Source of the DNA: a virus
Virus record (IMG/VR): IMGVR_UViG_3300017971_000058
Coordinates: 1 to 55,863 of that record
Strand: one strand, 5' to 3'
Length of the DNA: 55,863 bases
Below are positions 1-55,863 of the stretch, piece after piece. The notes under the pieces were generated by a model. It had not been told where the DNA came from. It ran no database searches and saw nothing but the letters and a program-made list of their open reading frames with translations. Each line of letters begins with the position of its first letter. The first letter of the stretch is position 1. Both the position numbers and the translations under genes were made by a program.

Positions 1-123
1 CGTGCGGCCGTAGCGCCACACGCGGATGCCGTGGACGAACGTGCCCAGGAACAGGGCGCCGGACTCGGCGATCTGCTGGGTGAGGTCCACGGTGCCGGTC
101 GCCATGCGCCGGATGTCGAGCAG
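1..123. repeat. Left copy of 123-bp terminal overlap
   Basis: Bases 1-123 are identical to 55741-55863. Both lie in the middle of the capsid gene and keep its reading frame when joined, so this is most simply the overlap left by assembling a circular or circularly permuted genome. The unique length is then 55740 bp. Confidence 0.95.
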
Positions 124-795
124 TCTCGACAGCTCGCCGCACGCATCGGCCAGGAAGGCATCCGCGGCGTCGGTGCCGAGGATCACGTCGGTGACGTTGA
201 GGCTCACGGCGTCGTTGACGAGCGTGGCCGCGTCGAGGAAGTCCTTGCGGAAGGAAGCGGTCGCCTCGTTCCAGCGGTCGCCAGCGCCCAGGGCGTAGCT
301 GTGAGCGGCATCACGCGGGAACGTGATGGTGAAGCTCGACTGGTCCGTGACGGAGTAGGTGATCGCACCGCGCAGCGCCATCGCGCACAGGTACTCCTCG
401 GAGTTGGTGATGTCGTCGCCCAGCATGGCCAGTTCGTTGGCCATGTACTCGCGCATCGCCATCTGGATGCCGTCGGCACCCGGGAAGATGACCGACCCGG
501 GGCGCCGCTTGTTGAGCAGCTCGCTCGGGGTCATCGGACGCTTCACGCGAATGTGGGGCGGGACGATCACGCGGAAGGTCTCGTCACGGCCTTCCGTCAT
601 GATGGCGGCACCGTTGCGTTCCACGAACGGCGCGATCTGACGCCCACGGTCCAGGAAGGACAGCTCGATGTTGCGCGTCGGCACGGGCACGTCGCGCGAG
701 AAGAGCATGTTCTTGATGAAGCTGTTGGGCGCCTTCATGTTGTTCACGGCGGGAGTCAGCGTGCTCCAGCTCAGAACGTCGGCAGAGTTCGGCAT
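1..795 (-). CDS. Major capsid protein, N-terminal part (gene crosses the cut)
   Basis: Major head protein of the lambda gpE family (phage major capsid protein E). This piece encodes residues 1-265; the gene continues in frame at the right end of the window (to 55474) to give a 353-residue protein, close to the 341 residues of lambda gpE. Family-like segments are RPMTPSELLNKRRPGS and the block around FLGTFVHGIRVWRYGRTVDV; the protein ends in VSVQVLA, much like lambda gpE (VSVQLA). The ATG at 795 follows AGGAG with six bases between. It lies directly downstream of the decoration protein gene, the usual head-gene neighbourhood. Family assignment is from remembered sequence patterns, not a search. 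Confidence 0.9.
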   Translation of the reverse strand, partial: MPNSADVLSWSTLTPAVNNMKAPNSFIKNMLFSRDVPVPTRNIELSFLDRGRQIAPFVERNGAAIMTEGRDETFRVIVPPHIRVKRPMTPSELLNKRRPGSVIFPGADGIQMAMREYMANELAMLGDDITNSEEYLCAMALRGAITYSVTDQSSFTITFPRDAAHSYALGAGDRWNEATASFRKDFLDAATLVNDAVSLNVTDVILGTDAADAFLADACGELSRLLDIRRMATGTVDLTQQIAESGALFLGTFVHGIRVWRYGRT

Positions 796-834
796 TGGAA
801 TCTCCTGTCAGGATGTTGTGAGCAGAAGCTCGGA

Positions 835-1572
835 CTAGGCGACGCCTTGGAGGCCCTGGACGACGATACCCTTCTGGCGAAGGAGCATGGACTTGAGGGC
901 CGCGTCGAGTTCGGATTGGCTCTCGCCGGACGGAAGCGGAATGTCGTCCGCGTAGACCAGGCCGATCTTGAAGACCTGGATGTGCGTCTCGCCAGCGGCG
1001 AGACCTTCGTGCGCCTCGTCGGGCGCCCAAAGCAGGGCGTCGATCTCGACGCCGGAACCGGCACCCGCGGTGTCCTCGGCGAGGACGTGCGCGTTGCCGG
1101 TGAGGCCGCTCATGTCGGCACTCAGATCGACGGGCTTGCCAGCCCACGCACCACCCCAGGTCAGGGTGACGATGGCGTCGGCGACGCCCAGGTTCGCTTC
1201 CGCGGTCGCGACCGCGGCCACGTCACCGGAAGCGACGTTGGGCAGGGCCTCGAGTGCGGCCTGCACCTCGGCAGCCGTGGCGTCGTAGTCGATGGCGGCC
1301 GTGGTGGCACCATCGACGGTCAGGGTGAAGGAGCCAGCGGTGGCGGGCGTGGAGTCGGAGGTGATGGTGCTCACCTCGTCGGTGCCCGCGGACCACACGG
1401 AGTGGAATCCGGTGGACTCGCTGCGCTGGAGCGGGGTGAGGTGGGCCACGTCCGCGTCGGCGGCGAGGGCTGCGAGTTGACTGACGGCGATCCCGTTCTC
1501 GGCCGGGTAGGCGCGAAGGCTCGGAGTCTGCGAAACAGCGTCACCGAACAGCTCTTTGGGTTGGTCGGCCAT
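835..1572 (-). CDS. Head decoration protein with inserted domain
   Basis: 245-residue protein between the protease/scaffold and the capsid gene, the position of lambda gpD. The N-terminal part (about 1-75) and C-terminal part (about 165-245, with DALLWAPDEAHEGLAAGE and ending in QKGIVVQGLQGVA) read like a gpD-type capsid decoration fold. Between them, at about residues 75-165, sits a Thr/Ala-rich segment with TAAEVQAALEALPN, a short beta-rich module that recurs in many phage and prophage surface proteins. The insertion makes it about twice the length of lambda gpD (110). Start ATG is preceded by AGGAG at nine bases. Role as a capsid-stabilising or displayed head protein is inferred from position and pattern. 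Confidence 0.7.
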   Translation of the reverse strand: MADQPKELFGDAVSQTPSLRAYPAENGIAVSQLAALAADADVAHLTPLQRSESTGFHSVWSAGTDEVSTITSDSTPATAGSFTLTVDGATTAAIDYDATAAEVQAALEALPNVASGDVAAVATAEANLGVADAIVTLTWGGAWAGKPVDLSADMSGLTGNAHVLAEDTAGAGSGVEIDALLWAPDEAHEGLAAGETHIQVFKIGLVYADDIPLPSGESQSELDAALKSMLLRQKGIVVQGLQGVA

Positions 1573-1623
1573 TGGAGTGTACTCCTATTCGTTGGTCGGT
1601 TGGTGTTGAAGTTCGGCGGCTGT

Positions 1624-2190
1624 CTAGCCGTTGACGATGCGGAGGCCGCCCGTGTCGGGCGAGCACCCCATCCTCTCGTTCAGCAGCTTGGCGAGTTCGA
1701 GGCCCTCGGCCTCGCAGGACTTCGCCAGCTCCTCTTCCGCGCTCAGGCCGGACTCGGTGCGAGCCGGGACGTTGCTGCGGTTCTGCGCCTTGAAGAGCTG
1801 GACCTGGAGCTTGCGGACCTCCGGGGCATCCCCTTCCTTGGCGTCGATCCCGGCCTCCTTGAGGTCGGCGACGGTCGGGCCGACTTCACTCAGCGACTTG
1901 CGCATCTGAGCGATGTCGTCGGCACTCATCTTGCCCGAGGCGATGGCCTTGCGCAGCTCGAAGGCGCGCAGCGACGCTTCGTAGTCGGCGAGGGCCTGCG
2001 GGTCGTTCACGTCTCCGGTGAAGGTCGGGGCGGTCTCGACCTCGGGCTTGTTGCCATCGCCTTCGCCCTCGCCCTCTTTGGGCTTCTTCGCCTCCTTGGC
2101 ACCCAGGGCGTCGGCAATCGCGCTCTTGAGAAGGGCGGCGAACTTGACTTCCTGCGCGGCCAGGGCGGCTTGCAGTTCTTCGTTGGTCAT
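1624..2190 (-). CDS. Scaffold protein from internal start (nested)
   Basis: In-frame nested gene: ATG at 2190 (Met187 of the protease ORF, MTNEELQAALAAQE) is preceded by a strong Shine-Dalgarno AGGAG at 2201-2197, six bases upstream. It would give a 188-residue protein consisting only of the scaffold domain. The same arrangement is known for lambda C/Nu3, where the scaffold is made from an internal start in the protease gene. The ribosome-binding site is seen; separate translation is inferred. Confidence 0.55.
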   Translation of the reverse strand: MTNEELQAALAAQEVKFAALLKSAIADALGAKEAKKPKEGEGEGDGNKPEVETAPTFTGDVNDPQALADYEASLRAFELRKAIASGKMSADDIAQMRKSLSEVGPTVADLKEAGIDAKEGDAPEVRKLQVQLFKAQNRSNVPARTESGLSAEEELAKSCEAEGLELAKLLNERMGCSPDTGGLRIVNG

Positions 2191-2748
2191 GTCGTTCTCC
2201 TGCATGCTGCCGCCCATGCGAGCGGCCACACGTTGTGACGCGGCCTTGGTGTCGATCTCTTCGACGGCCGCTGGGCCGAAGAGACTTACTCCGTCCCAGT
2301 CACCGTTGCGGTACGCCGCACGGAGGCCCGGGTCGTTGATCTTGATGCGGGAGGCCGCGCCGCCGGTCACGTCCACCTCGTTGCCCTCGTAGTCCTTCCA
2401 GCCGTGGAAGCGCTCGTCGGACTTCTGGATGGTGAACACCTCGGTGATCTCGACCGCATCGCGCGGGAGCACTTCACCGTCGTGTTCGATGTCGAGCTGT
2501 CCACCGTTCGCGATCAGCGAACTCATCATGGAGTCGATCGCGCTTTCGGTGTCGGCGAAGTCACCATCGGCGTCGGCGAGACCCTTCGGCCAGATGACGT
2601 TGAGCAGCTCGCCCTTCTCCACGTCGGTCGCCTTCGTGAGCGAGGCGTACTCGGCGGTGCCGTCGGACTTGTAGAGAGTCTGGAGGCCGTTCTTCCCCCG
2701 CTTGCACAGTGCGAGGCGCTTCACCTCGGCCTTCTTGATTCGACGCAT
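1624..2748 (-). CDS. XkdF-like prohead protease with C-terminal scaffold
   Basis: 374-residue protein combining a prohead serine protease of the XkdF (peptidase S78_2) type at about residues 45-165 with an acidic, Lys/Glu-rich scaffold-like tail. The protease block contains ADADGDFADTE (59-69), DIEHDG with the candidate catalytic His89, and WDGVSLFGPAA with candidate Ser155, spaced as in HK97-type proteases. Residues 187-374 are helical and charged, as expected of a scaffold cleaved during head maturation. The ATG follows AAGGAG at five bases. An in-frame internal start at 2190 probably makes the scaffold alone. First gene after the promoter at 2885-2913. Confidence 0.8.
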   Translation of the reverse strand: MRRIKKAEVKRLALCKRGKNGLQTLYKSDGTAEYASLTKATDVEKGELLNVIWPKGLADADGDFADTESAIDSMMSSLIANGGQLDIEHDGEVLPRDAVEITEVFTIQKSDERFHGWKDYEGNEVDVTGGAASRIKINDPGLRAAYRNGDWDGVSLFGPAAVEEIDTKAASQRVAARMGGSMQENDMTNEELQAALAAQEVKFAALLKSAIADALGAKEAKKPKEGEGEGDGNKPEVETAPTFTGDVNDPQALADYEASLRAFELRKAIASGKMSADDIAQMRKSLSEVGPTVADLKEAGIDAKEGDAPEVRKLQVQLFKAQNRSNVPARTESGLSAEEELAKSCEAEGLELAKLLNERMGCSPDTGGLRIVNG

Positions 2749-2884
2749 GGTAGCTCCTTAGACGACGAGCAGGCCGCGACCCTGGAGGAGGTCACGGCCT
2801 TGTGCTCCGGCGGATGAGAGGAAGTGGACGAACAAATCCGAGATTTCTCTTGCGGCGGCACGGATCTTGTGATACCGTACACGC

Positions 2885-2913
2885 ACCGTAGCACGGCAAA
2901 ACGGCCGTGTCAA
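2885..2913 (-). promoter_or_regulatory. Promoter of protease/capsid/tail operon
   Basis: On the minus strand, TTGACA (2913-2908), a 17-base spacer, then TACGGT (2890-2885). The spacer carries the stem CACGGC/GCCGTG (2892-2909). A second TACGGT lies 11 bases further down (2879-2874). Leader to the protease ATG is about 130 bases. The box around the -10 (CCGTGCTACGG) closely matches that of the rightward promoter at 31673-31701. Confidence 0.6.
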
Positions 2914-2916
2914 GTT

Positions 2917-2931
2917 GAAAATCGGATTTTC
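2917..2931. promoter_or_regulatory. Dyad GAAAATC-G-GATTTTC, possible operator
   Basis: Perfect 15-base inverted repeat between the leftward promoter and the portal gene, a good position for a regulator of divergent transcription. The half-sequence AAAATCGGA recurs at 31581-31589 upstream of the other structural promoter. The binding partner is unknown. Confidence 0.35.
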
Positions 2932-2998
2932 TGCTTCAAGGGATAGACCTACCCCAAGACGTTGGGATGGTCTGCCCTGCACCCTGACGAGGGACCTG

Positions 2999-4528
2999 AT
3001 GACTGACCAAGATCCCGGCACCGAGATGAAGCTGATCTCGGTGGACCGCCCCGCACCGACGGACATCCACGGTGACGGCTCGATGCTGTTCACCATGCTC
3101 AAGAAGGCCGTCAAGGCGGCCACGGACGACGCCGCGAAAGGCGACACGAACGCCGGGGTCGCGGTGGGCAAGAAGCCGCACCTCATCGACAAGATGGTGT
3201 CGCGCGACCTGCGCGACTTCAACGCCACGCACGCCATCTGCATCGACGCCAAGGTCTCGTCCACCGTGGGCCTTGGACACCGCGAGCAGGTCATCCACGA
3301 AACGCTGGATCCGCTCACGCGCTTCTCCTGGCAAGACACGCTGAACGCGCTCGCCGAGGACTACTTCGAGACCGGCGAGTGCTTCCTCGAAGTGGTGTAC
3401 GGGGACGCGGAGGCCGCCGGGAAGATCACCGGCCTGCACCACATCGAGTCGGCGCAGATCCACGTCGAGGTCGAAGAGCAGGACAGCGCCAACCTCTTCC
3501 ACTACGTCGTCGAGGGCGAGCAGGGCGGCGCCGACACGTTGGTCATGGCGAAGTGGGGCGACCTGGCGGATCTCAAGACACGCTTCGGGCAGGGCGACAA
3601 GGAGGCCGACGGCGAACTCGAGGGCATCGACAACACGCCCGCCAACGATGTGATCCAACCCTCCGAGCGCACCGGCTCCGCGCTCGCTGGCACCATCGTG
3701 AACAGCGAGGTCATCCACATCCGGCAGGCCACCAACCGCGACCGTTGGTATGGCTACCCCGACTACATGAGCGCGGTGCCGAGCATCGAGCTGGTTCAGT
3801 GCATGACCCAGCACGAGTTCGATTTCTACTTCAACCGCGGCGTGCCGGAGTTCCTGTTCTTCCTGCTCGGGAAGAACATCGGCGGGTGCTGGTCGAAGAT
3901 CGAGACGATGCTCAAGGCCAACCAGGGTATCGGCAACTCGCAGAAGACTCAGGGTGTCCACATCCCTGGCGATCCGAACGAGACCCACGTCCAGATCGAA
4001 AAGCTCGCGATGGAGGACGCCGGGAACAGCGGCTTCTCCGAGAAGTCGGGCACGCTCGACATGCGCATCGCGACCGCGCACGGCATGCCGCCCAAGCTCG
4101 CCAACATCGCGCTGCCGGGTAAGATCGGCGCGTCGAATGAGGAGCCGAACGCGATGCTGACCTTCCAGCAGCGCAAGCTGGGCCAGGCCCAAAAGAACTT
4201 CTCCCGCGTGTTCGCCTGCACGCTGGGTGGTGAGGGGATCTCCTTCGCCCAGCCGACCGGCGGATCCAAGTCGCTGACCGCGGACCAGTTCCTTGCGAAG
4301 AGCGCCAAGCCGGTGGACGACAACGACGTGCCGCAGTTCATCCAGCCCGGCAACGGCTTCAACACCATCCTCGACGGCATGACCCTGGGCGCCCAGAACA
4401 CGATGGCGTCGATGAAGGACCCGATGGGCGCGACCGATCGGAACCCGGAGGACGGGAAGCTCGACGGCGCCCGTGACCGCAAGCCGGGCGACCGGCGACA
4501 GTCCCGCGGGCCTGGTACTGGCGAATGA
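2999..4528 (+). CDS. Portal protein
   Basis: 509-residue portal, the dodecameric ring at the DNA-entry vertex. The central region (RYGYPDY-like NRDRWYGYPDYMSAVPSIEL, then FFLLGKNIGG and the C-terminal FQQRKLGQAQKNFSRVF helix) fits the phage portal family (PBSX/P2 gpQ type). I chose ATG 2999 over the upstream in-frame ATG 2915 because GAGGGACCTG-ATG gives a ribosome-binding site and the upstream extension overlaps operator-like DNA. It overlaps the next gene by ATGA. Unusually it is transcribed away from the protease and capsid genes and is far from the terminase at 37.6 kb. I found no clear -10/-35 pair for this strand. Confidence 0.85.
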   Translation: MTDQDPGTEMKLISVDRPAPTDIHGDGSMLFTMLKKAVKAATDDAAKGDTNAGVAVGKKPHLIDKMVSRDLRDFNATHAICIDAKVSSTVGLGHREQVIHETLDPLTRFSWQDTLNALAEDYFETGECFLEVVYGDAEAAGKITGLHHIESAQIHVEVEEQDSANLFHYVVEGEQGGADTLVMAKWGDLADLKTRFGQGDKEADGELEGIDNTPANDVIQPSERTGSALAGTIVNSEVIHIRQATNRDRWYGYPDYMSAVPSIELVQCMTQHEFDFYFNRGVPEFLFFLLGKNIGGCWSKIETMLKANQGIGNSQKTQGVHIPGDPNETHVQIEKLAMEDAGNSGFSEKSGTLDMRIATAHGMPPKLANIALPGKIGASNEEPNAMLTFQQRKLGQAQKNFSRVFACTLGGEGISFAQPTGGSKSLTADQFLAKSAKPVDDNDVPQFIQPGNGFNTILDGMTLGAQNTMASMKDPMGATDRNPEDGKLDGARDRKPGDRRQSRGPGTGE

Positions 4529-5079
4529 TAAAGAAGCGCAGGTTGATCCGGCTCATCCTGGAGGACTTGGGCCAGCGTGAGCTGGCTCGAGTCCGCAGCA
4601 CCATCGGCTCGAAGACGTTGCGGGCCGCCATCCGGCTCATCATCAACGAGTCGCGGATGCGCGGGCGCTTGTTCATCCCGCACTACTGGGCGATCTGGTA
4701 TCACGACGGCCGAGGGCCGGTGCAGCCGAAGCGCGCCCGCAAGCTGGTGTTCTTCGACAACCCGAAGGACGACCCTCGCCTCAAGCAAGGCTATCCGGTC
4801 AAGCGGTCTCAGGTGGTGCGCCTGACCAAAGAGCAGTACCAAGAAGGGCTCCGGCGCAACCGACTGCGCCCGCCCGGCACCAGGCCGTACATGTACGTCG
4901 TGGACGCGGTAGGGCCTGCGGCGCCTCGGCCCTTCTTCACGCAGCTAGCCGTCGGCGCGGAGGCGCGAGCCGAGCCTATCGTGCGTCAGCACTTCGAGCG
5001 TGAGCTGTTGAAGTGGCTCGACGAGGACAAGGCCGTCCAGGGCGAGATGCGCGTCGCGAAACTGAATCTCGGCCTCTAG
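4525..5079 (+). CDS. HK97 gp10-like tail-completion/neck protein
   Basis: 184-residue basic protein overlapping the portal gene by ATGA, so translationally coupled. The pattern HYWAIWYHDGRGP ... KARKL-like RARKLVFFDN ... RPFF near residues 54-140 resembles the HK97 gp10-type family of tail-completion proteins, where a Tyr/His segment precedes a beta-hairpin and a Pro-Phe motif. It is the last gene of the portal transcription unit. Its 3' end overlaps the convergent membrane-protein gene by about 100 bases. Family call is moderate. Confidence 0.5.
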   Translation: MIKKRRLIRLILEDLGQRELARVRSTIGSKTLRAAIRLIINESRMRGRLFIPHYWAIWYHDGRGPVQPKRARKLVFFDNPKDDPRLKQGYPVKRSQVVRLTKEQYQEGLRRNRLRPPGTRPYMYVVDAVGPAAPRPFFTQLAVGAEARAEPIVRQHFERELLKWLDEDKAVQGEMRVAKLNLGL

Positions 5080-5386
5080 CACGAGCTCGCGCAACGCGCA
5101 GGGCAGTCATCGTTAGGGCGTTCTGACCCGCCCTATGCTCACGGTGGGTAGCGTTACGTGGCCCTCGGAGCACGGCCACGGCGGTCCACACGAGGGCCCC
5201 AGCGCTCGAAGTGACGGCAGCCCAGTGGAGCCCCAACGTGCTGTACGTCACAGCGAAGAGCATCAGGAATGAAGCGGTGGGCACGCTGGTCAGGCGCGGG
5301 ACCGCCGTCGCCGAGCTGCAAAGCATCGGGAGGAGGGACAGGGCGAAGAACAGCCCGCCCGAGGCGAGTATGAAGTCCTGCCACAC
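4976..5386 (-). CDS. Small membrane protein
   Basis: 136 residues from GTG 5386, which follows GGGAGG at eight bases. The first 76 residues (starting MWQDFILASGG) hold three hydrophobic segments, at about 4-24, 36-55 and 58-76, so an inner-membrane protein is likely. The remaining Arg-rich tail lies opposite the end of the 4525-5079 gene and may only be open by base composition. It is the last gene of the long leftward early region. No function recognised; a holin-like role is possible but nothing specific supports it. Confidence 0.5.
   Translation of the reverse strand: MWQDFILASGGLFFALSLLPMLCSSATAVPRLTSVPTASFLMLFAVTYSTLGLHWAAVTSSAGALVWTAVAVLRGPRNATHREHRAGQNALTMTALRVARARARGRDSVSRRASRPGRPCPRRATSTAHARSADAR
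5115..5134 (+). terminator. Weak hairpin after portal operon
   Basis: AGGGCG, an eight-base loop, CGCCCT: a six-bp perfect stem 35 bases past the stop of the 4525-5079 gene. No U-run follows. It lies within the convergent membrane-protein gene, so it is only a candidate. Confidence 0.25.
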
Positions 5387-5390
5387 GGCC

Positions 5391-5594
5391 TTAGCCTCCC
5401 GGCCTGATGTTCAGCTTGGCAAGCACCGGGATCTCGATGACCATGACCTCCTGGTCTCCCCGGCGCTGGATGTGCTGGAAGTATTGAGCGGCGTTCTCGT
5501 ACACGCGCTTGCCCAACACTCTGCCTGACGGCTGCTCCGTGAGCGTCAGCACGATGTCGTTCCCCTCTCGCGTGGCGTTCTGTTGTACTCGCAT
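5391..5594 (-). CDS. Small hypothetical protein
   Basis: 67 residues, beginning MRVQQNATREGND. Its ATG overlaps the stop of the metallophosphoesterase by one base (TAATG), a sign of translational coupling. Soluble, with a beta-strand-like N-terminal half (DIVLTLTEQPSGRV). No family recognised. Confidence 0.6.
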   Translation of the reverse strand: MRVQQNATREGNDIVLTLTEQPSGRVLGKRVYENAAQYFQHIQRRGDQEVMVIEIPVLAKLNIRPGG

Positions 5595-6898
5595 TAGATT
5601 TCCAGCATGGCCGAGAGTTGGTCGCGCTCGTGTTGGCGGATCTTCCAGACACGGCCGCGGAAGGTTGCGATGTCGGCGCCCACCTCGGCGAATTCGCCGG
5701 AGACGTGGCCGGAGTCCGGGTAAAGAGTCACCACCAGGAAGCCGCAGGTCCACGCGTTGAACTCGACGGGGCCGAAGAGGTAGCCAGCGGCGATGGCCTC
5801 CGGGCTCGCCATGCACGAGGTCTGGAACCAGTCGTGGACGCCCGTGGCGTACGAGCCCATCGACACGCGCTGCCGGTCGTGCATGTGGCCGTTGGTGCCG
5901 TTGGTCATGAAGCGCAGCATGTGCTTGCGCGGCGAGTCCTTGCCGCAGAGCCAGCCGTGGACGGTCGTCCAGAGCATGCGGCCGTCGGGCGCGTGGATGG
6001 TCTCCCAGTTCTGCGCGATGTCCTTCTTGCGCTGCTGCGCCGACAGGTGCAGGAAGTTGCTCCGGCACACGAGTCCGATCTCCAACTCGTCGAGCTTGAA
6101 CTGCTCGGCGAATTTCAGGCTGCGCAGCGAGGCGAACATCGGCCCCTTGTCTGCCATCGCAGTCACCAGCCGCACGTCGTGGTTCCCGATGAGGAACTTG
6201 ATGTCGGCCTTCGGGCAGCGCTTGCGCGCGGGGCGCAGCACGTCGTTCACCGCCCAGTCGATCTCGTCCTGCACCGTCATCGGGAAGTGCCCCGGGAACT
6301 GGCGGTGCGTCGAGAGCGAGGGGAAGTCCACGAGGTCGCCGTTGATACGGATGGCGTCCGGCTGCAAGTCCTTGAGCACGTCGTTCCACACGCGCAGCGC
6401 GAACGGGTTGCAGAAGTGTGAATGGAAGTCGCTGCCGATCACCAGCGTGATCGGGCGCTTGCCGACCCGGAGCTTGTCGTACGCCCCGTGCCAGGGCGTG
6501 ACGTGTTCGTCCGCGTAGCGGGCCAAGTCCTGCGCGCGAGTCGTCTTCGAGATGTTGCGCTTGACCGTGCGGGTGTGCAGGGTCTCGTCGAGCCCGGCCT
6601 GGCGCCTGAACTCGGCCCAGAGTCCGAAGCAGAAGTCCACCAGGGACGTGCTGTAGTAGCCGAGCTGCCGGTAGCGGTCGCGACTCGAGGACGGGCCGAG
6701 GATCTCGCGCGGAATCTCGGACACCCGCACCAGGTCGTCGATGAGGAGCTGCTTGACCTCATCGGCCATGCCGGGGTCGTCGCGCAGCTCCCGGAGCACC
6801 TTGCTGTTGTCGGCGCGCTTGGCCTTCGCTGCGGCGACGAGCTCCTTGAGCTTCTCCCCGCGGGCCTCGTGCTTGGATACCTTCTTGCTCTTGTTCAT
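5594..6898 (-). CDS. Calcineurin-like metallophosphoesterase
   Basis: 434 residues. The catalytic block shows the classic metal-binding motifs in order: GSDFHSH (D157, H159), NGDLVD (187-191), GNHD (238-241), then VHGW and NGHMHD near the C-terminus. The first 90 residues are a charged helical region with LRDDPGMADEVKQLL that may be a small DNA- or protein-binding domain. I chose the ATG at 6898 (MNKSKKVSKHE) because it overlaps the upstream stop as ATGA. Such enzymes hydrolyse phosphodiesters or phosphomonoesters; substrate here is unknown. Neighbours are a RuvC-like nuclease and DNA replication genes, so a nucleic-acid or nucleotide role is plausible. Confidence 0.85.
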   Translation of the reverse strand: MNKSKKVSKHEARGEKLKELVAAAKAKRADNSKVLRELRDDPGMADEVKQLLIDDLVRVSEIPREILGPSSSRDRYRQLGYYSTSLVDFCFGLWAEFRRQAGLDETLHTRTVKRNISKTTRAQDLARYADEHVTPWHGAYDKLRVGKRPITLVIGSDFHSHFCNPFALRVWNDVLKDLQPDAIRINGDLVDFPSLSTHRQFPGHFPMTVQDEIDWAVNDVLRPARKRCPKADIKFLIGNHDVRLVTAMADKGPMFASLRSLKFAEQFKLDELEIGLVCRSNFLHLSAQQRKKDIAQNWETIHAPDGRMLWTTVHGWLCGKDSPRKHMLRFMTNGTNGHMHDRQRVSMGSYATGVHDWFQTSCMASPEAIAAGYLFGPVEFNAWTCGFLVVTLYPDSGHVSGEFAEVGADIATFRGRVWKIRQHERDQLSAMLEI

Positions 6899-7425
6899 GT
6901 GACTGGATTCAGGTATGCCCACCGGGCCAGCAGCAGCGCGTCACCGACGTGCTTCCACTGTCCACGGGAGATGTGCTGGAAAGCGGCCGGTACTCTGACA
7001 GGCCGCGCGTACCGTCTATCGCCGGAACCGACGATCTCGTAACCCCATCCGAGCTGCGCGTAGAGCCTGCCCTGGTGCGCGTGCTTGGCCACCCCTCCCT
7101 TCCACTCGGAAGGGGTCGGGAAGATCAAGTCGATGTTCGGGAACTGCTGACGGACCCAAAGGCCCGCGGCTCCGGCGACGTGCGCGAGCTTGATGATGTC
7201 GGCCTTGCGCTTCGTGCGCCGGTCGATCTGCTGGCTCTCGACCGCACAGATCGAGGGCCGCTCGTACCCTTGCATAGAGTAGCTGGTGTGTGCCAGCGTG
7301 TCGAGGATCTGGTAGTTGGAGGTCGCGCCGACGACGTGGAACACCGACGCGCCCAGCGGCCCGTCGTCGCCCCAGAGGCCGAGTGCGAGATCCTTGCTGT
7401 CCGGGTCGATGCCTAGTGCGATCAT
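6895..7425 (-). CDS. RuvC-like Holliday junction nuclease
   Basis: 176 residues with an RNase H-like fold: GIDPDSKDLALGLW gives D7, AVESQQI gives E63, and HVGDALLLARWA gives D162, the carboxylates expected for a RuvC-type resolvase. Length matches RuvC family enzymes (about 170). Likely resolves branched replication or recombination intermediates before packaging. Overlaps the metallophosphoesterase start by ATGA. The 81 bases upstream (7426-7506) contain no gene I can support. Confidence 0.75.
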   Translation of the reverse strand: MIALGIDPDSKDLALGLWGDDGPLGASVFHVVGATSNYQILDTLAHTSYSMQGYERPSICAVESQQIDRRTKRKADIIKLAHVAGAAGLWVRQQFPNIDLIFPTPSEWKGGVAKHAHQGRLYAQLGWGYEIVGSGDRRYARPVRVPAAFQHISRGQWKHVGDALLLARWAYLNPVT

Positions 7426-7506
7426 GGTGTTGGCGATGAGGGGTCGGTGTGGGCACGGGCGCAGGTTGGTAAGGATGTGCTGCGCATTCCCGTGGGCCAG
7501 CCTTCC

Positions 7507-7698
7507 TCAGTATCGCTCCTCTTCGGTGATTTCGTGCTCAACGATCTTCCGGTACATGGTGCTTGCTCCGATGCCCAGGATGTCCGCGGCCGTCTCTGCG
7601 TGGCCCCCAGCCTGCCTGAGTGCCCGAACGATAACACACCGCTCGGCCTCTGTCAAGCTGTTTTCGGAAAGATCGTTCAGGCGGATGATGATGGCCAT
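7507..7698 (-). CDS. Solo Fis-type DNA-binding domain (NtrC-family C-terminal type)
   Basis: 63-residue protein that is almost entirely a Fis-type helix-turn-helix: LTEAERCVIVRALRQAGGH, then AADILGIGASTMYRKI at about 36-51. This pattern is that of the C-terminal domain of sigma-54 activators such as NtrC (typically ALxxxGGNxxxAAxxLGIxxxTLYRKL), here without receiver or AAA+ domain. It could bind enhancer-type sites without being able to activate. Its ATG follows the stop of the upstream gene by one base. The gene holds an internal promoter-like sequence. The link to sigma-54 control is inference, but the phage also carries an array of sigma-54-type sites. Confidence 0.7.
   Translation of the reverse strand: MAIIIRLNDLSENSLTEAERCVIVRALRQAGGHAETAADILGIGASTMYRKIVEHEITEEERY
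7628..7656 (-). promoter_or_regulatory. Candidate internal promoter
   Basis: TTGACA (7656-7651), 17 bases, TATCGT (7633-7628) on the minus strand, lying inside the Fis-type gene. It could supply the RuvC-like, metallophosphoesterase and downstream genes. Because it is in coding DNA it may be fortuitous. Confidence 0.3.
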
Positions 7699-7699
7699 T

Positions 7700-8944
7700 C
7701 TAGCTCTCCTCCGTGCCCTCCGGCAGCTCCTCGAGTCCGTCCTGCTCCTGGCAAGCCCGGCAGGGCCAGCCGTCGGCCGGGTCGGAAGTGGGTGAGAACA
7801 CTCCCGTGCCGTCGCATTCCAGGCACCCCTCCTCTTCCTTCTCGGCGGCCTCCGCGGCCTCCTCTTGCGCCTCCTCCTCGGTCATCTCCATGAGCGACGG
7901 GTCGCCCGGGAAGACCGTGGTCACGACCGTGCGCAGCTCTCCGGAGATCCACTCGGTGCAGTCCTCCATCTGCTCGACACGATCCTGCACGCGGGTGACA
8001 CGGATCACACGCTCCCCGTAGCCGTCGTCCCGCAGCGCTTGGACGCACGCCAGGGTGTGATCCAGGTCGGTGCGCCGCGGCCCCTGCTGGGCCCACACGA
8101 AGCCCTCCGGATGCTCCGGCGGCGCGGGCAGCATGACCTCCAGCTCGAAGCCCAGGATCTGCCCACCGTAGATGCTGACCGGCGTGTTGCGCTTGTGCGC
8201 CAGTTCGGCCTCGGTGTATGGAGCCTTCGGGTTCGGGAAGCGGTCGAGCACTTGCCCGTTCTCGGCGTGGGCTCGCTCCATCCAACCCTCGACCGCGCAA
8301 GGGGGCCGGTCGTCGAACTTGACCATGCCATTCATCTGAGCATCGCGCAGCACCACCAATGAGGCGATGGCCTTGGTGATGTGATGCAGCCCAGAACCAG
8401 GGTCGATGTCCTGACCTTCTACGTAGTCGTCGATATGACGCCGGGCAGCGCCGATGTACACCATAGGACGGACACCAGCCACTCGATAGTTGAACGCCGC
8501 ATACTTGCATGCGCCCTCGTTCATGGCTGCGCCGATCTCGTAGAGCACTGGGACGGGCACGTTGTTGTAGCTCGCCTTGCGTGACCCGATGGCGTCCTTC
8601 GGGTTGGTGTCCTTGGTGGGCGGCGATTCGCCACCTTCGGTGCGGTTGATCTTGTTCACTCCTGCCTGGTCGTCCTCGACCAAACCTTGTTCTCGTAGCT
8701 CACGCATTACTTCGTCTGCCTCTTCCTCACTGTACTCTGCCTCTTGAATGTTGTCGTACAAGCTGGCTCTCTCGAACTTCTGCTCGCACGTTTGCTGGCA
8801 CGGCTCGTCAGAAGGCTCGGCCGGGATGCAGGGCGGTTCGGAGAAGTCGATCTGACATCCTTGCTGATTCAGTCCTCTTCTCTTTTGCATGTCGCGTCGC
8901 AACCGGATCTCCTCCAGTTCCATGCTGTCGTAGGTCTCGTTCAT
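7700..8944 (-). CDS. dATP/dGTP pyrophosphohydrolase-like (DUF5664) protein
   Basis: 414 residues. Residues about 111-210 carry the DUF5664 pattern: KDTNPKDAIG, then GACKYAAFNYR, AARRHIDDYVEGQDID and GSGLHHITKAIASL, a MazG-like all-helical nucleotide pyrophosphohydrolase with conserved acidic and His residues. Proteins of this type in some phages remove dATP/dGTP. It is flanked by an acidic N-terminal region with several Cys, and a C-terminal zinc-ribbon-like pair (CLEC ... CRAC, about 376-400). ATG 8944 overlaps the polymerase stop as ATGA. Direct neighbour of the DNA polymerase, which fits dNTP-pool control. The substrate is inferred from family. Confidence 0.65.
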   Translation of the reverse strand: MNETYDSMELEEIRLRRDMQKRRGLNQQGCQIDFSEPPCIPAEPSDEPCQQTCEQKFERASLYDNIQEAEYSEEEADEVMRELREQGLVEDDQAGVNKINRTEGGESPPTKDTNPKDAIGSRKASYNNVPVPVLYEIGAAMNEGACKYAAFNYRVAGVRPMVYIGAARRHIDDYVEGQDIDPGSGLHHITKAIASLVVLRDAQMNGMVKFDDRPPCAVEGWMERAHAENGQVLDRFPNPKAPYTEAELAHKRNTPVSIYGGQILGFELEVMLPAPPEHPEGFVWAQQGPRRTDLDHTLACVQALRDDGYGERVIRVTRVQDRVEQMEDCTEWISGELRTVVTTVFPGDPSLMEMTEEEAQEEAAEAAEKEEEGCLECDGTGVFSPTSDPADGWPCRACQEQDGLEELPEGTEES

Positions 8945-11232
8945 GCTTCGGGTCTCCAGACTTGAAGTTCCTTGGTTTCGGGATCTCTCACCGGCTCGGC
9001 CGCCTTCGACCACACGGCCGTGAGCAGCGCTTCGTCGGTGCGCATCTTGATCGAGGTGAGCACCATCTCCGCGCCCTCGCGCATGAGCCTGGCGACCTCC
9101 TCACACTGGGCGGCCCAGAGGGCCGGGTCCTTGGTCGTCTCGCCGATGAGTTGATCGTGGACGAAGGCGATCGGTCGGCATCCGTAGAGGACGCTCCCCT
9201 GCGTCGGGTCGTAGCACGCGCGGCTCACGAGGATGGCGCCCATCATCGCAGCCTCGGCGCCGGGCGACTGCATGCAGCAGCCGTTCGCTGCGGCACAGAA
9301 CGAGGCGCCCCGGCGGATGGTGCCCATCGGCGTGGTGTAGGTGTACGCGCTGCCGTCGCCCGAGCCGTTGTACTGGTCGGTCTGTCCGTTGATCCAGTCG
9401 AAGAACAGCGGCATCTCCGGGTAGGTCGCGCGCCAGAACTCGCGGAACATCGTGGCCTGCTCCTCGGTGAGGATCACGCCGTACGTCTTGCGCGCGAACT
9501 CCACCAGCGTGGCCGGGCCGAGCCCGCCGGGGAAGCCGAGCCCCACCGGCTTGGCGAACGTGCGGAAGTGCTTGAAGAAGGCGCGCACGTCCTCGTCGTC
9601 GTGGGTCTTGAGCAGCTTGAACGCCTCGTACGCGGCCATCGGATCGCCGAGCAGCCCCTCCTCCCGGATGGCGCTCTGGAAGTCGCCGAGCAGCGGGTGC
9701 GCGTCGGTCGGAGAGCCGAGCGCGAGTTGCGTGCCCAGGTAGCCGTGCAGGTCCACCCCGGCGTTGTACAGCTCGCGGTGGACCGACTCGCCGAACAGTT
9801 CGTAGGTGGTGTGGCCTGTGCAGGCCAGTTCCAGGCCGGAGTAGTCCACGTCGAAGAACACCGTGCCGGGGCGCGGCCGGAAGCAGCGCCGCGGATCGAG
9901 CCCTTGGATGAGGTTCGGGATCTGCTGGATGTTCACCGACGGGTAGTTGCGCTCCGTCTTGGAGTCCTTCACCTTGCCGCCATCGAACGAGCTCGTGCGC
10001 GTCGTCTCCTTGAAGGCGTCGTAGCTGGGGAACACTACCGGGCCGCTGCGCAGCACGGGGATCATCTGGTTCTTGATCTTCCCGAGCGCCATGCGGTCGT
10101 GGTACTGCTTCATGACCGGGCACTTCGTCGCGAGGTATTCCTGCACCTCGGCGTCGCACTGGATCTGAGGCTCCCGAGACTCGCCTCCCTCGGTCATCGG
10201 CGGGATCTCGCCGAGCTGCTTGTAGAGCGCCGCAAGGTGGGCCTGGAGCTTGGCCTGGTTCATCGACCCGACCTTGCCCTTGGCCTTCTTCATCTTGACG
10301 CCCTGCTCGACGAGCCACTCCCCGACCTCGGTCCAGTCGTCGCTCTCCGCGTCGAACTCCAGGTAGAAGTCCTCGCCGAACTCCTTGCGGATCAGGTCGA
10401 GTGCGCGGTCCAAGTCCTTGGCGAACGGCGGGCCGAAACGGCCCTCGCCGCGAAGGATGCCGCTGGACTCGAGGAGATCCTTGGTCACGTCCATGACCTC
10501 TTCGACCTTGGCGGCCATCTCCTCCGTGGCCTCCGGATCCACGGCCATGCCCCACGCGCTCATCATGTAGAGCACGAAGTCCTTGACGATCTGGAACTCC
10601 TCGGTCTCCGTGGAGGCGAAGGAGAACTGCTCCTTGCGCTCCTCCTGCGCGTAGAAGATCCGGCAAGTGTGCTCGCCGTCGCTCACGGCGTAGCGCATGG
10701 CCTCGTCCGGGTACTCGCTCGCGCGCCACCCGTCGAGCGTGCCGTAGTTCGCGCGCCACGACTCCTCCTCGTTGCCCTTGTCCTCGGACAGGTCGAGCCC
10801 CAGGTACTGAGCGGCGAGCGCCTCCATGCTGTAGGAGATGCGCTTGCTAGAGCCGTCCGGCAGCTCCAGGTTGTCAAGCCGCCCGGTGGTCGAGAGGTTC
10901 AGCAGCTTCTCCCGCCACATCGTGTCGGTGGCGAGCCCAGCGATCAGCTTGGCGTAGACGAGCGGGATGAGGCGCGGGAACGTGCGGCAGATGACGGCGT
11001 AGTCGAACCCGCCCCGCTGCGTGACGATCGTCATTTCGTCATCCCTGAGCATTTCCTCGATGGCGTCCTCGAGCCCGTCGTCTGGGTGATTGCCGAGGAC
11101 CAGCGTGCGCATCCCATCGGGGTGGTTATCGTCCCGGTGAGTGAAGATGCCGCACACCATCTCGGGGGCGATGTTGCCTGCGGCGATGCGATGAGTCTCG
11201 GAGTCGAAGAAGACGTAGAGCTGCTGTGTCAT
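8941..11232 (-). CDS. Family A DNA polymerase with 3'-5' exonuclease
   Basis: 763 residues. An N-terminal DnaQ-like proofreading domain shows D10/E12 (FFDSETH), D77 (GGFDYAV) and D185 (AVSDGEH). The polymerase domain has motif A VDYSGLEL (462-469), motif B R557-x3-K561 with GLGFPGG, and motif C VHDQL (691-695). No 5' nuclease domain. At K+4 of motif B, the position equal to Phe762 of E. coli Pol I, the residue is Leu565. Main replicative polymerase of the phage. Overlaps both neighbours by ATGA, so it is part of one translationally coupled unit with the pyrophosphohydrolase-like protein. Confidence 0.95.
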   Translation of the reverse strand: MTQQLYVFFDSETHRIAAGNIAPEMVCGIFTHRDDNHPDGMRTLVLGNHPDDGLEDAIEEMLRDDEMTIVTQRGGFDYAVICRTFPRLIPLVYAKLIAGLATDTMWREKLLNLSTTGRLDNLELPDGSSKRISYSMEALAAQYLGLDLSEDKGNEEESWRANYGTLDGWRASEYPDEAMRYAVSDGEHTCRIFYAQEERKEQFSFASTETEEFQIVKDFVLYMMSAWGMAVDPEATEEMAAKVEEVMDVTKDLLESSGILRGEGRFGPPFAKDLDRALDLIRKEFGEDFYLEFDAESDDWTEVGEWLVEQGVKMKKAKGKVGSMNQAKLQAHLAALYKQLGEIPPMTEGGESREPQIQCDAEVQEYLATKCPVMKQYHDRMALGKIKNQMIPVLRSGPVVFPSYDAFKETTRTSSFDGGKVKDSKTERNYPSVNIQQIPNLIQGLDPRRCFRPRPGTVFFDVDYSGLELACTGHTTYELFGESVHRELYNAGVDLHGYLGTQLALGSPTDAHPLLGDFQSAIREEGLLGDPMAAYEAFKLLKTHDDEDVRAFFKHFRTFAKPVGLGFPGGLGPATLVEFARKTYGVILTEEQATMFREFWRATYPEMPLFFDWINGQTDQYNGSGDGSAYTYTTPMGTIRRGASFCAAANGCCMQSPGAEAAMMGAILVSRACYDPTQGSVLYGCRPIAFVHDQLIGETTKDPALWAAQCEEVARLMREGAEMVLTSIKMRTDEALLTAVWSKAAEPVRDPETKELQVWRPEA

Positions 11233-11456
11233 GAGGTTGTCTCTTTGAACTTCAATGTAAGCTGACCAGTCTTGTCGTCTCGTATCATAGTGCCGACACC
11301 ACGTACGGTGCGAAGTTTAGACGCTGGAATGCCAAACTCCGGTTGCAAACTTTCGATGTAAGTACAGATGGCAGACTCTTCTGTATCGCCACTACACAAG
11401 GTCACGAATTCATCGCCATCATAGAAAGCGTAGCAGATGCTCTTAGACAAAATCAC
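11229..11456 (-). CDS. Small hypothetical protein
   Basis: 75 residues, starting MILSKSICYAFYDGDEF. Overlaps the DNA polymerase start and the upstream stop by ATGA, so it is coupled to both. Base composition is visibly lower in GC than its neighbours, suggesting later acquisition. Mixed alpha/beta, no recognised domain; a polymerase accessory role is only suggested by position. Confidence 0.65.
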   Translation of the reverse strand: MILSKSICYAFYDGDEFVTLCSGDTEESAICTYIESLQPEFGIPASKLRTVRGVGTMIRDDKTGQLTLKFKETTS

Positions 11457-11668
11457 GGCTCGCTCCTGTCCATGTGCTGCATGAAGTCCACGAAGGCGCG
11501 ATAGGCGTTGAGCGCCAGCTTGGTCGTGACGAGGCCGGAGCGCCGGGCCGTGAGGAGCCTTTGGCGACCTGCTGCCGTGCAGACTATCTCGATCTGAGAT
11601 CGCAGCGGTGTAAAGCCGAGCACTCTCTGGCAGAACTTGACGAACTCGTCGGCGTTGAACTCGCTCAT
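11453..11668 (-). CDS. Small hypothetical protein
   Basis: 71 residues, starting MSEFNADEFVKFCQRVLG. The first half looks helical and the middle is basic (GRQRLLTARRSGLVTTK), which could bind nucleic acid. Overlaps the next gene by ATGA. First gene after the structured non-coding stretch 11669-11963. Confidence 0.6.
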   Translation of the reverse strand: MSEFNADEFVKFCQRVLGFTPLRSQIEIVCTAAGRQRLLTARRSGLVTTKLALNAYRAFVDFMQHMDRSEP

Positions 11669-11717
11669 GATTGAAGAGGGTGGGCAGTTGTTAGCCGCAT
11701 GCCCAGGCGGTCAGTTG

Positions 11718-11807
11718 TTACGCGATGCAGGGCACCACCTCGTCGAAGACGGGGCAGTAGTCCGGCACGAGCGTTTCCGTGTTGGCATTTTGCAGCACGG
11801 CCTTCAC
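11718..11807 (-). CDS. Possible 29-residue peptide (GTG start)
   Basis: GTG 11807 to TAA 11718 gives MKAVLQNANTETLVPDYC and a C-terminal CPVFDEVVPCIA. The composition is acidic and codon-like for this phage, but there is no clear ribosome-binding site. It sits between the structured element at 11839-11958 and the next gene. Two copies of TAACAACTG (one overlapping its stop) lie just downstream of it. Weak call. Confidence 0.2.
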   Translation of the reverse strand: MKAVLQNANTETLVPDYCPVFDEVVPCIA

Positions 11808-11838
11808 TCGGCACAACAACTACGCTCGGTTGGGAAAG

Positions 11839-11958
11839 GTGGCAGCGGGTGAGGTTCTCGAACCTTGCTCTCCCTGCCGAGGGTATCGTCCTCGGACTTC
11901 TAGGGCGCCCACCGGCCGGGCCAAACACTGTACCCGCTCCATCGCACCCCGCTGCCAC
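11839..11958. ncRNA. Cloverleaf-like structured element, candidate ncRNA
   Basis: A 13-bp closing stem with one bulge (GTGGCAGCGGGTG at 11839-11851 with CACCCCGCTGCCAC at 11945-11958) encloses three further stems: AGGTT-CTCG-AACCT (11852-11865), CCGAGG-GTATCGT-CCTCGG (11877-11895, seven-base loop) and GCCC/GGGC around 11907-11921. This four-helix layout recalls a tRNA, but no T-loop (TTCRA) is present, so it is not an ordinary tRNA. It lies in a 295-base stretch without a convincing gene. Strand is unknown; transcription on the minus strand with its neighbours is most likely. Confidence 0.4.
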
Positions 11959-11963
11959 GGCGA

Positions 11964-12497
11964 TCACTCGCCCTCGTCTCCGTCCAGGCCGTTCGGGAAG
12001 AAGCGCTCGACGCCCTCCTCACCGATGGCTTCGAGGATCTCGTCGTCGTCGAGGGACGGCTGCCACGAGTACACGGTGTACTTGATCGGGTTTCCGTCGT
12101 CGTCCTTGCTCGACTTGCTGGCCTGGAGGCGCCCGGTCACGACGGTGACGAGACCGTCGAGCGGCCCGCCGTCCTCCAGCACGGCCTCGGCCTCTTCCTC
12201 ACCCACCTCGTCGTCGGCCACGTCGAGCACGCCAGCGATGAAGCCCTTGATGTTCTGGAGGAACACCTTGGGGTACTGGCCCTTCTTGAAGAAGACGTGG
12301 ACGGTCTCGCCCACCTTGTGCGGATCCTCCCCGCCGTCTTCGACGGCCAGGATGGTCAGCGTGTTCTTCCACATCAGGCCCTTCTGCTCGGCCTCGAAGG
12401 AGTCGCAGGAGTCGATGCGCGCCACGTAGCGGCCCGCGCGCAGCGGGTTGGAGTTGAAGCCTCTCTTGGCGTCCTTGAGTCCTTTGAATGCACCCAT
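11964..12497 (-). CDS. Phage ssDNA-binding-like protein
   Basis: 177 residues: MGAFKGLKDAKRG start, a predicted beta-barrel-like core (AGRYVARIDSCDSFE, KNTLTILAVEDGG, GETVHVFFKKGQ) and a very acidic C-terminal tail (GLDGDEGE). This resembles the family of small phage proteins with an OB-like fold and acidic tail that serve as ssDNA-binding proteins next to replication genes (DUF669-like). The acidic tip is the usual protein-interaction element of SSBs. Driven by the promoter at 12557-12585 with a palindromic site at its start point. Function inferred. Confidence 0.5.
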   Translation of the reverse strand: MGAFKGLKDAKRGFNSNPLRAGRYVARIDSCDSFEAEQKGLMWKNTLTILAVEDGGEDPHKVGETVHVFFKKGQYPKVFLQNIKGFIAGVLDVADDEVGEEEAEAVLEDGGPLDGLVTVVTGRLQASKSSKDDDGNPIKYTVYSWQPSLDDDEILEAIGEEGVERFFPNGLDGDEGE

Positions 12498-12533
12498 GAG
12501 TCTGGTTCTAGTTCAGGTCTTAGTGTGTCGCGC

Positions 12534-12548
12534 GGATCACTGTGATCC
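12534..12548. promoter_or_regulatory. Palindrome GGATCAC-T-GTGATCC at start point, operator candidate
   Basis: Perfect 15-base dyad lying about +2 to +16 relative to the predicted start of transcription from the promoter at 12557-12585. The position suits repression of the ssDNA-binding-like gene by a phage or host regulator. GATC within each arm also makes it a possible Dam-sensitive site. Confidence 0.5.
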
Positions 12549-12556
12549 GACGCCGC

Positions 12557-12585
12557 ATCTTACTCTCTCCATCGGGAGAAGGCAA
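12557..12585 (-). promoter_or_regulatory. Promoter of ssDNA-binding-like gene
   Basis: TTGCCT (12585-12580), 17 bases, TAAGAT (12562-12557) on the minus strand, between the helicase stop at 12600 and the gene start at 12497. The leader is about 50 bases. Confidence 0.5.
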
Positions 12586-12599
12586 GGTGTTTCTGGGGT

Positions 12600-14714
12600 T
12601 TATTTCTTCCATTCCTTCCCGTATCCTCCGAACTTCTCCTCAAGCCGCTTGCGGGCCTCGCGGTCGAGCTGGGCCATGTCGGTAAAGCCGCGCTCGCGCA
12701 GGAAGTCCTCCGGGAAGCGCCGGGGCAGCGGGTTGTAGCTGGCGTAGATGGCCTTCTGCCTGCTGCCTGTTGTCTGGTGGATGTAGAGCGCGTCGATCAG
12801 GCACGCCCACAGGTTCTGGTGATCGAACTCCGTCGTGTGACAGGTGACGGGGTGTAACTCGTCGGCCATCTGCCCGTTGCGGTGCGTGCGGCCGAGTACC
12901 TGCTCCAGCGTGTCGGCCTGCCGCGGGAACTGGAGGAAGAACTGGTGCTCGAAGTGCTGGAGGTTCTTGCCCGTGCCGTGCCCGCCCATGCTGGCGACCA
13001 CGATCTTGTCGGCGTTCGCCGGATCGAGGATGAGAGCGTTCGACCCCTTGCGCGACGACTCGCTCGGGCAGAACACCACAGGCAAGCCAGCGGCCCGCAG
13101 GGCCTCGTGCATCCATTCTCCCACGTCCTTGTGGTGGAACCAGATCAGTCCACCCTTCTTCCCCTTGGTGCTCTTGAGCAGTCGCTGCGCCCACACGAGC
13201 GCGTGCTGGATCTTGTAGTCACAGATGCGCATGGGCTCGGAGATGCGCTCTGGCATCCCCTCGAACTCCATGTCCTTCATCGTGCGCCACAGGTCGTACA
13301 GCGCCCCGCCGACGTTAGCCTTCCCGTGCTGCGCCATGTTGCTCGTGACGAGCATCGGCGTGTCCAGGCCCGGGCGCCCGCGGTATTCGATCCACTGGCG
13401 CAGGGCGCGTGCGAACTCCTGACGCGCCTCGTGGTGCTCCTTTGCCAGCTCCAGGTATAGCTCGGCCTCTTCCTCGCTCAGGCCCTTGCGCGTCAACTCC
13501 TCGACCGTCGGCCAGCGCAGCTTGTAGTAGAACCCTGCGGTCAGCTCGTTCAGGTAGCGCCACTTGTGGAACCCGTGCTCGATCTCGTCGCCGGACGGGG
13601 TGAGCCACAAGTCCTCGACCTGATCCATCAGCTCCTTGAGCTTCGGCCAGTCGGGATGGTCCTTGAACTTCGGCACGGACGAGTTGCAGATGTTCAGCGA
13701 CACGCCTATCTCGGCGTCGCCGGTCGCCACGACACCGGGCGTGGTGGTGAGCCGCAGCTTGTACGCCTTGCGGAAGCCTGGCACCCCGTTCGGGATCTCC
13801 TCGTCCGGGAAGTGCTCGCGCGCCCAGGCCACCAACGGGGAGAGCGGCCCGGTCTTGCCCGCGCTGCCGGAGCGGCTCCCGTACTCGCTACCCGGCTTCT
13901 CCGGGTCGAGCACGTAGCTCCAGTTGGTCGCCAGCGCCTCGCTCATCGGCAGCGGGCACAGGTCGCGCAGGCCAGCGGAGATGAGGTGGTGGTAGTCGTT
14001 GATCGACTTGCTCGTGATCGTCCCGGACAGCGAGACGAGCGCAGGCTGGTGCGCCGCCATGTACCGGCGCAGGCGCCGGGTGCGCGCCGCCGTCATGTTC
14101 TTGACGTTGTGCGCCTCGTCGAGGATCAGCAGGTCCGGGCGGATGCCGTCGATCGCTGGCTTGTTCGGTGGCGGGTTCTCGTGGTCGCCGCCCAGCAGCG
14201 CTTCGGAGTCTGTCGTGGACAGGAGCGAGAACGGTAGGATGTAGCATCCGCTCTTCCCCGATGCCGCGAGCCGACGACGGTCGTTCAGGCTCCGGCCTCC
14301 GAGGAGGTGAAAGGGGACCGACAGGCCCACACGTTTGCGGGCCCACTGGATGTCGGTCAGGGTGAGCTGCTCGTAGACCTGCGACGGCACGAACAGGATG
14401 GAGCGCCGGGACTCGCCCCGGAGGTAGGCGCGGTTCGCGATCATCAGCGTGATGAGGGTCTTGCCCCAGCCGACGCCGATCGGGAAGAAGCCGCCACCAT
14501 ACAGGTCGTACGCGAGCACCGCGCCGACCTGGCAGGCGAACAGGCGGAAGCCTTCCTCGAAGTAGCGGCCCTGGACTTCATCGGAGCAGAACGCTTCGAT
14601 GGTAGGGCCGTCTACTTCGAGCACCACAGGCAGCGAGACGATGCGCTCGATCTCCAAGGAGTCCGCGGTGTCGCGACCTCGCTTGCCTTTGGTGTTGCGG
14701 AAGGCGTCGGACAT
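12600..14714 (-). CDS. SNF2/DEAH-type superfamily 2 helicase
   Basis: 704 residues from ATG 14714 (MSDAFRNTKGKRGRD), which follows AAGGAAAG and overlaps the upstream stop (TGATG). Helicase motifs in order: Walker A GVGWGKT (80-86), DEAH (199-202), SGT (230-232), and C-terminal motif VI LGRTHRNGQ near 615. The arrangement is that of SNF2-like phage helicases. Probably remodels or unwinds DNA in replication or recombination, together with the downstream ssDNA-binding-like protein and upstream nuclease. Strong family call; exact role unknown. Confidence 0.85.
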   Translation of the reverse strand: MSDAFRNTKGKRGRDTADSLEIERIVSLPVVLEVDGPTIEAFCSDEVQGRYFEEGFRLFACQVGAVLAYDLYGGGFFPIGVGWGKTLITLMIANRAYLRGESRRSILFVPSQVYEQLTLTDIQWARKRVGLSVPFHLLGGRSLNDRRRLAASGKSGCYILPFSLLSTTDSEALLGGDHENPPPNKPAIDGIRPDLLILDEAHNVKNMTAARTRRLRRYMAAHQPALVSLSGTITSKSINDYHHLISAGLRDLCPLPMSEALATNWSYVLDPEKPGSEYGSRSGSAGKTGPLSPLVAWAREHFPDEEIPNGVPGFRKAYKLRLTTTPGVVATGDAEIGVSLNICNSSVPKFKDHPDWPKLKELMDQVEDLWLTPSGDEIEHGFHKWRYLNELTAGFYYKLRWPTVEELTRKGLSEEEAELYLELAKEHHEARQEFARALRQWIEYRGRPGLDTPMLVTSNMAQHGKANVGGALYDLWRTMKDMEFEGMPERISEPMRICDYKIQHALVWAQRLLKSTKGKKGGLIWFHHKDVGEWMHEALRAAGLPVVFCPSESSRKGSNALILDPANADKIVVASMGGHGTGKNLQHFEHQFFLQFPRQADTLEQVLGRTHRNGQMADELHPVTCHTTEFDHQNLWACLIDALYIHQTTGSRQKAIYASYNPLPRRFPEDFLRERGFTDMAQLDREARKRLEEKFGGYGKEWKK

Positions 14715-14887
14715 CAGGTGCTTTCCTTGGCCTTGTCTGCTTCGGCAGCGAAGAAGTCCCGGAGCTGTCCGGCTACTCGCACTCGCCACGATGGTGTCAA
14801 GCAGTCCACCACGAAGCTCCAGGTCTTCTTCACAGCGTCCCCGGCCAACCAGGGCTTCTCCTGGAGCCTTTCGAGGGGGCTCTCCAC
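14714..14887 (-). CDS. Small coupled protein between nuclease and helicase
   Basis: 57 residues from GTG 14887, which overlaps the stop of the nuclease gene (TAGTG); the TGA overlaps the helicase ATG (TGATG). Reads MESPLERLQEKPWLAGD and ends AAEADKAKEST; helical and amphipathic. The double overlap leaves no other explanation for this gap and supports a real gene. It may be an accessory peptide of the nuclease or helicase. No family recognised. Confidence 0.6.
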   Translation of the reverse strand: MESPLERLQEKPWLAGDAVKKTWSFVVDCLTPSWRVRVAGQLRDFFAAEADKAKEST

Positions 14888-16899
14888 TAGACCATCCTCG
14901 TGATGACCGCTTCGATCCCCTCGTTGAGACCCATCAGCGCCATGATGAGCGCACTGGCATCGTCGTGGGGGCTGAGGTTCATCGGGTGGATCAGGATGTG
15001 CTTGGCGAGCGAGCTCGCGATGTAGTCGGCCTTCTGGGCCAGCCGCTCCCGGCGCTTGAACGAGTCGAGCGCCCAGTACGACTCAGCGCCCATGTCCTCG
15101 GCCAACTCTGCCCCGAAGCGCGCGAGGGCCTCGGCCGAGGTGATGACCGTGCGCCCGCCGGGAGCGCCCTGGAGGTAGTCGCAGCCCACCAGGATCGTGA
15201 GGCCCACGGTGGGGCGCCCAGCCTTCCCCTTGGCGCGCTTCGTGCTCTTGGCGGCCTCCGGCGCCTCGGCGGCCGGGGTCTCGGCAGCGGGCTCCTCAGC
15301 GGCTTGGGCGGCCTCCTCTTCGGCGGCCTTCTTGGCGGCAGCAGCAGCCTTCTTGGCCTCGGCCTTCTCCTTGCGCTTCCGGGCGGCCTCGGCCTTCTTC
15401 TTGGCGGCAGCGGCCTTCTTGGCCTCCTGCGGGTCCTCCTCCGGCTCCTCCGGGGCTTCCGGCTCGGCCGGGGCTTCCGCCTCCTCGGCGGCCTGCGGCT
15501 CCTCAGCGGGCTCCTGGGGTGCCTCAGCGGCCTCCGTCTCGTCCCACTCCAGCGGGTATCCCGCGGCCTCGAGTTCCTCGACGCACTCCTGCCGGGCCAC
15601 GGCCAGGCCGGTGTTCTCGTCGGTGATCTCCAGGACGTACGCCATCGAGGTCGGGCGCCCGCCACGCTTGGCGGTGTTGTCGCAGATCGGGCACGCCTTG
15701 TGCTTGCTCGTGAGGCCCCTGCCCTTGCACGCCTTGCACTCCGGGTTGGCCCACGGGGCGCCGCCGGTCACGGTGGCTACGGGTTCGGGCGCCGCGCCGT
15801 TGATGGCGGGAGCTTCGGCCTCGGCCTCGACGGCCGCCTTGGCCTCCTTGGACCCGGCCGCTTCCTTGCGGGCGGCGCGAGCCGCCTTCTGCTTCTTGGC
15901 TCTGTCGAAGATGGTCACGTTGGACTCCTTGGTTCTTGTTCGCCTCTTGGGCTTTGCCAGAGGCAGGTTCAATCGTGCGGCCGGGCTTCCGGCCTTGAGG
16001 CGTTCGAGCCTCGCTCGGTAGGCGTCGGGCGTCTCGGCCCGACCACAGATGTCCGAGAAGGGGCACGGCTTACCATACCACCGCGCGCACTTCCCGGTGT
16101 CCTTCGGGCCGGGCACGTCGGCCCAGTCCTTGATCTTGCGCGTGCGCTGCATGCGCGTGGCCACGTCGCGCAGGTAGTCGCCGTGCTCGACGATCTCCTC
16201 AGCGGTGATGGTGGCCTTGGTTCTCATGACTGCCTTGTCGGGGAACTTCGGGAACTGGTTGTGCTGCACATCCACATCACCAGCCCATTCGTCCAGCTCC
16301 GACACGGCCCAGGAATAGGTCTTGAGCTGTTGGACCCCGCCCAGGTAGTTCGGGCTGTTCTCGTCCTCGCGCTTGAGGAAACGCACCGAGCTTTTGCCGT
16401 AGGTCTTGTGGTCCTCGATCAGTGGCAGCGGTCGTACGCCATCCTGCGGCCGGTACACGTCGATGTAGCCGATGAGCTGCACGCCGTCGATCACCGGGAG
16501 CAGGATCTTGCGCTCGACCTGGGCGCCTTCGCTGCGCTCCAGGATACCCTCTTCGATCGCCTCGGCCACGAGGCGTTGGATGAGACGCGCCTCCGGCCTG
16601 GTGACGGTCGCTTCGCTGCCGTCCCGCTCCGTGGCGGTCTCCCACCCCGGCGGGTACAGGTTCACCGGAAGCCCCGCCTGCTGCCCTTTGAGCGGGCCTT
16701 CGCTCAACACAGCACCTGGAGGGCCAGGCACTCGCCCGTTGTCGGTCGCTGATAGGTAGCGCTCGCAGACAGCGTGCAGTACCGTGCCGAAGGTGAAGTG
16801 CGACGCAGGCGGCTCCTCCAGCTTGAGGACCCGCATGAACCACCAGAAGCGGTTGCAGTCCTCGAAGGTGTCGATCTGCGATGCGGAGATGTAGTTCAT
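14887..16899 (-). CDS. Cas4/RecB-like Fe-S nuclease with zinc finger and Ala/Glu/Lys-rich linker
   Basis: 670 residues, multi-domain. Residues 1-290 are a PD-(D/E)XK nuclease: FGTVLHAV (37-44), D147 in GYIDVYR, D163-H-K165 in IEDHKT, QL..Y at 191-195. Four Cys (C15, C271, C279, C285) have the Cas4/AddB iron-sulfur spacing. Residues 388-406 form a CxxC-CxxC zinc finger of DnaJ-like type. Residues about 456-575 are a long Ala/Glu/Lys/Pro-rich segment, likely a coiled or flexible linker, followed by an unrecognised C-terminal domain of about 95 residues. Likely an exonuclease for recombination. The fusion is unusual for phage Cas4-like nucleases, which are normally short. Confidence 0.8.
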   Translation of the reverse strand: MNYISASQIDTFEDCNRFWWFMRVLKLEEPPASHFTFGTVLHAVCERYLSATDNGRVPGPPGAVLSEGPLKGQQAGLPVNLYPPGWETATERDGSEATVTRPEARLIQRLVAEAIEEGILERSEGAQVERKILLPVIDGVQLIGYIDVYRPQDGVRPLPLIEDHKTYGKSSVRFLKREDENSPNYLGGVQQLKTYSWAVSELDEWAGDVDVQHNQFPKFPDKAVMRTKATITAEEIVEHGDYLRDVATRMQRTRKIKDWADVPGPKDTGKCARWYGKPCPFSDICGRAETPDAYRARLERLKAGSPAARLNLPLAKPKRRTRTKESNVTIFDRAKKQKAARAARKEAAGSKEAKAAVEAEAEAPAINGAAPEPVATVTGGAPWANPECKACKGRGLTSKHKACPICDNTAKRGGRPTSMAYVLEITDENTGLAVARQECVEELEAAGYPLEWDETEAAEAPQEPAEEPQAAEEAEAPAEPEAPEEPEEDPQEAKKAAAAKKKAEAARKRKEKAEAKKAAAAAKKAAEEEAAQAAEEPAAETPAAEAPEAAKSTKRAKGKAGRPTVGLTILVGCDYLQGAPGGRTVITSAEALARFGAELAEDMGAESYWALDSFKRRERLAQKADYIASSLAKHILIHPMNLSPHDDASALIMALMGLNEGIEAVITRMV

Positions 16900-17162
16900 C
16901 TGGCCTTGAAGAAGGGGGCGCGAACGAACCTAGCCAACGCGCGGACCCACGGCCGCACGCGGTACGGCGACATCGGCTTGTGATACCACACCCGCCAGAG
17001 CGCAGCACGCAGCGCGTTGGCGTGCTGACCTGCCACCTTCATGAGCATCTGCTCCATCCGACGCCACTCGCGGTTCTCTTCCGCCAGTTCCGCCAGCCTG
17101 CGCCGGATGGCTTGACGAGGCTCCTCCCCGTCGAGTTGTATTTTCGGTTCTTCGTGCTTCAT
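16896..17162 (-). CDS. Small basic hypothetical protein
   Basis: 88 residues from ATG 17162 (MKHEEPKIQLDGEEP). A helical, charged first half (RRRLAELAEENREWRRMEQ) and strongly basic C-terminus (RPWVRALARFVRAPFFKAR) suggest nucleic-acid binding or a coiled coil. Overlaps primase and nuclease genes by ATGA on both sides. No family recognised. Confidence 0.65.
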   Translation of the reverse strand: MKHEEPKIQLDGEEPRQAIRRRLAELAEENREWRRMEQMLMKVAGQHANALRAALWRVWYHKPMSPYRVRPWVRALARFVRAPFFKAR

Positions 17163-19792
17163 GAGTCTATCGCTGCCTCGATTGCTTCGGCGCGCTTGTG
17201 CCCGCCCATCTGATCGCAGAGTAGCCTGCGCACTTGGTCGGCAGGGATGCCGTGGACAAGCGCCTGCTCGTAGACGATGCCCAGGTCCAGCTCGAACCAC
17301 CGACCTCGGCAGCCTTCGAGCGTGACCTTCTTGACCTTGCCGTTGGCGTCAACGCGAGGCTCCTTCGAGAAGCGCCGGAGCTGATTGCCAGCGGCCTTGA
17401 GGGTGATGCCGCCTTGCACCATGAGGTTGCCTTCGGCGTAGCTCTGGATGCCTGCGGCCGTGATGAACACCGAGCCGTCCTTGACGTGGACGGTGCCTCT
17501 GTTCGCGCTGCCGTGCGAAGCGTCGATGAGCTTGACGATGCAGCGAAGCACGGTCTCGGCGCCGCGCGTGGTGAGGCGCATGTCCTTCACCAACCTAGTG
17601 CTCACCTCGCCCTCGACGAGTAGCCGCCCCGAACTGGTCTGCGACACCTCGCGGTGGTCGTACAACCACTTGAGGTGGTTGGCGAGCGTGAGCTGCGATG
17701 GCCGGTCGCCCGCAACCCACCCGGCGGTGTACGCGTAGTTGCCCTTGCTCGTGAGCAGGCGCTGCGCTGCCTGACCGACCTCGATCGACAGCAGGCGCAG
17801 CTCGATGGCCTCGGTGTCGGCGTCGGTCAGGTCCCGGTTGCCGACGATCGACCGGATGATGTCCCGGTCGTTCGAGGTGAACATGATGCGCGGGTATATG
17901 TTCGCACTGAACGGGTCCGTCCGCATCTTGCGGATGGTGATGTTCCCGCCGGTCACGAGCGATCGGAAGGCTTGGTCGAGCGACAGCACCTCGGCACTGT
18001 TGATCTGTGGTACACCCTCGTCGCAGTTCACCACGGGGGACTCGAGGAGCCCGCCGTTCCACGCACCCAGCGCCTTGTGGTCGTTCGGGACCATGCTCTC
18101 GAAGCACTCAGCGAGTCCGGTGGCGAGCATGCCCTTGCCGGTGCCCGGCGCTCCGTAGAGGTTGAGGGCGCAGATGGCGCGCTTCACATCAAGCGCGTGC
18201 GAGAGCCACTCCAGCAACAGGTCGGCCTTGTCGCCGCCCATTGCATCGAGCCAGTCAGCAACACGCTGATCGAAGCAGGCGACCAGGTTCGGGTTGAGGC
18301 GATGGACCGGGACGTGCAGCCGGTCGTAGCCGGGCTCGCCGTCGATGTACGCCACCTCAGTGCGCACGCTCGCGGCGATGTCCGTGATCGGCATGGCGTG
18401 GTCGTTGATGATGTCCCGGGCGCTGCGGTTCGCCACGGACTTGCCGCGGATCTCCGTGACGGGGATGAGATCCTCCATGTCGAGGCGCCGGATCATCGGG
18501 ATGAGCAGGGAGTCGGGGCACGGGTTCAGGTTGTAGTTCCCGTCGGGGCGCATCACGTAGTGCTGCTTCCCGTCGCTGGCGATCATGCGGCGCTTGAACC
18601 ACTCCTTCGCATCGTAGTCGTCCTCCGGTACGTCGTCGGGCCGCGCGCCGCGGAGCTGATCCAGCAGTTCCCCCCGTTGCTCCTCAGCTTCCTCCTGGCG
18701 CTGCCGGTGCTCGGCACGGCGCGCGGCCAACTTCGCATCCTCCTTCGCCCACAGTCTGCACACATGGTCCCATACCACCTCGTACCAGTCCGTTGCGTTC
18801 GCCCCTCGCATCTCCCTGTCTTGGAGCTGCGCGACAGCATCGAAGAGCAGAGCATAGATACCTTCCGGAGAGGTACATGCCTCCTCGCTCATCATCCCCA
18901 CGATGCTGCCGACCATGTTGAAGACCTGGGTGTTCCAGTTCTCCTCCCCCTTCACGAGATCCCCGTGCTCGAACACGACCTTGAAGGACTCGCGCCCTTG
19001 CAACATGATCCGGGCACGCTTCACCAGTTCGGTCTTGTACTTGCGGCCGTTGTCCTTGAGTTCCTCCAGCAAGTCCCGAACCTGGTCGGGGTCGGGCTTC
19101 TCGCCCTGATAGGCGTCGGCCTCACCTTGGAGTTCGTCGGGCTGCACCTCGCCCCGCGGGACGTGCGAAGCGCAAAGCAGCGGCCCGCCCATGATGACCT
19201 CGGACTCGTAGCGACCGTACTCCTCGCGCTCGACGTGCGGCAGCCGGAATAGCCGGGTCCAGTCCTTGCACGAGTCATCCAGTTCGATGCCGAGCTTGGC
19301 GAACTCCTCGATGATCCCGAGCATCATCGCCTCGGCGTCGAGGCGTCCCGTCGGGGAATCAAGTACGTAGACGAACCTGGACCCGTGGAGCGTGGTGTAC
19401 CACGCCGTCGGTTCCAGGTAGGAGTTGCCGATGGCTTCGGACAAGTCACCAAGGAAGGACTCTAGGCCATCGGCCGACCACTCCTGCTTCTCGCCCGTAT
19501 CCAAACGAGGCAGGTCGTGATCGAAGACCAGGGCGCGAACCACGATGCGACCCCCGGCCTGTTCGAGCTGCTGGACGAAGGCCCCCTTGTTGATACGGGC
19601 GTGCAGGACTTCGCCATCCTCGTCCTCCGCGACGTAGGTCACGAAGTGCGCATCCGAGTCCCAGCGGCGAGTCAGGGCGTCCTCGAGTTCGACGGGTTCC
19701 GCGAGCACACGGCTCAGGATCTCGTCGTCGTCCAGGTCGGCCATGCGCTTGAGGCCAGGGATGCGCTTGGTCCTGAATACGGATACGTTCAT
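17159..19792 (-). CDS. Primase-polymerase / superfamily 3 helicase
   Basis: 877 residues. The N-terminal part looks like an archaeo-eukaryotic primase: VFDHDLP (D91, D93), a strand with TTLHGSRFVYVLDSP (133-147) and KDWTRLFRLP (176-185). The C-terminal half is an SF3/D5-type helicase: Walker A GAPGTGKG (547-554), Walker B PVVNCDE (586-592), then IMFTSNDRD. It should prime and unwind DNA at the fork for the family A polymerase. The ATG at 19792 is the first in frame after the promoter; its ribosome-binding site is weak. First gene of the replication operon reading to 12.6 kb and beyond. Confidence 0.85.
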   Translation of the reverse strand: MNVSVFRTKRIPGLKRMADLDDDEILSRVLAEPVELEDALTRRWDSDAHFVTYVAEDEDGEVLHARINKGAFVQQLEQAGGRIVVRALVFDHDLPRLDTGEKQEWSADGLESFLGDLSEAIGNSYLEPTAWYTTLHGSRFVYVLDSPTGRLDAEAMMLGIIEEFAKLGIELDDSCKDWTRLFRLPHVEREEYGRYESEVIMGGPLLCASHVPRGEVQPDELQGEADAYQGEKPDPDQVRDLLEELKDNGRKYKTELVKRARIMLQGRESFKVVFEHGDLVKGEENWNTQVFNMVGSIVGMMSEEACTSPEGIYALLFDAVAQLQDREMRGANATDWYEVVWDHVCRLWAKEDAKLAARRAEHRQRQEEAEEQRGELLDQLRGARPDDVPEDDYDAKEWFKRRMIASDGKQHYVMRPDGNYNLNPCPDSLLIPMIRRLDMEDLIPVTEIRGKSVANRSARDIINDHAMPITDIAASVRTEVAYIDGEPGYDRLHVPVHRLNPNLVACFDQRVADWLDAMGGDKADLLLEWLSHALDVKRAICALNLYGAPGTGKGMLATGLAECFESMVPNDHKALGAWNGGLLESPVVNCDEGVPQINSAEVLSLDQAFRSLVTGGNITIRKMRTDPFSANIYPRIMFTSNDRDIIRSIVGNRDLTDADTEAIELRLLSIEVGQAAQRLLTSKGNYAYTAGWVAGDRPSQLTLANHLKWLYDHREVSQTSSGRLLVEGEVSTRLVKDMRLTTRGAETVLRCIVKLIDASHGSANRGTVHVKDGSVFITAAGIQSYAEGNLMVQGGITLKAAGNQLRRFSKEPRVDANGKVKKVTLEGCRGRWFELDLGIVYEQALVHGIPADQVRRLLCDQMGGHKRAEAIEAAIDS

Positions 19793-19846
19793 GCGACGAG
19801 CTCGTGGTCCTGGGAGAGACGGCCGCTCCTTGATGCGACCGTACCC

Positions 19847-19875
19847 ACCCTACCTCTGTGGGGCACCCCTGTCAA
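19847..19875 (-). promoter_or_regulatory. Promoter of the replication operon
   Basis: TTGACA (19875-19870), 17 bases containing the palindrome GGGGTGCCCC, then TAGGGT (19852-19847), minus strand. The -35 box overlaps the end of the HD-protein gene. Leader to the primase ATG is about 47 bases. Confidence 0.6.
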
Positions 19876-20465
19876 GCGCTTCCTCCAAGTCCTATGCCCA
19901 AGTCGTGTAACCGGGCACGGAAAAACGCCTGCGCCTCCTGCCACTCGAACCCCACGGGTTGTACCGAGGCCGGGACGAGCCGCTCCAGGGAGGGGTCGTA
20001 CCAGTCCGGCAACACCCTGCGCAGCGCCTTCAATTCCCGGTGCAAAATCAAGGTGTCGTACTGCCGGACACGCCACCACACGGGGTCCTGCGAGTCGGGC
20101 AGGCCAAGCGCTTCGCGCACGACCAGCTCATAGCTGTCCTCGAACGGGCGCAGCTCAGGCACCATGTCCTTCTGTGGACTGGGGTAGTCGCCACTGTAGG
20201 TCTCATGTGCATCGTGGAAGAGCGCAGGAATGATCGCATCCTCGTCGCCTTCTACCTCAGCTATGTGCGACACCCAAACCGAATGCTCGGCCACGGAGTA
20301 GAAGCGGTCAATCTGCCCGTTGAACCGGCAGATTTTCGCGAGCCCCACCATAATGTCAGAGAGCCGGACCTGCGAGACGAAGAAGGATCCTGGCGCATAG
20401 ACGTTCACGCCGGACACGGTGGTGGTGTAAGAGTGCTTCACTACAGGATGTTCGATCGGGTCCAT
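19872..20465 (-). CDS. HD-domain phosphohydrolase, DatZ/YfbR-like
   Basis: 197 residues with the phage HD pattern: VRLSDIMVGLAKICRFNGQ, then RFYSVAEHS (catalytic His), ALFHDAHETYSGDY (HD pair) and a downstream basic/acidic helix. Enzymes of this type dephosphorylate deoxynucleotides; some phage members are dATP triphosphohydrolases (DatZ). With the DUF5664 protein at 7700-8944 it suggests manipulation of the purine dNTP pool. I found no PurZ gene, so the 2-aminoadenine pathway is not supported. Lies immediately upstream of the primase promoter. Confidence 0.75.
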   Translation of the reverse strand: MDPIEHPVVKHSYTTTVSGVNVYAPGSFFVSQVRLSDIMVGLAKICRFNGQIDRFYSVAEHSVWVSHIAEVEGDEDAIIPALFHDAHETYSGDYPSPQKDMVPELRPFEDSYELVVREALGLPDSQDPVWWRVRQYDTLILHRELKALRRVLPDWYDPSLERLVPASVQPVGFEWQEAQAFFRARLHDLGIGLGGSA

Positions 20466-20469
20466 AGTC

Positions 20470-21174
20470 CTAGTGCCTGGCCAGTTCGGTGATGAGGTCT
20501 TGCGCCCACTTCGGGAGCTTCTTGACGCGCCGACGCTCGGCTTGGTTGAGCTTGCGCGCAGGCTTTCGCCCGACGAACGGAGCGGTCTTGCGCCTGTGGT
20601 CTCCGAAGGTCAGCGTGATGAAGTCGTCGCCCTTGACAGGCATCTTCTCGCCCGCGGCTTGACGAACTCGCCACTCTGCGTCGATGCTTCGACGTTCCAA
20701 TTCGGCGTGCAGGTACATGCGAGCGTCCGCGCTGCCGAAGTCGCCGTCGCGAATGGCCTTGAGGTGCGGCGTGGATAGCAGCGCCATCGGGCGCGTGAAA
20801 CCCTCGGCCGACTTCCAGTTCGGGCCGAGCGTATCGCGCAGGCTGCGGATCTGGATGCCCAGTTCCTGCACCTCGCGTCTCAACGTCGAGTCGCGGTCGA
20901 TGAGCCCGTTCCATCTGTGGCGTGCGCCCGCGTGTTGCCGGGTGAGTGTATCGACCTGGCGATCGGTGTTGTCGATGTTGCTTTGCACCGCGCGCAGCTC
21001 GTCCAACACCAACTCCTCGAAGTGCTGCGTGCCGATCACCCGGCGCGCGAGCCGTTGGCAGCCTCCGACGAGGCGCTTCACCCACCGAAAGTGAGGGACG
21101 CGACCCGCGCCTAGAAGCAAGACGCAGCCCGCGGCCATCAAGAGCGCCGCCCATGCGAATAGTTCGTGGTTCAT
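20470..21174 (-). CDS. Membrane-anchored coiled-coil hypothetical protein
   Basis: 234 residues. A hydrophobic N-terminal segment (about 5-25, FAWAALLMAAGCVLLLGAG) probably anchors it in the inner membrane; a basic stretch follows, then a long coiled coil (about 50-115, with QVDTLTRQ and LRREVQELG heptads) and a basic C-terminus. Could tether phage DNA or a complex to the membrane, but no family is recognised. Four bases separate it from the HD gene. Confidence 0.65.
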   Translation of the reverse strand: MNHELFAWAALLMAAGCVLLLGAGRVPHFRWVKRLVGGCQRLARRVIGTQHFEELVLDELRAVQSNIDNTDRQVDTLTRQHAGARHRWNGLIDRDSTLRREVQELGIQIRSLRDTLGPNWKSAEGFTRPMALLSTPHLKAIRDGDFGSADARMYLHAELERRSIDAEWRVRQAAGEKMPVKGDDFITLTFGDHRRKTAPFVGRKPARKLNQAERRRVKKLPKWAQDLITELARH

Positions 21175-21176
21175 GT

Positions 21177-21575
21177 TCAGTCCCCTTCGGAGGTCGCCTT
21201 TTCGAGGGCCTCCTTCGTGCGGTTGAGTTCCTTGGTGATTCGATCGTGGTCGATCGCCAGCAACAGCATCGCCTCACAGAGGGTTTCGTTGCTGTGGGGA
21301 TCTCTGAGGTCCCCTCGTTGTCCTCCCAACGCTCGTCGTCGTTGAACGCGAACGTGCCGTCCCCGTTGTCCACGAGCAGTGTTCCTGTCGAAGTAGATGG
21401 TGTCCTGCTCGATCCAGGACAGGTCGCCGAGCGCGTCGGGCTTGGCCGATTCGAGATGGAGGATGGTGCTCCAGTTGGAAGACCCTTGAGCGACCACGCG
21501 AATGCCTGCGGTCTTGGTGGTCTCGCAGAACAAGACCTTCCGCGCGCCGATGGCGAGGTTGAGCGAGGTCTTCAT
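21177..21575 (-). pseudogene. Frame-disrupted hypothetical gene (two compensating shifts)
   Basis: Open from ATG 21575 (SD GGAGG, seven bases) to 21177, 132 codons. Residues 1-66 (MKTSLNLAIGARKVLF ... IYFDRNT) and the C-terminal 37 (NETLCEAMLLLAIDHDR ...) look natural, but the middle is Arg/Gly-rich, typical of a wrong frame. In the +1 frame the same DNA reads LVDNGDGTFAFNDDERWEDN and then EGTSEIPT, which is clearly protein-like. So one indel near 21378 and a second near a CCCC run at about 21298 shift the frame and restore it. Either base-calling error, or a real pair of frameshifts. Function unknown. Confidence 0.6.
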
Positions 21576-21577
21576 GT

Positions 21578-21937
21578 TCAGTCCTCCAGCTCGAAGATGT
21601 GCGCCGAGCCCGTGACCTTTCCGGCCACGGTCTTGGTGGTCTTGCCCATGAGTTCCTTGAGCATCTGCTCGCGGAGGATCTTCTCCCGCGTCGCGTGGTT
21701 GATGCGAGAGAGCAGCGCCCCGCACATCTTCTGCCACGGGACGCTGGCGGCGACCTCGGCCTCGTGGTCCTCGCCGACCTTGATGTTGTACTCGAGCCAC
21801 AGCGGAACCTGGCCGCTGTACTCGCCAGGCGCGATCTCGCCACGTACGTCCTTGGCGGTGTTGCTGCTGGCCATGTTCAGGTGGCCGAGGCGGGAGAGGG
21901 CTAGGAGATCGACTGCTGATGTTTCCTTGGTAGCCAT
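21578..21937 (-). CDS. Hypothetical protein
   Basis: 119 residues from ATG 21937 (MATKETSAVDLLALSRLG), preceded by AAGGA at eight bases; I prefer this to upstream in-frame ATGs because it fits the promoter at 21981-22008. Helical C-terminal half (NHATREKILREQMLKELMG). No family recognised. First gene of a promoter-proximal pair with the frame-disrupted gene. Confidence 0.65.
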   Translation of the reverse strand: MATKETSAVDLLALSRLGHLNMASSNTAKDVRGEIAPGEYSGQVPLWLEYNIKVGEDHEAEVAASVPWQKMCGALLSRINHATREKILREQMLKELMGKTTKTVAGKVTGSAHIFELED

Positions 21938-21980
21938 GATTCGTGTCCTTGGTCTGGTGTTGGAGTCCGATTCTGCGAGC

Positions 21981-22008
21981 ACTATATCCTCTCAGGAGCG
22001 AGAGTCAA
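21981..22008 (-). promoter_or_regulatory. Promoter upstream of 21937 gene
   Basis: TTGACT (22008-22003), 16 bases, TATAGT (21986-21981), minus strand. The spacer holds the dyad CTCTC-GCTCCT-GAGAG. Leader about 37 bases. Confidence 0.6.
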
Positions 22009-22041
22009 GTGCTATCCCGAAAAAATCCGCGGGGTCGAAAT

Positions 22042-22695
22042 TCAGGCCCTGCGCCTGTCGATCACCCACGCCCGCTGGCTCACCAGGGAGCGTGCCTGGA
22101 ACACGGCGTCCCCCAGGCCGTCGTGCTTCGTGATGTCCTCGGAGCGGCCCTCGGCGGCCTCCTTCGGGCGCCAGCCCATGCTGACGGCCAGGTCGAACAT
22201 GGTGCGGCAGCAGCGCGACTGGCGGAAGCTCACGACCTTGTGGAAGTCCAGGCCGTACCGCTCGTACGCTTGCCGGACGATCATCTCGTCGAAGGTCGGG
22301 CCGTTGCTCCAGAGCCGTACGCTGTTGCGGCCGTAGCTCACCTGAGCGATCCAGAGCGAGAGCGTCTCCAGCGCTTCGCCGAGAGGCATGCGCTCGCTCA
22401 TGGCGAGTCCTCGCTGCCCTTCGGGTTGGTGTCCAAGGACAGCCGACCGTGCCTCGTCGGACTGCTTGAGCCACCACTCGACGGTACTGGCGTTGAGCAC
22501 GCCCGGGTGTCGGGACCTGGACAGGTCCACGCAGATGCGCAGGCCCTGACCCGAAGCCTCCAGCGACTCGGGCGTGTGGTTGAGAGTCGGGTTGTCGCCG
22601 TCGGCGTTGAACGCGACCGCGCCGATCTGGACGATGGCAGCGTGCGTGCCGACGCCGAAGGTCTCGATGTCGAGCATGATGTCGGTGAATTTCAT
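22042..22695 (-). CDS. DnaQ-like 3'-5' exoribonuclease/exonuclease
   Basis: 217 residues with the DEDD nuclease signature: LDIETFG (D9, E11), SNGPTFDE with the middle Asp, and HDGLGDAVFQA supplying the His and last Asp. The layout (LWSNGPTFDE and HDxxxDA) matches the Rv2179c-like phage exoribonuclease family. Likely trims RNA or DNA ends; substrate not determinable. Overlaps the upstream gene by ATGA. Confidence 0.75.
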   Translation of the reverse strand: MKFTDIMLDIETFGVGTHAAIVQIGAVAFNADGDNPTLNHTPESLEASGQGLRICVDLSRSRHPGVLNASTVEWWLKQSDEARSAVLGHQPEGQRGLAMSERMPLGEALETLSLWIAQVSYGRNSVRLWSNGPTFDEMIVRQAYERYGLDFHKVVSFRQSRCCRTMFDLAVSMGWRPKEAAEGRSEDITKHDGLGDAVFQARSLVSQRAWVIDRRRA

Positions 22696-23105
22696 GATTC
22701 GGTTCCTTGGTTGTCGAGTTCCCCGCGCATCTGGTAGAGCGCACGGATCACGGAGATGAACGTCAGTGCCTCGGACTCGCTGCGAAGGACCACGCCGTCG
22801 TCATTCAGGATCATCAGGCCGGTCGCGGTCAGTTGCCCTTCGATGAGCGGCTCTTCGATCTCGTCGGGGTCGGTGGTGTTCGCCTCGTCGTCATTCTCGC
22901 GCTGGTCATAGACCAGCACCTTCTCCTCCTCGCGCTCTTCCGTGCCTGCCACGGGCAGGCCCCAGAAGTAGATCGTGCCTCGCACTACGGAGTAGAAGAT
23001 GGTCACGTACGGATGGTCAGCGCCTTGCTCGGACAGCGACACAGCCGCCGCACATTGGCTCGGGCTCTTGGGCGGGCCCGCGGGTTCGTCCTTGGTGCAG
23101 ATCAT
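22692..23105 (-). CDS. Hypothetical protein
   Basis: 137 residues from ATG 23105 (MICTKDEPAGPPKSP), which follows GGGAG. Acidic, with a beta-strand-like middle (YVTIFYSVVRGTIYFWGLP) and a long acidic linker (REEEKV ... DPDEIEEP). No family recognised. Coupled to the exonuclease by ATGA. Confidence 0.65.
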   Translation of the reverse strand: MICTKDEPAGPPKSPSQCAAAVSLSEQGADHPYVTIFYSVVRGTIYFWGLPVAGTEEREEEKVLVYDQRENDDEANTTDPDEIEEPLIEGQLTATGLMILNDDGVVLRSESEALTFISVIRALYQMRGELDNQGTES

Positions 23106-23182
23106 AGTAGGTCTCCCTTCCTCCTCCGGCGTTCGATGAGGGCGCCCGCGATCACGAGCGCCATGATGATGAGGGTCTCCAT
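23102..23182 (-). CDS. 26-residue single-span membrane peptide
   Basis: METLIIMALVIAGALIERRR followed by a short basic end; stop overlaps the next start as ATGA. One transmembrane helix (about 3-16) followed by four Arg, the positive-inside pattern. Too short for family recognition. Confidence 0.5.
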   Translation of the reverse strand: METLIIMALVIAGALIERRRRKGDLL

Positions 23183-23188
23183 GTCGAG

Positions 23189-23335
23189 TCACTTCTTGGT
23201 GATGGTGAGCTTCAAGGTGCGGATCTCGACAAGGCGACCGACGGCGCTGATCGCCCAGCAGCAGCCGAGAGCTGCGGCCCAAGGTATCCACCCCACGGCG
23301 GCCGTGATGCACAGCCCTACCTGGACGAGCAACAT
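23189..23335 (-). CDS. Small membrane protein
   Basis: 48 residues from ATG 23335, which overlaps the upstream stop (TGATG). Two hydrophobic stretches (MLLVQVGLCITAAVGWIPWA and AALGCCWAISAVG) and a basic C-terminus suggest one or two membrane spans. Unknown function. Confidence 0.55.
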   Translation of the reverse strand: MLLVQVGLCITAAVGWIPWAAALGCCWAISAVGRLVEIRTLKLTITKK

Positions 23336-23625
23336 CACACCCACCCCCGGTTGCGGGCGAGCTCGTACTCGGCCTCGTTCAGCGAGGCGATCCTCGCGAC
23401 TCGAGTGTTGGGGTTGAGGCGCCTGGTGAAGTAGCTCCGGCCGAGCTTGCGCTTGACGGCCCACTCGTCCGCGTCCAGGTGCATCTCGTTGCGCGTGGGC
23501 GTGCGGTCGCCGACGCTCTGGAACATCGGGCCGAAGACCTTGGCGGCCGAGCGGAAGGCGCTCTTGAGCGTGCTCAGGAAGCCCAGGCGTCGGCGGTTGG
23601 ATGAAGGGTTCGGTCGCTCGTTCAT
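23335..23625 (-). CDS. Hypothetical basic protein
   Basis: 96 residues from ATG 23625 (MNERPNPSSNRRRLGF), with AAGGAC about eight bases upstream. Basic N-terminus, and a C-terminal half with DADEWAVKRKLGRSYFTRRL. No domain recognised. Confidence 0.6.
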   Translation of the reverse strand: MNERPNPSSNRRRLGFLSTLKSAFRSAAKVFGPMFQSVGDRTPTRNEMHLDADEWAVKRKLGRSYFTRRLNPNTRVARIASLNEAEYELARNRGWV

Positions 23626-23629
23626 GTGG

Positions 23630-23845
23630 TCAGTCCTTGTCCTTGGTGTTGGCCTTGTGCTGCGCACGCATGGCGCTCGCAGCCTCCGGGATCACGCGAT
23701 CCACGGCGTAGTCGTAGGCGCTCTTGTAGGTGGAGCAGGCGGTCTCCCAGTGCTCGTCGCACAGTCCTGCCCCCATGAAGATCATGTCCGGTTCGTTCCC
23801 GCACCGCTTCCAGCAGCAGCGGTCCCTGATATCCTTCTTACTCAT
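23630..23845 (-). CDS. Small Cys-rich protein
   Basis: 71 residues starting MSKKDIRDRCCWKRCGNEP. Cys10, 11, 15, then GLCDEHW and ETAC give a possible zinc-binding knuckle (C-x3/4-C ... C-x2-H). Ends in KDKD, where AAGGAC codons also serve as the ribosome-binding site of the following gene. Function unknown. Confidence 0.65.
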   Translation of the reverse strand: MSKKDIRDRCCWKRCGNEPDMIFMGAGLCDEHWETACSTYKSAYDYAVDRVIPEAASAMRAQHKANTKDKD

Positions 23846-24152
23846 CGGACCACTCGTAGAAGTACCCGTAGCGGCGCTCGAAAATCCGGCCGCGTACTTC
23901 GCGGCTCCACTTCACGGCCTCGGCGGTGCGCTCGGGCGTGTGCTCCATCTCGGCGAGCCTGGCGAACCCTTCCGGATCCTCGGCTCGCAGATCGTCCTCG
24001 GTGATGCTCCAGTAGTTGAGCGAGTCCACATTGATCTCGTCGGTGCCTCCACGCTGCTCGATGTGCTGCACGCAGTCCTCGAACTGGTCGAGCATGCACA
24101 GACCAGCGACAGCAGCGGCCACGAAGAAGACCAGGAGTAGTAGGTATCTCAT
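23838..24152 (-). CDS. Membrane-anchored acidic protein
   Basis: 104 residues; hydrophobic N-terminus (MRYLLLLVFFVAAAVAGLC) is a membrane anchor or uncleaved signal, followed by an acidic domain with SLNYWSITEDDLRAEDP. Cys18 in AGLC could act as a lipobox (AGLC is imperfect). Overlaps the next gene by eight bases and the GGDEF gene by ATGA. Confidence 0.6.
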   Translation of the reverse strand: MRYLLLLVFFVAAAVAGLCMLDQFEDCVQHIEQRGGTDEINVDSLNYWSITEDDLRAEDPEGFARLAEMEHTPERTAEAVKWSREVRGRIFERRYGYFYEWSDE

Positions 24153-24673
24153 TGTGCCTTGTCCTTGTGCTCAGTCTTGTTCATGTAGCATGCCACGTCC
24201 GCGGCGTCGGCATCCTTGCCGATGCCCGCGCTGGCAGTCACCACTCCGTCCTTGGAGGTCCAAGCCCGGATGGCCTCCTTGATGCGTCGCGCTCCGGAGC
24301 GCGTCTCTGTCCAGATCGTGAACTCGTCGCCGCCAGTGCGCGCAGCGAGGATGTCCCGTGCGCGCATGTCGTGGTGACGAGTGTTCTCCATGAGGAAGTC
24401 GGCGAACTCGACGAGGATCTCATCGCCGTACGCATGGCCGCAACCAGGCCGGTCCTGTGCTGCCTTGAAGTCGTTGAGGTCAGCGACCACGTACCAGCCC
24501 CAGTCCCGTCCTCGAGTCCGACGTTCCAGTCCTCGCCGGTTCAGCAGTCCAGTCAGGTCGTTCGTGTCTGCCGCCATCATGTGCTGGTCGGCACGCTCCT
24601 CTGCCTCACGCAGCGCCTCCTTCATCGCCACGAACGTGGTCTTGGTTAGAGCGTCGAGTTCGTCGTCGTTCAC
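24149..24673 (-). CDS. GGDEF-domain diguanylate cyclase-like protein
   Basis: 174 residues, essentially one GGDEF domain. Landmarks in order: DLTGLLNRRG (39-48), ADLNDFKAAQD with metal-ligand Asp65, GCGHAYGDEIL (78-87), intact catalytic RTGGDEF (112-118), VTASAGIG (145-152), and ADAADVACYMNK (155-166). RARD (104-107) resembles the product-inhibition I-site RxxD, here six rather than five residues before GGDEF. The usual Asn of FKxIND is Gln73. No sensory or membrane domain, so probably a soluble enzyme. If active it would make cyclic di-GMP or a related dinucleotide in the infected cell. Both neighbours overlap by ATGA. Confidence 0.85.
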   Translation of the reverse strand: MNDDELDALTKTTFVAMKEALREAEERADQHMMAADTNDLTGLLNRRGLERRTRGRDWGWYVVADLNDFKAAQDRPGCGHAYGDEILVEFADFLMENTRHHDMRARDILAARTGGDEFTIWTETRSGARRIKEAIRAWTSKDGVVTASAGIGKDADAADVACYMNKTEHKDKAQ

Positions 24674-24948
24674 GTCAGTTCCTCTGGCATGTAGTCAGGG
24701 ATGTGCAGCCCCGCAAAAGGGTCGTCGCCTTGCGCCCTGCTCGTGGCCTCGTCGCGCAGCCTGCGCATCCCCTCAAGTATGATCGTGAAGCTCTGGAGGA
24801 AGGACTTGTACATCGCCTCCGCTCCGGGAGGGTACTCGTCGTGCTTCTCCCTGTAGCGCATCATGCGCCTGGAGTAGAGTTGGTGCTCCTCCACCAGCTT
24901 GCGGTACTGCTCGATCAGGACTCGAGCCCGCTCTTCGATGCTGCTCAT
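24670..24948 (-). CDS. Helical hypothetical protein
   Basis: 92 residues from ATG 24948 (MSSIEERARVLIEQYR). Two long helices with heptads and a Pro-rich acidic end (IPDYMPEELT), probably an all-helical or coiled-coil protein. Overlaps the GGDEF and NUMOD4 genes by ATGA; partnership with the cyclase is only suggested by coupling. Confidence 0.65.
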   Translation of the reverse strand: MSSIEERARVLIEQYRKLVEEHQLYSRRMMRYREKHDEYPPGAEAMYKSFLQSFTIILEGMRRLRDEATSRAQGDDPFAGLHIPDYMPEELT

Positions 24949-25328
24949 TGTAGTCCGTCCCAGATGGCGCGCACGCGGAAGGTGTCGATGCGGAACTCCT
25001 CGGCCACGGCCCACGCAGGCTTGTGGCCCTCGGCCAGCACGATCTCGTCACGCTCGTACCTGGAGAGCACGCGGTCGCGCTCTCCAGGTACGTGCCCAGG
25101 CTCCCACTCCTCATCCCCATACGTCCAGCGCATGGGTTCGTCGATGGTGTAGGTCTCGCCGTTGAGATCGTACACGATGTCCTCACCAGATCGACGGCCC
25201 TCGTGGACGTATGGGTGGGCCTTCCCATTGGTGGTTGTCCAGGACCGGACACGGCCAGCCGTGCTCACCTCGTAGCCCTCCAGCTCAGGGCTCGGGGCTG
25301 CCGTCCAGGCTTCTTCTTGGAGGTTCAT
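24945..25328 (-). CDS. NUMOD4-domain protein without HNH motif
   Basis: 127 residues from ATG 25328 (MNLQEEAWTAAP). Residues 5-30 read EEAWTAAPSPELEGYEVSTA then GRVRSW, the NUMOD4 motif found in HNH homing endonucleases (usually EGYxVSNxGRVRS). No HNH catalytic motif follows, but a HTH-like segment (RYERDEIVLAEGHKPAWAVAEEF shortened here) occupies the C-terminus, so it may be a DNA-binding remnant. The predicted start of transcription from 25336-25363 falls almost on this ATG, so the message may be leaderless; ATG 25340 is an alternative. Confidence 0.6.
   Translation of the reverse strand: MNLQEEAWTAAPSPELEGYEVSTAGRVRSWTTTNGKAHPYVHEGRRSGEDIVYDLNGETYTIDEPMRWTYGDEEWEPGHVPGERDRVLSRYERDEIVLAEGHKPAWAVAEEFRIDTFRVRAIWDGLQ
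25055..25092. repeat. 14-bp perfect hairpin inside NUMOD4 gene
   Basis: CGTACCTGGAGAGC (25055-25068) and its exact reverse complement (25079-25092), separated by ten bases, lie in the coding sequence of the NUMOD4 protein around ERDRVLSRYER. Such a long dyad in coding DNA is unusual; it could be a self-binding or cleavage site, or an mRNA control stem. Confidence 0.85.
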
Positions 25329-25335
25329 GATACGT

Positions 25336-25363
25336 ACCATATCGCGTCCAGTCCTGGAGTCAA
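25336..25363 (-). promoter_or_regulatory. Promoter of NUMOD4/GGDEF cluster
   Basis: TTGACT (25363-25358), 16 bases, TATGGT (25341-25336), minus strand. The spacer holds the dyad CCAGGACTGG. It would drive the NUMOD4, helical, GGDEF and following genes. Confidence 0.6.
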
Positions 25364-25390
25364 GTATTTTCGGGTCTTTCTTCTGAGAGC

Positions 25391-25639
25391 CTACCAGTCC
25401 GGGCCATAAATGCCCACTAGGTCGGCGTAGCAGCGGGTCGAGCAGGCCCAGGGCCGCGGGTCGCCCTCCTTGGTCGGCTTCCCGCAGGACTGGCACGTCC
25501 CGATCGAGTCGGGCTCGTCGGCGATGGCCCGGTCCAGGGCCTCCGCGACCTTGGTGTTGATGGTCTGCTCCGGCTGGAGCTTGGAAGGGTCGAACGCTCC
25601 CAACCATCTCATGAAATTCGGTCTGTAGGAAGGACTCAT
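25391..25639 (-). CDS. Zinc-ribbon hypothetical protein
   Basis: 82 residues from ATG 25639 (MSPSYRPNFMRWLG), SD AGGAG at five bases. Contains CQSCGKPTKEGDPRPWACS then TRC, a four-Cys zinc ribbon at about 48-68. No family recognised. Confidence 0.65.
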   Translation of the reverse strand: MSPSYRPNFMRWLGAFDPSKLQPEQTINTKVAEALDRAIADEPDSIGTCQSCGKPTKEGDPRPWACSTRCYADLVGIYGPDW

Positions 25640-25749
25640 GATTGCTCCTGGTCGTGGTACTCCCGCACCGAGGCCCGCGCCAGAGCGACGCACTTGCCAA
25701 CGGCGAGGGTCAGGATCGCAAGGAATGTGATGCAGACTACTGCGTCCAT
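25636..25749 (-). CDS. 37-residue membrane peptide
   Basis: Starts MDAVVCITFLAILTLAVGKC; one transmembrane helix (about 3-24) then a charged tail. SD GGAGG four bases from ATG; stop overlaps the next start as ATGA. Unknown function. Confidence 0.55.
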   Translation of the reverse strand: MDAVVCITFLAILTLAVGKCVALARASVREYHDQEQS

Positions 25750-25931
25750 GATTCCTCCGGGGCTGCAATTCGTGCCCAGCAAGCAGGACTCATGTAAGGT
25801 TGGCCGTTCTTGTCTTTCCACTGTTGGTCTTGCGACGAGAAGCGGACCACTCCATAGCTCCACCCATCCATGCTCTTCCACGCTGCCAGCAGCAGCACGT
25901 TCACAGGAGGGTTTCCTTTCTGCCAGTACAT
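25737..25931 (-). CDS. DUF551-like small protein
   Basis: 64 residues from ATG 25931, overlapping the barrel gene stop (TGATG). KGNPPVNVLLLAAWKS, SYGVVRFSS and the C-terminal WARIAAP resemble the DUF551 family of short phage proteins, which lack an assigned function. Confidence 0.5.
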   Translation of the reverse strand: MYWQKGNPPVNVLLLAAWKSMDGWSYGVVRFSSQDQQWKDKNGQPYMSPACWARIAAPEESWTQ

Positions 25932-26596
25932 CAGAAGCCCCAGGTCACGCCGACGAGTACGGAAAGGCCGTCGAGGTCGCCCTCGATCGTGTTGCCGTCG
26001 TCGTCGCTCACCTCGAAGTCCTCGGACGCGCGGTAACGGGCCTCGGCACCGAGCGCCCAGCGTTCGCTGATCTGGTAGCGTGCGCCAGTCTTGGCGTAGC
26101 CGCCGAGCTTGATGTCCTTGTCCGAGCCGCCGAGCGCCTCGACATCGACCAGCATGCAGTTGACGCCCGCGCCCAGGTAGGGGATGAGGCGTCCGTAGTT
26201 CCAGTCCTTGCGCAGGCCCAGGTACGCCTCGTAGGAGGTGAAGCTCACGTCGAACATGTGGCTCGGGCCGGTGGGCGTCATGGCGAAGGTCTGCGTGTCC
26301 TCCGTCCCGAAGAAGAAGCCCACCTCCGAGACGATCGGGAAGTTGGCGTTGCTGTCGAACTCGCCCGGCTCGTACACGTACTCGTACTGCACGCCGAAGG
26401 TGTCGGCGCGCACGTCGTCCTCGATCCTGTCGTCCTCGAACGCCTGCTGTCCGTAGTACACGGTCGCGGCTCGCCGCCCGGCGTTCTCCGGCGCCGGATC
26501 GACGGCGCGGATGGCTCGGTCCACGGACGCGCACGATGCGCAGATCCCGATGAGCACGGTCAAGATCACGGTCAGGGTCATGGTGTTGAGTCTCAT
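25931..26596 (-). CDS. Outer-membrane beta-barrel (lipo)protein
   Basis: 221 residues. N-terminal signal (about 1-20, TMTLTVILTVLIGICASC) with a possible lipobox Cys (ASC). The rest has alternating strands (FGVQYEYVYEPGEF, RLIPYLGAGVNCML, LGGYAKTGARYQ, WALGAEARYRA) and ends SVLVGVTWGF. A C-terminal Phe and repeated aromatic strands are the hallmark of eight-stranded outer-membrane barrels. A phage copy could alter the host surface, for example to exclude other phages, as proposed for lambda Lom and other phage-encoded outer-membrane proteins. Barrel call is from pattern only. Confidence 0.7.
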   Translation of the reverse strand: MRLNTMTLTVILTVLIGICASCASVDRAIRAVDPAPENAGRRAATVYYGQQAFEDDRIEDDVRADTFGVQYEYVYEPGEFDSNANFPIVSEVGFFFGTEDTQTFAMTPTGPSHMFDVSFTSYEAYLGLRKDWNYGRLIPYLGAGVNCMLVDVEALGGSDKDIKLGGYAKTGARYQISERWALGAEARYRASEDFEVSDDDGNTIEGDLDGLSVLVGVTWGF

Positions 26597-26629
26597 GGTT
26601 CAGTCCTCGGTCAGAGTCTAGTGTTGCAG

Positions 26630-26974
26630 TCAGGTGATCCGCCCAAGCAGGACTCGAGTCCGCTTGCTAGGCTCCTTGGTCAGGAACCCGCGGCCTCGGC
26701 CGTCCTCGTACCTGGGCGGTGTGCGGAACTGGTCAGCGGTAGGGTCCACGACCTCGCCGCTGTCCGTGACCAGGAACCAGTGGACTCCCTCGTCCACGCG
26801 CACGGTCCTGGGGTGCAGCTCCTCCTCGGCCAGGAAGCGCACGGCCTCGCATGCCACGTAGCATAGGCCCCACGAGCTCGTCGCGCCCTGGGGGCGTCGC
26901 GCCGCCCAGTCGCGCCGGAGCAAGTCCGGGGTCAGGGCTGCGCGCACGCACCGTGTTGCTTCGCTGGTCTTCAT
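26630..26974 (-). CDS. Conserved phage protein of papain-like appearance
   Basis: 114 residues. The order SSWGLCYVACEAVRF, GVHWFLVTDSGEVVDPTADQF and RGFLTKEPSKR is a recurring pattern in marine phage hypothetical proteins. Cys in GLCY, His in VHWF and Asp in VVDPT could form a Cys-His-Asp site, as in papain or transglutaminase folds; that is inference. SD AAGGAC before ATG. Confidence 0.55.
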   Translation of the reverse strand: MKTSEATRCVRAALTPDLLRRDWAARRPQGATSSWGLCYVACEAVRFLAEEELHPRTVRVDEGVHWFLVTDSGEVVDPTADQFRTPPRYEDGRGRGFLTKEPSKRTRVLLGRIT

Positions 26975-26976
26975 GG

Positions 26977-27195
26977 TCAGTCCTTGCCGTAGTGGCTCTC
27001 GTGTTGCTCGCGCAGGAGCCTGCCGGGGACGCGCACCACCGTGGTCGCCTCGATGCGAATATCACTCTCCGTCCAAGCATCAGCCTCTTCGATCTCCTCT
27101 AGCGCCCATCGAACACAGTCCTGAGCGTCGTCGATGTCCCTGGCCCACAACTCCGTAGGTCCGTTGGGTGTGTGGATGATGAACTTCTGTTCCAT
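26977..27195 (-). CDS. Hypothetical protein
   Basis: 72 residues from ATG 27195 (MEQKFIIHTPNGPTEL), SD AAGGAG at seven bases. Alpha/beta with an acidic helix (VRWALEEIEEADAW). Ends YGKD, whose codons double as the ribosome-binding site for the next gene. No family recognised. Confidence 0.65.
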   Translation of the reverse strand: MEQKFIIHTPNGPTELWARDIDDAQDCVRWALEEIEEADAWTESDIRIEATTVVRVPGRLLREQHESHYGKD

Positions 27196-27197
27196 GT

Positions 27198-27473
27198 TCA
27201 ATCTCCTTGGACATCGGAGCCCAGCTCGAACGCCTTGAGGTGGTCGGGCGCGGGCGCGCCGCCGGTCCCCTTCGGGAGCAGCAGGCCCCGGCGCTCTAGG
27301 TCGGCCATCAGTCTGTCGCCGCGCGTCCCTGTCATCAAGGTCCAGGCACCGCCGTCCTTGTCGGCTGCGCGGACGCGTGCCCGCATGGTCTGGTAGTGGC
27401 CGTGGCACAGGCCACGCGTGCGGCGGGTGTTCGGGCACCCGGGGTAGACACAGGTCGGAGGGGTGGTACTCAT
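27198..27473 (-). CDS. Zinc-knuckle hypothetical protein
   Basis: 91 residues from ATG 27473 (MSTTPPTCVYPGCPNTRR). CVYPGC plus GLCHGHYQ gives a C-x4-C ... C-x2-H metal site typical of short phage proteins near HNH-like or regulatory genes. Function unknown. Confidence 0.65.
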   Translation of the reverse strand: MSTTPPTCVYPGCPNTRRTRGLCHGHYQTMRARVRAADKDGGAWTLMTGTRGDRLMADLERRGLLLPKGTGGAPAPDHLKAFELGSDVQGD

Positions 27474-27507
27474 GGCTAGTCCTTGGTGGTAGTCCTTGGT
27501 CTCGGAT

Positions 27508-28845
27508 TCAGGAGTTGGCGGCAGCAATCAGTTCGGCCATCCGGGGGCACACACTGTTGCCGATCTTGGCGATGCTGTCCTTCTTCGTGGGGAGCAGCGC
27601 GTAGTCCTCCGGGAAGCCCTGGGCAGCGGCCAGTTCGTGAGGCTCCAGCATGCGCAGGGTGATGTCCACGATCTGATAGTCGCGGCCGTGGACCTCGACC
27701 AGGCCGAGGCGCGCCTTGGCCGTGATCGTGTGGCACGGGTCGTTCAGGCTCTGCGCGTTGGCGAAGGTCCCGTCCCCGTAGTACTTGGTCAGGAAGGCCC
27801 GCACCTCCTCGACGCGCGGGTCCGTGCGCTCGCCCACGATCCCGGAGACGAGTGCGTGGTGGTCCTTGTTGGTGATGGTGGGCAGCGGCACGCTGACGGG
27901 CTTGCCGACCTCGCCGCCGAAATACTGAGCGACCCAGGGAATGACCAGGGCCTTGTCGTTGACGCCCGCGCACACGGTGCCGAGCGGCGCGTCCAGTCGC
28001 TGCCCGCGCAGCGTCATGCCCGCACCCGTGCGGCTCGACGCGTGGCCGGTGCGGATGATGAAGGCATCGTCCCCAGCCTCGAACACGTACCGCTTCATGC
28101 CCTTGGCGATGCGGAGCTGCGACGCCTCGGCCAGCGGCTTCTTGCGGCCGAAGATCGAGCGACCAGGCACGCTCCAGTCGATGATGGTGTGCGCGCCCAC
28201 GTAGGGCTTGAGTCCCGTGGACGAGTCCGCGGAGTGAGTCTGCTCCGGCCACCCGATCGGCTGGCCGTCGCAGCGCGCGACCAAGTACCACCGCCTGCGC
28301 GTGGTCGGCACGCCGAAGTCGCAGGCCGCCAGGACTCGAGTCTCCACCCGGTAGCCGTGCCCGCGCATGCTGCGCAGGAACCGCTGGTAGGTCTCGCCCT
28401 TGCGGGACTTGACCGGCTTCCCGTCCGCGCCGATCGGGCCCCAGTCCTCGAACTCAGGCACGTTCTCCATGAAGATCACCCGCGGGCGAACCTCCTTGAT
28501 CCACTTGAGCACGGTCCACGCCAGGCCGCGCACACGGCCGGACACGGGCGCGCCGCCCTTGGCCCTGGAGAAGTGGCGGCAGTCGGGCGAGGCCCAGAGC
28601 ACGTCCACGGGCATCCCCTCGGTCAGCTCCTGGGCCTTGCCTGCGATCGTCCACACATCCTCCAGGAGGTGCAGCGTCTCGGGGTGGTTGAGCGCGTGCA
28701 TCTCCAGCGCGCTCTCGTTGTGGTTCACAGCGATGTCAGGCGCGCGGCCGAGCGCGGCCTCCAGGCCAGTCGATGCACCGCCACCTCCTGCGAAGCTGTC
28801 GATGATGAGGGCGTCCTGTCCGAGAGTTGGTTGCATGGTCTGCAT
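27508..28845 (-). CDS. C5 cytosine DNA methyltransferase
   Basis: 445 residues. Motif I DSFAGGGGASTGLE (16-29), motif IV SPDCRHFSRAKGG with catalytic Cys89 (phage-type PDC rather than PPC), motif VI MENVPEF (E127-N128-V129), motif VIII TTRRRWYLV (181-189), and C-terminal motifs IX/X with IGNSVCPRMA near 431-440. The target-recognition region lies between about 260 and 400. Probably protects phage DNA from host restriction; no partner endonuclease is visible. Recognition sequence unknown. ATG follows GAGGA at nine bases. Confidence 0.95.
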   Translation of the reverse strand: MQTMQPTLGQDALIIDSFAGGGGASTGLEAALGRAPDIAVNHNESALEMHALNHPETLHLLEDVWTIAGKAQELTEGMPVDVLWASPDCRHFSRAKGGAPVSGRVRGLAWTVLKWIKEVRPRVIFMENVPEFEDWGPIGADGKPVKSRKGETYQRFLRSMRGHGYRVETRVLAACDFGVPTTRRRWYLVARCDGQPIGWPEQTHSADSSTGLKPYVGAHTIIDWSVPGRSIFGRKKPLAEASQLRIAKGMKRYVFEAGDDAFIIRTGHASSRTGAGMTLRGQRLDAPLGTVCAGVNDKALVIPWVAQYFGGEVGKPVSVPLPTITNKDHHALVSGIVGERTDPRVEEVRAFLTKYYGDGTFANAQSLNDPCHTITAKARLGLVEVHGRDYQIVDITLRMLEPHELAAAQGFPEDYALLPTKKDSIAKIGNSVCPRMAELIAAANS

Positions 28846-28857
28846 GGTGTCGTGTCC

Positions 28858-29085
28858 TCAGTTGGAGTTGGCGTGGTTCTCGATCTCGTTGATTAGCTCG
28901 GCGATGTCGTCGCAGTTCATGGTCGTCCGCTCGTCCTGCATCAAGGCGACGGTTGCTGCCTTGGCACGGATGAGAGCTTGCCGCACGTCCTCCCCTACGT
29001 GCTCCCACAACCCGCGCCAGTCCCTGCGCAGCTCACGGGCGAAGGTCTTGTGCTGTTGCGTGCTCCAGCGGTTCTTGCGCTTCAT
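28858..29085 (-). CDS. Small helical hypothetical protein
   Basis: 75 residues, MKRKNRWSTQQHKTFAREL start, SD GAGGA close to ATG. Basic first half, acidic last third (CDDIAELINEIENH). No family recognised. Lies 12 bases upstream of the methyltransferase. Confidence 0.65.
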   Translation of the reverse strand: MKRKNRWSTQQHKTFARELRRDWRGLWEHVGEDVRQALIRAKAATVALMQDERTTMNCDDIAELINEIENHANSN

Positions 29086-29103
29086 GGGAGTCCTCGTGTG
29101 TAG

Positions 29104-29418
29104 TTAGGCGGGCCACACGGCCGCGACGGCCGCGTTGATGTACTCGATGAAGGTGTCCAGCTCGGTCTCGGCGTCGAGTCGTGCGCACTCTTCCATGCCG
29201 TTCTCGCTGTAGTAGCCAAGCACCTCGGGCAGGATGCCCAGGTCTTCGGCCTGGCGGCAGTCCGGCTCCAGGTAGATGATCGCGAGCGCGTCCGGTGCCC
29301 ATTGGCCTCGGTCCTCGGCCGGGTCCTTGATGTAGGTCTCGACCTCCACGTCCGAGACGTGGAACAGTTGTTTGGCGGCTTTGCGGTAAGCGGCGACGGT
29401 CAGCTTGGTCTTGCTCAT
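29104..29418 (-). CDS. Hypothetical protein
   Basis: 104 residues from ATG 29418 (MSKTKLTVAAYRKAAKQLF), preceded by ACGAGGAC. Acidic and probably alpha/beta. The 65-base spacer upstream (29419-29483) is CA-rich on the coding strand with repeats of CACCACACG, like the other leaders here. Confidence 0.6.
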   Translation of the reverse strand: MSKTKLTVAAYRKAAKQLFHVSDVEVETYIKDPAEDRGQWAPDALAIIYLEPDCRQAEDLGILPEVLGYYSENGMEECARLDAETELDTFIEYINAAVAAVWPA

Positions 29419-29483
29419 GGTGTGGGTCCTCGTGTGGTGATGGTGCGTCCGTGTGGTGAGTCCTTGTGTGCAGTCCTGCGGCG

Positions 29484-29822
29484 TTAGACCAGATCGCGGC
29501 TCATGGCCCAGTCGTCCAGCGCTTCCTCGATCGCATCGTACAGCGCATCCTCGGCCTCTCCGGCCTGGGTGTCGAAGCCGATCGACCCGGCGCCCCATGA
29601 GCCGTGGTGGTCCGTGTCGAAGGACGCGCAGCCGGTCAGTAGCTCCAGCGTGGAGCCGTCCAGGGTGCGCACCCGGAAGGGCAGGTAGCGCGCTTCCTCC
29701 GGGCCGTTCGGTGCCGGGTCCGCGCCGTACGGCGCACCCGGGAAGGCCAGCGATTGAGCGTCCAGGAGATCGGGCAGAAGTTCCTGTGCGGCGATCCGGT
29801 TGCGGGTGTTGCGGATGGTCAT
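29484..29822 (-). CDS. Hypothetical protein
   Basis: 112 residues from ATG 29822 (MTIRNTRNRIAAQELLPD), preceded by ACGAGGACACCCACC. Beta-rich middle (RYLPFRVRTLDGSTLELL) and acidic C-terminus. No family recognised. Confidence 0.6.
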   Translation of the reverse strand: MTIRNTRNRIAAQELLPDLLDAQSLAFPGAPYGADPAPNGPEEARYLPFRVRTLDGSTLELLTGCASFDTDHHGSWGAGSIGFDTQAGEAEDALYDAIEEALDDWAMSRDLV

Positions 29823-29869
29823 GGTGGGTGTCCTCGTGTGGTGGTGGTCGTGGTGTGTCCGTGTGGTGG

Positions 29870-30334
29870 TCAGTTGGACGCGGCCTGCTCGAACATGCCG
29901 CGCGCTTCGTGATCGTGCTCGTAGCAGTCGCACGCCTCGGAGTAGTACAGCGGATCGAACGCCGACCCGATCTGGCGATCCTGCCAGTTGCCGTCGTACG
30001 AGTCCGGCCCCGTGATGGGCTCCACACCACTGGCGCGGATCACGGCGTTGGGGGCGATGGAGAACAGAGCCTCGAAGAAGTGGCCGTGAGCGTGCCAGCA
30101 TGCGCAACCGCCGATCCGGCGACGCTCGCCATCCTTGTTCCGGGAGAAGCCCCGACGGCCCCCGCGCTTCCGACAGTCGCGCACGCTCAGTCCGAACGAG
30201 ACCGAGCTGCGCGAGGTGCGGCCGACGTGTGCGGGTTCGGCCTTGAACTCCAGGTTCCCGGCGTAGTGGTCGTCATGATTGCAGAGTGCGAGCGCTTCGT
30301 GGAGCTGCTCGGGGGTGACGTTCTTGGCTTGCAT
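29870..30334 (-). CDS. Cys/His-containing hypothetical protein
   Basis: 154 residues, start MQAKNVTPEQLHEALAL, SD ACAAGGAC. Central GGCACWHAHGHFFEALF and later EACDCYEHDHEA supply several Cys/His that could bind metal. Among the first genes of the leftward early region. Function unknown. Confidence 0.6.
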   Translation of the reverse strand: MQAKNVTPEQLHEALALCNHDDHYAGNLEFKAEPAHVGRTSRSSVSFGLSVRDCRKRGGRRGFSRNKDGERRRIGGCACWHAHGHFFEALFSIAPNAVIRASGVEPITGPDSYDGNWQDRQIGSAFDPLYYSEACDCYEHDHEARGMFEQAASN

Positions 30335-30377
30335 GGTTCGTGTCCTTGTGTGGTAGGTTCGTGCCGTGGTGGGCAGC

Positions 30378-30470
30378 TCAGGCGGGCAGGTGCTGCGCGA
30401 CGCTGACCAGGATGAAGACGGCGACGGCGATGAAGGGCGAAAGGGCGATCAGTTTGCCGGTGGCGCTCAT
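30378..30470 (-). CDS. 30-residue membrane peptide
   Basis: Starts MSATGKLIALSPFIAVAVF; one hydrophobic helix and a short C-terminus ending HLPA. AGGA lies eight bases before the ATG; an in-frame ATG at 30497 is an alternative. Most promoter-proximal gene of the leftward region. Confidence 0.45.
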   Translation of the reverse strand: MSATGKLIALSPFIAVAVFILVSVAQHLPA

Positions 30471-30693
30471 GGTAGATGTCCTGTGTGTGGCGTTCATGGT
30501 CTCGAATCCGCGGAAGTCTACCCGCCCCTCCTATGGAAGGCAAACCCAGCGCGCTCCTGAGTGGATTGTTTCGACCTAAACCCCTGTCCCTGCCCGGGTT
30601 ACGTGCAAAACAATATCCCAGATTGTCCTGGCCAGGCGCCAGGCGCCCCCATCGCCCCCACCCGGGACAGGGGCGCCCCCACGATAGGGGCGC

Positions 30694-30732
30694 CGAAATC
30701 GGCCCTGGCGGCCCTGTGCGGGCCGATTTTCG
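30694..30732. repeat. Inverted repeat CGAAATCGGCCC / GGGCCGATTTTCG
   Basis: Twelve paired bases with one bulge around a 14-base loop. The 3' half, CTGTGCGGGCCG, is repeated directly at 30905-30916, in both cases 16 bases after ATCGGCC (30698 and 30889). Confidence 0.7.
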
Positions 30733-30738
30733 CCGATC

Positions 30739-30877
30739 GCCCCCATCGCCCCCATGTTTGCATCCCATACGGGGTCGGGTGTGGTGTGCTTGTGTCTGTG
30801 TGCGGGTGTGTGGGTGTGTATGTGGAGGACAGCACAGGACCCCCCGTATGGGATGCAAGGATGGGGGCGATGGGGGC
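30739..30877. repeat. 36-bp near-perfect inverted repeat with GT-rich loop
   Basis: Arms at 30739-30774 and 30842-30877 are complementary at 34 of 36 positions (mismatch only at the GT/CC pair in the middle). The 67-base loop is dominated by GTGTG on the plus strand. Candidate origin, recombination site or long RNA stem. Confidence 0.85.
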
Positions 30878-30956
30878 ACTTTCGTATAATCGGCCTTCCT
30901 GGTACTGTGCGGGCCGTTTTCAGGCGCCCCCACTTGGGGGCGGGTGGTGCTCAAGT

Positions 30957-30972
30957 GCCCCCATATGGGGGC
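30957..30972. repeat. 16-bp perfect palindrome GCCCCCATATGGGGGC
   Basis: Fully self-complementary. A related stem, CGCCCCC-ACTT-GGGGGCG, lies just upstream at about 30925-30942. Their shared CCCCCA/TGGGGG core recurs in the arms of the 36-bp repeat. Confidence 0.8.
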
Positions 30973-31049
30973 GATTAGGGGGCTAGAACGGTCATAAGTC
31001 CTTATAGGGTATGGTGTTAGGATCACTAGGGGCCCTGGGATCGGGCCGC

Positions 31050-31090
31050 CAGATCCGGGTACGGATCTGGATTGTTTTTCACACAATCCC
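31050..31090. terminator. Two adjacent stem-loops
   Basis: CCAGATCC-GGGTAC-GGATCTGG (from 31050) followed by GGATTGT-TTTTCAC-ACAATCC, overlapping by a few bases so they are mutually exclusive. They could terminate or attenuate transcription between the palindrome cluster and the promoter array, or bind a protein. No classic U-run. Confidence 0.35.
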
Positions 31091-31205
31091 CAGATCGCTC
31101 TGTGTTGCCCTGTGCGGCACGATCGCCCCTGGCCGACCCCTGAGTCGGATTCTCGGAGATCGTCGATTTTGAACCTTTTTTCCGCCCATTATTTCCTACC
31201 CGTCC

Positions 31206-31495
31206 TGGCACGGGTTTTGCTACGGAAAACGCCTGGCACGGCCCTTGCTACGGCCTTCAGGTGAGCGGCCTGCCTGGCACGCCCTTTGCTAGGGCCGTCC
31301 CTGGCACGGCCCTTGCTAGGGGGTTCTGTGGCACGCCCTTTGCTAGGCCCTGCCTGGCACGGGCCTTGCTAGGGCCTACCTGGCACACCCCTTGCTAGGG
31401 GGCACTTGGCACGGGCCTTGCTACTCGAGTCTTGGCACGCTTCTTGCTAGTGCATGCCCTGGCCTGGGGCCAAGCACTTGGCACGGGCCTTGCTT
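31206..31495 (+). promoter_or_regulatory. Array of ten sigma-54-type (-24/-12) promoter sequences
   Basis: Ten copies of TGGCAC-N5-TTGC at 31206, 31234, 31275, 31302, 31329, 31355, 31381, 31407, 31433 and 31479, all on the plus strand. Nine read TGGCACG-N4-TTGCT exactly; the seventh has TGGCACA. Nine of ten begin with a pyrimidine, as in the RpoN consensus YTGGCACG-N4-TTGCW. Steps are 28, 41, 27, 27, 26, 26, 26, 26 and 46 bases; the last long step hides a decayed copy (31460). The motif is direct observation. Use as promoters, a host sigma-54 sink, or another protein's iterons is open. The spacing is shorter than a polymerase footprint, so all cannot be bound at once. Confidence 0.85.
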
Positions 31496-31672
31496 GCGCG
31501 CGACCGCCTCCACGACCGGCCGCGGGTCGCGAGCTCCCTCCCCGTGCTCGTAACGCGCGGGCAGAAAAATTGCGGTCTGGAAAATCGGAGCGGTCGAAAA
31601 ATCGAGGTTTTGTGCTAAAGAACGCGCGGGCGCCTGAACTTGAGGGCCTCCAAGAAAAATACGGGATTTCAG

Positions 31673-31701
31673 TTGACTTCACCCCCGTTCCGTGTTACGG
31701 T
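31673..31701 (+). promoter_or_regulatory. Sigma-70-like promoter of terminase/fibre operon
   Basis: TTGACT (31673-31678), 17 bases, TACGGT (31696-31701). The -10 context CCGTGTTACGG matches CCGTGCTACGG of the leftward structural promoter at 2885-2913. Predicted start near 31709. Confidence 0.6.
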
Positions 31702-31710
31702 TGCGCGTAG

Positions 31711-31728
31711 GGTGCTAGATCCAGCACC
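31711..31728 (+). promoter_or_regulatory. Leader hairpin GGTGCT-AGATCC-AGCACC
   Basis: Six-bp perfect stem at the predicted 5' end of the transcript, 12 bases before ATG 31740. No Shine-Dalgarno is visible for this ATG, so the hairpin may stabilise the message or control translation; it could also be an operator at the start point. Confidence 0.45.
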
Positions 31729-31739
31729 ACAGCCCGTCC

Positions 31740-32801
31740 ATGCCCAGTCCGCACCAACAGGAGACCGAATCTCCCTTGCTCGACGCGTTCCTGCGCGGTG
31801 CGGAGCTACGCCGATTGCAGGGCGCGGAGCTGCGCGCGGCCCTGCACGAGGTGTGGACAGAAGGCGAACGGCCGCCCGCGGACCCCTTCGACCCGGAGAC
31901 CAAGCCGCTGCGCATCATGGTGATGTGGCGCCTCTGCCGGACGACCGCGATCGTGAAGGGCCTGTGCGCCGAGGACGAGACGCTGGACGCCGCGACCGAA
32001 CTCGAGCCGAACCCCTGGGTGGAACCCTTCCTTCCCATACTATCCGCAGCGGCTGGGTCGGCCCTCCGGCGCCAGCGCGCCGCGGCGCTGCTCCGCTACC
32101 ACGCCGAGGACCGGGGCCTGCCCCTCCTACCGCCCCGCGCCGAGCCGCGCGAGCTCGCCCGATGGTGCAACGCCGCAAGCATCGTGGCCGCGGACCTGGG
32201 GATCGAGAGGACCGCTGAGGGCCTCGCGGGACTCCAGGGGCTGCTCGACCCGCACCAGTGCGCCCGATGCGACGTGTCCGCGGCCGAGGTGCTGGCGTTC
32301 GAGGAGATGCTGCTCGCGGAGACGCTCGACCTGCTCCTGGACGCTGGCGAGCGCGCGACAGTCAAGCACTTCAAGGGTGAGTACGGCTTCGCGCACAAGG
32401 AGGCGAACGGCCTGCTGCGCGTCGTGAAGACGCAGGCGCTGGAGCGGTCGGCGGCGAGCATCGAGGAGAAGCGCGCCCTCCAGGAGATGCGACTCGAGGA
32501 CTTCATCGGTCGGTCCAAGGAGTCCCTGGACATGGACGGCGAGATGAAGGGCATCAAGGAGCTGGCGAAGATCCAGGGCCTGACACGCACCGAGCCGGAG
32601 AACCAGGCCGAGGAGTTCTTCGCAGTCGTGAAGCGCGTGGCCGAGCGACAGGATAAGGAGCAACTCGACGAGAAGACGCTCAAGCTCTTGGACGGGCGGC
32701 GAGCGGAAGAAGTCGAGGCAGTCGTGCTCGAACCGGAGCCCGACGACCCGGACGACGCCGAAGCGTTGGCCGAATTCGACAACGAGAACCAACACCGATA
32801 G
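31740..32801 (+). CDS. Possible terminase small subunit
   Basis: 353 residues, first gene of the rightward block. The N-terminal half is helical (LLDAFLRGAELRRLQGAELR), the middle has a HTH-like FKGEYGFAHKEANGLLRVVK (about 214-233), and the C-terminus (EMKGIKELAKIQGLTR, then EEFFAVVKRVAERQ) resembles the C-terminal region of small terminases. An acidic tail follows. Position, operon with TerL, and pattern make small terminase the best guess, but I am not certain; it is longer than most. No ribosome-binding site is visible before the ATG. Confidence 0.4.
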   Translation: MPSPHQQETESPLLDAFLRGAELRRLQGAELRAALHEVWTEGERPPADPFDPETKPLRIMVMWRLCRTTAIVKGLCAEDETLDAATELEPNPWVEPFLPILSAAAGSALRRQRAAALLRYHAEDRGLPLLPPRAEPRELARWCNAASIVAADLGIERTAEGLAGLQGLLDPHQCARCDVSAAEVLAFEEMLLAETLDLLLDAGERATVKHFKGEYGFAHKEANGLLRVVKTQALERSAASIEEKRALQEMRLEDFIGRSKESLDMDGEMKGIKELAKIQGLTRTEPENQAEEFFAVVKRVAERQDKEQLDEKTLKLLDGRRAEEVEAVVLEPEPDDPDDAEALAEFDNENQHR

Positions 32802-32809
32802 GTGCTACC

Positions 32810-33121
32810 ATGAGCAACCAATTCCAACCCCTCTTCGACGCCATGGAGTCCGGCGTCAGGAGCATTCTCGACCAACTCATCGACGGCACTGTCGAAGACC
32901 TCGACGGCCCGATCAGGGACATCGCCTCGCGCCTGACCCTCGCGGCCCGACGCAACCGCATGGACCTCGTGGAAGCGTGCCAGGATCAGCTCAAGGTCAT
33001 CGTGATCGAGAAGGAGCTGGTGCTCAAGAGCGGCACCTCCGGCTTCTTCGACACCGTGATCTCCGTCGGCATCAACGCCCTCATCAACGGCGCCATCGGG
33101 GCGCTCAACTCGCAACGCTAG
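32810..33121 (+). CDS. Hypothetical protein upstream of tail fibre
   Basis: 103 residues, start MSNQFQPLFDAMESGVRS. Helical, ending with a hydrophobic stretch (FFDTVISVGINALINGAIGA, about 79-98) that may insert in a membrane or bundle. Could be a virion or fibre-associated protein. No family recognised. Confidence 0.6.
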   Translation: MSNQFQPLFDAMESGVRSILDQLIDGTVEDLDGPIRDIASRLTLAARRNRMDLVEACQDQLKVIVIEKELVLKSGTSGFFDTVISVGINALINGAIGALNSQR

Positions 33122-33133
33122 AAAGGGACCAAC

Positions 33134-35350
33134 ATGACACGCCCGCAGAAGCCTGAATTCATCGGGAACCCGAACAACGACCTGGACCTCGCTGCATACG
33201 AAGAGGCTGTACGCCGATGGGAGGAGGCGTGCAAGGTGTATGATGCCAACCTGCGCAAGGCCGCGGGCGAGCCGACGATCGACGACGCGCTCAAGCAGAT
33301 GACCGACGAGAAGGCCGGGCCGCCCGGCCCTCCCGGTCTCGATGGTGTGAACGGTGCACCCGGCCCGGAAGGTCCCGAGGGACCGGAGGGACCGGCCGGT
33401 GCTGACGGCGCCGACGGCGAAGACGGAGCCGAGTGGTTCGTCGGATCCGGCGCGCCCAGCGCAGGGCTCGGCGTGGACGGGGACTTCTACCTGAACAGCG
33501 ACAACGGCGACGTGTACAAGAAGGCTGGCGGCTCCTGGGGCAGCCCCGTCGCCAACATCAAGGGAGCCGACGGTGCAGACGGTGCTGATGGCGCCGACGG
33601 TGCGGACGGCTCGGTCTGGTACGAGGGCACGGGCGCTCCCGGCGCGGGCCTCGGCGTGGACGGCGACTTCTACCTGGACGACGCGACCGGCGACGTGTAC
33701 CAGAAGTCGGGCGGTTCCTGGGGCGTCGTCGCGAACATCACCGGCCCGACAGGCGCAACGGGCGCGGCCGGTGCCGATGGCGCGGACTGGTACAGCGACC
33801 CGACCGATCCCAGTACGCTCTACAACGACGGCGACCACCACATGAACACGGCCTCGGGGGAAATCTTCGAGCAAGTCAGTGGTGCGTGGGTCTCGCAGGG
33901 CACCCTCGACATGGAGGACGCAAAGCAAGACCGCGAGAACGGTATCGTGGACATCACCGAGTGCGAACTGGTGTTCGTGGACGGCACGCGCCAGGTCCAG
34001 ATCCAACCCTTCACCACCTTCTTCGAGTATTACCACGACGGTACCTACTACAAGGAGACCGGCACCCTGACTGTGGTGATTCCGGATGTCGAGGGCCTGC
34101 ACTGGGTCTACATCGACGGTGCTACGCTTTCTAGCACCCAGGTGTTCGACGAGTCTCTCATCATCGACGAAGTGCTCGTTGCTATCGCCTACTGGGATGC
34201 GACGAACAAGACCTTCATCCGCGAGGGAGACAAGCGTCACGGAGCCATCATGGCTTCTGCCACGCACCGTGCCGCGCATTTCACCACAGGTCCGGCTTAC
34301 AGTCTCGGCTTTGGACTTGGCAACATGGACGTGGACGGCAGCGGGAACAACGCATCTGCTGCGAGGTTCTCGGTCGCGGACGGGGACTACTACGACGCCG
34401 ACCTGAAGCACGCCATCAAGGACAACGCGCCCCAGGAGCTTTCGACCATCGCCGAGATTCCGTTGTTCCACCGCAGCGGGGCGAGCGGCGACTGGCGCAA
34501 GGTCACGGCCACCACGTATCCGATCACGACCACGGGCACCGGGCGCGCGGCGTGGAACGAGTTTACGGGCGGGTCGTGGGGCCTCTCCGAGGTCGCCAGC
34601 GGTGACTTCGTGCTCGTCCACTACTTCGCCACCAACGACAAGGTGGAGCCCATCATCGGGCTCGTGGGCCTGGACACGTACAGCGATATCCGCATGGCGC
34701 GAGAAGGCGCCGCGGCCGAACTGGACGCGTTGCGCGACGGAGTGTATCAGGGCCTGATCCCGGACAGTATCCCGATCGCCACAGTGATCTGGGAGACCAA
34801 CTCTTCGTACACCAACGCAGTCAAGTCGCGCGTGCGCTCCACGCACCGGGACGAGGACTACGTGGACTGGCGAGACACGCTGGGTGACGAGAATGTCCCT
34901 GGGCCGGACCTCAACGCCAACAAGGCGATGCAGTACCGGAACACGGACAACTCGACCAACATGAACGTGACGGGCGGGGTGCCCGTGCCGCTGTTCGCTA
35001 CAGCGGAACTCACGCACCCGGACTTCACTCTCACGAGCGCGACGCAGATCACTTGCAACTTCGACGGCATAGTCGAGGTGAGTGGTTGTATCACCATCGT
35101 CACAGGAGTCACCACCATCCTCAACCTGGCTGCTGGTTACTTGCTGAACGGCACGCCTCTTGCGGGCTACGGCGGTTCTCAGCCGATGCAGGCTCCTGCC
35201 CTTGCCTTCGGCTCCATCACGGTGCCGACCCGTCGCATCGCCGTATCCAACGGCGACACGATCGGCATTTTCGCAATCCGTCTCGGCGGTGCCGGGTCGG
35301 TTCTTCAGATCAACAACCTCTCCTGGGGCCTCGTCAAGAGGATCTCCTGA
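33134..35350 (+). CDS. Collagen-like tail fibre / receptor-binding protein
   Basis: 738 residues. N-terminal helical base (about 1-60), then Gly-X-Y collagen-like runs (GPPGPPGLDGVNGAPGPEGP, GADGADGADGADG, GPTGATGAAGADG) alternating with a repeated module GLGVDGDFYL-(N/D) ... GDVYKKAGGSWG at about 107-140 and 165-200. The C-terminal 500 residues are beta-rich without a recognised domain and probably form the receptor-binding trimer. Collagen-like stretches are typical of trimeric phage fibres. Encoded with terminase, well away from the other tail genes. Confidence 0.8.
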   Translation: MTRPQKPEFIGNPNNDLDLAAYEEAVRRWEEACKVYDANLRKAAGEPTIDDALKQMTDEKAGPPGPPGLDGVNGAPGPEGPEGPEGPAGADGADGEDGAEWFVGSGAPSAGLGVDGDFYLNSDNGDVYKKAGGSWGSPVANIKGADGADGADGADGADGSVWYEGTGAPGAGLGVDGDFYLDDATGDVYQKSGGSWGVVANITGPTGATGAAGADGADWYSDPTDPSTLYNDGDHHMNTASGEIFEQVSGAWVSQGTLDMEDAKQDRENGIVDITECELVFVDGTRQVQIQPFTTFFEYYHDGTYYKETGTLTVVIPDVEGLHWVYIDGATLSSTQVFDESLIIDEVLVAIAYWDATNKTFIREGDKRHGAIMASATHRAAHFTTGPAYSLGFGLGNMDVDGSGNNASAARFSVADGDYYDADLKHAIKDNAPQELSTIAEIPLFHRSGASGDWRKVTATTYPITTTGTGRAAWNEFTGGSWGLSEVASGDFVLVHYFATNDKVEPIIGLVGLDTYSDIRMAREGAAAELDALRDGVYQGLIPDSIPIATVIWETNSSYTNAVKSRVRSTHRDEDYVDWRDTLGDENVPGPDLNANKAMQYRNTDNSTNMNVTGGVPVPLFATAELTHPDFTLTSATQITCNFDGIVEVSGCITIVTGVTTILNLAAGYLLNGTPLAGYGGSQPMQAPALAFGSITVPTRRIAVSNGDTIGIFAIRLGGAGSVLQINNLSWGLVKRIS

Positions 35351-35351
35351 C

Positions 35352-35498
35352 ATGAAGCGCTACAAGAAGCTGCTCATCGCGCTCGCGGCCATCGCGAGCA
35401 TCTACATCGTGAAGGCCACCGGCCTTGACCAGGGCCTCATTGACGACGTGCTCGATGCGGCGATCGAGGCAGTCACCGAAGCCCCGGCCGAGGAGTAG
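35352..35498 (+). CDS. Small membrane-anchored protein
   Basis: 48 residues: MKRYKKLLIALAAIASIYIV is a positively charged start plus one transmembrane helix, followed by an acidic helix ending APAEE. The ATG follows the fibre stop by one base. Size and topology would fit a pinholin- or spanin-like helper, but nothing specific supports that. Confidence 0.55.
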   Translation: MKRYKKLLIALAAIASIYIVKATGLDQGLIDDVLDAAIEAVTEAPAEE

Positions 35499-35501
35499 AT
35501 C

Positions 35502-35789
35502 ATGGACTTCAACTGGATTCGCCATGACCTTCTCAGAGGCGCGGGCCATAGTACGTCGGCAGCAGGGAAGCGTTCTGTGCATACCGTAGTGGTCACTTCT
35601 ACGATGCGGCAGGGCGAACTGCTCAATCGGCTACACGGTGTGAAGACAGCATCTCTACAGCAAGGAGCTAACGGCTTCTTCCGAGGCCGCCCGGTTCCTG
35701 TAGTGTTCGATACCGAAGCCGTGCAGACGATCGTTGCGTCGTACGAGGCCGAGCTGGACAAGCTACGCAAGCAACTTGGAGTGACCTAG
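35502..35789 (+). CDS. Hypothetical protein
   Basis: 95 residues, start MDFNWIRHDLLRGAGHS. Conserved-looking motif TMRQGELLNRLHGVKTASLQ and a C-terminal helix (EAELDKLRKQLG). No family recognised. Confidence 0.55.
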   Translation: MDFNWIRHDLLRGAGHSTSAAGKRSVHTVVVTSTMRQGELLNRLHGVKTASLQQGANGFFRGRPVPVVFDTEAVQTIVASYEAELDKLRKQLGVT

Positions 35790-35790
35790 C

Positions 35791-36369
35791 ATGGGAGTCG
35801 GACTCGAGACCCTGTTCCACCTCATCTACGAGCTCGTTCACTGGATCGTCTCGTGGATCGTCCCTCAGTATGGCGTCGTCGAGGCGCAGGAGATGGGCGT
35901 GAAGGTGACAGGGCCTCGGGTCAAGGAACTCAAGCCGGGCGGCTACTGGCAGCACCGCCAGCGCACGACGGTCTACAAGGCCAACGTGAAGCGAGTGGTG
36001 CGCGAGCCCGCTGACGTGATCGCGACCACGAAGGACGGCCACTCTGTCCGTGTCGGGATCTCGTTGGCGTTCATCATCACCAACATCAAGACGTGGCTCA
36101 TCGACAACGAGGACGCGGAACAGGGCCTCCTCGTGGACGTGCAACGAGTCGTGCTCAAGTTCGTCAGGACGCACACGTTTGACGAGATCCAGGAGCACGA
36201 CGAGGACGACCTCACCAAACTCGCGCAGAAGGAACTCGGTCGCTACTTCGGCGTGCAAGTGAAACAGCTCGGCATCACGACGTTCGTCGAGACCGAGTGC
36301 CGCGACCTCAACCACTCCGGCAGCCTCGACGCGAGCGCCGGTATTTCCGAGGAAGAAGAAGACGAATGA
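35791..36369 (+). CDS. SPFH/band-7 (stomatin-like) protein
   Basis: 192 residues. A hydrophobic N-terminus (about 5-28, LETLFHLIYELVHWIVSWIV) is followed by an SPFH-like domain: VVEAQEMGVKVTGPRVKELKPGGY with the shortened core GVKVTGPRVKELKPGGYW, VRVGISLAFIITNI, LLVDVQRVVLKFVR, and a helix LTKLAQKELGRYFGVQVKQL. This order matches stomatin/HflK proteins, which scaffold membrane microdomains and regulate FtsH. An acidic tail (EEEEDE) ends it. Rare in phages; could organise lysis or modulate host membrane proteases. Overlaps the lipoprotein gene by ATGA. Confidence 0.65.
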   Translation: MGVGLETLFHLIYELVHWIVSWIVPQYGVVEAQEMGVKVTGPRVKELKPGGYWQHRQRTTVYKANVKRVVREPADVIATTKDGHSVRVGISLAFIITNIKTWLIDNEDAEQGLLVDVQRVVLKFVRTHTFDEIQEHDEDDLTKLAQKELGRYFGVQVKQLGITTFVETECRDLNHSGSLDASAGISEEEEDE

Positions 36370-36767
36370 AGCATCTGCTGATTGCTCTGAGCCTCGCGCT
36401 CGCTTCGTGCGCGGGAGTGCAGCCCGGCAACGTGCCGATCGCGGAGGGCTCGGTTGCCCGAACCATCGAGCGCGTGCTGGACCGCACCGAAGCCTACGCC
36501 GCGGAGGACAGCCTCGAGTTCGACAGGGAAGTCGCGGTCTCGATCGAGCACGCCCGCTCGGTGCTGCTGGTGCCGGAGGCGAGCGGGGCCTCGTTGCGGA
36601 GCTACCTGGCCCCGCTGATGAGCCTGCACGACCTGCTGGTCTCGGAGCGCGGCGCCGACGGCCGCCTCGAACAGCTCGAAGTGGACGTATATCTGGAGGA
36701 CACCGCGCGCCTCCGCTCTCTGTTCGACGCCGTGAACATCTACGCAGCGCCAGCCTTGGCGCCCTAG
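36366..36767 (+). CDS. Lipoprotein
   Basis: 133 residues. Signal MKHLLIALSLALASC has a textbook lipobox (LASC, Cys15). The mature part is helical and acidic (ERVLDRTEAYAAEDS). Next to a one-span coiled-coil protein (36772-37092), so an outer-membrane spanin partner is possible, though the order is the reverse of lambda Rz/Rz1. Function unknown. Confidence 0.65.
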   Translation: MKHLLIALSLALASCAGVQPGNVPIAEGSVARTIERVLDRTEAYAAEDSLEFDREVAVSIEHARSVLLVPEASGASLRSYLAPLMSLHDLLVSERGADGRLEQLEVDVYLEDTARLRSLFDAVNIYAAPALAP

Positions 36768-36771
36768 TCCT

Positions 36772-37092
36772 ATGATGCAGCTCCCGGAAGACTACGTGCC
36801 CGAATGGGCGAAGTACATCATCGCGACCGTTCTCGGCGCAGGCGGCCTGCACTGGTTCCGCGTCTGGTTGGAGTCTCGACGGCTCGCGAAAAAGGACTTC
36901 CGGGAGCTGCTGCTGGACCGAATCCGTGAATTGGAGACGGTGGTGGCGAACATGCAGAAGCGGATGGGCAACCTGCGGGTGGAGATGGCCCATCTGGAGA
37001 CGGAGAACATCCAGCTCAGGCGCCAGCTTGGGCTCGAAGAGGAGAATCACCGTGTTGACGAACAGGAGGAAGGAGGAAGCGTCGATGGATAG
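36772..37092 (+). CDS. Membrane protein with coiled coil (possible i-spanin)
   Basis: 106 residues. One transmembrane helix (about 13-31, WAKYIIATVLGAGGLHWF) followed by a coiled coil (about 40-92, LLLDRIRELETVVANMQ and HLETENIQLRRQLG). That topology is the one expected of an inner-membrane spanin or holin-like helper. Its 3' end overlaps the start of the next gene by eight bases. Confidence 0.55.
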   Translation: MMQLPEDYVPEWAKYIIATVLGAGGLHWFRVWLESRRLAKKDFRELLLDRIRELETVVANMQKRMGNLRVEMAHLETENIQLRRQLGLEEENHRVDEQEEGGSVDG

Positions 37093-37597
37093 CCTGCGCA
37101 GCCCGATGGACTTGTGCGAACGCCTCGGTTTGAGGCCGATGGCGGCGCAACTCTCCATCATGCGCCGCTTCTACGAGGGTGAGAACCCCCTCCAAGCCCC
37201 CGAAGTTCCCAACGAGAAGACAGTCAACGCCGTCGCGGTGTGCGCACTGTGGCGGCTGCTGTCCATCCCAGGCTCCCGATGTGTGGTCATCGGGTCGAGT
37301 CGCGACCTGGAGGGCCGCTTCATGGGTATCCTCCACGAGATCACGACCAAGGTGGACCCGATTCTCGCCTCTGTGTGCCGTTGGACGAACAAGCGAACGC
37401 TCAAGGTCGGCGACGCGGCTGGGCACGAGCTGCGATTCGTGTCGAATGTGCCTGAATGGCTCCGGTGCATGGAAGAAGGGCCGACCACGTACGTGGTTTT
37501 GGGTGCTCGAAGCTCTGATACTAATTTTGTAGACGCTTCGAGGATCATCGAGAGCTACGACGGACTCAGAGGAGCCCGCCACATCATCGTTTGGTAG
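37085..37597 (+). CDS. TerL-like ATPase paralogue lacking Walker A and nuclease
   Basis: 170 residues from ATG 37085, SD AGGAGG. The segment EKTVNAVAVCALWRLLSIPG then RCVVIGSSRDLEGRFMGIL aligns by eye with GKTAASAIVALWRCLRYPD and LCIVTSPSMRQCKQWIDE of TerL, its immediate downstream neighbour. The P-loop GKGPGKT is reduced to NEKT, and the acidic Walker B and nuclease domain are missing. It is therefore a degenerate partial copy, possibly a regulatory or structural partner of the terminase, or a remnant of duplication. Similarity is visual, not scored. Confidence 0.55.
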   Translation: MDSLRSPMDLCERLGLRPMAAQLSIMRRFYEGENPLQAPEVPNEKTVNAVAVCALWRLLSIPGSRCVVIGSSRDLEGRFMGILHEITTKVDPILASVCRWTNKRTLKVGDAAGHELRFVSNVPEWLRCMEEGPTTYVVLGARSSDTNFVDASRIIESYDGLRGARHIIVW

Positions 37598-37600
37598 CAG

Positions 37601-39058
37601 ATGGGGCGCTTCTCGCGACAATTCGAGCCTCTCTACGAGCGTTGGCGCTCCGATATCCGCGTCTTTGCTCGGGAGGCGATGAATTTCGACTACACCTGGC
37701 AGCAGGAGGAGCTGTTCGACATCGTACAGCTCGAATCCTGGCTCCCAGTCGAGAAGCGGCTCAAGCGAATCGCTGTCCGCTCCGGAAAAGGGCCTGGAAA
37801 GACGGCCGCGTCGGCGATTGTGGCGCTGTGGCGCTGCCTGCGCTACCCCGACGCGCTCTGCATCGTCACTTCGCCGTCGATGCGCCAGTGCAAACAGTGG
37901 ATCGACGAGTGCTCCCGCCTTTTGAAGGACGCGCACCCCGTCTTGCAGAAGATGGTGAAGTGCTACGGCACCAAAGTCGAGATCAACGGCTCGAAGCTGT
38001 GGGGAATCCGCACCGCCACGGCCACTAGGCCGGAGAACCTCCAGGGGATCCACGAGAAGCGCCTCACGTTCATCGCTGACGAAGCCTCCGGCGTCGCGGC
38101 GAAGATCATGCAGACGATCAAGGACACGCTCTCCAACCCGGACGCGCTGTTCCTGGCGATCGGCAACCCGAACACGAGCTCGTGCGACTTCTACTCCTAC
38201 TTCACGGCGAACGCTGAACAGTGGCACCGCCTGTGCTGGAACGCTGAGGACACGGCTCGGGACTACCCCCACCTCCTCTCTCCCACCCGGAACAAGCAGA
38301 TCGAGTGGGAATTCGGCCGCGACAGCGATCAGTACCGCATCGCAGTCCTCGGCGAGTTCCCTCACGAGGACCCGAACAACGTCATGGGCCTGCGGGACCT
38401 GACGATCTGCACCAAGACCAGTCTGCTGGGCTGCGCGGGCATCTTCGACATGCTGCGCGTGAACAAGGCCATCGGAATCGACTACGCGCGCTTCGGTGGG
38501 GACGAGTCGGTCATCGCGCGCCGGGCAGGGCTCGCCATCGTGGACTTCGAGACGTTCGTGAAGACCGAGCCGATCCAAGTCACCGATCGGGCCTTCGCGA
38601 TGCAGCGGGATGCCAACTGGCGCGATGCGGACTGCTGGTACATCCCGGATGCGGGCGGGATGGGCCAAGGCGTCGTCTACTCGTTCCACGAGGGCGGCAA
38701 GAACGTGCTGGAGTTCCACACGCAGGCTCGCGCGTACGACAGCGCGATGTTCGCCGACCTCTACTCTGAGGCGTGGTGGATGTTCCGCAACCTGGTGCGC
38801 GAGCACATCGTGCGCATCCCCAACGACGCGCGGCTGCTCAAGCAGCTCTCGACGCGTCAGTACTACACCGACCGCAAGGGGAAGCTCAAGGTCGAATCGA
38901 AGGACGAGTGGCGGAAGCGCATGGAGATCAGCGAGTCTCCCGACCGCGCCGACGCGATCGTCATGGCCTTCTACCCGCACCTCGGTGAGGAAGGCGCCCT
39001 GATCCAAGCCTCTCGCCACCACCACATCGTCGGGACTCGAGCCCAAAGGAGCCGCTAG
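37601..39058 (+). CDS. Terminase large subunit
   Basis: 485 residues. ATPase: Walker A SGKGPGKT (61-68), Walker B LTFIADEA (155-162), motif III AIGNPN (187-191). RNase H-like nuclease: GIDYARFGGDESV with Asp294, PDAGGMGQGVV, and a last Asp in SPDRADAIVMAF near 455. It translocates DNA into the prohead through the portal and cuts the concatemer. Unusually its gene is some 21 kb from the portal on the left. Overlaps the following GTG-start gene by one base. Confidence 0.95.
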   Translation: MGRFSRQFEPLYERWRSDIRVFAREAMNFDYTWQQEELFDIVQLESWLPVEKRLKRIAVRSGKGPGKTAASAIVALWRCLRYPDALCIVTSPSMRQCKQWIDECSRLLKDAHPVLQKMVKCYGTKVEINGSKLWGIRTATATRPENLQGIHEKRLTFIADEASGVAAKIMQTIKDTLSNPDALFLAIGNPNTSSCDFYSYFTANAEQWHRLCWNAEDTARDYPHLLSPTRNKQIEWEFGRDSDQYRIAVLGEFPHEDPNNVMGLRDLTICTKTSLLGCAGIFDMLRVNKAIGIDYARFGGDESVIARRAGLAIVDFETFVKTEPIQVTDRAFAMQRDANWRDADCWYIPDAGGMGQGVVYSFHEGGKNVLEFHTQARAYDSAMFADLYSEAWWMFRNLVREHIVRIPNDARLLKQLSTRQYYTDRKGKLKVESKDEWRKRMEISESPDRADAIVMAFYPHLGEEGALIQASRHHHIVGTRAQRSR

Positions 39059-39282
39059 TGAACTGCGCTCAAGTCAACTGCCGCGGCACGCTCCGCGTCA
39101 CCCACACCTACACCGAGGCGTCCGGGAAGTGGCAGCGTGCGGTCTGCTCGGATTGCGGCACGGTCCACCGGCTCGACATCGAGGCGACCGTCGTCACGGG
39201 GCGGGGCGACGGGGCGAAGGCCCATGCCGCGAGGGCCAGGGGGCTCTCGGAAACGTCTTCCGGGGACGGATCGGGCTCGTAG
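39058..39282 (+). CDS. Zinc-ribbon protein (regulator-like)
   Basis: 74 residues from GTG 39058, with AAGGAG six bases before it. MNCAQVNCRGTLRV plus AVCSDCGTVHRL forms a C-x4-C ... C-x2-C zinc ribbon resembling Ogr/Delta-type late activators or small phage regulators. The last 25 residues are unstructured. Last gene before the convergent terminator. Confidence 0.6.
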   Translation: MNCAQVNCRGTLRVTHTYTEASGKWQRAVCSDCGTVHRLDIEATVVTGRGDGAKAHAARARGLSETSSGDGSGS

Positions 39283-39308
39283 ACGCTCTGTACTGCCCTG
39301 TACGGCCA

Positions 39309-39344
39309 CGGCCCGGCGCGCGTCCGATCACGCGCGCCGGGCCG
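39309..39344. terminator. Strong bidirectional hairpin
   Basis: Perfect 15-bp stem CGGCCCGGCGCGCGT with a six-base loop (CCGATC). It lies between the ends of the rightward terminase operon and the leftward tail operon, so it should stop both. No U-run on either side. Confidence 0.7.
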
Positions 39345-39459
39345 CTTGCGTCCCAGGGTAGCCGGGAGGGGCCGAACCCAGGGCTGGAAATGGGCCCGAC
39401 GCCGAGGGAGGCAATCTCGACGCCGGGCCACGGGGCAGATGACCGCCGGAGCGGCCCTA

Positions 39460-39999
39460 TCAGAGCGCGACGGAGGCGTACAGGGTCGTGCCGTCGCTGT
39501 AGACTCGAGCCGTGGACCCGATGGCGAGCACCAGGGGCGTGCCCGCGCCCCCGCCGTTGATCTGCTCGGTGCCGTTGGGGTCCAGGTTCAGCGTGCCGGA
39601 GGTCATGTCGTTCCGGATCTCGACCGTGCGCCCGGCCCAGCTCGCCGCGGCGAGGAAGTCGTAGTCGAGCGTGCCGGTGCCTGTGAACCTGACGAAGGCG
39701 TCGCCGATGGCCTGCGTGGTGGTCGCTGAGAGGCCATTGAGGTCGCGCTTGTAGTCGGAGTACGGGATCCAGTTCGTGCCGTCGCTCCAGTAGAGCGTCC
39801 AGCCGAGAGTCGTGTGATCCACCCACACGAAGCAGCGGTCGTAGGCCGCGGCAGCGAAGGTGCTCTGGAGATCCGTCTCGTCGCCCGTGTGCTCGTGGAT
39901 CGGGAAGGGCGCGTTGAGGATGGCCTCGTCGTTGTCGTCGATCTTCTGGTGCCAGTTCTGGATGCCAGAGTCAACGTCGTTCTTGGTCGGTCGTCCCAT
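39460..39999 (-). CDS. Distal tail / virion surface protein
   Basis: 179 residues, start MGRPTKNDVDSGIQNWHQ. A helical N-terminus then beta-rich repeats typical of phage appendages (WTLYWSDGTNWIPYSDYK, GTLNLDPNGTEQINGGGAG) and a C-terminus ARVYSDGTTLYASVAL resembling the end of trimeric tail-fibre tips. Last gene of the tail operon. Host recognition role is a guess. The 115 bases to the terminator hold nothing I recognise. Confidence 0.5.
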   Translation of the reverse strand: MGRPTKNDVDSGIQNWHQKIDDNDEAILNAPFPIHEHTGDETDLQSTFAAAAYDRCFVWVDHTTLGWTLYWSDGTNWIPYSDYKRDLNGLSATTTQAIGDAFVRFTGTGTLDYDFLAAASWAGRTVEIRNDMTSGTLNLDPNGTEQINGGGAGTPLVLAIGSTARVYSDGTTLYASVAL

Positions 40000-40011
40000 G
40001 ATTGCCTCCTG

Positions 40012-42906
40012 CTAGACGCGGGTGATCGTGAGCGACGGGCTCACGGGAGATGAGTAGCTGTTCGCGATGTGAGTCACGCGGACCTTGAAGGCCGAGGGCT
40101 CGACACCGAACGCCGCCACCAGAGCAGCGTTCGTGATCTCGTACTCGGACACGACGTTCGCATCCACGCTGATTGTGCTCTGCACGACATCACCTGTCGT
40201 GAGCAGCTCGATCTGCACCGTGCCAGGGATCGTGGGCGAGCCGACGGCCACGCCCGCGGACTGGCCGCCCGCCCCTGTCTGCTTGGTGCCGGTCGAGATC
40301 GCCCAACTTACCGTGATGTCGTCACCAGTCTGGAAGGCCGGGACGTTCTTGTACGGGGCACGGACGTGAACGTAGTCGGGCGCGATCGGGACCTGGCCCT
40401 TGCCGATGATCTCACCCCCCGCCGGACCGACCGCGGACAGGTTGACCTGGCCGCCGGACGTGCCGGGCTGCGACTTGACCCAGAGATCCTCCGTGGGCTC
40501 CAGGAGAGCGTCGGTGATTTCTGTGACGGCCGAGGCGTCGATGATGTAGACGGTCGATCCGATCGGGTGGGCGAGCTTGCGCGTGTCGTAGCAGGCGCGT
40601 GCAAGGCCATCGAGGCGGCGGGTGGTGCCGCTGACGATGGTGGTCTTCTGCACGATGCAGATTTCCACCCCCGCGCTGGATACGATGACCGCGAGTTGCT
40701 TGCCCAGGCCCCAGCTCGTGAGGTCCGCGGAGTAGTCCGAGACGGTGGAGTTGTCCGGCCCCAGCTCGGAGAACTCGATCGACTGATCCTCGTAGCTCGG
40801 GCCGTCGGCCGCGAGGGCCTCCGTAGTGGTGCCCCCAGTCTGCACGTTCAGGTCGTTGACCGCCAACGTGTACGTCACATCGTCGCGAGAGATGTGGATG
40901 GACGAGAAGCTGGTCTCGCTGTTGGCACGAATGCGCGGCACCATGATGTACTGCGTGGCCGGGAAGGTCGTGCCGAGAAGCTGCTCCGGGATTTCCAACC
41001 AGGTGAAGGCTTCGTCCTGTTCGGGATCCTGCGGCGTACCCGGGGTTCCCCCCTGTCCGGTCTGGAAGTCCGACAGCGGGACGCCGTAGAAGTCCGGGAT
41101 GACCTTGAGCTGTACGCGCTCGGAGAGAGGGTCCACTTCAACGGACAGGACGCGAAGAATCTCGTCGAAACCCTCTGCCGTGATCGCATCGCCGGGTAGA
41201 AGGTCGCGGGCTTCGCGCGAGGCGTCGAGTCGGAACTGCGCGCCCGGAGCCAGCTCTTCGGGAGACCGCAACTCGGAGAGCGACGCTGCCGTGGCGAAGA
41301 GCGTGGTGGACACGATCGGGACCTTGCGCGACCTCTGGTGCTCCATGTAGGCGGCTTGTCCGTCCTCGTCCACCGCGATCGTCATGTCCCCATAGGAGTT
41401 CTCCCGGTCGCTGAACGAGAAGATGAGCCTGTCCACGGGGTGCTCGCCGTGGACGGTCTCGATTTCAGGCAGCCGATCTGCGTAGATGTCCTCCACGAAC
41501 GCAGGCAGAGAGCCCGACGGAAAGCGCACTCGCTGGAAGAGAAGGTTGCCGGTGGCGGTGTCGATCGGCAGCATCGTGCCGTGGTCCTGGAGCATGGAGC
41601 CCAGCAGGGCTTCGGCGGTCTCACCCTGCGAACCGAGCACGGCTGCTCGCCACTCGTTCGTCTCGGCTTCCACGCCCAGGTCTTCGAGGGAGTCGGTGTC
41701 CCACTTCTCGACAAGGTGGTCCGGGTCGAGTTGAAGTCCCAGAGGGAAGTCAGCGAACAGCAGCTCGCCAATGACGTGCGCGATGTTCGCGCCGTCGGTC
41801 TCGTCCTCTTCGTAGAGCTGTATCGTGCCTGTGGCAGTCGCTCCCAGCGTACCCCCTTGCAGGAACACGCGGGTTTTCGTGCCGTAGATGTCGAAGCCTT
41901 GGTAGTTGGTGCCGATAACCACCAGGGCGGTCTCTGCTCGCAGCACTTCGTAGGTGCCGTTCGGCATCCCCACGCCCACCAGTTCAACGTCGAAGAGCGG
42001 CTTGAACTTGTTGGTCCGGTCGCCTGCGACCTGGATGTACCCGGTGTCTTCGTTCGCGTTGGCGAGCACGGCCTCGACAGCGTAGGTCGGGCCGGTCAGC
42101 GTGCGGTTGGGCTCGTACCAGCCGTCGGACTGTGTGAGTCCTGTCCACGACGGGCGCCGCTCCACCACGTAGTCGATGATGCCCCACGTCTGCCCCGTCA
42201 TGCGCTTCTTGTTCCAGACGACGTAGCAGGCGTGCGGCCATCGCGAGCTGACGGTCACGCGGTTGGCGTTGCCGAGGAAGCTGTTGACGGGCTGGTCAGG
42301 CTCGCCCCAGTAGATCGTGAAGGAACCCTCCTTGCCCAGGTTGATGGTGGAGCCGCTCGGGTGGGACTCAGAGGAGATGGGGCCTGTGAAGATGGCCTTA
42401 CCTCCTTGGATGATCTGATGCAGGGCGTACATCGGGCCGATGCCGAGGACGTGCCACCCTGCTTCGTAGTAGACATCGACCTCGGGAGCGTCACCGCCCT
42501 TGCCGCCTTCGGTCTTCTCCTTGCGGATCTCTCGGTCGCCCGCCCAGCAGAACACCGGGCCCACGCGCCGGATGCCGACGTGCCAGTTCGTGAACGATCC
42601 TCGAGTCGTGAGCGTGGTGGGTTTGTCGGACTGGATCGGCGAGTCGTTCTTCTTCGCGAGCATCTGCCCGGCAAGCAGCGACAAGCCGATCGAAACGACG
42701 AGCCACGCGAGCTGGACCCAAGCCTGCTGCACTCCCGGTTCGACGGCGGGAGCTTGGCCGAAGGGCTCTCCGAAGCAGAGAATGCAGCCCGCGATCAGCA
42801 CGTTCACACCGAGCAGCCCCTTGAGCCAGAATCGGCCGCGGTCGCAGTTCCAGTTGTAGGTCACGTCGTCCACGCGACGCCAGAGCCATTGAGCTACTCG
42901 CTGCAT
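40012..42906 (-). CDS. Tail tip / host-specificity (TipJ-like) protein
   Basis: 964 residues from ATG 42906 (MQRVAQWLWRRVDD), chosen for the GGTGGGGCAG upstream. Two hydrophobic helices near the N-terminus (about 30-46 and 62-83) are typical of TipJ/baseplate megatron proteins. Beta-rich domains follow, including WGIIDYVVERRPSWTGLTQS, and a tail-tip hub pattern FPSGSLPAFVEDIYADRLPE. The C-terminal ~90 residues look like a fibronectin-type fold. It forms the hub of the tail tip, downstream of the NlpC/P60 protein, as in lambda J and gene transfer agent gp15. Overlaps the NlpC gene by 13 bases. Confidence 0.75.
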   Translation of the reverse strand: MQRVAQWLWRRVDDVTYNWNCDRGRFWLKGLLGVNVLIAGCILCFGEPFGQAPAVEPGVQQAWVQLAWLVVSIGLSLLAGQMLAKKNDSPIQSDKPTTLTTRGSFTNWHVGIRRVGPVFCWAGDREIRKEKTEGGKGGDAPEVDVYYEAGWHVLGIGPMYALHQIIQGGKAIFTGPISSESHPSGSTINLGKEGSFTIYWGEPDQPVNSFLGNANRVTVSSRWPHACYVVWNKKRMTGQTWGIIDYVVERRPSWTGLTQSDGWYEPNRTLTGPTYAVEAVLANANEDTGYIQVAGDRTNKFKPLFDVELVGVGMPNGTYEVLRAETALVVIGTNYQGFDIYGTKTRVFLQGGTLGATATGTIQLYEEDETDGANIAHVIGELLFADFPLGLQLDPDHLVEKWDTDSLEDLGVEAETNEWRAAVLGSQGETAEALLGSMLQDHGTMLPIDTATGNLLFQRVRFPSGSLPAFVEDIYADRLPEIETVHGEHPVDRLIFSFSDRENSYGDMTIAVDEDGQAAYMEHQRSRKVPIVSTTLFATAASLSELRSPEELAPGAQFRLDASREARDLLPGDAITAEGFDEILRVLSVEVDPLSERVQLKVIPDFYGVPLSDFQTGQGGTPGTPQDPEQDEAFTWLEIPEQLLGTTFPATQYIMVPRIRANSETSFSSIHISRDDVTYTLAVNDLNVQTGGTTTEALAADGPSYEDQSIEFSELGPDNSTVSDYSADLTSWGLGKQLAVIVSSAGVEICIVQKTTIVSGTTRRLDGLARACYDTRKLAHPIGSTVYIIDASAVTEITDALLEPTEDLWVKSQPGTSGGQVNLSAVGPAGGEIIGKGQVPIAPDYVHVRAPYKNVPAFQTGDDITVSWAISTGTKQTGAGGQSAGVAVGSPTIPGTVQIELLTTGDVVQSTISVDANVVSEYEITNAALVAAFGVEPSAFKVRVTHIANSYSSPVSPSLTITRV

Positions 42907-43430
42907 CTGCCCCACCTTTCCTTGTCGTCGATTCTGTAGATGGCGTAGAGCACTTGGCTGTCCAAGAGCGACCACCCCCCTTGGTGGAAACCAGCGCCAG
43001 GCAGCGCGTGCCATAGCTCGTTGGGTCGCGTGCCGACGATCTCGACGTGCCCGGGGCCTCCTCCGGGCTCGCCGGTCGTTACGATGTCGCCCGGTTCGAC
43101 CTCGAACATGCGCTCGTCGTTGGCCTCGACCTTGTGGCACGGCGAATAACGCCGGACGAGCTCGCGCACGGCCGCTATGGCCCCGGCGCGATCGTGCATG
43201 CTGGCGTCGTAGGGCATTCCGGGGAAGGCAGCTCGTTCGCGGCCGTCGATCATGTCCACGACGCCGAAGATGCCGCCAATGCAGTCACACCCGCGCTGGA
43301 TGAAGCGCTGGCCTGACTCGTACGGGGTGCCCTCCCACTCACGCAGGGCCTCGCCCAGCGCCTTGCGAGCGTTGAGGGTCAGGTCGCCGAGAGTCCACAC
43401 GAGGCGAGGGCGGTAGACGCGAACGGTCAT
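42894..43430 (-). CDS. NlpC/P60 tail-tip peptidase
   Basis: 178 residues from ATG 43430, overlapping the upstream stop as ATGA. Catalytic Cys lies in RGCDCIGGIFG, His in GPGHVEIVG, the NlpC/P60 arrangement. In siphoviruses the protein of this position (lambda gpK type) cleaves peptidoglycan peptides during DNA entry. Between the DUF2163 hub and TipJ genes, exactly as in gene transfer agents. Confidence 0.8.
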   Translation of the reverse strand: MTVRVYRPRLVWTLGDLTLNARKALGEALREWEGTPYESGQRFIQRGCDCIGGIFGVVDMIDGRERAAFPGMPYDASMHDRAGAIAAVRELVRRYSPCHKVEANDERMFEVEPGDIVTTGEPGGGPGHVEIVGTRPNELWHALPGAGFHQGGWSLLDSQVLYAIYRIDDKERWGRCSE

Positions 43431-44269
43431 TCTTCCACCTCGTAGTTCGGCTGGTGGGCCGGGATGGAGTACCCAAGCCCCATAAACCATTCCTCGGCGT
43501 TGTATCGTGCCCGACACGTCTCCACGGTCTTGTCGCAGCCCGACACGAAGTGGATGTCGTTCGAGCCCCCGATCCAGTCAGTCGGAACCGGCCGAGCCAT
43601 GTAGAGCTTGGTGGGGTCGGCGTCGCCGTCGTAGTCGCGGATCGCGATGCGTAGTCCGTCCTTCTCGGCGTAGCCGCGCTTCCAGTAGCGGGCGTCGGCG
43701 GCGCCAGGCACCGTGACGCTCGTGGAGGTCACGGTGATCTCCGTGCCGTCCTTGGAGTCGATGTCGCCCGTGGCGTCGTAGGTCCCCTCCACCACCTGAC
43801 ACCCGCCGTGGAACAAGGTCCAGCAACAGTGATGGTTGCAGGGCAGACCCATCGGGATGTCAAGGCGCGACTTGGCGGGCAGAGAGAAGAAGGCCACCTT
43901 GTCGTTCGCGCCCTGGTAGTTCTTGATGGTGCGCACGACCCGTCCGCGGTACAACACCTTCTGCGTGGACTGGTCGCCAGTGAAGAGCCCTTGAGTCAGC
44001 TCTTCGATGATGACGAAGATCGGCGAGTGTGGTGTGCCGCTGGATGCGCGAGTCGTGAAGATGTCGGTTGGCAGGACAACACGCAGCTCGCGCTTGTCGA
44101 AGGTGCCCTCGTTCTCCGGAATCGACAGCGACATGCGCGGCTCGGAGGTGGCGCTCAGGTACTCCTGATCCCAGTCAGTGTACTTCTCTTGTGTGGCAAG
44201 GCTGGGGCCGTGGAAGAAGGTTACGAGAACGAACCCTTCCTTCTCCGGTCTTGCGTATGCCTTCACCAT
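43427..44269 (-). CDS. DUF2163 / BR0599-like tail hub protein
   Basis: 280 residues. The pattern GLPCNHHCCWTLFHGGCQVV and FVSGCDKTVETCRARYNAEE is the Cys-rich signature of the DUF2163/phage BR0599 family, which forms the tail hub next to an NlpC/P60 protein in gene transfer agents and related siphoviruses. Six Cys may bind Fe-S or zinc, as reported for tail hub proteins. Coupled to the NlpC gene by ATGA. Confidence 0.8.
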   Translation of the reverse strand: MVKAYARPEKEGFVLVTFFHGPSLATQEKYTDWDQEYLSATSEPRMSLSIPENEGTFDKRELRVVLPTDIFTTRASSGTPHSPIFVIIEELTQGLFTGDQSTQKVLYRGRVVRTIKNYQGANDKVAFFSLPAKSRLDIPMGLPCNHHCCWTLFHGGCQVVEGTYDATGDIDSKDGTEITVTSTSVTVPGAADARYWKRGYAEKDGLRIAIRDYDGDADPTKLYMARPVPTDWIGGSNDIHFVSGCDKTVETCRARYNAEEWFMGLGYSIPAHQPNYEVEE

Positions 44270-44278
44270 GATTGCCTC

Positions 44279-45916
44279 CTAGACGGTGAAGTCGGACTCG
44301 TTGAGCACCTCGATCACCGAGATGCTGGAAGTCATGAGGCCCGTGTGCGTCCACGTCTCCCGGAACTCGTCGGACGTGAAGCGCACCAGTCGGGCGCGGG
44401 CGACACGAACCACGTCGTTCACATCGAGCCCCGCCGGGAGGTTTGTGTTCAACGCGATCGTGAAGGTGGTCAGGATCTCCTGGATGATGGACACGTCACG
44501 GACGTACTGAGTCCCGTCTTCCATCACAAGCCCCAGAGCATCGAACTCTTCCTGCATGTCAGAGAGATCGCCGATGGCCCTGATGCTTACGTCTGTGCCC
44601 GCCGCGTCGATCGCCAGCGCCTCCAGGTACTGATCCTGGTCGATGTGCCAGAAGCTGCGCAGGCGCCCGCGGCGAGTCTCGAAGAACTCCAGGGCGTTCC
44701 ACATCTCAGTCCGATTGCCGGAGATCGTGAAGCGGTGGGTTTGCCGTGAGCGGTCGCCTTCGAGGTTCACGAAGTCCGCGCGGCCCTGGCGGTTCCGGCG
44801 GCCCTGGCGGTCGCGACCTTTGATGACGCCCGAGGTCCAGTCCGGCTCCTCGAACCAGATGGGGCGGCCGTCGTGTGCCAGTTCGGCGCCGGTCGGAGTG
44901 TCGGACTTGAGGGGCGGAAGTTGCGACGCGCCGGGCGCTTCGACGACCGTCACCTTGACGGTGGACACGCGGGCTGTCGAGTAGTTAGCATCGACATCCA
45001 GAGCAACCTCGCAGTCCATGATCGGGAAGACAAGAGAGCCAGCAGCAACGTCCACGCCCAACGTGGCGTCGAGATCGAGCTGCGAGTTCGTCATGTCCGA
45101 GATCGTGTGGAAGCTGAACGACACCGGCTGGTTGCAGAAGTCGAGCTGTACGATCCCGATACGGGCGCCTGTGAAGAACCGGGCTTCGCGGGTGGGCAGG
45201 TAGATGGTGCTGTCCGAGCTGGAGTAGCTGGCCGCCAGCTCGTGCTGATCCATGTAGATGGGGACTTGGAAGCGCTGATCCGTCATGCGCCGTAGGAAGA
45301 CCTCAACGCGCTCCAGGTCTTCGAGCGTCAGGTCGTCTCCTACTTGCCACTCCAGTTTCATGCTGCGGAGCGGCTTGACACTCAGCCCTCGACGAGACTC
45401 CGCGCCAGAGTCGGGCGACGGCTTCACGCTGTTGCGGAACGACGTGCGCATCTCGGCTTTCGTGGCCCAGTTGTGCAGGAAGATGTGCGCGTCGTCTACC
45501 AGTGCGAGAGGGGTGACTGGTCCTGCCGAGCCCTGGCGCGCGAGGCACTCGATGGACATGCGGGAGCATTGGACTTCCCCCGTGTCGTCGTCGGAAAGGG
45601 CGCCGACCTGCACGTCCACGCGCGTGGCCGCGGCTTCGGCCAAGGGAGCCCCCAGCACCTCGACGGCCATGCGAGAGCACTGGACTTCCCCCGTGTCGTC
45701 GTCGGAGAGCGCGCCGACCTGCACATCGACTCGAGTCGTGGATGCGACATCCGGCTCCTGCGCCAGCACCTCGACGGTCATGCGGGAGCACTGGACTTCC
45801 CCCGTGTCGTCGTCGGAGATCGCGCCGACCTGCACGTCCACGCGCGTGACGCCGCCAACATCCCCTTCGTCAGCGAGGACTTCCTGCGCAAGCCGAGATG
45901 CTCTGACTTCGACCAT
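44279..45916 (-). CDS. Tail protein with N-terminal 37-residue repeats
   Basis: 545 residues from ATG 45916 (MVEVRASRLAQEVLA). Three tandem 37-residue repeats (consensus TRVDVQVGALSDDDTGEVQCS then RMxVEVL) occupy about 23-135, encoded by near-identical 111-bp DNA repeats. The remainder is beta-rich with a Gly/Arg collagen-like patch (GRDRQGRRNRQGR). The repeated VEVL motif is common in tail-tip and fibre-attachment proteins. Likely distal tail component. Nine bases upstream of the DUF2163 gene. Confidence 0.6.
   Translation of the reverse strand: MVEVRASRLAQEVLADEGDVGGVTRVDVQVGAISDDDTGEVQCSRMTVEVLAQEPDVASTTRVDVQVGALSDDDTGEVQCSRMAVEVLGAPLAEAAATRVDVQVGALSDDDTGEVQCSRMSIECLARQGSAGPVTPLALVDDAHIFLHNWATKAEMRTSFRNSVKPSPDSGAESRRGLSVKPLRSMKLEWQVGDDLTLEDLERVEVFLRRMTDQRFQVPIYMDQHELAASYSSSDSTIYLPTREARFFTGARIGIVQLDFCNQPVSFSFHTISDMTNSQLDLDATLGVDVAAGSLVFPIMDCEVALDVDANYSTARVSTVKVTVVEAPGASQLPPLKSDTPTGAELAHDGRPIWFEEPDWTSGVIKGRDRQGRRNRQGRADFVNLEGDRSRQTHRFTISGNRTEMWNALEFFETRRGRLRSFWHIDQDQYLEALAIDAAGTDVSIRAIGDLSDMQEEFDALGLVMEDGTQYVRDVSIIQEILTTFTIALNTNLPAGLDVNDVVRVARARLVRFTSDEFRETWTHTGLMTSSISVIEVLNESDFTV
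45557..45889. repeat. Three 111-bp tandem repeats
   Basis: Start points of the CATGCGRGAGCAYTGGACTT block are 45557, 45668 and 45779, exactly 111 bases apart, so each unit encodes 37 residues in frame. Copy number could vary by recombination. Confidence 0.8.
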
Positions 45917-45930
45917 ACCCTCGGGCCTCG

Positions 45931-47073
45931 CTAGCCGTTGTTTATCACGCCGTGTTCGTATGACGCCAGATCGTCGAAGTCCCATGCCACACCCGTATTA
46001 GGGTCTGCCTCCGTGACGTGAGCGCTTGCTTCCATTGTCGTGCTGTCCACGTTGAGATCGACGCCCGCAGTCGTCTCCGCGGGCGTGCCTGTGGTCTTGC
46101 GGTAGCGGTGTCCTATGTCCAAGTCAGCAGTCGTCTCCATGCGACAGTGGATGTCCTGTCGCACACCGACGATAGTCCCGCCCTGGATCTTGTCGGTGGC
46201 ACCAACCGTGCAAAGGTGGACCTGACTCGTAGTGTCGCTCGTGAGCCTCTTGTCGTCCTCGATGGAGGTTAGTGGCTCATTCCAAGCATCTTCGGTCGAA
46301 GTGGCCGCGGCCAAGGTCCAGTTGGTTGTGGTGCCATCGCCAGAAGGCTTCTGGCCCTCGATGATGACTTTCCCTAGCCAGTCGTTGTTGACCGTGCCCG
46401 CAGAGTCCATGATGATGAGGTCGTCGAAGGCCACCGCGTCGTTCAGGTTGCCGGTATTCCACGAGACTTGGACGCGATCCGCACCAGTCGAGGTTTGCTC
46501 TTGCGTGTCAAGGCCGGTGGTGGCGCCGTCCCATGACATTGTGGTCGGCGATCCGCTGGCGTTCAGCGACGGTTTGTTGATATGGCGGAATCTTCCGTCC
46601 AATGTTCCGGAGGCATTGGAGACCGTGATCTTGAACTCGAAGTAGATCCACTCCCCATCAACCGCGTAGTGGAACAAGTCGGTTCCGGTCACGAGCGTGG
46701 TCGATCCTCGTACGAGACGCCACTTGAAGTAGTAGCCGCCAGGCTTACCGTTCGTGTCGTTGGCCTGGAGAACTTCCAAGCGACACTGTTCGCCGTCCGT
46801 GTTGCGAAGGGAGATGAATGGCAGAGCACCGTTGTTGATCGTGTCGGCGTTAGCACCTCGGAAGGCAAACTGCAAGATCCACGAGTTTTGTGTGGGACTG
46901 ACGAGCACAGGCGTGGTCAACTGGGCGTCGTCAGAACTGACGGCGTTACCGCCCACAGGATCGGCGGCCCCGCCGACCTGCGTGAACACGCCTGTGTCGT
47001 CGGTATAGACGCGCCCGTGAACGTCCATGATGGTCGTGGCGTTCTCGAACCCTTCTAGCCATCGGAGTGTCAT
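45931..47073 (-). CDS. Tail protein, paralogue A
   Basis: 380 residues from ATG 47073 (MTLRWLEGFENATTIMDV), overlapping the stop of its paralogue (TAATG). Shares the opening RWLEGFE, FAFRG, RLVRGSTTLVTG, WIYFEFKITV and NNDWLGKVIIEG with the next gene's product. Lectin-like (LamG-type) beta-sandwich is plausible for such proteins. Probable distal tail or surface protein. Confidence 0.6.
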   Translation of the reverse strand: MTLRWLEGFENATTIMDVHGRVYTDDTGVFTQVGGAADPVGGNAVSSDDAQLTTPVLVSPTQNSWILQFAFRGANADTINNGALPFISLRNTDGEQCRLEVLQANDTNGKPGGYYFKWRLVRGSTTLVTGTDLFHYAVDGEWIYFEFKITVSNASGTLDGRFRHINKPSLNASGSPTTMSWDGATTGLDTQEQTSTGADRVQVSWNTGNLNDAVAFDDLIIMDSAGTVNNDWLGKVIIEGQKPSGDGTTTNWTLAAATSTEDAWNEPLTSIEDDKRLTSDTTSQVHLCTVGATDKIQGGTIVGVRQDIHCRMETTADLDIGHRYRKTTGTPAETTAGVDLNVDSTTMEASAHVTEADPNTGVAWDFDDLASYEHGVINNG

Positions 47074-48119
47074 TAGCTCACCACCTCTACGGCCCATTCG
47101 CCGTCGTCAATGTCAGTCACATCCCAGGCCCCGCCGCCGTTGGGGTTGCGGTCGAAGACCTCGGTGAACTCGTCGAACTCGGTCGCATCTACGACGTGCG
47201 AGGAGTTGTCCACCTCGGTCGTGTCCGGGTCCTTGTAGACGGTGCGCACCGTGCGTGTACCGGCAGCCGCCATACCGAGCTGCACACCGAGCTGCACGGC
47301 ATGGATGGTGCCGGTGATCTGCTGGAGATCCTCGAAGTCGAAGAAGTCTTGTTGGCCATTCGTGTCGGAGCCGATAGTACCTCCGACCCCGCTGTCATCC
47401 GGACCAGAAGTACCCGGGTCGTTCACCGAAGTGTAGTGATCGCCCGAGCCGTTCTGCGTCCATTGGAGAGGCGTACTGTCGGCGTTGGGCAGCAAGCCCT
47501 CGACGATGGATGGGCCGAGGAAGTCGTTGTTGTACGCGGTCGTACCATCCAGGAGGTACATATCATCCAGGCGTAGGACCGCGCCCAGGGTAGACGAGAA
47601 GCGGAAGGCGAACACGTCCCAGCCGTCTGTGGCGTTGTCGGCGAGGTTCACGCTGGAGCCGGAGATGTCGAGCACGCCGTTGTGTCGCAGCTCGTACGCT
47701 CCGTTCGTGCCAGTGCGCACGGTGAGCTTCACCTCGATGTAGTGCCACACCCCGAAGTCGAAGTAGCTCGACGTGGCGACAGTGGTGGAGCCCCGCTTGA
47801 TAAGGAACCGGGTGCCGAAGCCGCTCGTGGACTCCCACTCGATGTGGCACTGTTCGTTCGCGCCTGTCTCGAAGTAGAGTCCCTGCGCGCCGGAGTTCAC
47901 AACCGTGGTGTGGTTGTTGAACCGGAACCCGAACCCTATCACGGCCGTGTTGTCGGTGCCGAAGGACGGCGTGACCATGACCGCGGAGTTGGGGCCTGCG
48001 GAGGTGCCGAACACCCTCCCGGCTTGCGACGACCAAGATCCTGACACCGAGGCGTACTTCCGCGCGAGCTGGTCAATGGGGAGGTGGGTCTCAAAACCCT
48101 CGATCCATCTACAAGACAT
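47073..48119 (-). CDS. Tail protein, paralogue B
   Basis: 348 residues, start MSCRWIEGFETHLPIDQ. Clear paralogue of the 45931-47073 product: RWIEGFE, GFGFRFNN, IKRGSTTVATS, WHYIEVKLTV, NNDFLGPSIVEG. Tandem duplication with divergence suggests adaptation of a host-facing or tail-decorating protein. Directly downstream of the tape measure gene. Confidence 0.6.
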   Translation of the reverse strand: MSCRWIEGFETHLPIDQLARKYASVSGSWSSQAGRVFGTSAGPNSAVMVTPSFGTDNTAVIGFGFRFNNHTTVVNSGAQGLYFETGANEQCHIEWESTSGFGTRFLIKRGSTTVATSSYFDFGVWHYIEVKLTVRTGTNGAYELRHNGVLDISGSSVNLADNATDGWDVFAFRFSSTLGAVLRLDDMYLLDGTTAYNNDFLGPSIVEGLLPNADSTPLQWTQNGSGDHYTSVNDPGTSGPDDSGVGGTIGSDTNGQQDFFDFEDLQQITGTIHAVQLGVQLGMAAAGTRTVRTVYKDPDTTEVDNSSHVVDATEFDEFTEVFDRNPNGGGAWDVTDIDDGEWAVEVVS

Positions 48120-48121
48120 GG

Positions 48122-51100
48122 TTAGCGTCCTCTGCCGGTTGCGCCGCGGTCGAGCAGCGCGTTGATGTTGCCCGCGTTCTCGCGCATGAACGCGAAGAGG
48201 GCGTTCCGCCCGCCTGCGGAGAAGGTGTCCATTTCCCGGTCGCTTGCGACGACAGCGGGCACGACCACGAGGTCGCCGTCACCGTTGCTGGACTCAGAGC
48301 CTTGATCCACGTTGGAGAGTCGGTCGGAGACGAGGCCCCCGGCCGCCATAGCGGTGCTGGGCCCGGCCGCCTCCGCGGACGAGCTCCCCACGACCTCCAT
48401 GTCACCGTCGTTCATGGCCCTGAGCGTGGCGAAGTGCTTTTTGGTCGCATCCCTGTTCACAACGAACTCGCCGGGCGTGAGCCACGCCGGGACAGTATCG
48501 CTGGCCGGGACGTGGCGCGGCCTTCCGAACCCGCCCTTGGCAAGGCCCTTGGCGCGCCTTGTCCAGTGCTCCGGAACCTCGCCGCCTTTCGCGAAGGAGA
48601 GCGGGATGCCGTTCACGTTCATCTCCGGCACCACGCCGCCGTCCTTGAAGCCGAGGATGGCTTTGGCGATAGCGAGCTGGATGAGCTGCTGGAGGACGGT
48701 CTGCGCGATCTGCTGCATCAGGCGCGCGAACCGCTCCTTGATGTCCACCTCCTTGGTGGGATCGAACGCATCGACAATGGCCTGCGAGGCGAACTGCGTG
48801 AACGCCTGGAGGCTCTGCTTGACGATGTTGATGCCAGCCTGGAACGTGGACCCGAACTGCTCGGCGAACTGCGTGAAGCCTTCCTTGAGGCCCTCGGTCA
48901 GGGAGCCGTTGGCGACCTTCTCGGCTTCCCGCTCCGCGGCTTGGAGCTGCTCCAGGCGCAGGCGCAGGATCTCCTCCTCGTACCCCTGCCGGATGGCCAG
49001 CGCCTCGATGATCTGGTTGAGGGAGTCCAGCTCCGCGCCGGGCGGGAGCTGCGCGGCCTTGGCCGCGAGTGCCTGCTGCTCGGTCTGGTTCCGGAGCTGC
49101 ATGGCGGCCAGCTCGGCTTCGGCGAGCTGCACAGCGCTCCGTGCGGCCACCAGAGCCATCTCGCGCGGGCCCGCCTGTGCGACTACGGCAGCGGTCTTGG
49201 CGCGCTCTGCGGCCACCTGAGCCTGGAGGGCAACGCTCTCCTCGCGCACGGCCGGGAGAAGCCGCTCCGCGACCGTGGCGGCCTTGAGGGCGGCGAGCTG
49301 GAGAGACGTGCCCTCCGCGACGGCGATGGCGTCCTTGAGATCCTTCTCGTCGCGCAACAGCGTGACCAAGGACCCTTCGGTGTCCGCGACACCTTCCTGG
49401 CGCAAGCGCGCGATCTCGCGCTCCGTCTCGGCCAGGGCCGTGCGGATCTTCCGGAGGCGCTCGGCGTTCGCGATCTCCTCCTTGTTGAAGGCAGAGACGA
49501 TGCCTCGGCCCCCAGCACCGGCCCCGGCAGCAGCGGCAGCCGTGGCCTGCTCGAACTCGAGCCTGGCCTTGCGGATCTGGTCGTTGACGGTGGTGAGCGA
49601 CTCGCCCAGCTCGTTGATCGGCTTGTCGGCCGTGGACACGAACGAGGCAGCGGCATCGGCAGCTTCTTGCGCGGCCTTCGCAGCATCGAAGCCCGGGTCG
49701 AAGCCTTCGCCCTGGGCCCCGCGCCCGGCAGCGCCCCCGACGACGGCAGCGATCTCCTCTTCGAGGGCCTTCTGCTTGGCCGCGGCTTGTGCGCGGATGT
49801 CCGCGATCTCCAGTTCGGCCTGCTTGCGGCGCTTGGCGACGCGCTGCGCCAGGTCCAGCTCGCGGTTGATCCGATCCGTCGCGGCGCGCTGCGAAGCCTC
49901 GTCGTCGCCGAAGAGGGCCGCGATGAACCCCTTGCCTTCGGACGCCTTGTTCTTGGCCGTGGTGATGACCGTATCCAAGGCGTTGGCCAGGGTGGTGGTG
50001 ATGGTGGTGCCCAGCACACTCACCACCTCGACGACCGAGAACCACGCGCCGAGCAAGCCGAGGGAGATCAGCTCGATCGTCTCGCGGATGTTCAGGTTGA
50101 CGCCGAATATCTTTTCGAGGATGAACTCGATCGCTTTGGCCACGGACGCAAACGCGGCCACGAGGATGGCCGGGCCTTTGACCGCGAGCAGGAGCTTCTT
50201 GTTGATCTTGCCGAGGAGTGCGTTGGCGATGAGCAGGCGCGCACCCCACTTGCCGATCTCCTGGGCGACGGCGCTGGACTCAGTGGAGGAGAACCCGAGC
50301 TGCTCCTTGACGAGAGTCACTACCGAGAGCACGTCGCGGAATAGCGACACCACGACTTCGAGCGCCCCAACGATGACCTGGAGCGCGAACCCCGCGGCGC
50401 CGAGCGCCGACTGGAAGCCGCTCACGCCGATCTCCGATGCGAGTTCGCGGGCCTTGACCACGCCGTCGCGCAGCGCGTTGAAGATGGCCTGGAACGCCTC
50501 TACGACATCGGGGTTCGGGCGGATGTTCCCGGCCTCATCCACGATCGTGAGCACGTTGTCGAAGAGCTTGTTGCCCAGGTCGAGCAGCTCCTCGAACAGC
50601 GGCTGCGCGGCGTTGCCGAGAATCTCCTGGACGATACCCTTGATGAGCACGCCGATGCCGGTGAAGGTCTCGCGCGCTTGTCGCTGCGCGGCCTCGGCGA
50701 ATCCGGAGAACTCCTCCTCCAGGAACGTGAACAGCTCGCCGGTCTCCTTGAGCCTGCGTACGTCCGCGTTGGTGATACCGAGCGCGGTGGCGATACGAGT
50801 CGTGCGCGCCTGGATGGTGCCACTCAGCAGCGAGCGAACTTCCTCTGCGAGCTGGTTTTGCGGGACGCCGAGCGCCGCAGCAGCCTGCGAGATGTCCACC
50901 GTGAGCTGGCGCACCTCGTCGAGGTTGAGCCCGGCAGCGAGGCCGGGGCCGACCGAGACCTGGAAGGTGTTGAGCAGCTCCTGGAACGTGGCGACCGTGC
51001 GCAAGCTGTCCTGCCGCAGCTTGGCCGTCTGCTCGCGAGCGATGCCAAGCGCGAGGTTCAACTCCTCAGTCTTCGACACCGATTGGCCCTGAGCATCGCG

Positions 51101-51916
51101 CACGTCACCCAGCGTAGTCACCAGGCCCGCGATCCCGAGCTGCGCGGTCGCGATGGTGTCGTTGAACTTGACCCCCTCACGTACCAGGTCGTTGAACGCC
51201 TGCACGCCCTTGCGCGCGAGGGTGAAGATTGCCAGCGTTCCCACCAGTCGGCGGAACGTGAAGAGCATGCTCGTCGCGGCCTTTTGCGAGCCGACGAGGG
51301 ATCGCTCCAGTTGCTGTGCCCGCTTGAGCGTGGCCTGCGATCCGATAAGGTCGCCGCCCAGGCGCTGCGCCGATGCTTGGGCCTTGAGTAGCGCGATCTC
51401 CTTGAGCGCCACTCGCTGACGGAATAGCTCGGCGTTGAGCCTGCGTTGTGCCTGGAAGTCCACGTTGGTGGACTGAGCCGACTTCTTATCGGCTGCGGCC
51501 TTGCGTTCTTGCGCTTTGAGCAGGGCTTGTTGCCGACGCAGATCGGCGTTTTGTGCGTTGCGCAGCGCAGTCGCGCGTCGTTCACGATCGCGCTGGGCCT
51601 TGGCCAGTAGCGCGAGGTTCCTCAACTCCCTCTTGTGCTGGGCGGCGAGGGCGGCAGCAGCCTTCTCTTCGTCCGTCAGCGGCTTCGTGGACTTGCGGCG
51701 CGCTTCGTTGAGGGCACGACGCGCAGCCGCAAGTTCTCTCGTGGCCTTTGCCAGTTCGCGAGCAGACGCACTCCCTTGGCGCCCGGTCCTGAGCGCTTTC
51801 TGGAACTCCCGAAACTCCTTCTTCGATTGCCGCAGTTCCTTGCGGAACAAGGCGGTCGTTTTCGAGAACTCGTCTCGGACCCTGATGGGATAGTCAAGTC
51901 CCCCGCGTTCAACCAT
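48122..51916 (-). CDS. Tape measure protein
   Basis: 1264 residues, the longest gene, directly after the tail chaperone genes. Long Ala/Glu/Lys/Arg-rich helical stretches (about 15-200 and 690-1000) with hydrophobic segments (FRRLVGTLAIFTLARKG near 245; about 520-560 and 620-680) that fit tail-length proteins, which also pass into the host envelope during ejection. A Gly/Arg-rich end closes it. At about 0.15 nm per residue it predicts a tail near 190 nm. No lysozyme domain recognised. Confidence 0.9.
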   Translation of the reverse strand: MVERGGLDYPIRVRDEFSKTTALFRKELRQSKKEFREFQKALRTGRQGSASARELAKATRELAAARRALNEARRKSTKPLTDEEKAAAALAAQHKRELRNLALLAKAQRDRERRATALRNAQNADLRRQQALLKAQERKAAADKKSAQSTNVDFQAQRRLNAELFRQRVALKEIALLKAQASAQRLGGDLIGSQATLKRAQQLERSLVGSQKAATSMLFTFRRLVGTLAIFTLARKGVQAFNDLVREGVKFNDTIATAQLGIAGLVTTLGDVRDAQGQSVSKTEELNLALGIAREQTAKLRQDSLRTVATFQELLNTFQVSVGPGLAAGLNLDEVRQLTVDISQAAAALGVPQNQLAEEVRSLLSGTIQARTTRIATALGITNADVRRLKETGELFTFLEEEFSGFAEAAQRQARETFTGIGVLIKGIVQEILGNAAQPLFEELLDLGNKLFDNVLTIVDEAGNIRPNPDVVEAFQAIFNALRDGVVKARELASEIGVSGFQSALGAAGFALQVIVGALEVVVSLFRDVLSVVTLVKEQLGFSSTESSAVAQEIGKWGARLLIANALLGKINKKLLLAVKGPAILVAAFASVAKAIEFILEKIFGVNLNIRETIELISLGLLGAWFSVVEVVSVLGTTITTTLANALDTVITTAKNKASEGKGFIAALFGDDEASQRAATDRINRELDLAQRVAKRRKQAELEIADIRAQAAAKQKALEEEIAAVVGGAAGRGAQGEGFDPGFDAAKAAQEAADAAASFVSTADKPINELGESLTTVNDQIRKARLEFEQATAAAAAGAGAGGRGIVSAFNKEEIANAERLRKIRTALAETEREIARLRQEGVADTEGSLVTLLRDEKDLKDAIAVAEGTSLQLAALKAATVAERLLPAVREESVALQAQVAAERAKTAAVVAQAGPREMALVAARSAVQLAEAELAAMQLRNQTEQQALAAKAAQLPPGAELDSLNQIIEALAIRQGYEEEILRLRLEQLQAAEREAEKVANGSLTEGLKEGFTQFAEQFGSTFQAGINIVKQSLQAFTQFASQAIVDAFDPTKEVDIKERFARLMQQIAQTVLQQLIQLAIAKAILGFKDGGVVPEMNVNGIPLSFAKGGEVPEHWTRRAKGLAKGGFGRPRHVPASDTVPAWLTPGEFVVNRDATKKHFATLRAMNDGDMEVVGSSSAEAAGPSTAMAAGGLVSDRLSNVDQGSESSNGDGDLVVVPAVVASDREMDTFSAGGRNALFAFMRENAGNINALLDRGATGRGR

Positions 51917-52201
51917 TTAGATGCTCCCGATATCCCTCTTGAAGTCGTCGGCCGACCCCATCACTTCCTTGTGGATACCGACAGACCTCATCAACGTCTT
52001 CACGTACTCCTTGATCGACTTCGCTGTACCCTGCGAGCCGTGGGCCATGTCGTAGATGGCCGACACCCGCTGGCGTATGCGAAATTCGTTGATGGAGGTC
52101 ATGAGAGCGTTGAATTGAAGCAGGTCTAGTCGGTCGAGGAAGTCGGTGCTGAATCCGTGTCCGACTGCGGCGACGTAGGCGTCTTGGAGGGCTCGCCATT
52201 G
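51917..52201 (-). CDS. Tail chaperone T-like extension in -1 frame
   Basis: The -1 frame relative to the gene at 52126-52806 reads QWRALQDAYVAAVGHGFSTD, FLDRLDLLQFNALMTSINEF and on to the TAA at 51917, clearly protein-like, while the zero frame there is low-complexity Ser/Thr/Pro. It has its own ATG at 52102 but the preceding codons look conserved, so a -1 ribosomal frameshift making a G-GT fusion is the better reading, as in lambda. I could not identify a classic slippery heptamer; the shift probably occurs between 52201 and 52265. Confidence 0.6.
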   Translation of the reverse strand, partial: QWRALQDAYVAAVGHGFSTDFLDRLDLLQFNALMTSINEFRIRQRVSAIYDMAHGSQGTAKSIKEYVKTLMRSVGIHKEVMGSADDFKRDIGSI

Positions 52202-52806
52202 GTCGGACTCGTCGGCTCCGAGCTGGAGTCGGCGCGGAGTCCCTCGATCTTCGCCCGGACCAGTCCGACCAGTTGCTCCCCCGCCTCGCCGAAGACGGTG
52301 GCGTTCGCCTTCATCCAGCCTTGGAACAGCTCGACCACCGTAGGCATGTCGAGTCCTTGGTATTCGTCATCCTCCCCTTCACCGAAGAGGAACTCCTCCA
52401 CGTCGGCGATGCTGCGGTCCTTGGCATAGGGGAAGTTGTCACGCAGGCTGTCCATGAACAGCTTGCCAAGCAGCCTGATCGAGCGTTCGTCGGCCAGTGT
52501 GTCGAGGATCGTCTCGATCGCTTCGTTGCGCTCGGCTAGCCGGTGCTGCGCCATCTCGATTGATAGCGGCTCCGTCTGGATGTCCTCCATGAAGAAGTCA
52601 CCCTCGTGGTGACGTTTCACGGCCGAGCCTGCGTCGCGGGACTGGTCGGCGAAGAGGGTGTTGATCGCCTTGGCGATAGGGCCGGACAGGTCGCGTGCCT
52701 CGTTGAGCAGAGCCATCCGGTTGGGGTAGAAGCGGAACTCTTGCCCGCTGACCTGGTGCTTGATGCTTCGCTTGTCGCGGAAGGTGAATTGTTTTTGCCA
52801 GCTCAT
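52126..52806 (-). CDS. Tail assembly chaperone (G-like)
   Basis: 226 residues, start MSWQKQFTFRDKRSIKH. Located between the tail tube and tape measure genes, where the tail chaperone always lies. Helical core (LAERNEAIETILDTLADERS, SIADVEEFLFGE) with a low-complexity Ser/Thr/Pro C-terminus after about residue 195, which suggests the zero-frame end beyond a frameshift site. Together with the -1 product it should wrap the tape measure during assembly. Confidence 0.7.
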   Translation of the reverse strand: MSWQKQFTFRDKRSIKHQVSGQEFRFYPNRMALLNEARDLSGPIAKAINTLFADQSRDAGSAVKRHHEGDFFMEDIQTEPLSIEMAQHRLAERNEAIETILDTLADERSIRLLGKLFMDSLRDNFPYAKDRSIADVEEFLFGEGEDDEYQGLDMPTVVELFQGWMKANATVFGEAGEQLVGLVRAKIEGLRADSSSEPTSPTNGEPSKTPTSPQSDTDSAPTSSTD

Positions 52807-52841
52807 CGTGTCATCTGCCTTGATGTTGAGTGGAGGGATGA

Positions 52842-52861
52842 CCCGGGGCCGAAGCCCCGGG
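52842..52861 (-). terminator. UUCG-loop hairpin after tail tube gene
   Basis: On the minus strand CCCGGGGC-TTCG-GCCCCGGG, an eight-bp stem with the very stable UUCG loop, 21 bases past the tail-tube stop. No U-run. Such hairpins after major tail genes reduce downstream transcription or protect the upstream message. Confidence 0.65.
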
Positions 52862-52881
52862 CCTTGAAGCCTCGGTTGGAC

Positions 52882-53748
52882 CTACGCTTGCTGGTCGTAG
52901 GTGCGGACGGTCAGGACTTGCGACGTGTCGGTCACGCCGGAGTTCACCTCCGCGACTCCTGTGAAGGACGCGGTTTGGAACTCGTCGCCGATGAGTGACA
53001 GGTCGCCGTCGCTCGCCAGCGAGACCTTGTGGAACAGGAACTCGGTCTTCTGACCCAAGTCGCTCGCGTTCGACTGGATGAACAGCAGAGCGCCGGTCAC
53101 GTCGTTCTCGGAGAGAGCGTTGACCTGATCGAGGTCTTGACCCACGGTGGCGCCCGTGCTGATCTCGAAGCCGATCACGTCTCCGTCGGAGAGCGAAGTG
53201 GTGCCGGTGCCCAGGAAGCGAATCAGGCCCATCTGCTCGTCGATCTCGTAGTCGTCGGCCGCGAGCACGGCGGGCGTGCCTGCGGGATCTTGCTCGAACG
53301 AGTAGACGCAGCCGGTGGCGTCCAGGTTGTAGACACGTTCGCCGTTGTCGTCCTTGAGCTGATACCAGTTGCCGACCTTGAGGCTATCGGTGACGATAGC
53401 GGTGTCGTGGCCGGTCCACGCCGTGTCGTGCGGGTTGGTGTACGTCTCGGTGTCGCCCGAGAAGAAGTCGGCGAGGTTCTGGAAGTTCATCTCGTCGAGG
53501 ATGTAGGAGAGCCCCACTTCCTGCGAGATGGTGACGCGCTTGTCCGTGATCTTGAGCTGGTCTCGACTGTTCTGGTGGCGGATGTCCTCCACCGCCACTG
53601 AGATGTTGAACTCCGTCGCGTTGCCGAGGTCGCGGAAGCCATCCGAGTCGGGAAGGCCCGCTGCCGTCAGCGAAGCAAGGCGCACGATGCCACGCCCGAG
53701 GGTGTAGTCCCGGGTCTGCGGGGCGCCGGTCGTGTTGATTCCGGGCAT
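52882..53748 (-). CDS. Major tail tube protein
   Basis: 288 residues, start MPGINTTGAPQTRDYTLG. Beta-rich: RGIVRLASLTAAG, TEFNISVAVEDIRHQNS, KRVTISQEVGLSYILDEM, then AASFTGVAEVNSGVT-like C-terminal strands. The EFNI...VE.I.H.NS...K..D pattern and location upstream of the tail chaperones fit a siphovirus tail tube subunit. SD GGAGA before ATG. Confidence 0.8.
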   Translation of the reverse strand: MPGINTTGAPQTRDYTLGRGIVRLASLTAAGLPDSDGFRDLGNATEFNISVAVEDIRHQNSRDQLKITDKRVTISQEVGLSYILDEMNFQNLADFFSGDTETYTNPHDTAWTGHDTAIVTDSLKVGNWYQLKDDNGERVYNLDATGCVYSFEQDPAGTPAVLAADDYEIDEQMGLIRFLGTGTTSLSDGDVIGFEISTGATVGQDLDQVNALSENDVTGALLFIQSNASDLGQKTEFLFHKVSLASDGDLSLIGDEFQTASFTGVAEVNSGVTDTSQVLTVRTYDQQA

Positions 53749-53778
53749 GTTGGTGTCTCCGTAGAAGGGTTGCAGTAG

Positions 53779-54213
53779 CTACTGTTGGTACAACTGGGCC
53801 ACGAATCGGTACGTGACTTGTGTACCGTTCGACGCCCCGCCACGAGGCGGGTGTTCGTATGACGCATCCTCCAACAGGATGTGAACCGCATGGTCACGAT
53901 CGTCGGAGGGGTCTTGTGCGAGGAAGAGCGGGTTCTCCAGGAGCGACTTCTCGAAGCGTTCGAGAGTGACCTCGGTGTCGAAGCGGATGATGAGGAGCCA
54001 CGCCCAGCCTTGACGCTCCTGGCGGAACTCCCGACCATACTCGGTGTCGATGCCGAAGGCGCCACGGACCTCGTTGGTCTCCGCGGACTTCACGGCCTGT
54101 GCCGTGCCCTCGGATAGCAGACTTGGCCGCTCCTTGGAGTAGATGGCCTCCGGGAACGTGCCCGCGTAAGCGGTTTGCACCAGGACGTTGTGGATGGCCT
54201 CCTTGTACCCCAT
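53779..54213 (-). CDS. Tail terminator-like protein
   Basis: 144 residues, MGYKEAIHNVLVQTAYAG start. Alternating helices and strands with GWAWLLIIRFDTEVTLERFE and TQVTYRFVAQLYQQ at the end, the kind of small fold seen in tail terminators (lambda gpU type). Position between the head-tail adaptor and the tail tube supports this; no diagnostic motif. Confidence 0.5.
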   Translation of the reverse strand: MGYKEAIHNVLVQTAYAGTFPEAIYSKERPSLLSEGTAQAVKSAETNEVRGAFGIDTEYGREFRQERQGWAWLLIIRFDTEVTLERFEKSLLENPLFLAQDPSDDRDHAVHILLEDASYEHPPRGGASNGTQVTYRFVAQLYQQ

Positions 54214-54215
54214 GA

Positions 54216-54776
54216 CTAGTCCTCGCGCGGCGGATTGACTCCGCGGCTGCCCTTGAGGCTCATGCCGACGCGCGGCGTGTTCTCGGGGAAGGAGGTCTGC
54301 TCGTCAGGCGTGCCGTCGAACGTCTGCACCTGGTCGCCCTGAGTGTCGTTCGGCGCTGCCAGCTTCATCATCGCATCGGCGATCTCGTTCTCGATGCGCT
54401 TGATCTCCTCGTCCAGCTCGAAGGCCCCCCGCTCGCGCACGGGCGCCTCCTCTTGCCAGCGGTGGTTCACGTCGCCGGAGGCGTCCATGAACGCGTTGGG
54501 CAGGAGGCGCAGCAGCTCGCGGTAGACCAGCTTCACCTCGGTGGTGAAGGCCAAGGCCCGGAGGATCCCTTCGTCGGTCGTGGGGGTCTCCGAGAAGGAA
54601 ATCGCAGCGAGCTCGTTCGCCCTGTCCGCACCCAAGTCCGTGTAGAAGCGGACTCGAGCCCGTAGGATCGCCTCGTCGATGATCGCCTCCGTGTCCAGGG
54701 CGGTAGCCGGGACGGCGCTCAATCGCAGGCGCTCCTTGAGGGTCGGCTCGTCAGTCACGAACAAGGGTGCGGCCAT
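54216..54776 (-). CDS. Head-tail adaptor-like protein
   Basis: 186 residues. N-terminal helical part (LKERLRLSAVPATALDTEAI and IDEAILRARVRFYTDLG) resembles the adaptor family that sits under the portal; C-terminal 50 residues are Pro/Gly-rich. Follows the capsid and head gene. Call by position and helical pattern. Confidence 0.5.
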   Translation of the reverse strand: MAAPLFVTDEPTLKERLRLSAVPATALDTEAIIDEAILRARVRFYTDLGADRANELAAISFSETPTTDEGILRALAFTTEVKLVYRELLRLLPNAFMDASGDVNHRWQEEAPVRERGAFELDEEIKRIENEIADAMMKLAAPNDTQGDQVQTFDGTPDEQTSFPENTPRVGMSLKGSRGVNPPRED

Positions 54777-54782
54777 GTCGGG

Positions 54783-55355
54783 TTACTCCTCTTCCTTGGG
54801 CGCTTGCGCGCGTTCCTTGGCGCTGGCGAGGTTCGCCTGGGCTTCGGCCGACAGGGCGGTGGTGTCGGTCTTCACGGCCCTGTTGCCGTCCTCGTCCTGC
54901 TCCAGCTTGTGCAGCGCGAGGTTCTCGGGACGCGAACGGTCGTTGACCGGCGCGACGGTCTGCATGTACTTCGGATCCCAGCCCGAAGTCAGCAGGCGCA
55001 CGGCGTCTTGCTCGGTCTCGATGGCGCTGAGGTCGTACTCATCGTCGATCTCGTAGATCATCATGAGCAGCTCGTCGATCGTCTTGCCCAACAGCGTGGA
55101 GGGGTCGCATCGGAAGGGGTTGGCGTTGCGGATTCGCTCCTGCTCCTCGGCTTCGGCGACGGGTGCTCCGGCCTCTTCGATGCGGCCTTCGGCGAGCCAG
55201 CTCAAGATGTCGGCCTGAGTGAAGACGCCGGGCGGCAGCAGTTCTCCCTGCACCACCATGTCGGCGCGTCGCAGGACGAACGTCCCTTCCTTCTTGGCAT
55301 TCCTCGGCATGCGCACGGCGCCTTGGATCACTCGGTAGGTTTTCTCTTCGCTCAC
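54783..55355 (-). CDS. Hypothetical head-associated protein
   Basis: 190 residues, MSEEKTYRVIQGAVRMPRN start, with RADMVVQGELLPPGVFTQAD and a charged C-terminus. Located between capsid and adaptor genes, so a head or connector role is likely. No family recognised. Confidence 0.5.
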   Translation of the reverse strand: MSEEKTYRVIQGAVRMPRNAKKEGTFVLRRADMVVQGELLPPGVFTQADILSWLAEGRIEEAGAPVAEAEEQERIRNANPFRCDPSTLLGKTIDELLMMIYEIDDEYDLSAIETEQDAVRLLTSGWDPKYMQTVAPVNDRSRPENLALHKLEQDEDGNRAVKTDTTALSAEAQANLASAKERAQAPKEEE

Positions 55356-55419
55356 GGTTTGCCTCCTGTCGTATTCGGCTCTGGTGCCGAATTGTGTTCA
55401 TGTTCGGCTGTCAGGGCGA

Positions 55420-55456
55420 ATCAGGGGCCGGGCCAGCCTTGCACCCGGCCCCTGAT
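55420..55456 (-). terminator. 13-bp hairpin after capsid gene
   Basis: ATCAGGGGCCGGG with its perfect complement around an 11-base loop, 18 bases after the capsid stop. The strength suits a partial terminator that lowers expression of the genes following the highly expressed capsid gene. No U-run. Confidence 0.7.
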
Positions 55457-55473
55457 GTGTCAGTCCGCTCGGA

Positions 55474-55863
55474 CTAGGCGAGCACCTGGACCGAGACCGT
55501 CGCGTTGGGGCGACGGGGAACCGGCATCGGGTTCGACTCGATCAGCAGCATGCGGCAGCTCGGGTCCTCGACCTCCCAGCTCTTCGAGAAGCGCTTGGAC
55601 TGGAGCACCTTGCCCGCGCCGATCGCCTTCATGTCCTCGATCGCGCCGTAGTACGTGACGAACTGCGCGGCCGGAGTGCGGGCCACGAACTCGGCGTACT
55701 TCGGACGGATGAGGTCGGTGCTGGTGCCGTTCACGTCCACCGTGCGGCCGTAGCGCCACACGCGGATGCCGTGGACGAACGTGCCCAGGAACAGGGCGCC
55801 GGACTCGGCGATCTGCTGGGTGAGGTCCACGGTGCCGGTCGCCATGCGCCGGATGTCGAGCAG
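55474..55863 (-). CDS. Major capsid protein, C-terminal part
   Basis: Encodes residues 225-353 of the capsid protein begun at 795; residues 225-265 are duplicated by the 123-bp overlap. Contains the conserved block GTFVHGIRVWRYGRTVDV and ends NATVSVQVLA. Open at the window end; complete when the ends are joined. Confidence 0.9.
   Translation of the reverse strand: MLDIRRMATGTVDLTQQIAESGALFLGTFVHGIRVWRYGRTVDVNGTSTDLIRPKYAEFVARTPAAQFVTYYGAIEDMKAIGAGKVLQSKRFSKSWEVEDPSCRMLLIESNPMPVPRRPNATVSVQVLA
55741..55863. repeat. Right copy of 123-bp terminal overlap
   Basis: Identical to bases 1-123. Interrupts no gene when circularised. Its length and mid-gene location fit an assembly overlap rather than a packaged terminal repeat. 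Confidence 0.95.

Follow-up and report, generated by a model that had tools for sequence, protein, structure and literature searches.

What role might ten sigma-54 (RpoN)-type promoter sequences, set in a row on a single strand, play in the genome of a phage? The question is raised by the IMG/VR virus record IMGVR_UViG_3300017971_000058, which was analysed in its entirety (55,863 bp, 64.5% GC; hereafter the window). A pattern scan of this record identified ten exact matches to TGGCAC-N5-TTGC, all on the + strand of one short stretch (Table 1), and none elsewhere in the whole 55.9-kb record. Nine of the ten sites conform to TGGCACG-N4-TTGCT, the exception being site 7, with an A instead of the G, while the TTGCT ending is common to all ten. 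These counts match those given in a preliminary description of the locus. The near-constant step of 26-28 bp also claimed there was only partly upheld, as seven of the nine start-to-start steps (28, 41, 27, 27, 26, 26, 26, 26 and 46 bp) fall within this range and two gaps are longer. Identity between the units amounts to 98% in the motif columns, versus 50% in the internal N4 and 39% in the flanks, indicating divergence of the units everywhere but in the motif. Coding repeats were rejected as the source of the array.

The phage identity of the record is confirmed by the terminase large subunit (TerL), portal, major head, major tail, tape measure and DNA polymerase proteins (PHROGs/Pfam); its TerL shares no more than about 32% identity with those of cultured phages. 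The major head protein, tape measure and tail genes (39460-55845) and the replication genes (about 5.6-30.3 kb) are encoded on the - strand, while a portal-like gene lies on the + strand at 2915. A further + strand block (31740-39058) encodes a 353-aa protein, a collagen-like tail-fibre protein and TerL, and the array is localised in the non-coding stretch between the divergent gene blocks. The 353-aa protein, for which there is no family match, is possibly small-terminase-like. Its start codon is separated from site 10 by 246 bp, with a sigma-70-like promoter in between.

Table 1. Coordinates of the array, its ten sites and the neighbouring features in the window.
Feature	Position	Strand	Basis or remark
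Whole array, ten TGGCAC-N5-TTGC sites	31206..31493	+	exact matches and independent matrix
Site 1 TGGCACGGGTTTTGC	31206..31220	+	exact match, matrix score 19.2
Site 2 TGGCACGGCCCTTGC	31234..31248	+	exact match, matrix score 17.9
Site 3 TGGCACGCCCTTTGC	31275..31289	+	exact match, matrix score 19.9
Site 4 TGGCACGGCCCTTGC	31302..31316	+	exact match, matrix score 17.9
Site 5 TGGCACGCCCTTTGC	31329..31343	+	exact match, matrix score 19.9
Site 6 TGGCACGGGCCTTGC	31355..31369	+	exact match, matrix score 16.2
Site 7 TGGCACACCCCTTGC	31381..31395	+	exact match, matrix score 17.3
Site 8 TGGCACGGGCCTTGC	31407..31421	+	exact match, matrix score 16.2
Site 9 TGGCACGCTTCTTGC	31433..31447	+	exact match, matrix score 20.1
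Site 10 TGGCACGGGCCTTGC	31479..31493	+	exact match, matrix score 16.2; sole site with a same-place counterpart in L116/L118
Sigma-70-like promoter TTGACT-N17-TACGGT before the + operon	31673..31701	+	by eye; similar in relatives
353-aa protein, first gene 3' of the array	31740..32801	+	no family match
Collagen-like tail-fibre protein	33134..35350	+	annotation
Terminase large subunit (TerL)	37601..39058	+	phrog_2
Nearest predicted gene across the gap, unannotated, transcribed away from the array	29870..30334	-	gene prediction

Several further features were observed in the record. Repeats of CGCCCCCA and TGGGGGCG occur at 30601-31205, in the same intergenic stretch as the array. The former is present there in six copies and nowhere else in the window, with similar repeats in the related locus L116, and the repeats are possibly sites for a second factor. 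A large inverted repeat (arms 30721-30790 and 30826-30895, 76% complementary) encloses a GT-rich loop, and a stretch resembling this loop is also found in L116. A 111-bp tandem repeat (2.8 copies, 45548-45852) lies within a tail assembly gene. The phage also encodes a predicted GGDEF-domain protein (24149-24673) and a predicted outer-membrane beta-barrel protein (25931-26596), the latter hinting at a Gram-negative host. The protein encoded at 7700-9013 contains a dGTP/dATP diphosphohydrolase domain according to Pfam and also matches a PHROG labelled as an endolysin inhibiting RNA polymerase; the two labels conflict.

The resemblance of the sites to sigma-54 promoters was evaluated with an independent matrix derived from 28 Salmonella sites known to be occupied in vivo (sequences from PMC3844500). 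Scores of the window sites lie between 16.2 and 20.1, all within the leave-one-out range of the known Salmonella sites (13.4-20.2), and no other position in the window attains the 16.2 of the weakest array site. Simulated windows contain on average 0.24 sites of array-level score, which, together with the N4 and N6 spacing controls below, rules out a chance origin of the array. With two mismatches permitted, the motif is about as common as expected by chance.

Triple same-strand arrays with the N5 spacing were found in 101 stretches of public viral contigs, versus one for N4 and none for N6. These stretches fall into about 50 nucleotide clusters, taken as lineages, with GC contents ranging from 32% to 63%, and the genes near the arrays vary, including different terminase families, portals and a DNA polymerase. 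The alternating-strand pattern (+,-,+) is present in at least 120 viral stretches, versus none for the N6 control. Two viral clusters (L040/L097 and L044/L068) proved to be coding repeats and were excluded. Many IMG/VR contigs are fragmentary, and the arrays are frequently located at contig ends. Blastn searches of phages and plasmids with the array and a consensus array recovered no cultured phage with an array, although such searches are weak for sites of 15-18 bp, and nine named records found through their relatedness to array phages contain no cluster.

Among 84,980 prokaryote genomes (257 Gb), only 15 triple-array matches were observed. The steps in 11 of these are multiples of three and thus fit coding repeats, which is the likely nature of most of the 15. 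Of the four with other steps, L133 and L146 are near-identical short repeats and L144 is possibly a phage contig. The fourth, L135 (4457-4529, on the contig of a Sphingobacteriales MAG), contains the same array as the viral locus L016, suggesting that a phage sequence was probably binned with the bacterium.

A consensus was derived over 48 lineages with equal weights, in which the columns left free by the search are informative. TGG is preceded by Y (0.77), CAC is followed by G (0.79) or A (0.20), the spacer shows A-T-T-C tendencies and TTGC is followed by A (0.45) or T (0.42). The array consensus, YTGGCAC(G/A)-ATTC-TTGC(A/T), is that of sigma-54, while the flanks of the units carry almost no information in other lineages. 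When related arrays are compared, 1.0% of positions differ in the motif cores versus 19.3% in the rest, and without the three sites causing each hit the substitutions amount to 1.4% and 17.4%, respectively, a conservation contrast of about 12-fold. Although the compared pairs lack phylogenetic independence, the contrast is a large one. As the free columns follow the consensus and the cores are conserved relative to the rest, recognition by sigma-54 is strongly suggested. Both hallmarks of such elements, GG and TGC elements at a fixed spacing (YTGGCACG-N4-TTGCW) and a dependence on the exact spacing of the boxes, seen in the direct and alternating scans alike, are present. On the basis of consensus, spacing, matrix score and conservation, the sites are very probably genuine, strong sigma-54-type elements, although this is inferred from sequence alone, without binding data. 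The N5-specific scans, the free columns and the independent matrix thus support the preliminary description, which had called them RpoN -24/-12 elements. It knew of no described phage with such an array and was unaware of the recurrence in dozens of lineages now found.

Two layouts could be distinguished. Direct arrays advance in steps of 24-29 bp (mode 26), while alternating arrays show offsets of 18-21 bp (mode 19), with the -12 boxes facing, and of 20-25 bp (mode 22). For same-strand steps, which were sampled evenly between 20 and 48 bp, values of 20-23 bp are absent and those of 30-39 bp rare. In most records nearly all exact sites are confined to one stretch. Long ORFs are avoided, with 12 of 52 arrays inside them versus 29.9 expected, and divergent intergenic gaps are favoured (14 of the 32 loci for which both neighbours are known). 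Where the flanking genes are co-directional, the direction of the sites agrees with them in six cases and disagrees in ten; the ORF calls underlying this comparison are crude, with spurious ORFs chosen in the window itself. All ten window sites point toward the + operon. Neither a sigma-54 DNA-binding domain nor an activator domain above the cut-off was detected in the 50 array records searched, with two weak partial activator matches below the cut-off, and a phage-encoded sigma-54 or activator was thus not found in these records.

Twenty loci were gathered as relatives of this phage on the basis of TerL, and the comparison was limited to those covering the matching intergenic region. A scan of related phages had been proposed as a check on the locus, and it shows relatives with one site or none. 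L116 and L118 each contain one exact site, at the position of site 10, and L128 has one near this position on the opposite strand, while no sigma-54-type site occurs in the matching intergenic region of L120, L126, L130 and L155. The landmark CGCGCGGG is retained in the aligned relatives despite the absence of the array, and gene order is preserved without it in the relatives. Those sharing TerL and the 353-aa gene carry one or no site, and the array is thus dispensable. Judged from the relatives, it is likely a lineage-specific expansion rather than a fixed part of this phage type, and the proposal that the whole array is a conserved trait of the type was dropped, counterparts existing for site 10 only. 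Other short repeated or palindromic motifs occupy the same gap in array-free relatives (L120:1-240, L126:1-700, L128:4500-4560 and L155:2250-2700), and it is possible that this gap collects different site arrays across relatives.

Four functions, namely recruitment of sigma-54 to the structural genes, its titration, a transcriptional block and iterons for another protein, had been suggested for the array without being ranked. The genes downstream begin with the 353-aa gene, followed by the tail-fibre-like gene and TerL. The evidence now favours, by inference, recruitment or titration of the host sigma-54 polymerase over ordinary promoters, because the arrays often alternate strands, their direction ignores the genes and no activator gene was found; iterons of an unrelated protein are disfavoured. 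The best explanation, about as likely as not to be correct, is a DNA sponge acting in trans, by which host sigma-54 RNA polymerase would be held in inactive closed complexes. The binding is supported by sequence alone, and the titration is inferred. Closed complexes of this polymerase are stable and inert until an activator acts, and sigma-54 is used by the phage-shock response (PMC3844500), while artificial arrays with spacers of 10-30 bp function as sponges (PMC7686491). In the phage, the polymerase would occupy the ten sites as stable closed complexes, with the 26-bp step, about 2.5 helical turns, possibly allowing adjacent complexes to fit next to each other on opposite sides of the helix. 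These complexes would remain silent without an enhancer-binding activator, a gene for which was not found in the phage. As the phage genome replicates, its sites would exceed the host sigma-54, and host sigma-54 promoters would be starved of polymerase during infection. E. coli contains only about a hundred sigma-54 molecules, so that a few tens of phage copies with ten sites each would be enough. By inference, the array probably grew from one ancestral site (site 10) before the terminase/tail-fibre operon and is maintained by selection for binding.

The sponge reading is in line with the clustering of many strong predicted sites for one host protein, and it is supported by the alternating-strand arrays, which are at least as common as direct ones and are not explained by a one-way promoter. 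Against it, all ten window sites face the + operon as promoters would, the array is dispensable in relatives, and a sponge of the simplest kind would not need a narrow preferred spacing. Salmonella lacking rpoN is protected from two phages, with glutamine accounting for part of the effect (PMC8744999), suggesting that a shutdown of sigma-54 need not benefit a phage.

Clustered sigma-54 promoters remain a possible, though less likely, alternative. The ten sites would increase occupancy in front of the terminase/tail-fibre operon and be fired by a host enhancer-binding protein, tying late expression to the state of the host, such as nitrogen supply or envelope stress. The uniform orientation of the window sites, the preference of arrays for divergent gaps and the counterpart of site 10 in L116 and L118 are in keeping with this. 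However, the last site lies 246 bp from the start codon, with a sigma-70-like promoter between, sites in other phages alternate in strand and are directed independently of the genes, and a single site would be enough. No activator was found in the phage, although one supplied by the host is not excluded. An unlikely alternative is a block in cis, with parked sigma-54 polymerase insulating the divergent blocks, stopping read-through or maintaining a repressive region until its removal by an activator or by replication. The position of the array between these blocks and the avoidance of long ORFs would suit such a role, but intragenic sigma-54 binding in E. coli did not reduce expression of the carrier genes (PMC4591121), and relatives have the same gene order without the array.

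The sites might also serve a different protein, of phage or host origin, as operators or iterons, or act as packaging signals close to the terminase genes, their resemblance to the sigma-54 consensus being accidental. The narrow, regular spacing is iteron-like, and in 13 clusters the arrays have a TerL family gene nearby. This is nevertheless very unlikely, as about 50 lineages differing in genes and GC content share the sigma-54 consensus and spacing, and iterons or packaging signals should persist wherever relatives share the replication or packaging genes, yet the relatives of this phage keep the same packaging genes without the array. An RNA-level element, with the repeats forming hairpins in a transcript, is the least likely of the alternatives. 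In several window units an imperfect inverted repeat continues into the flanks, and the RNA fold has a z of -2.6, but flank information is almost nil in other lineages, where intact motifs without hairpin flanks are the common case, and there is no Rfam match above the gathering score.

In sequence, spacing and matrix score the window sites are like bacterial sigma-54 -24/-12 promoters, which are, however, normally single with an activator site upstream, whereas the phage carries ten in 288 bp and other arrays alternate strands. Synthetic DNA sponges (PMC7686491) likewise rely on repeated sites, separated by spacers of 10-30 bp, to lure a regulator from its targets, but are engineered on plasmids for other regulators, while the phage array is natural, viral and directed at an alternative sigma factor, its titration being only inferred. 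The datA locus of E. coli, a cluster of sites titrating the host protein DnaA, is similarly clustered-site DNA, but is chromosomal and DnaA-specific and serves here as a lead only. By analogy, the sponge, if correct, would act like such known titration loci. Mycobacteriophage L5 likewise contains numerous asymmetric sites for protein binding, the stoperators; these are bound by the phage repressor and scattered through the genome, while the window array is one cluster of a host sigma-54 motif. Inhibitors of host RNA polymerase made by phages, among them T7 Gp2 and Ocr (PMC3778932, PMC7064336), interfere with host transcription, as the array would, but are proteins rather than DNA sites. The open-access literature searched, which excludes subscription papers and preprints, yielded no description of phage arrays of sigma-54 sites, and a natural phage array of sigma-factor sites is likely new.

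A bolder reading, that many phage lineages have repeatedly evolved protein-free DNA traps for host sigma-54 RNA polymerase, silencing sigma-54-dependent responses such as phage-shock as the phage DNA multiplies, falls a little short of being probable. If true, it would mean that phages attack an alternative sigma factor by DNA alone, and that sigma-54, with its roles in nitrogen use, motility and the phage-shock response, is a common battleground of infection. The arrays may also flag phages whose hosts possess sigma-54. Even without a mechanism, conserved arrays in dozens of phage lineages, almost absent from bacteria, represent a new class of regulatory DNA that is easily tested.
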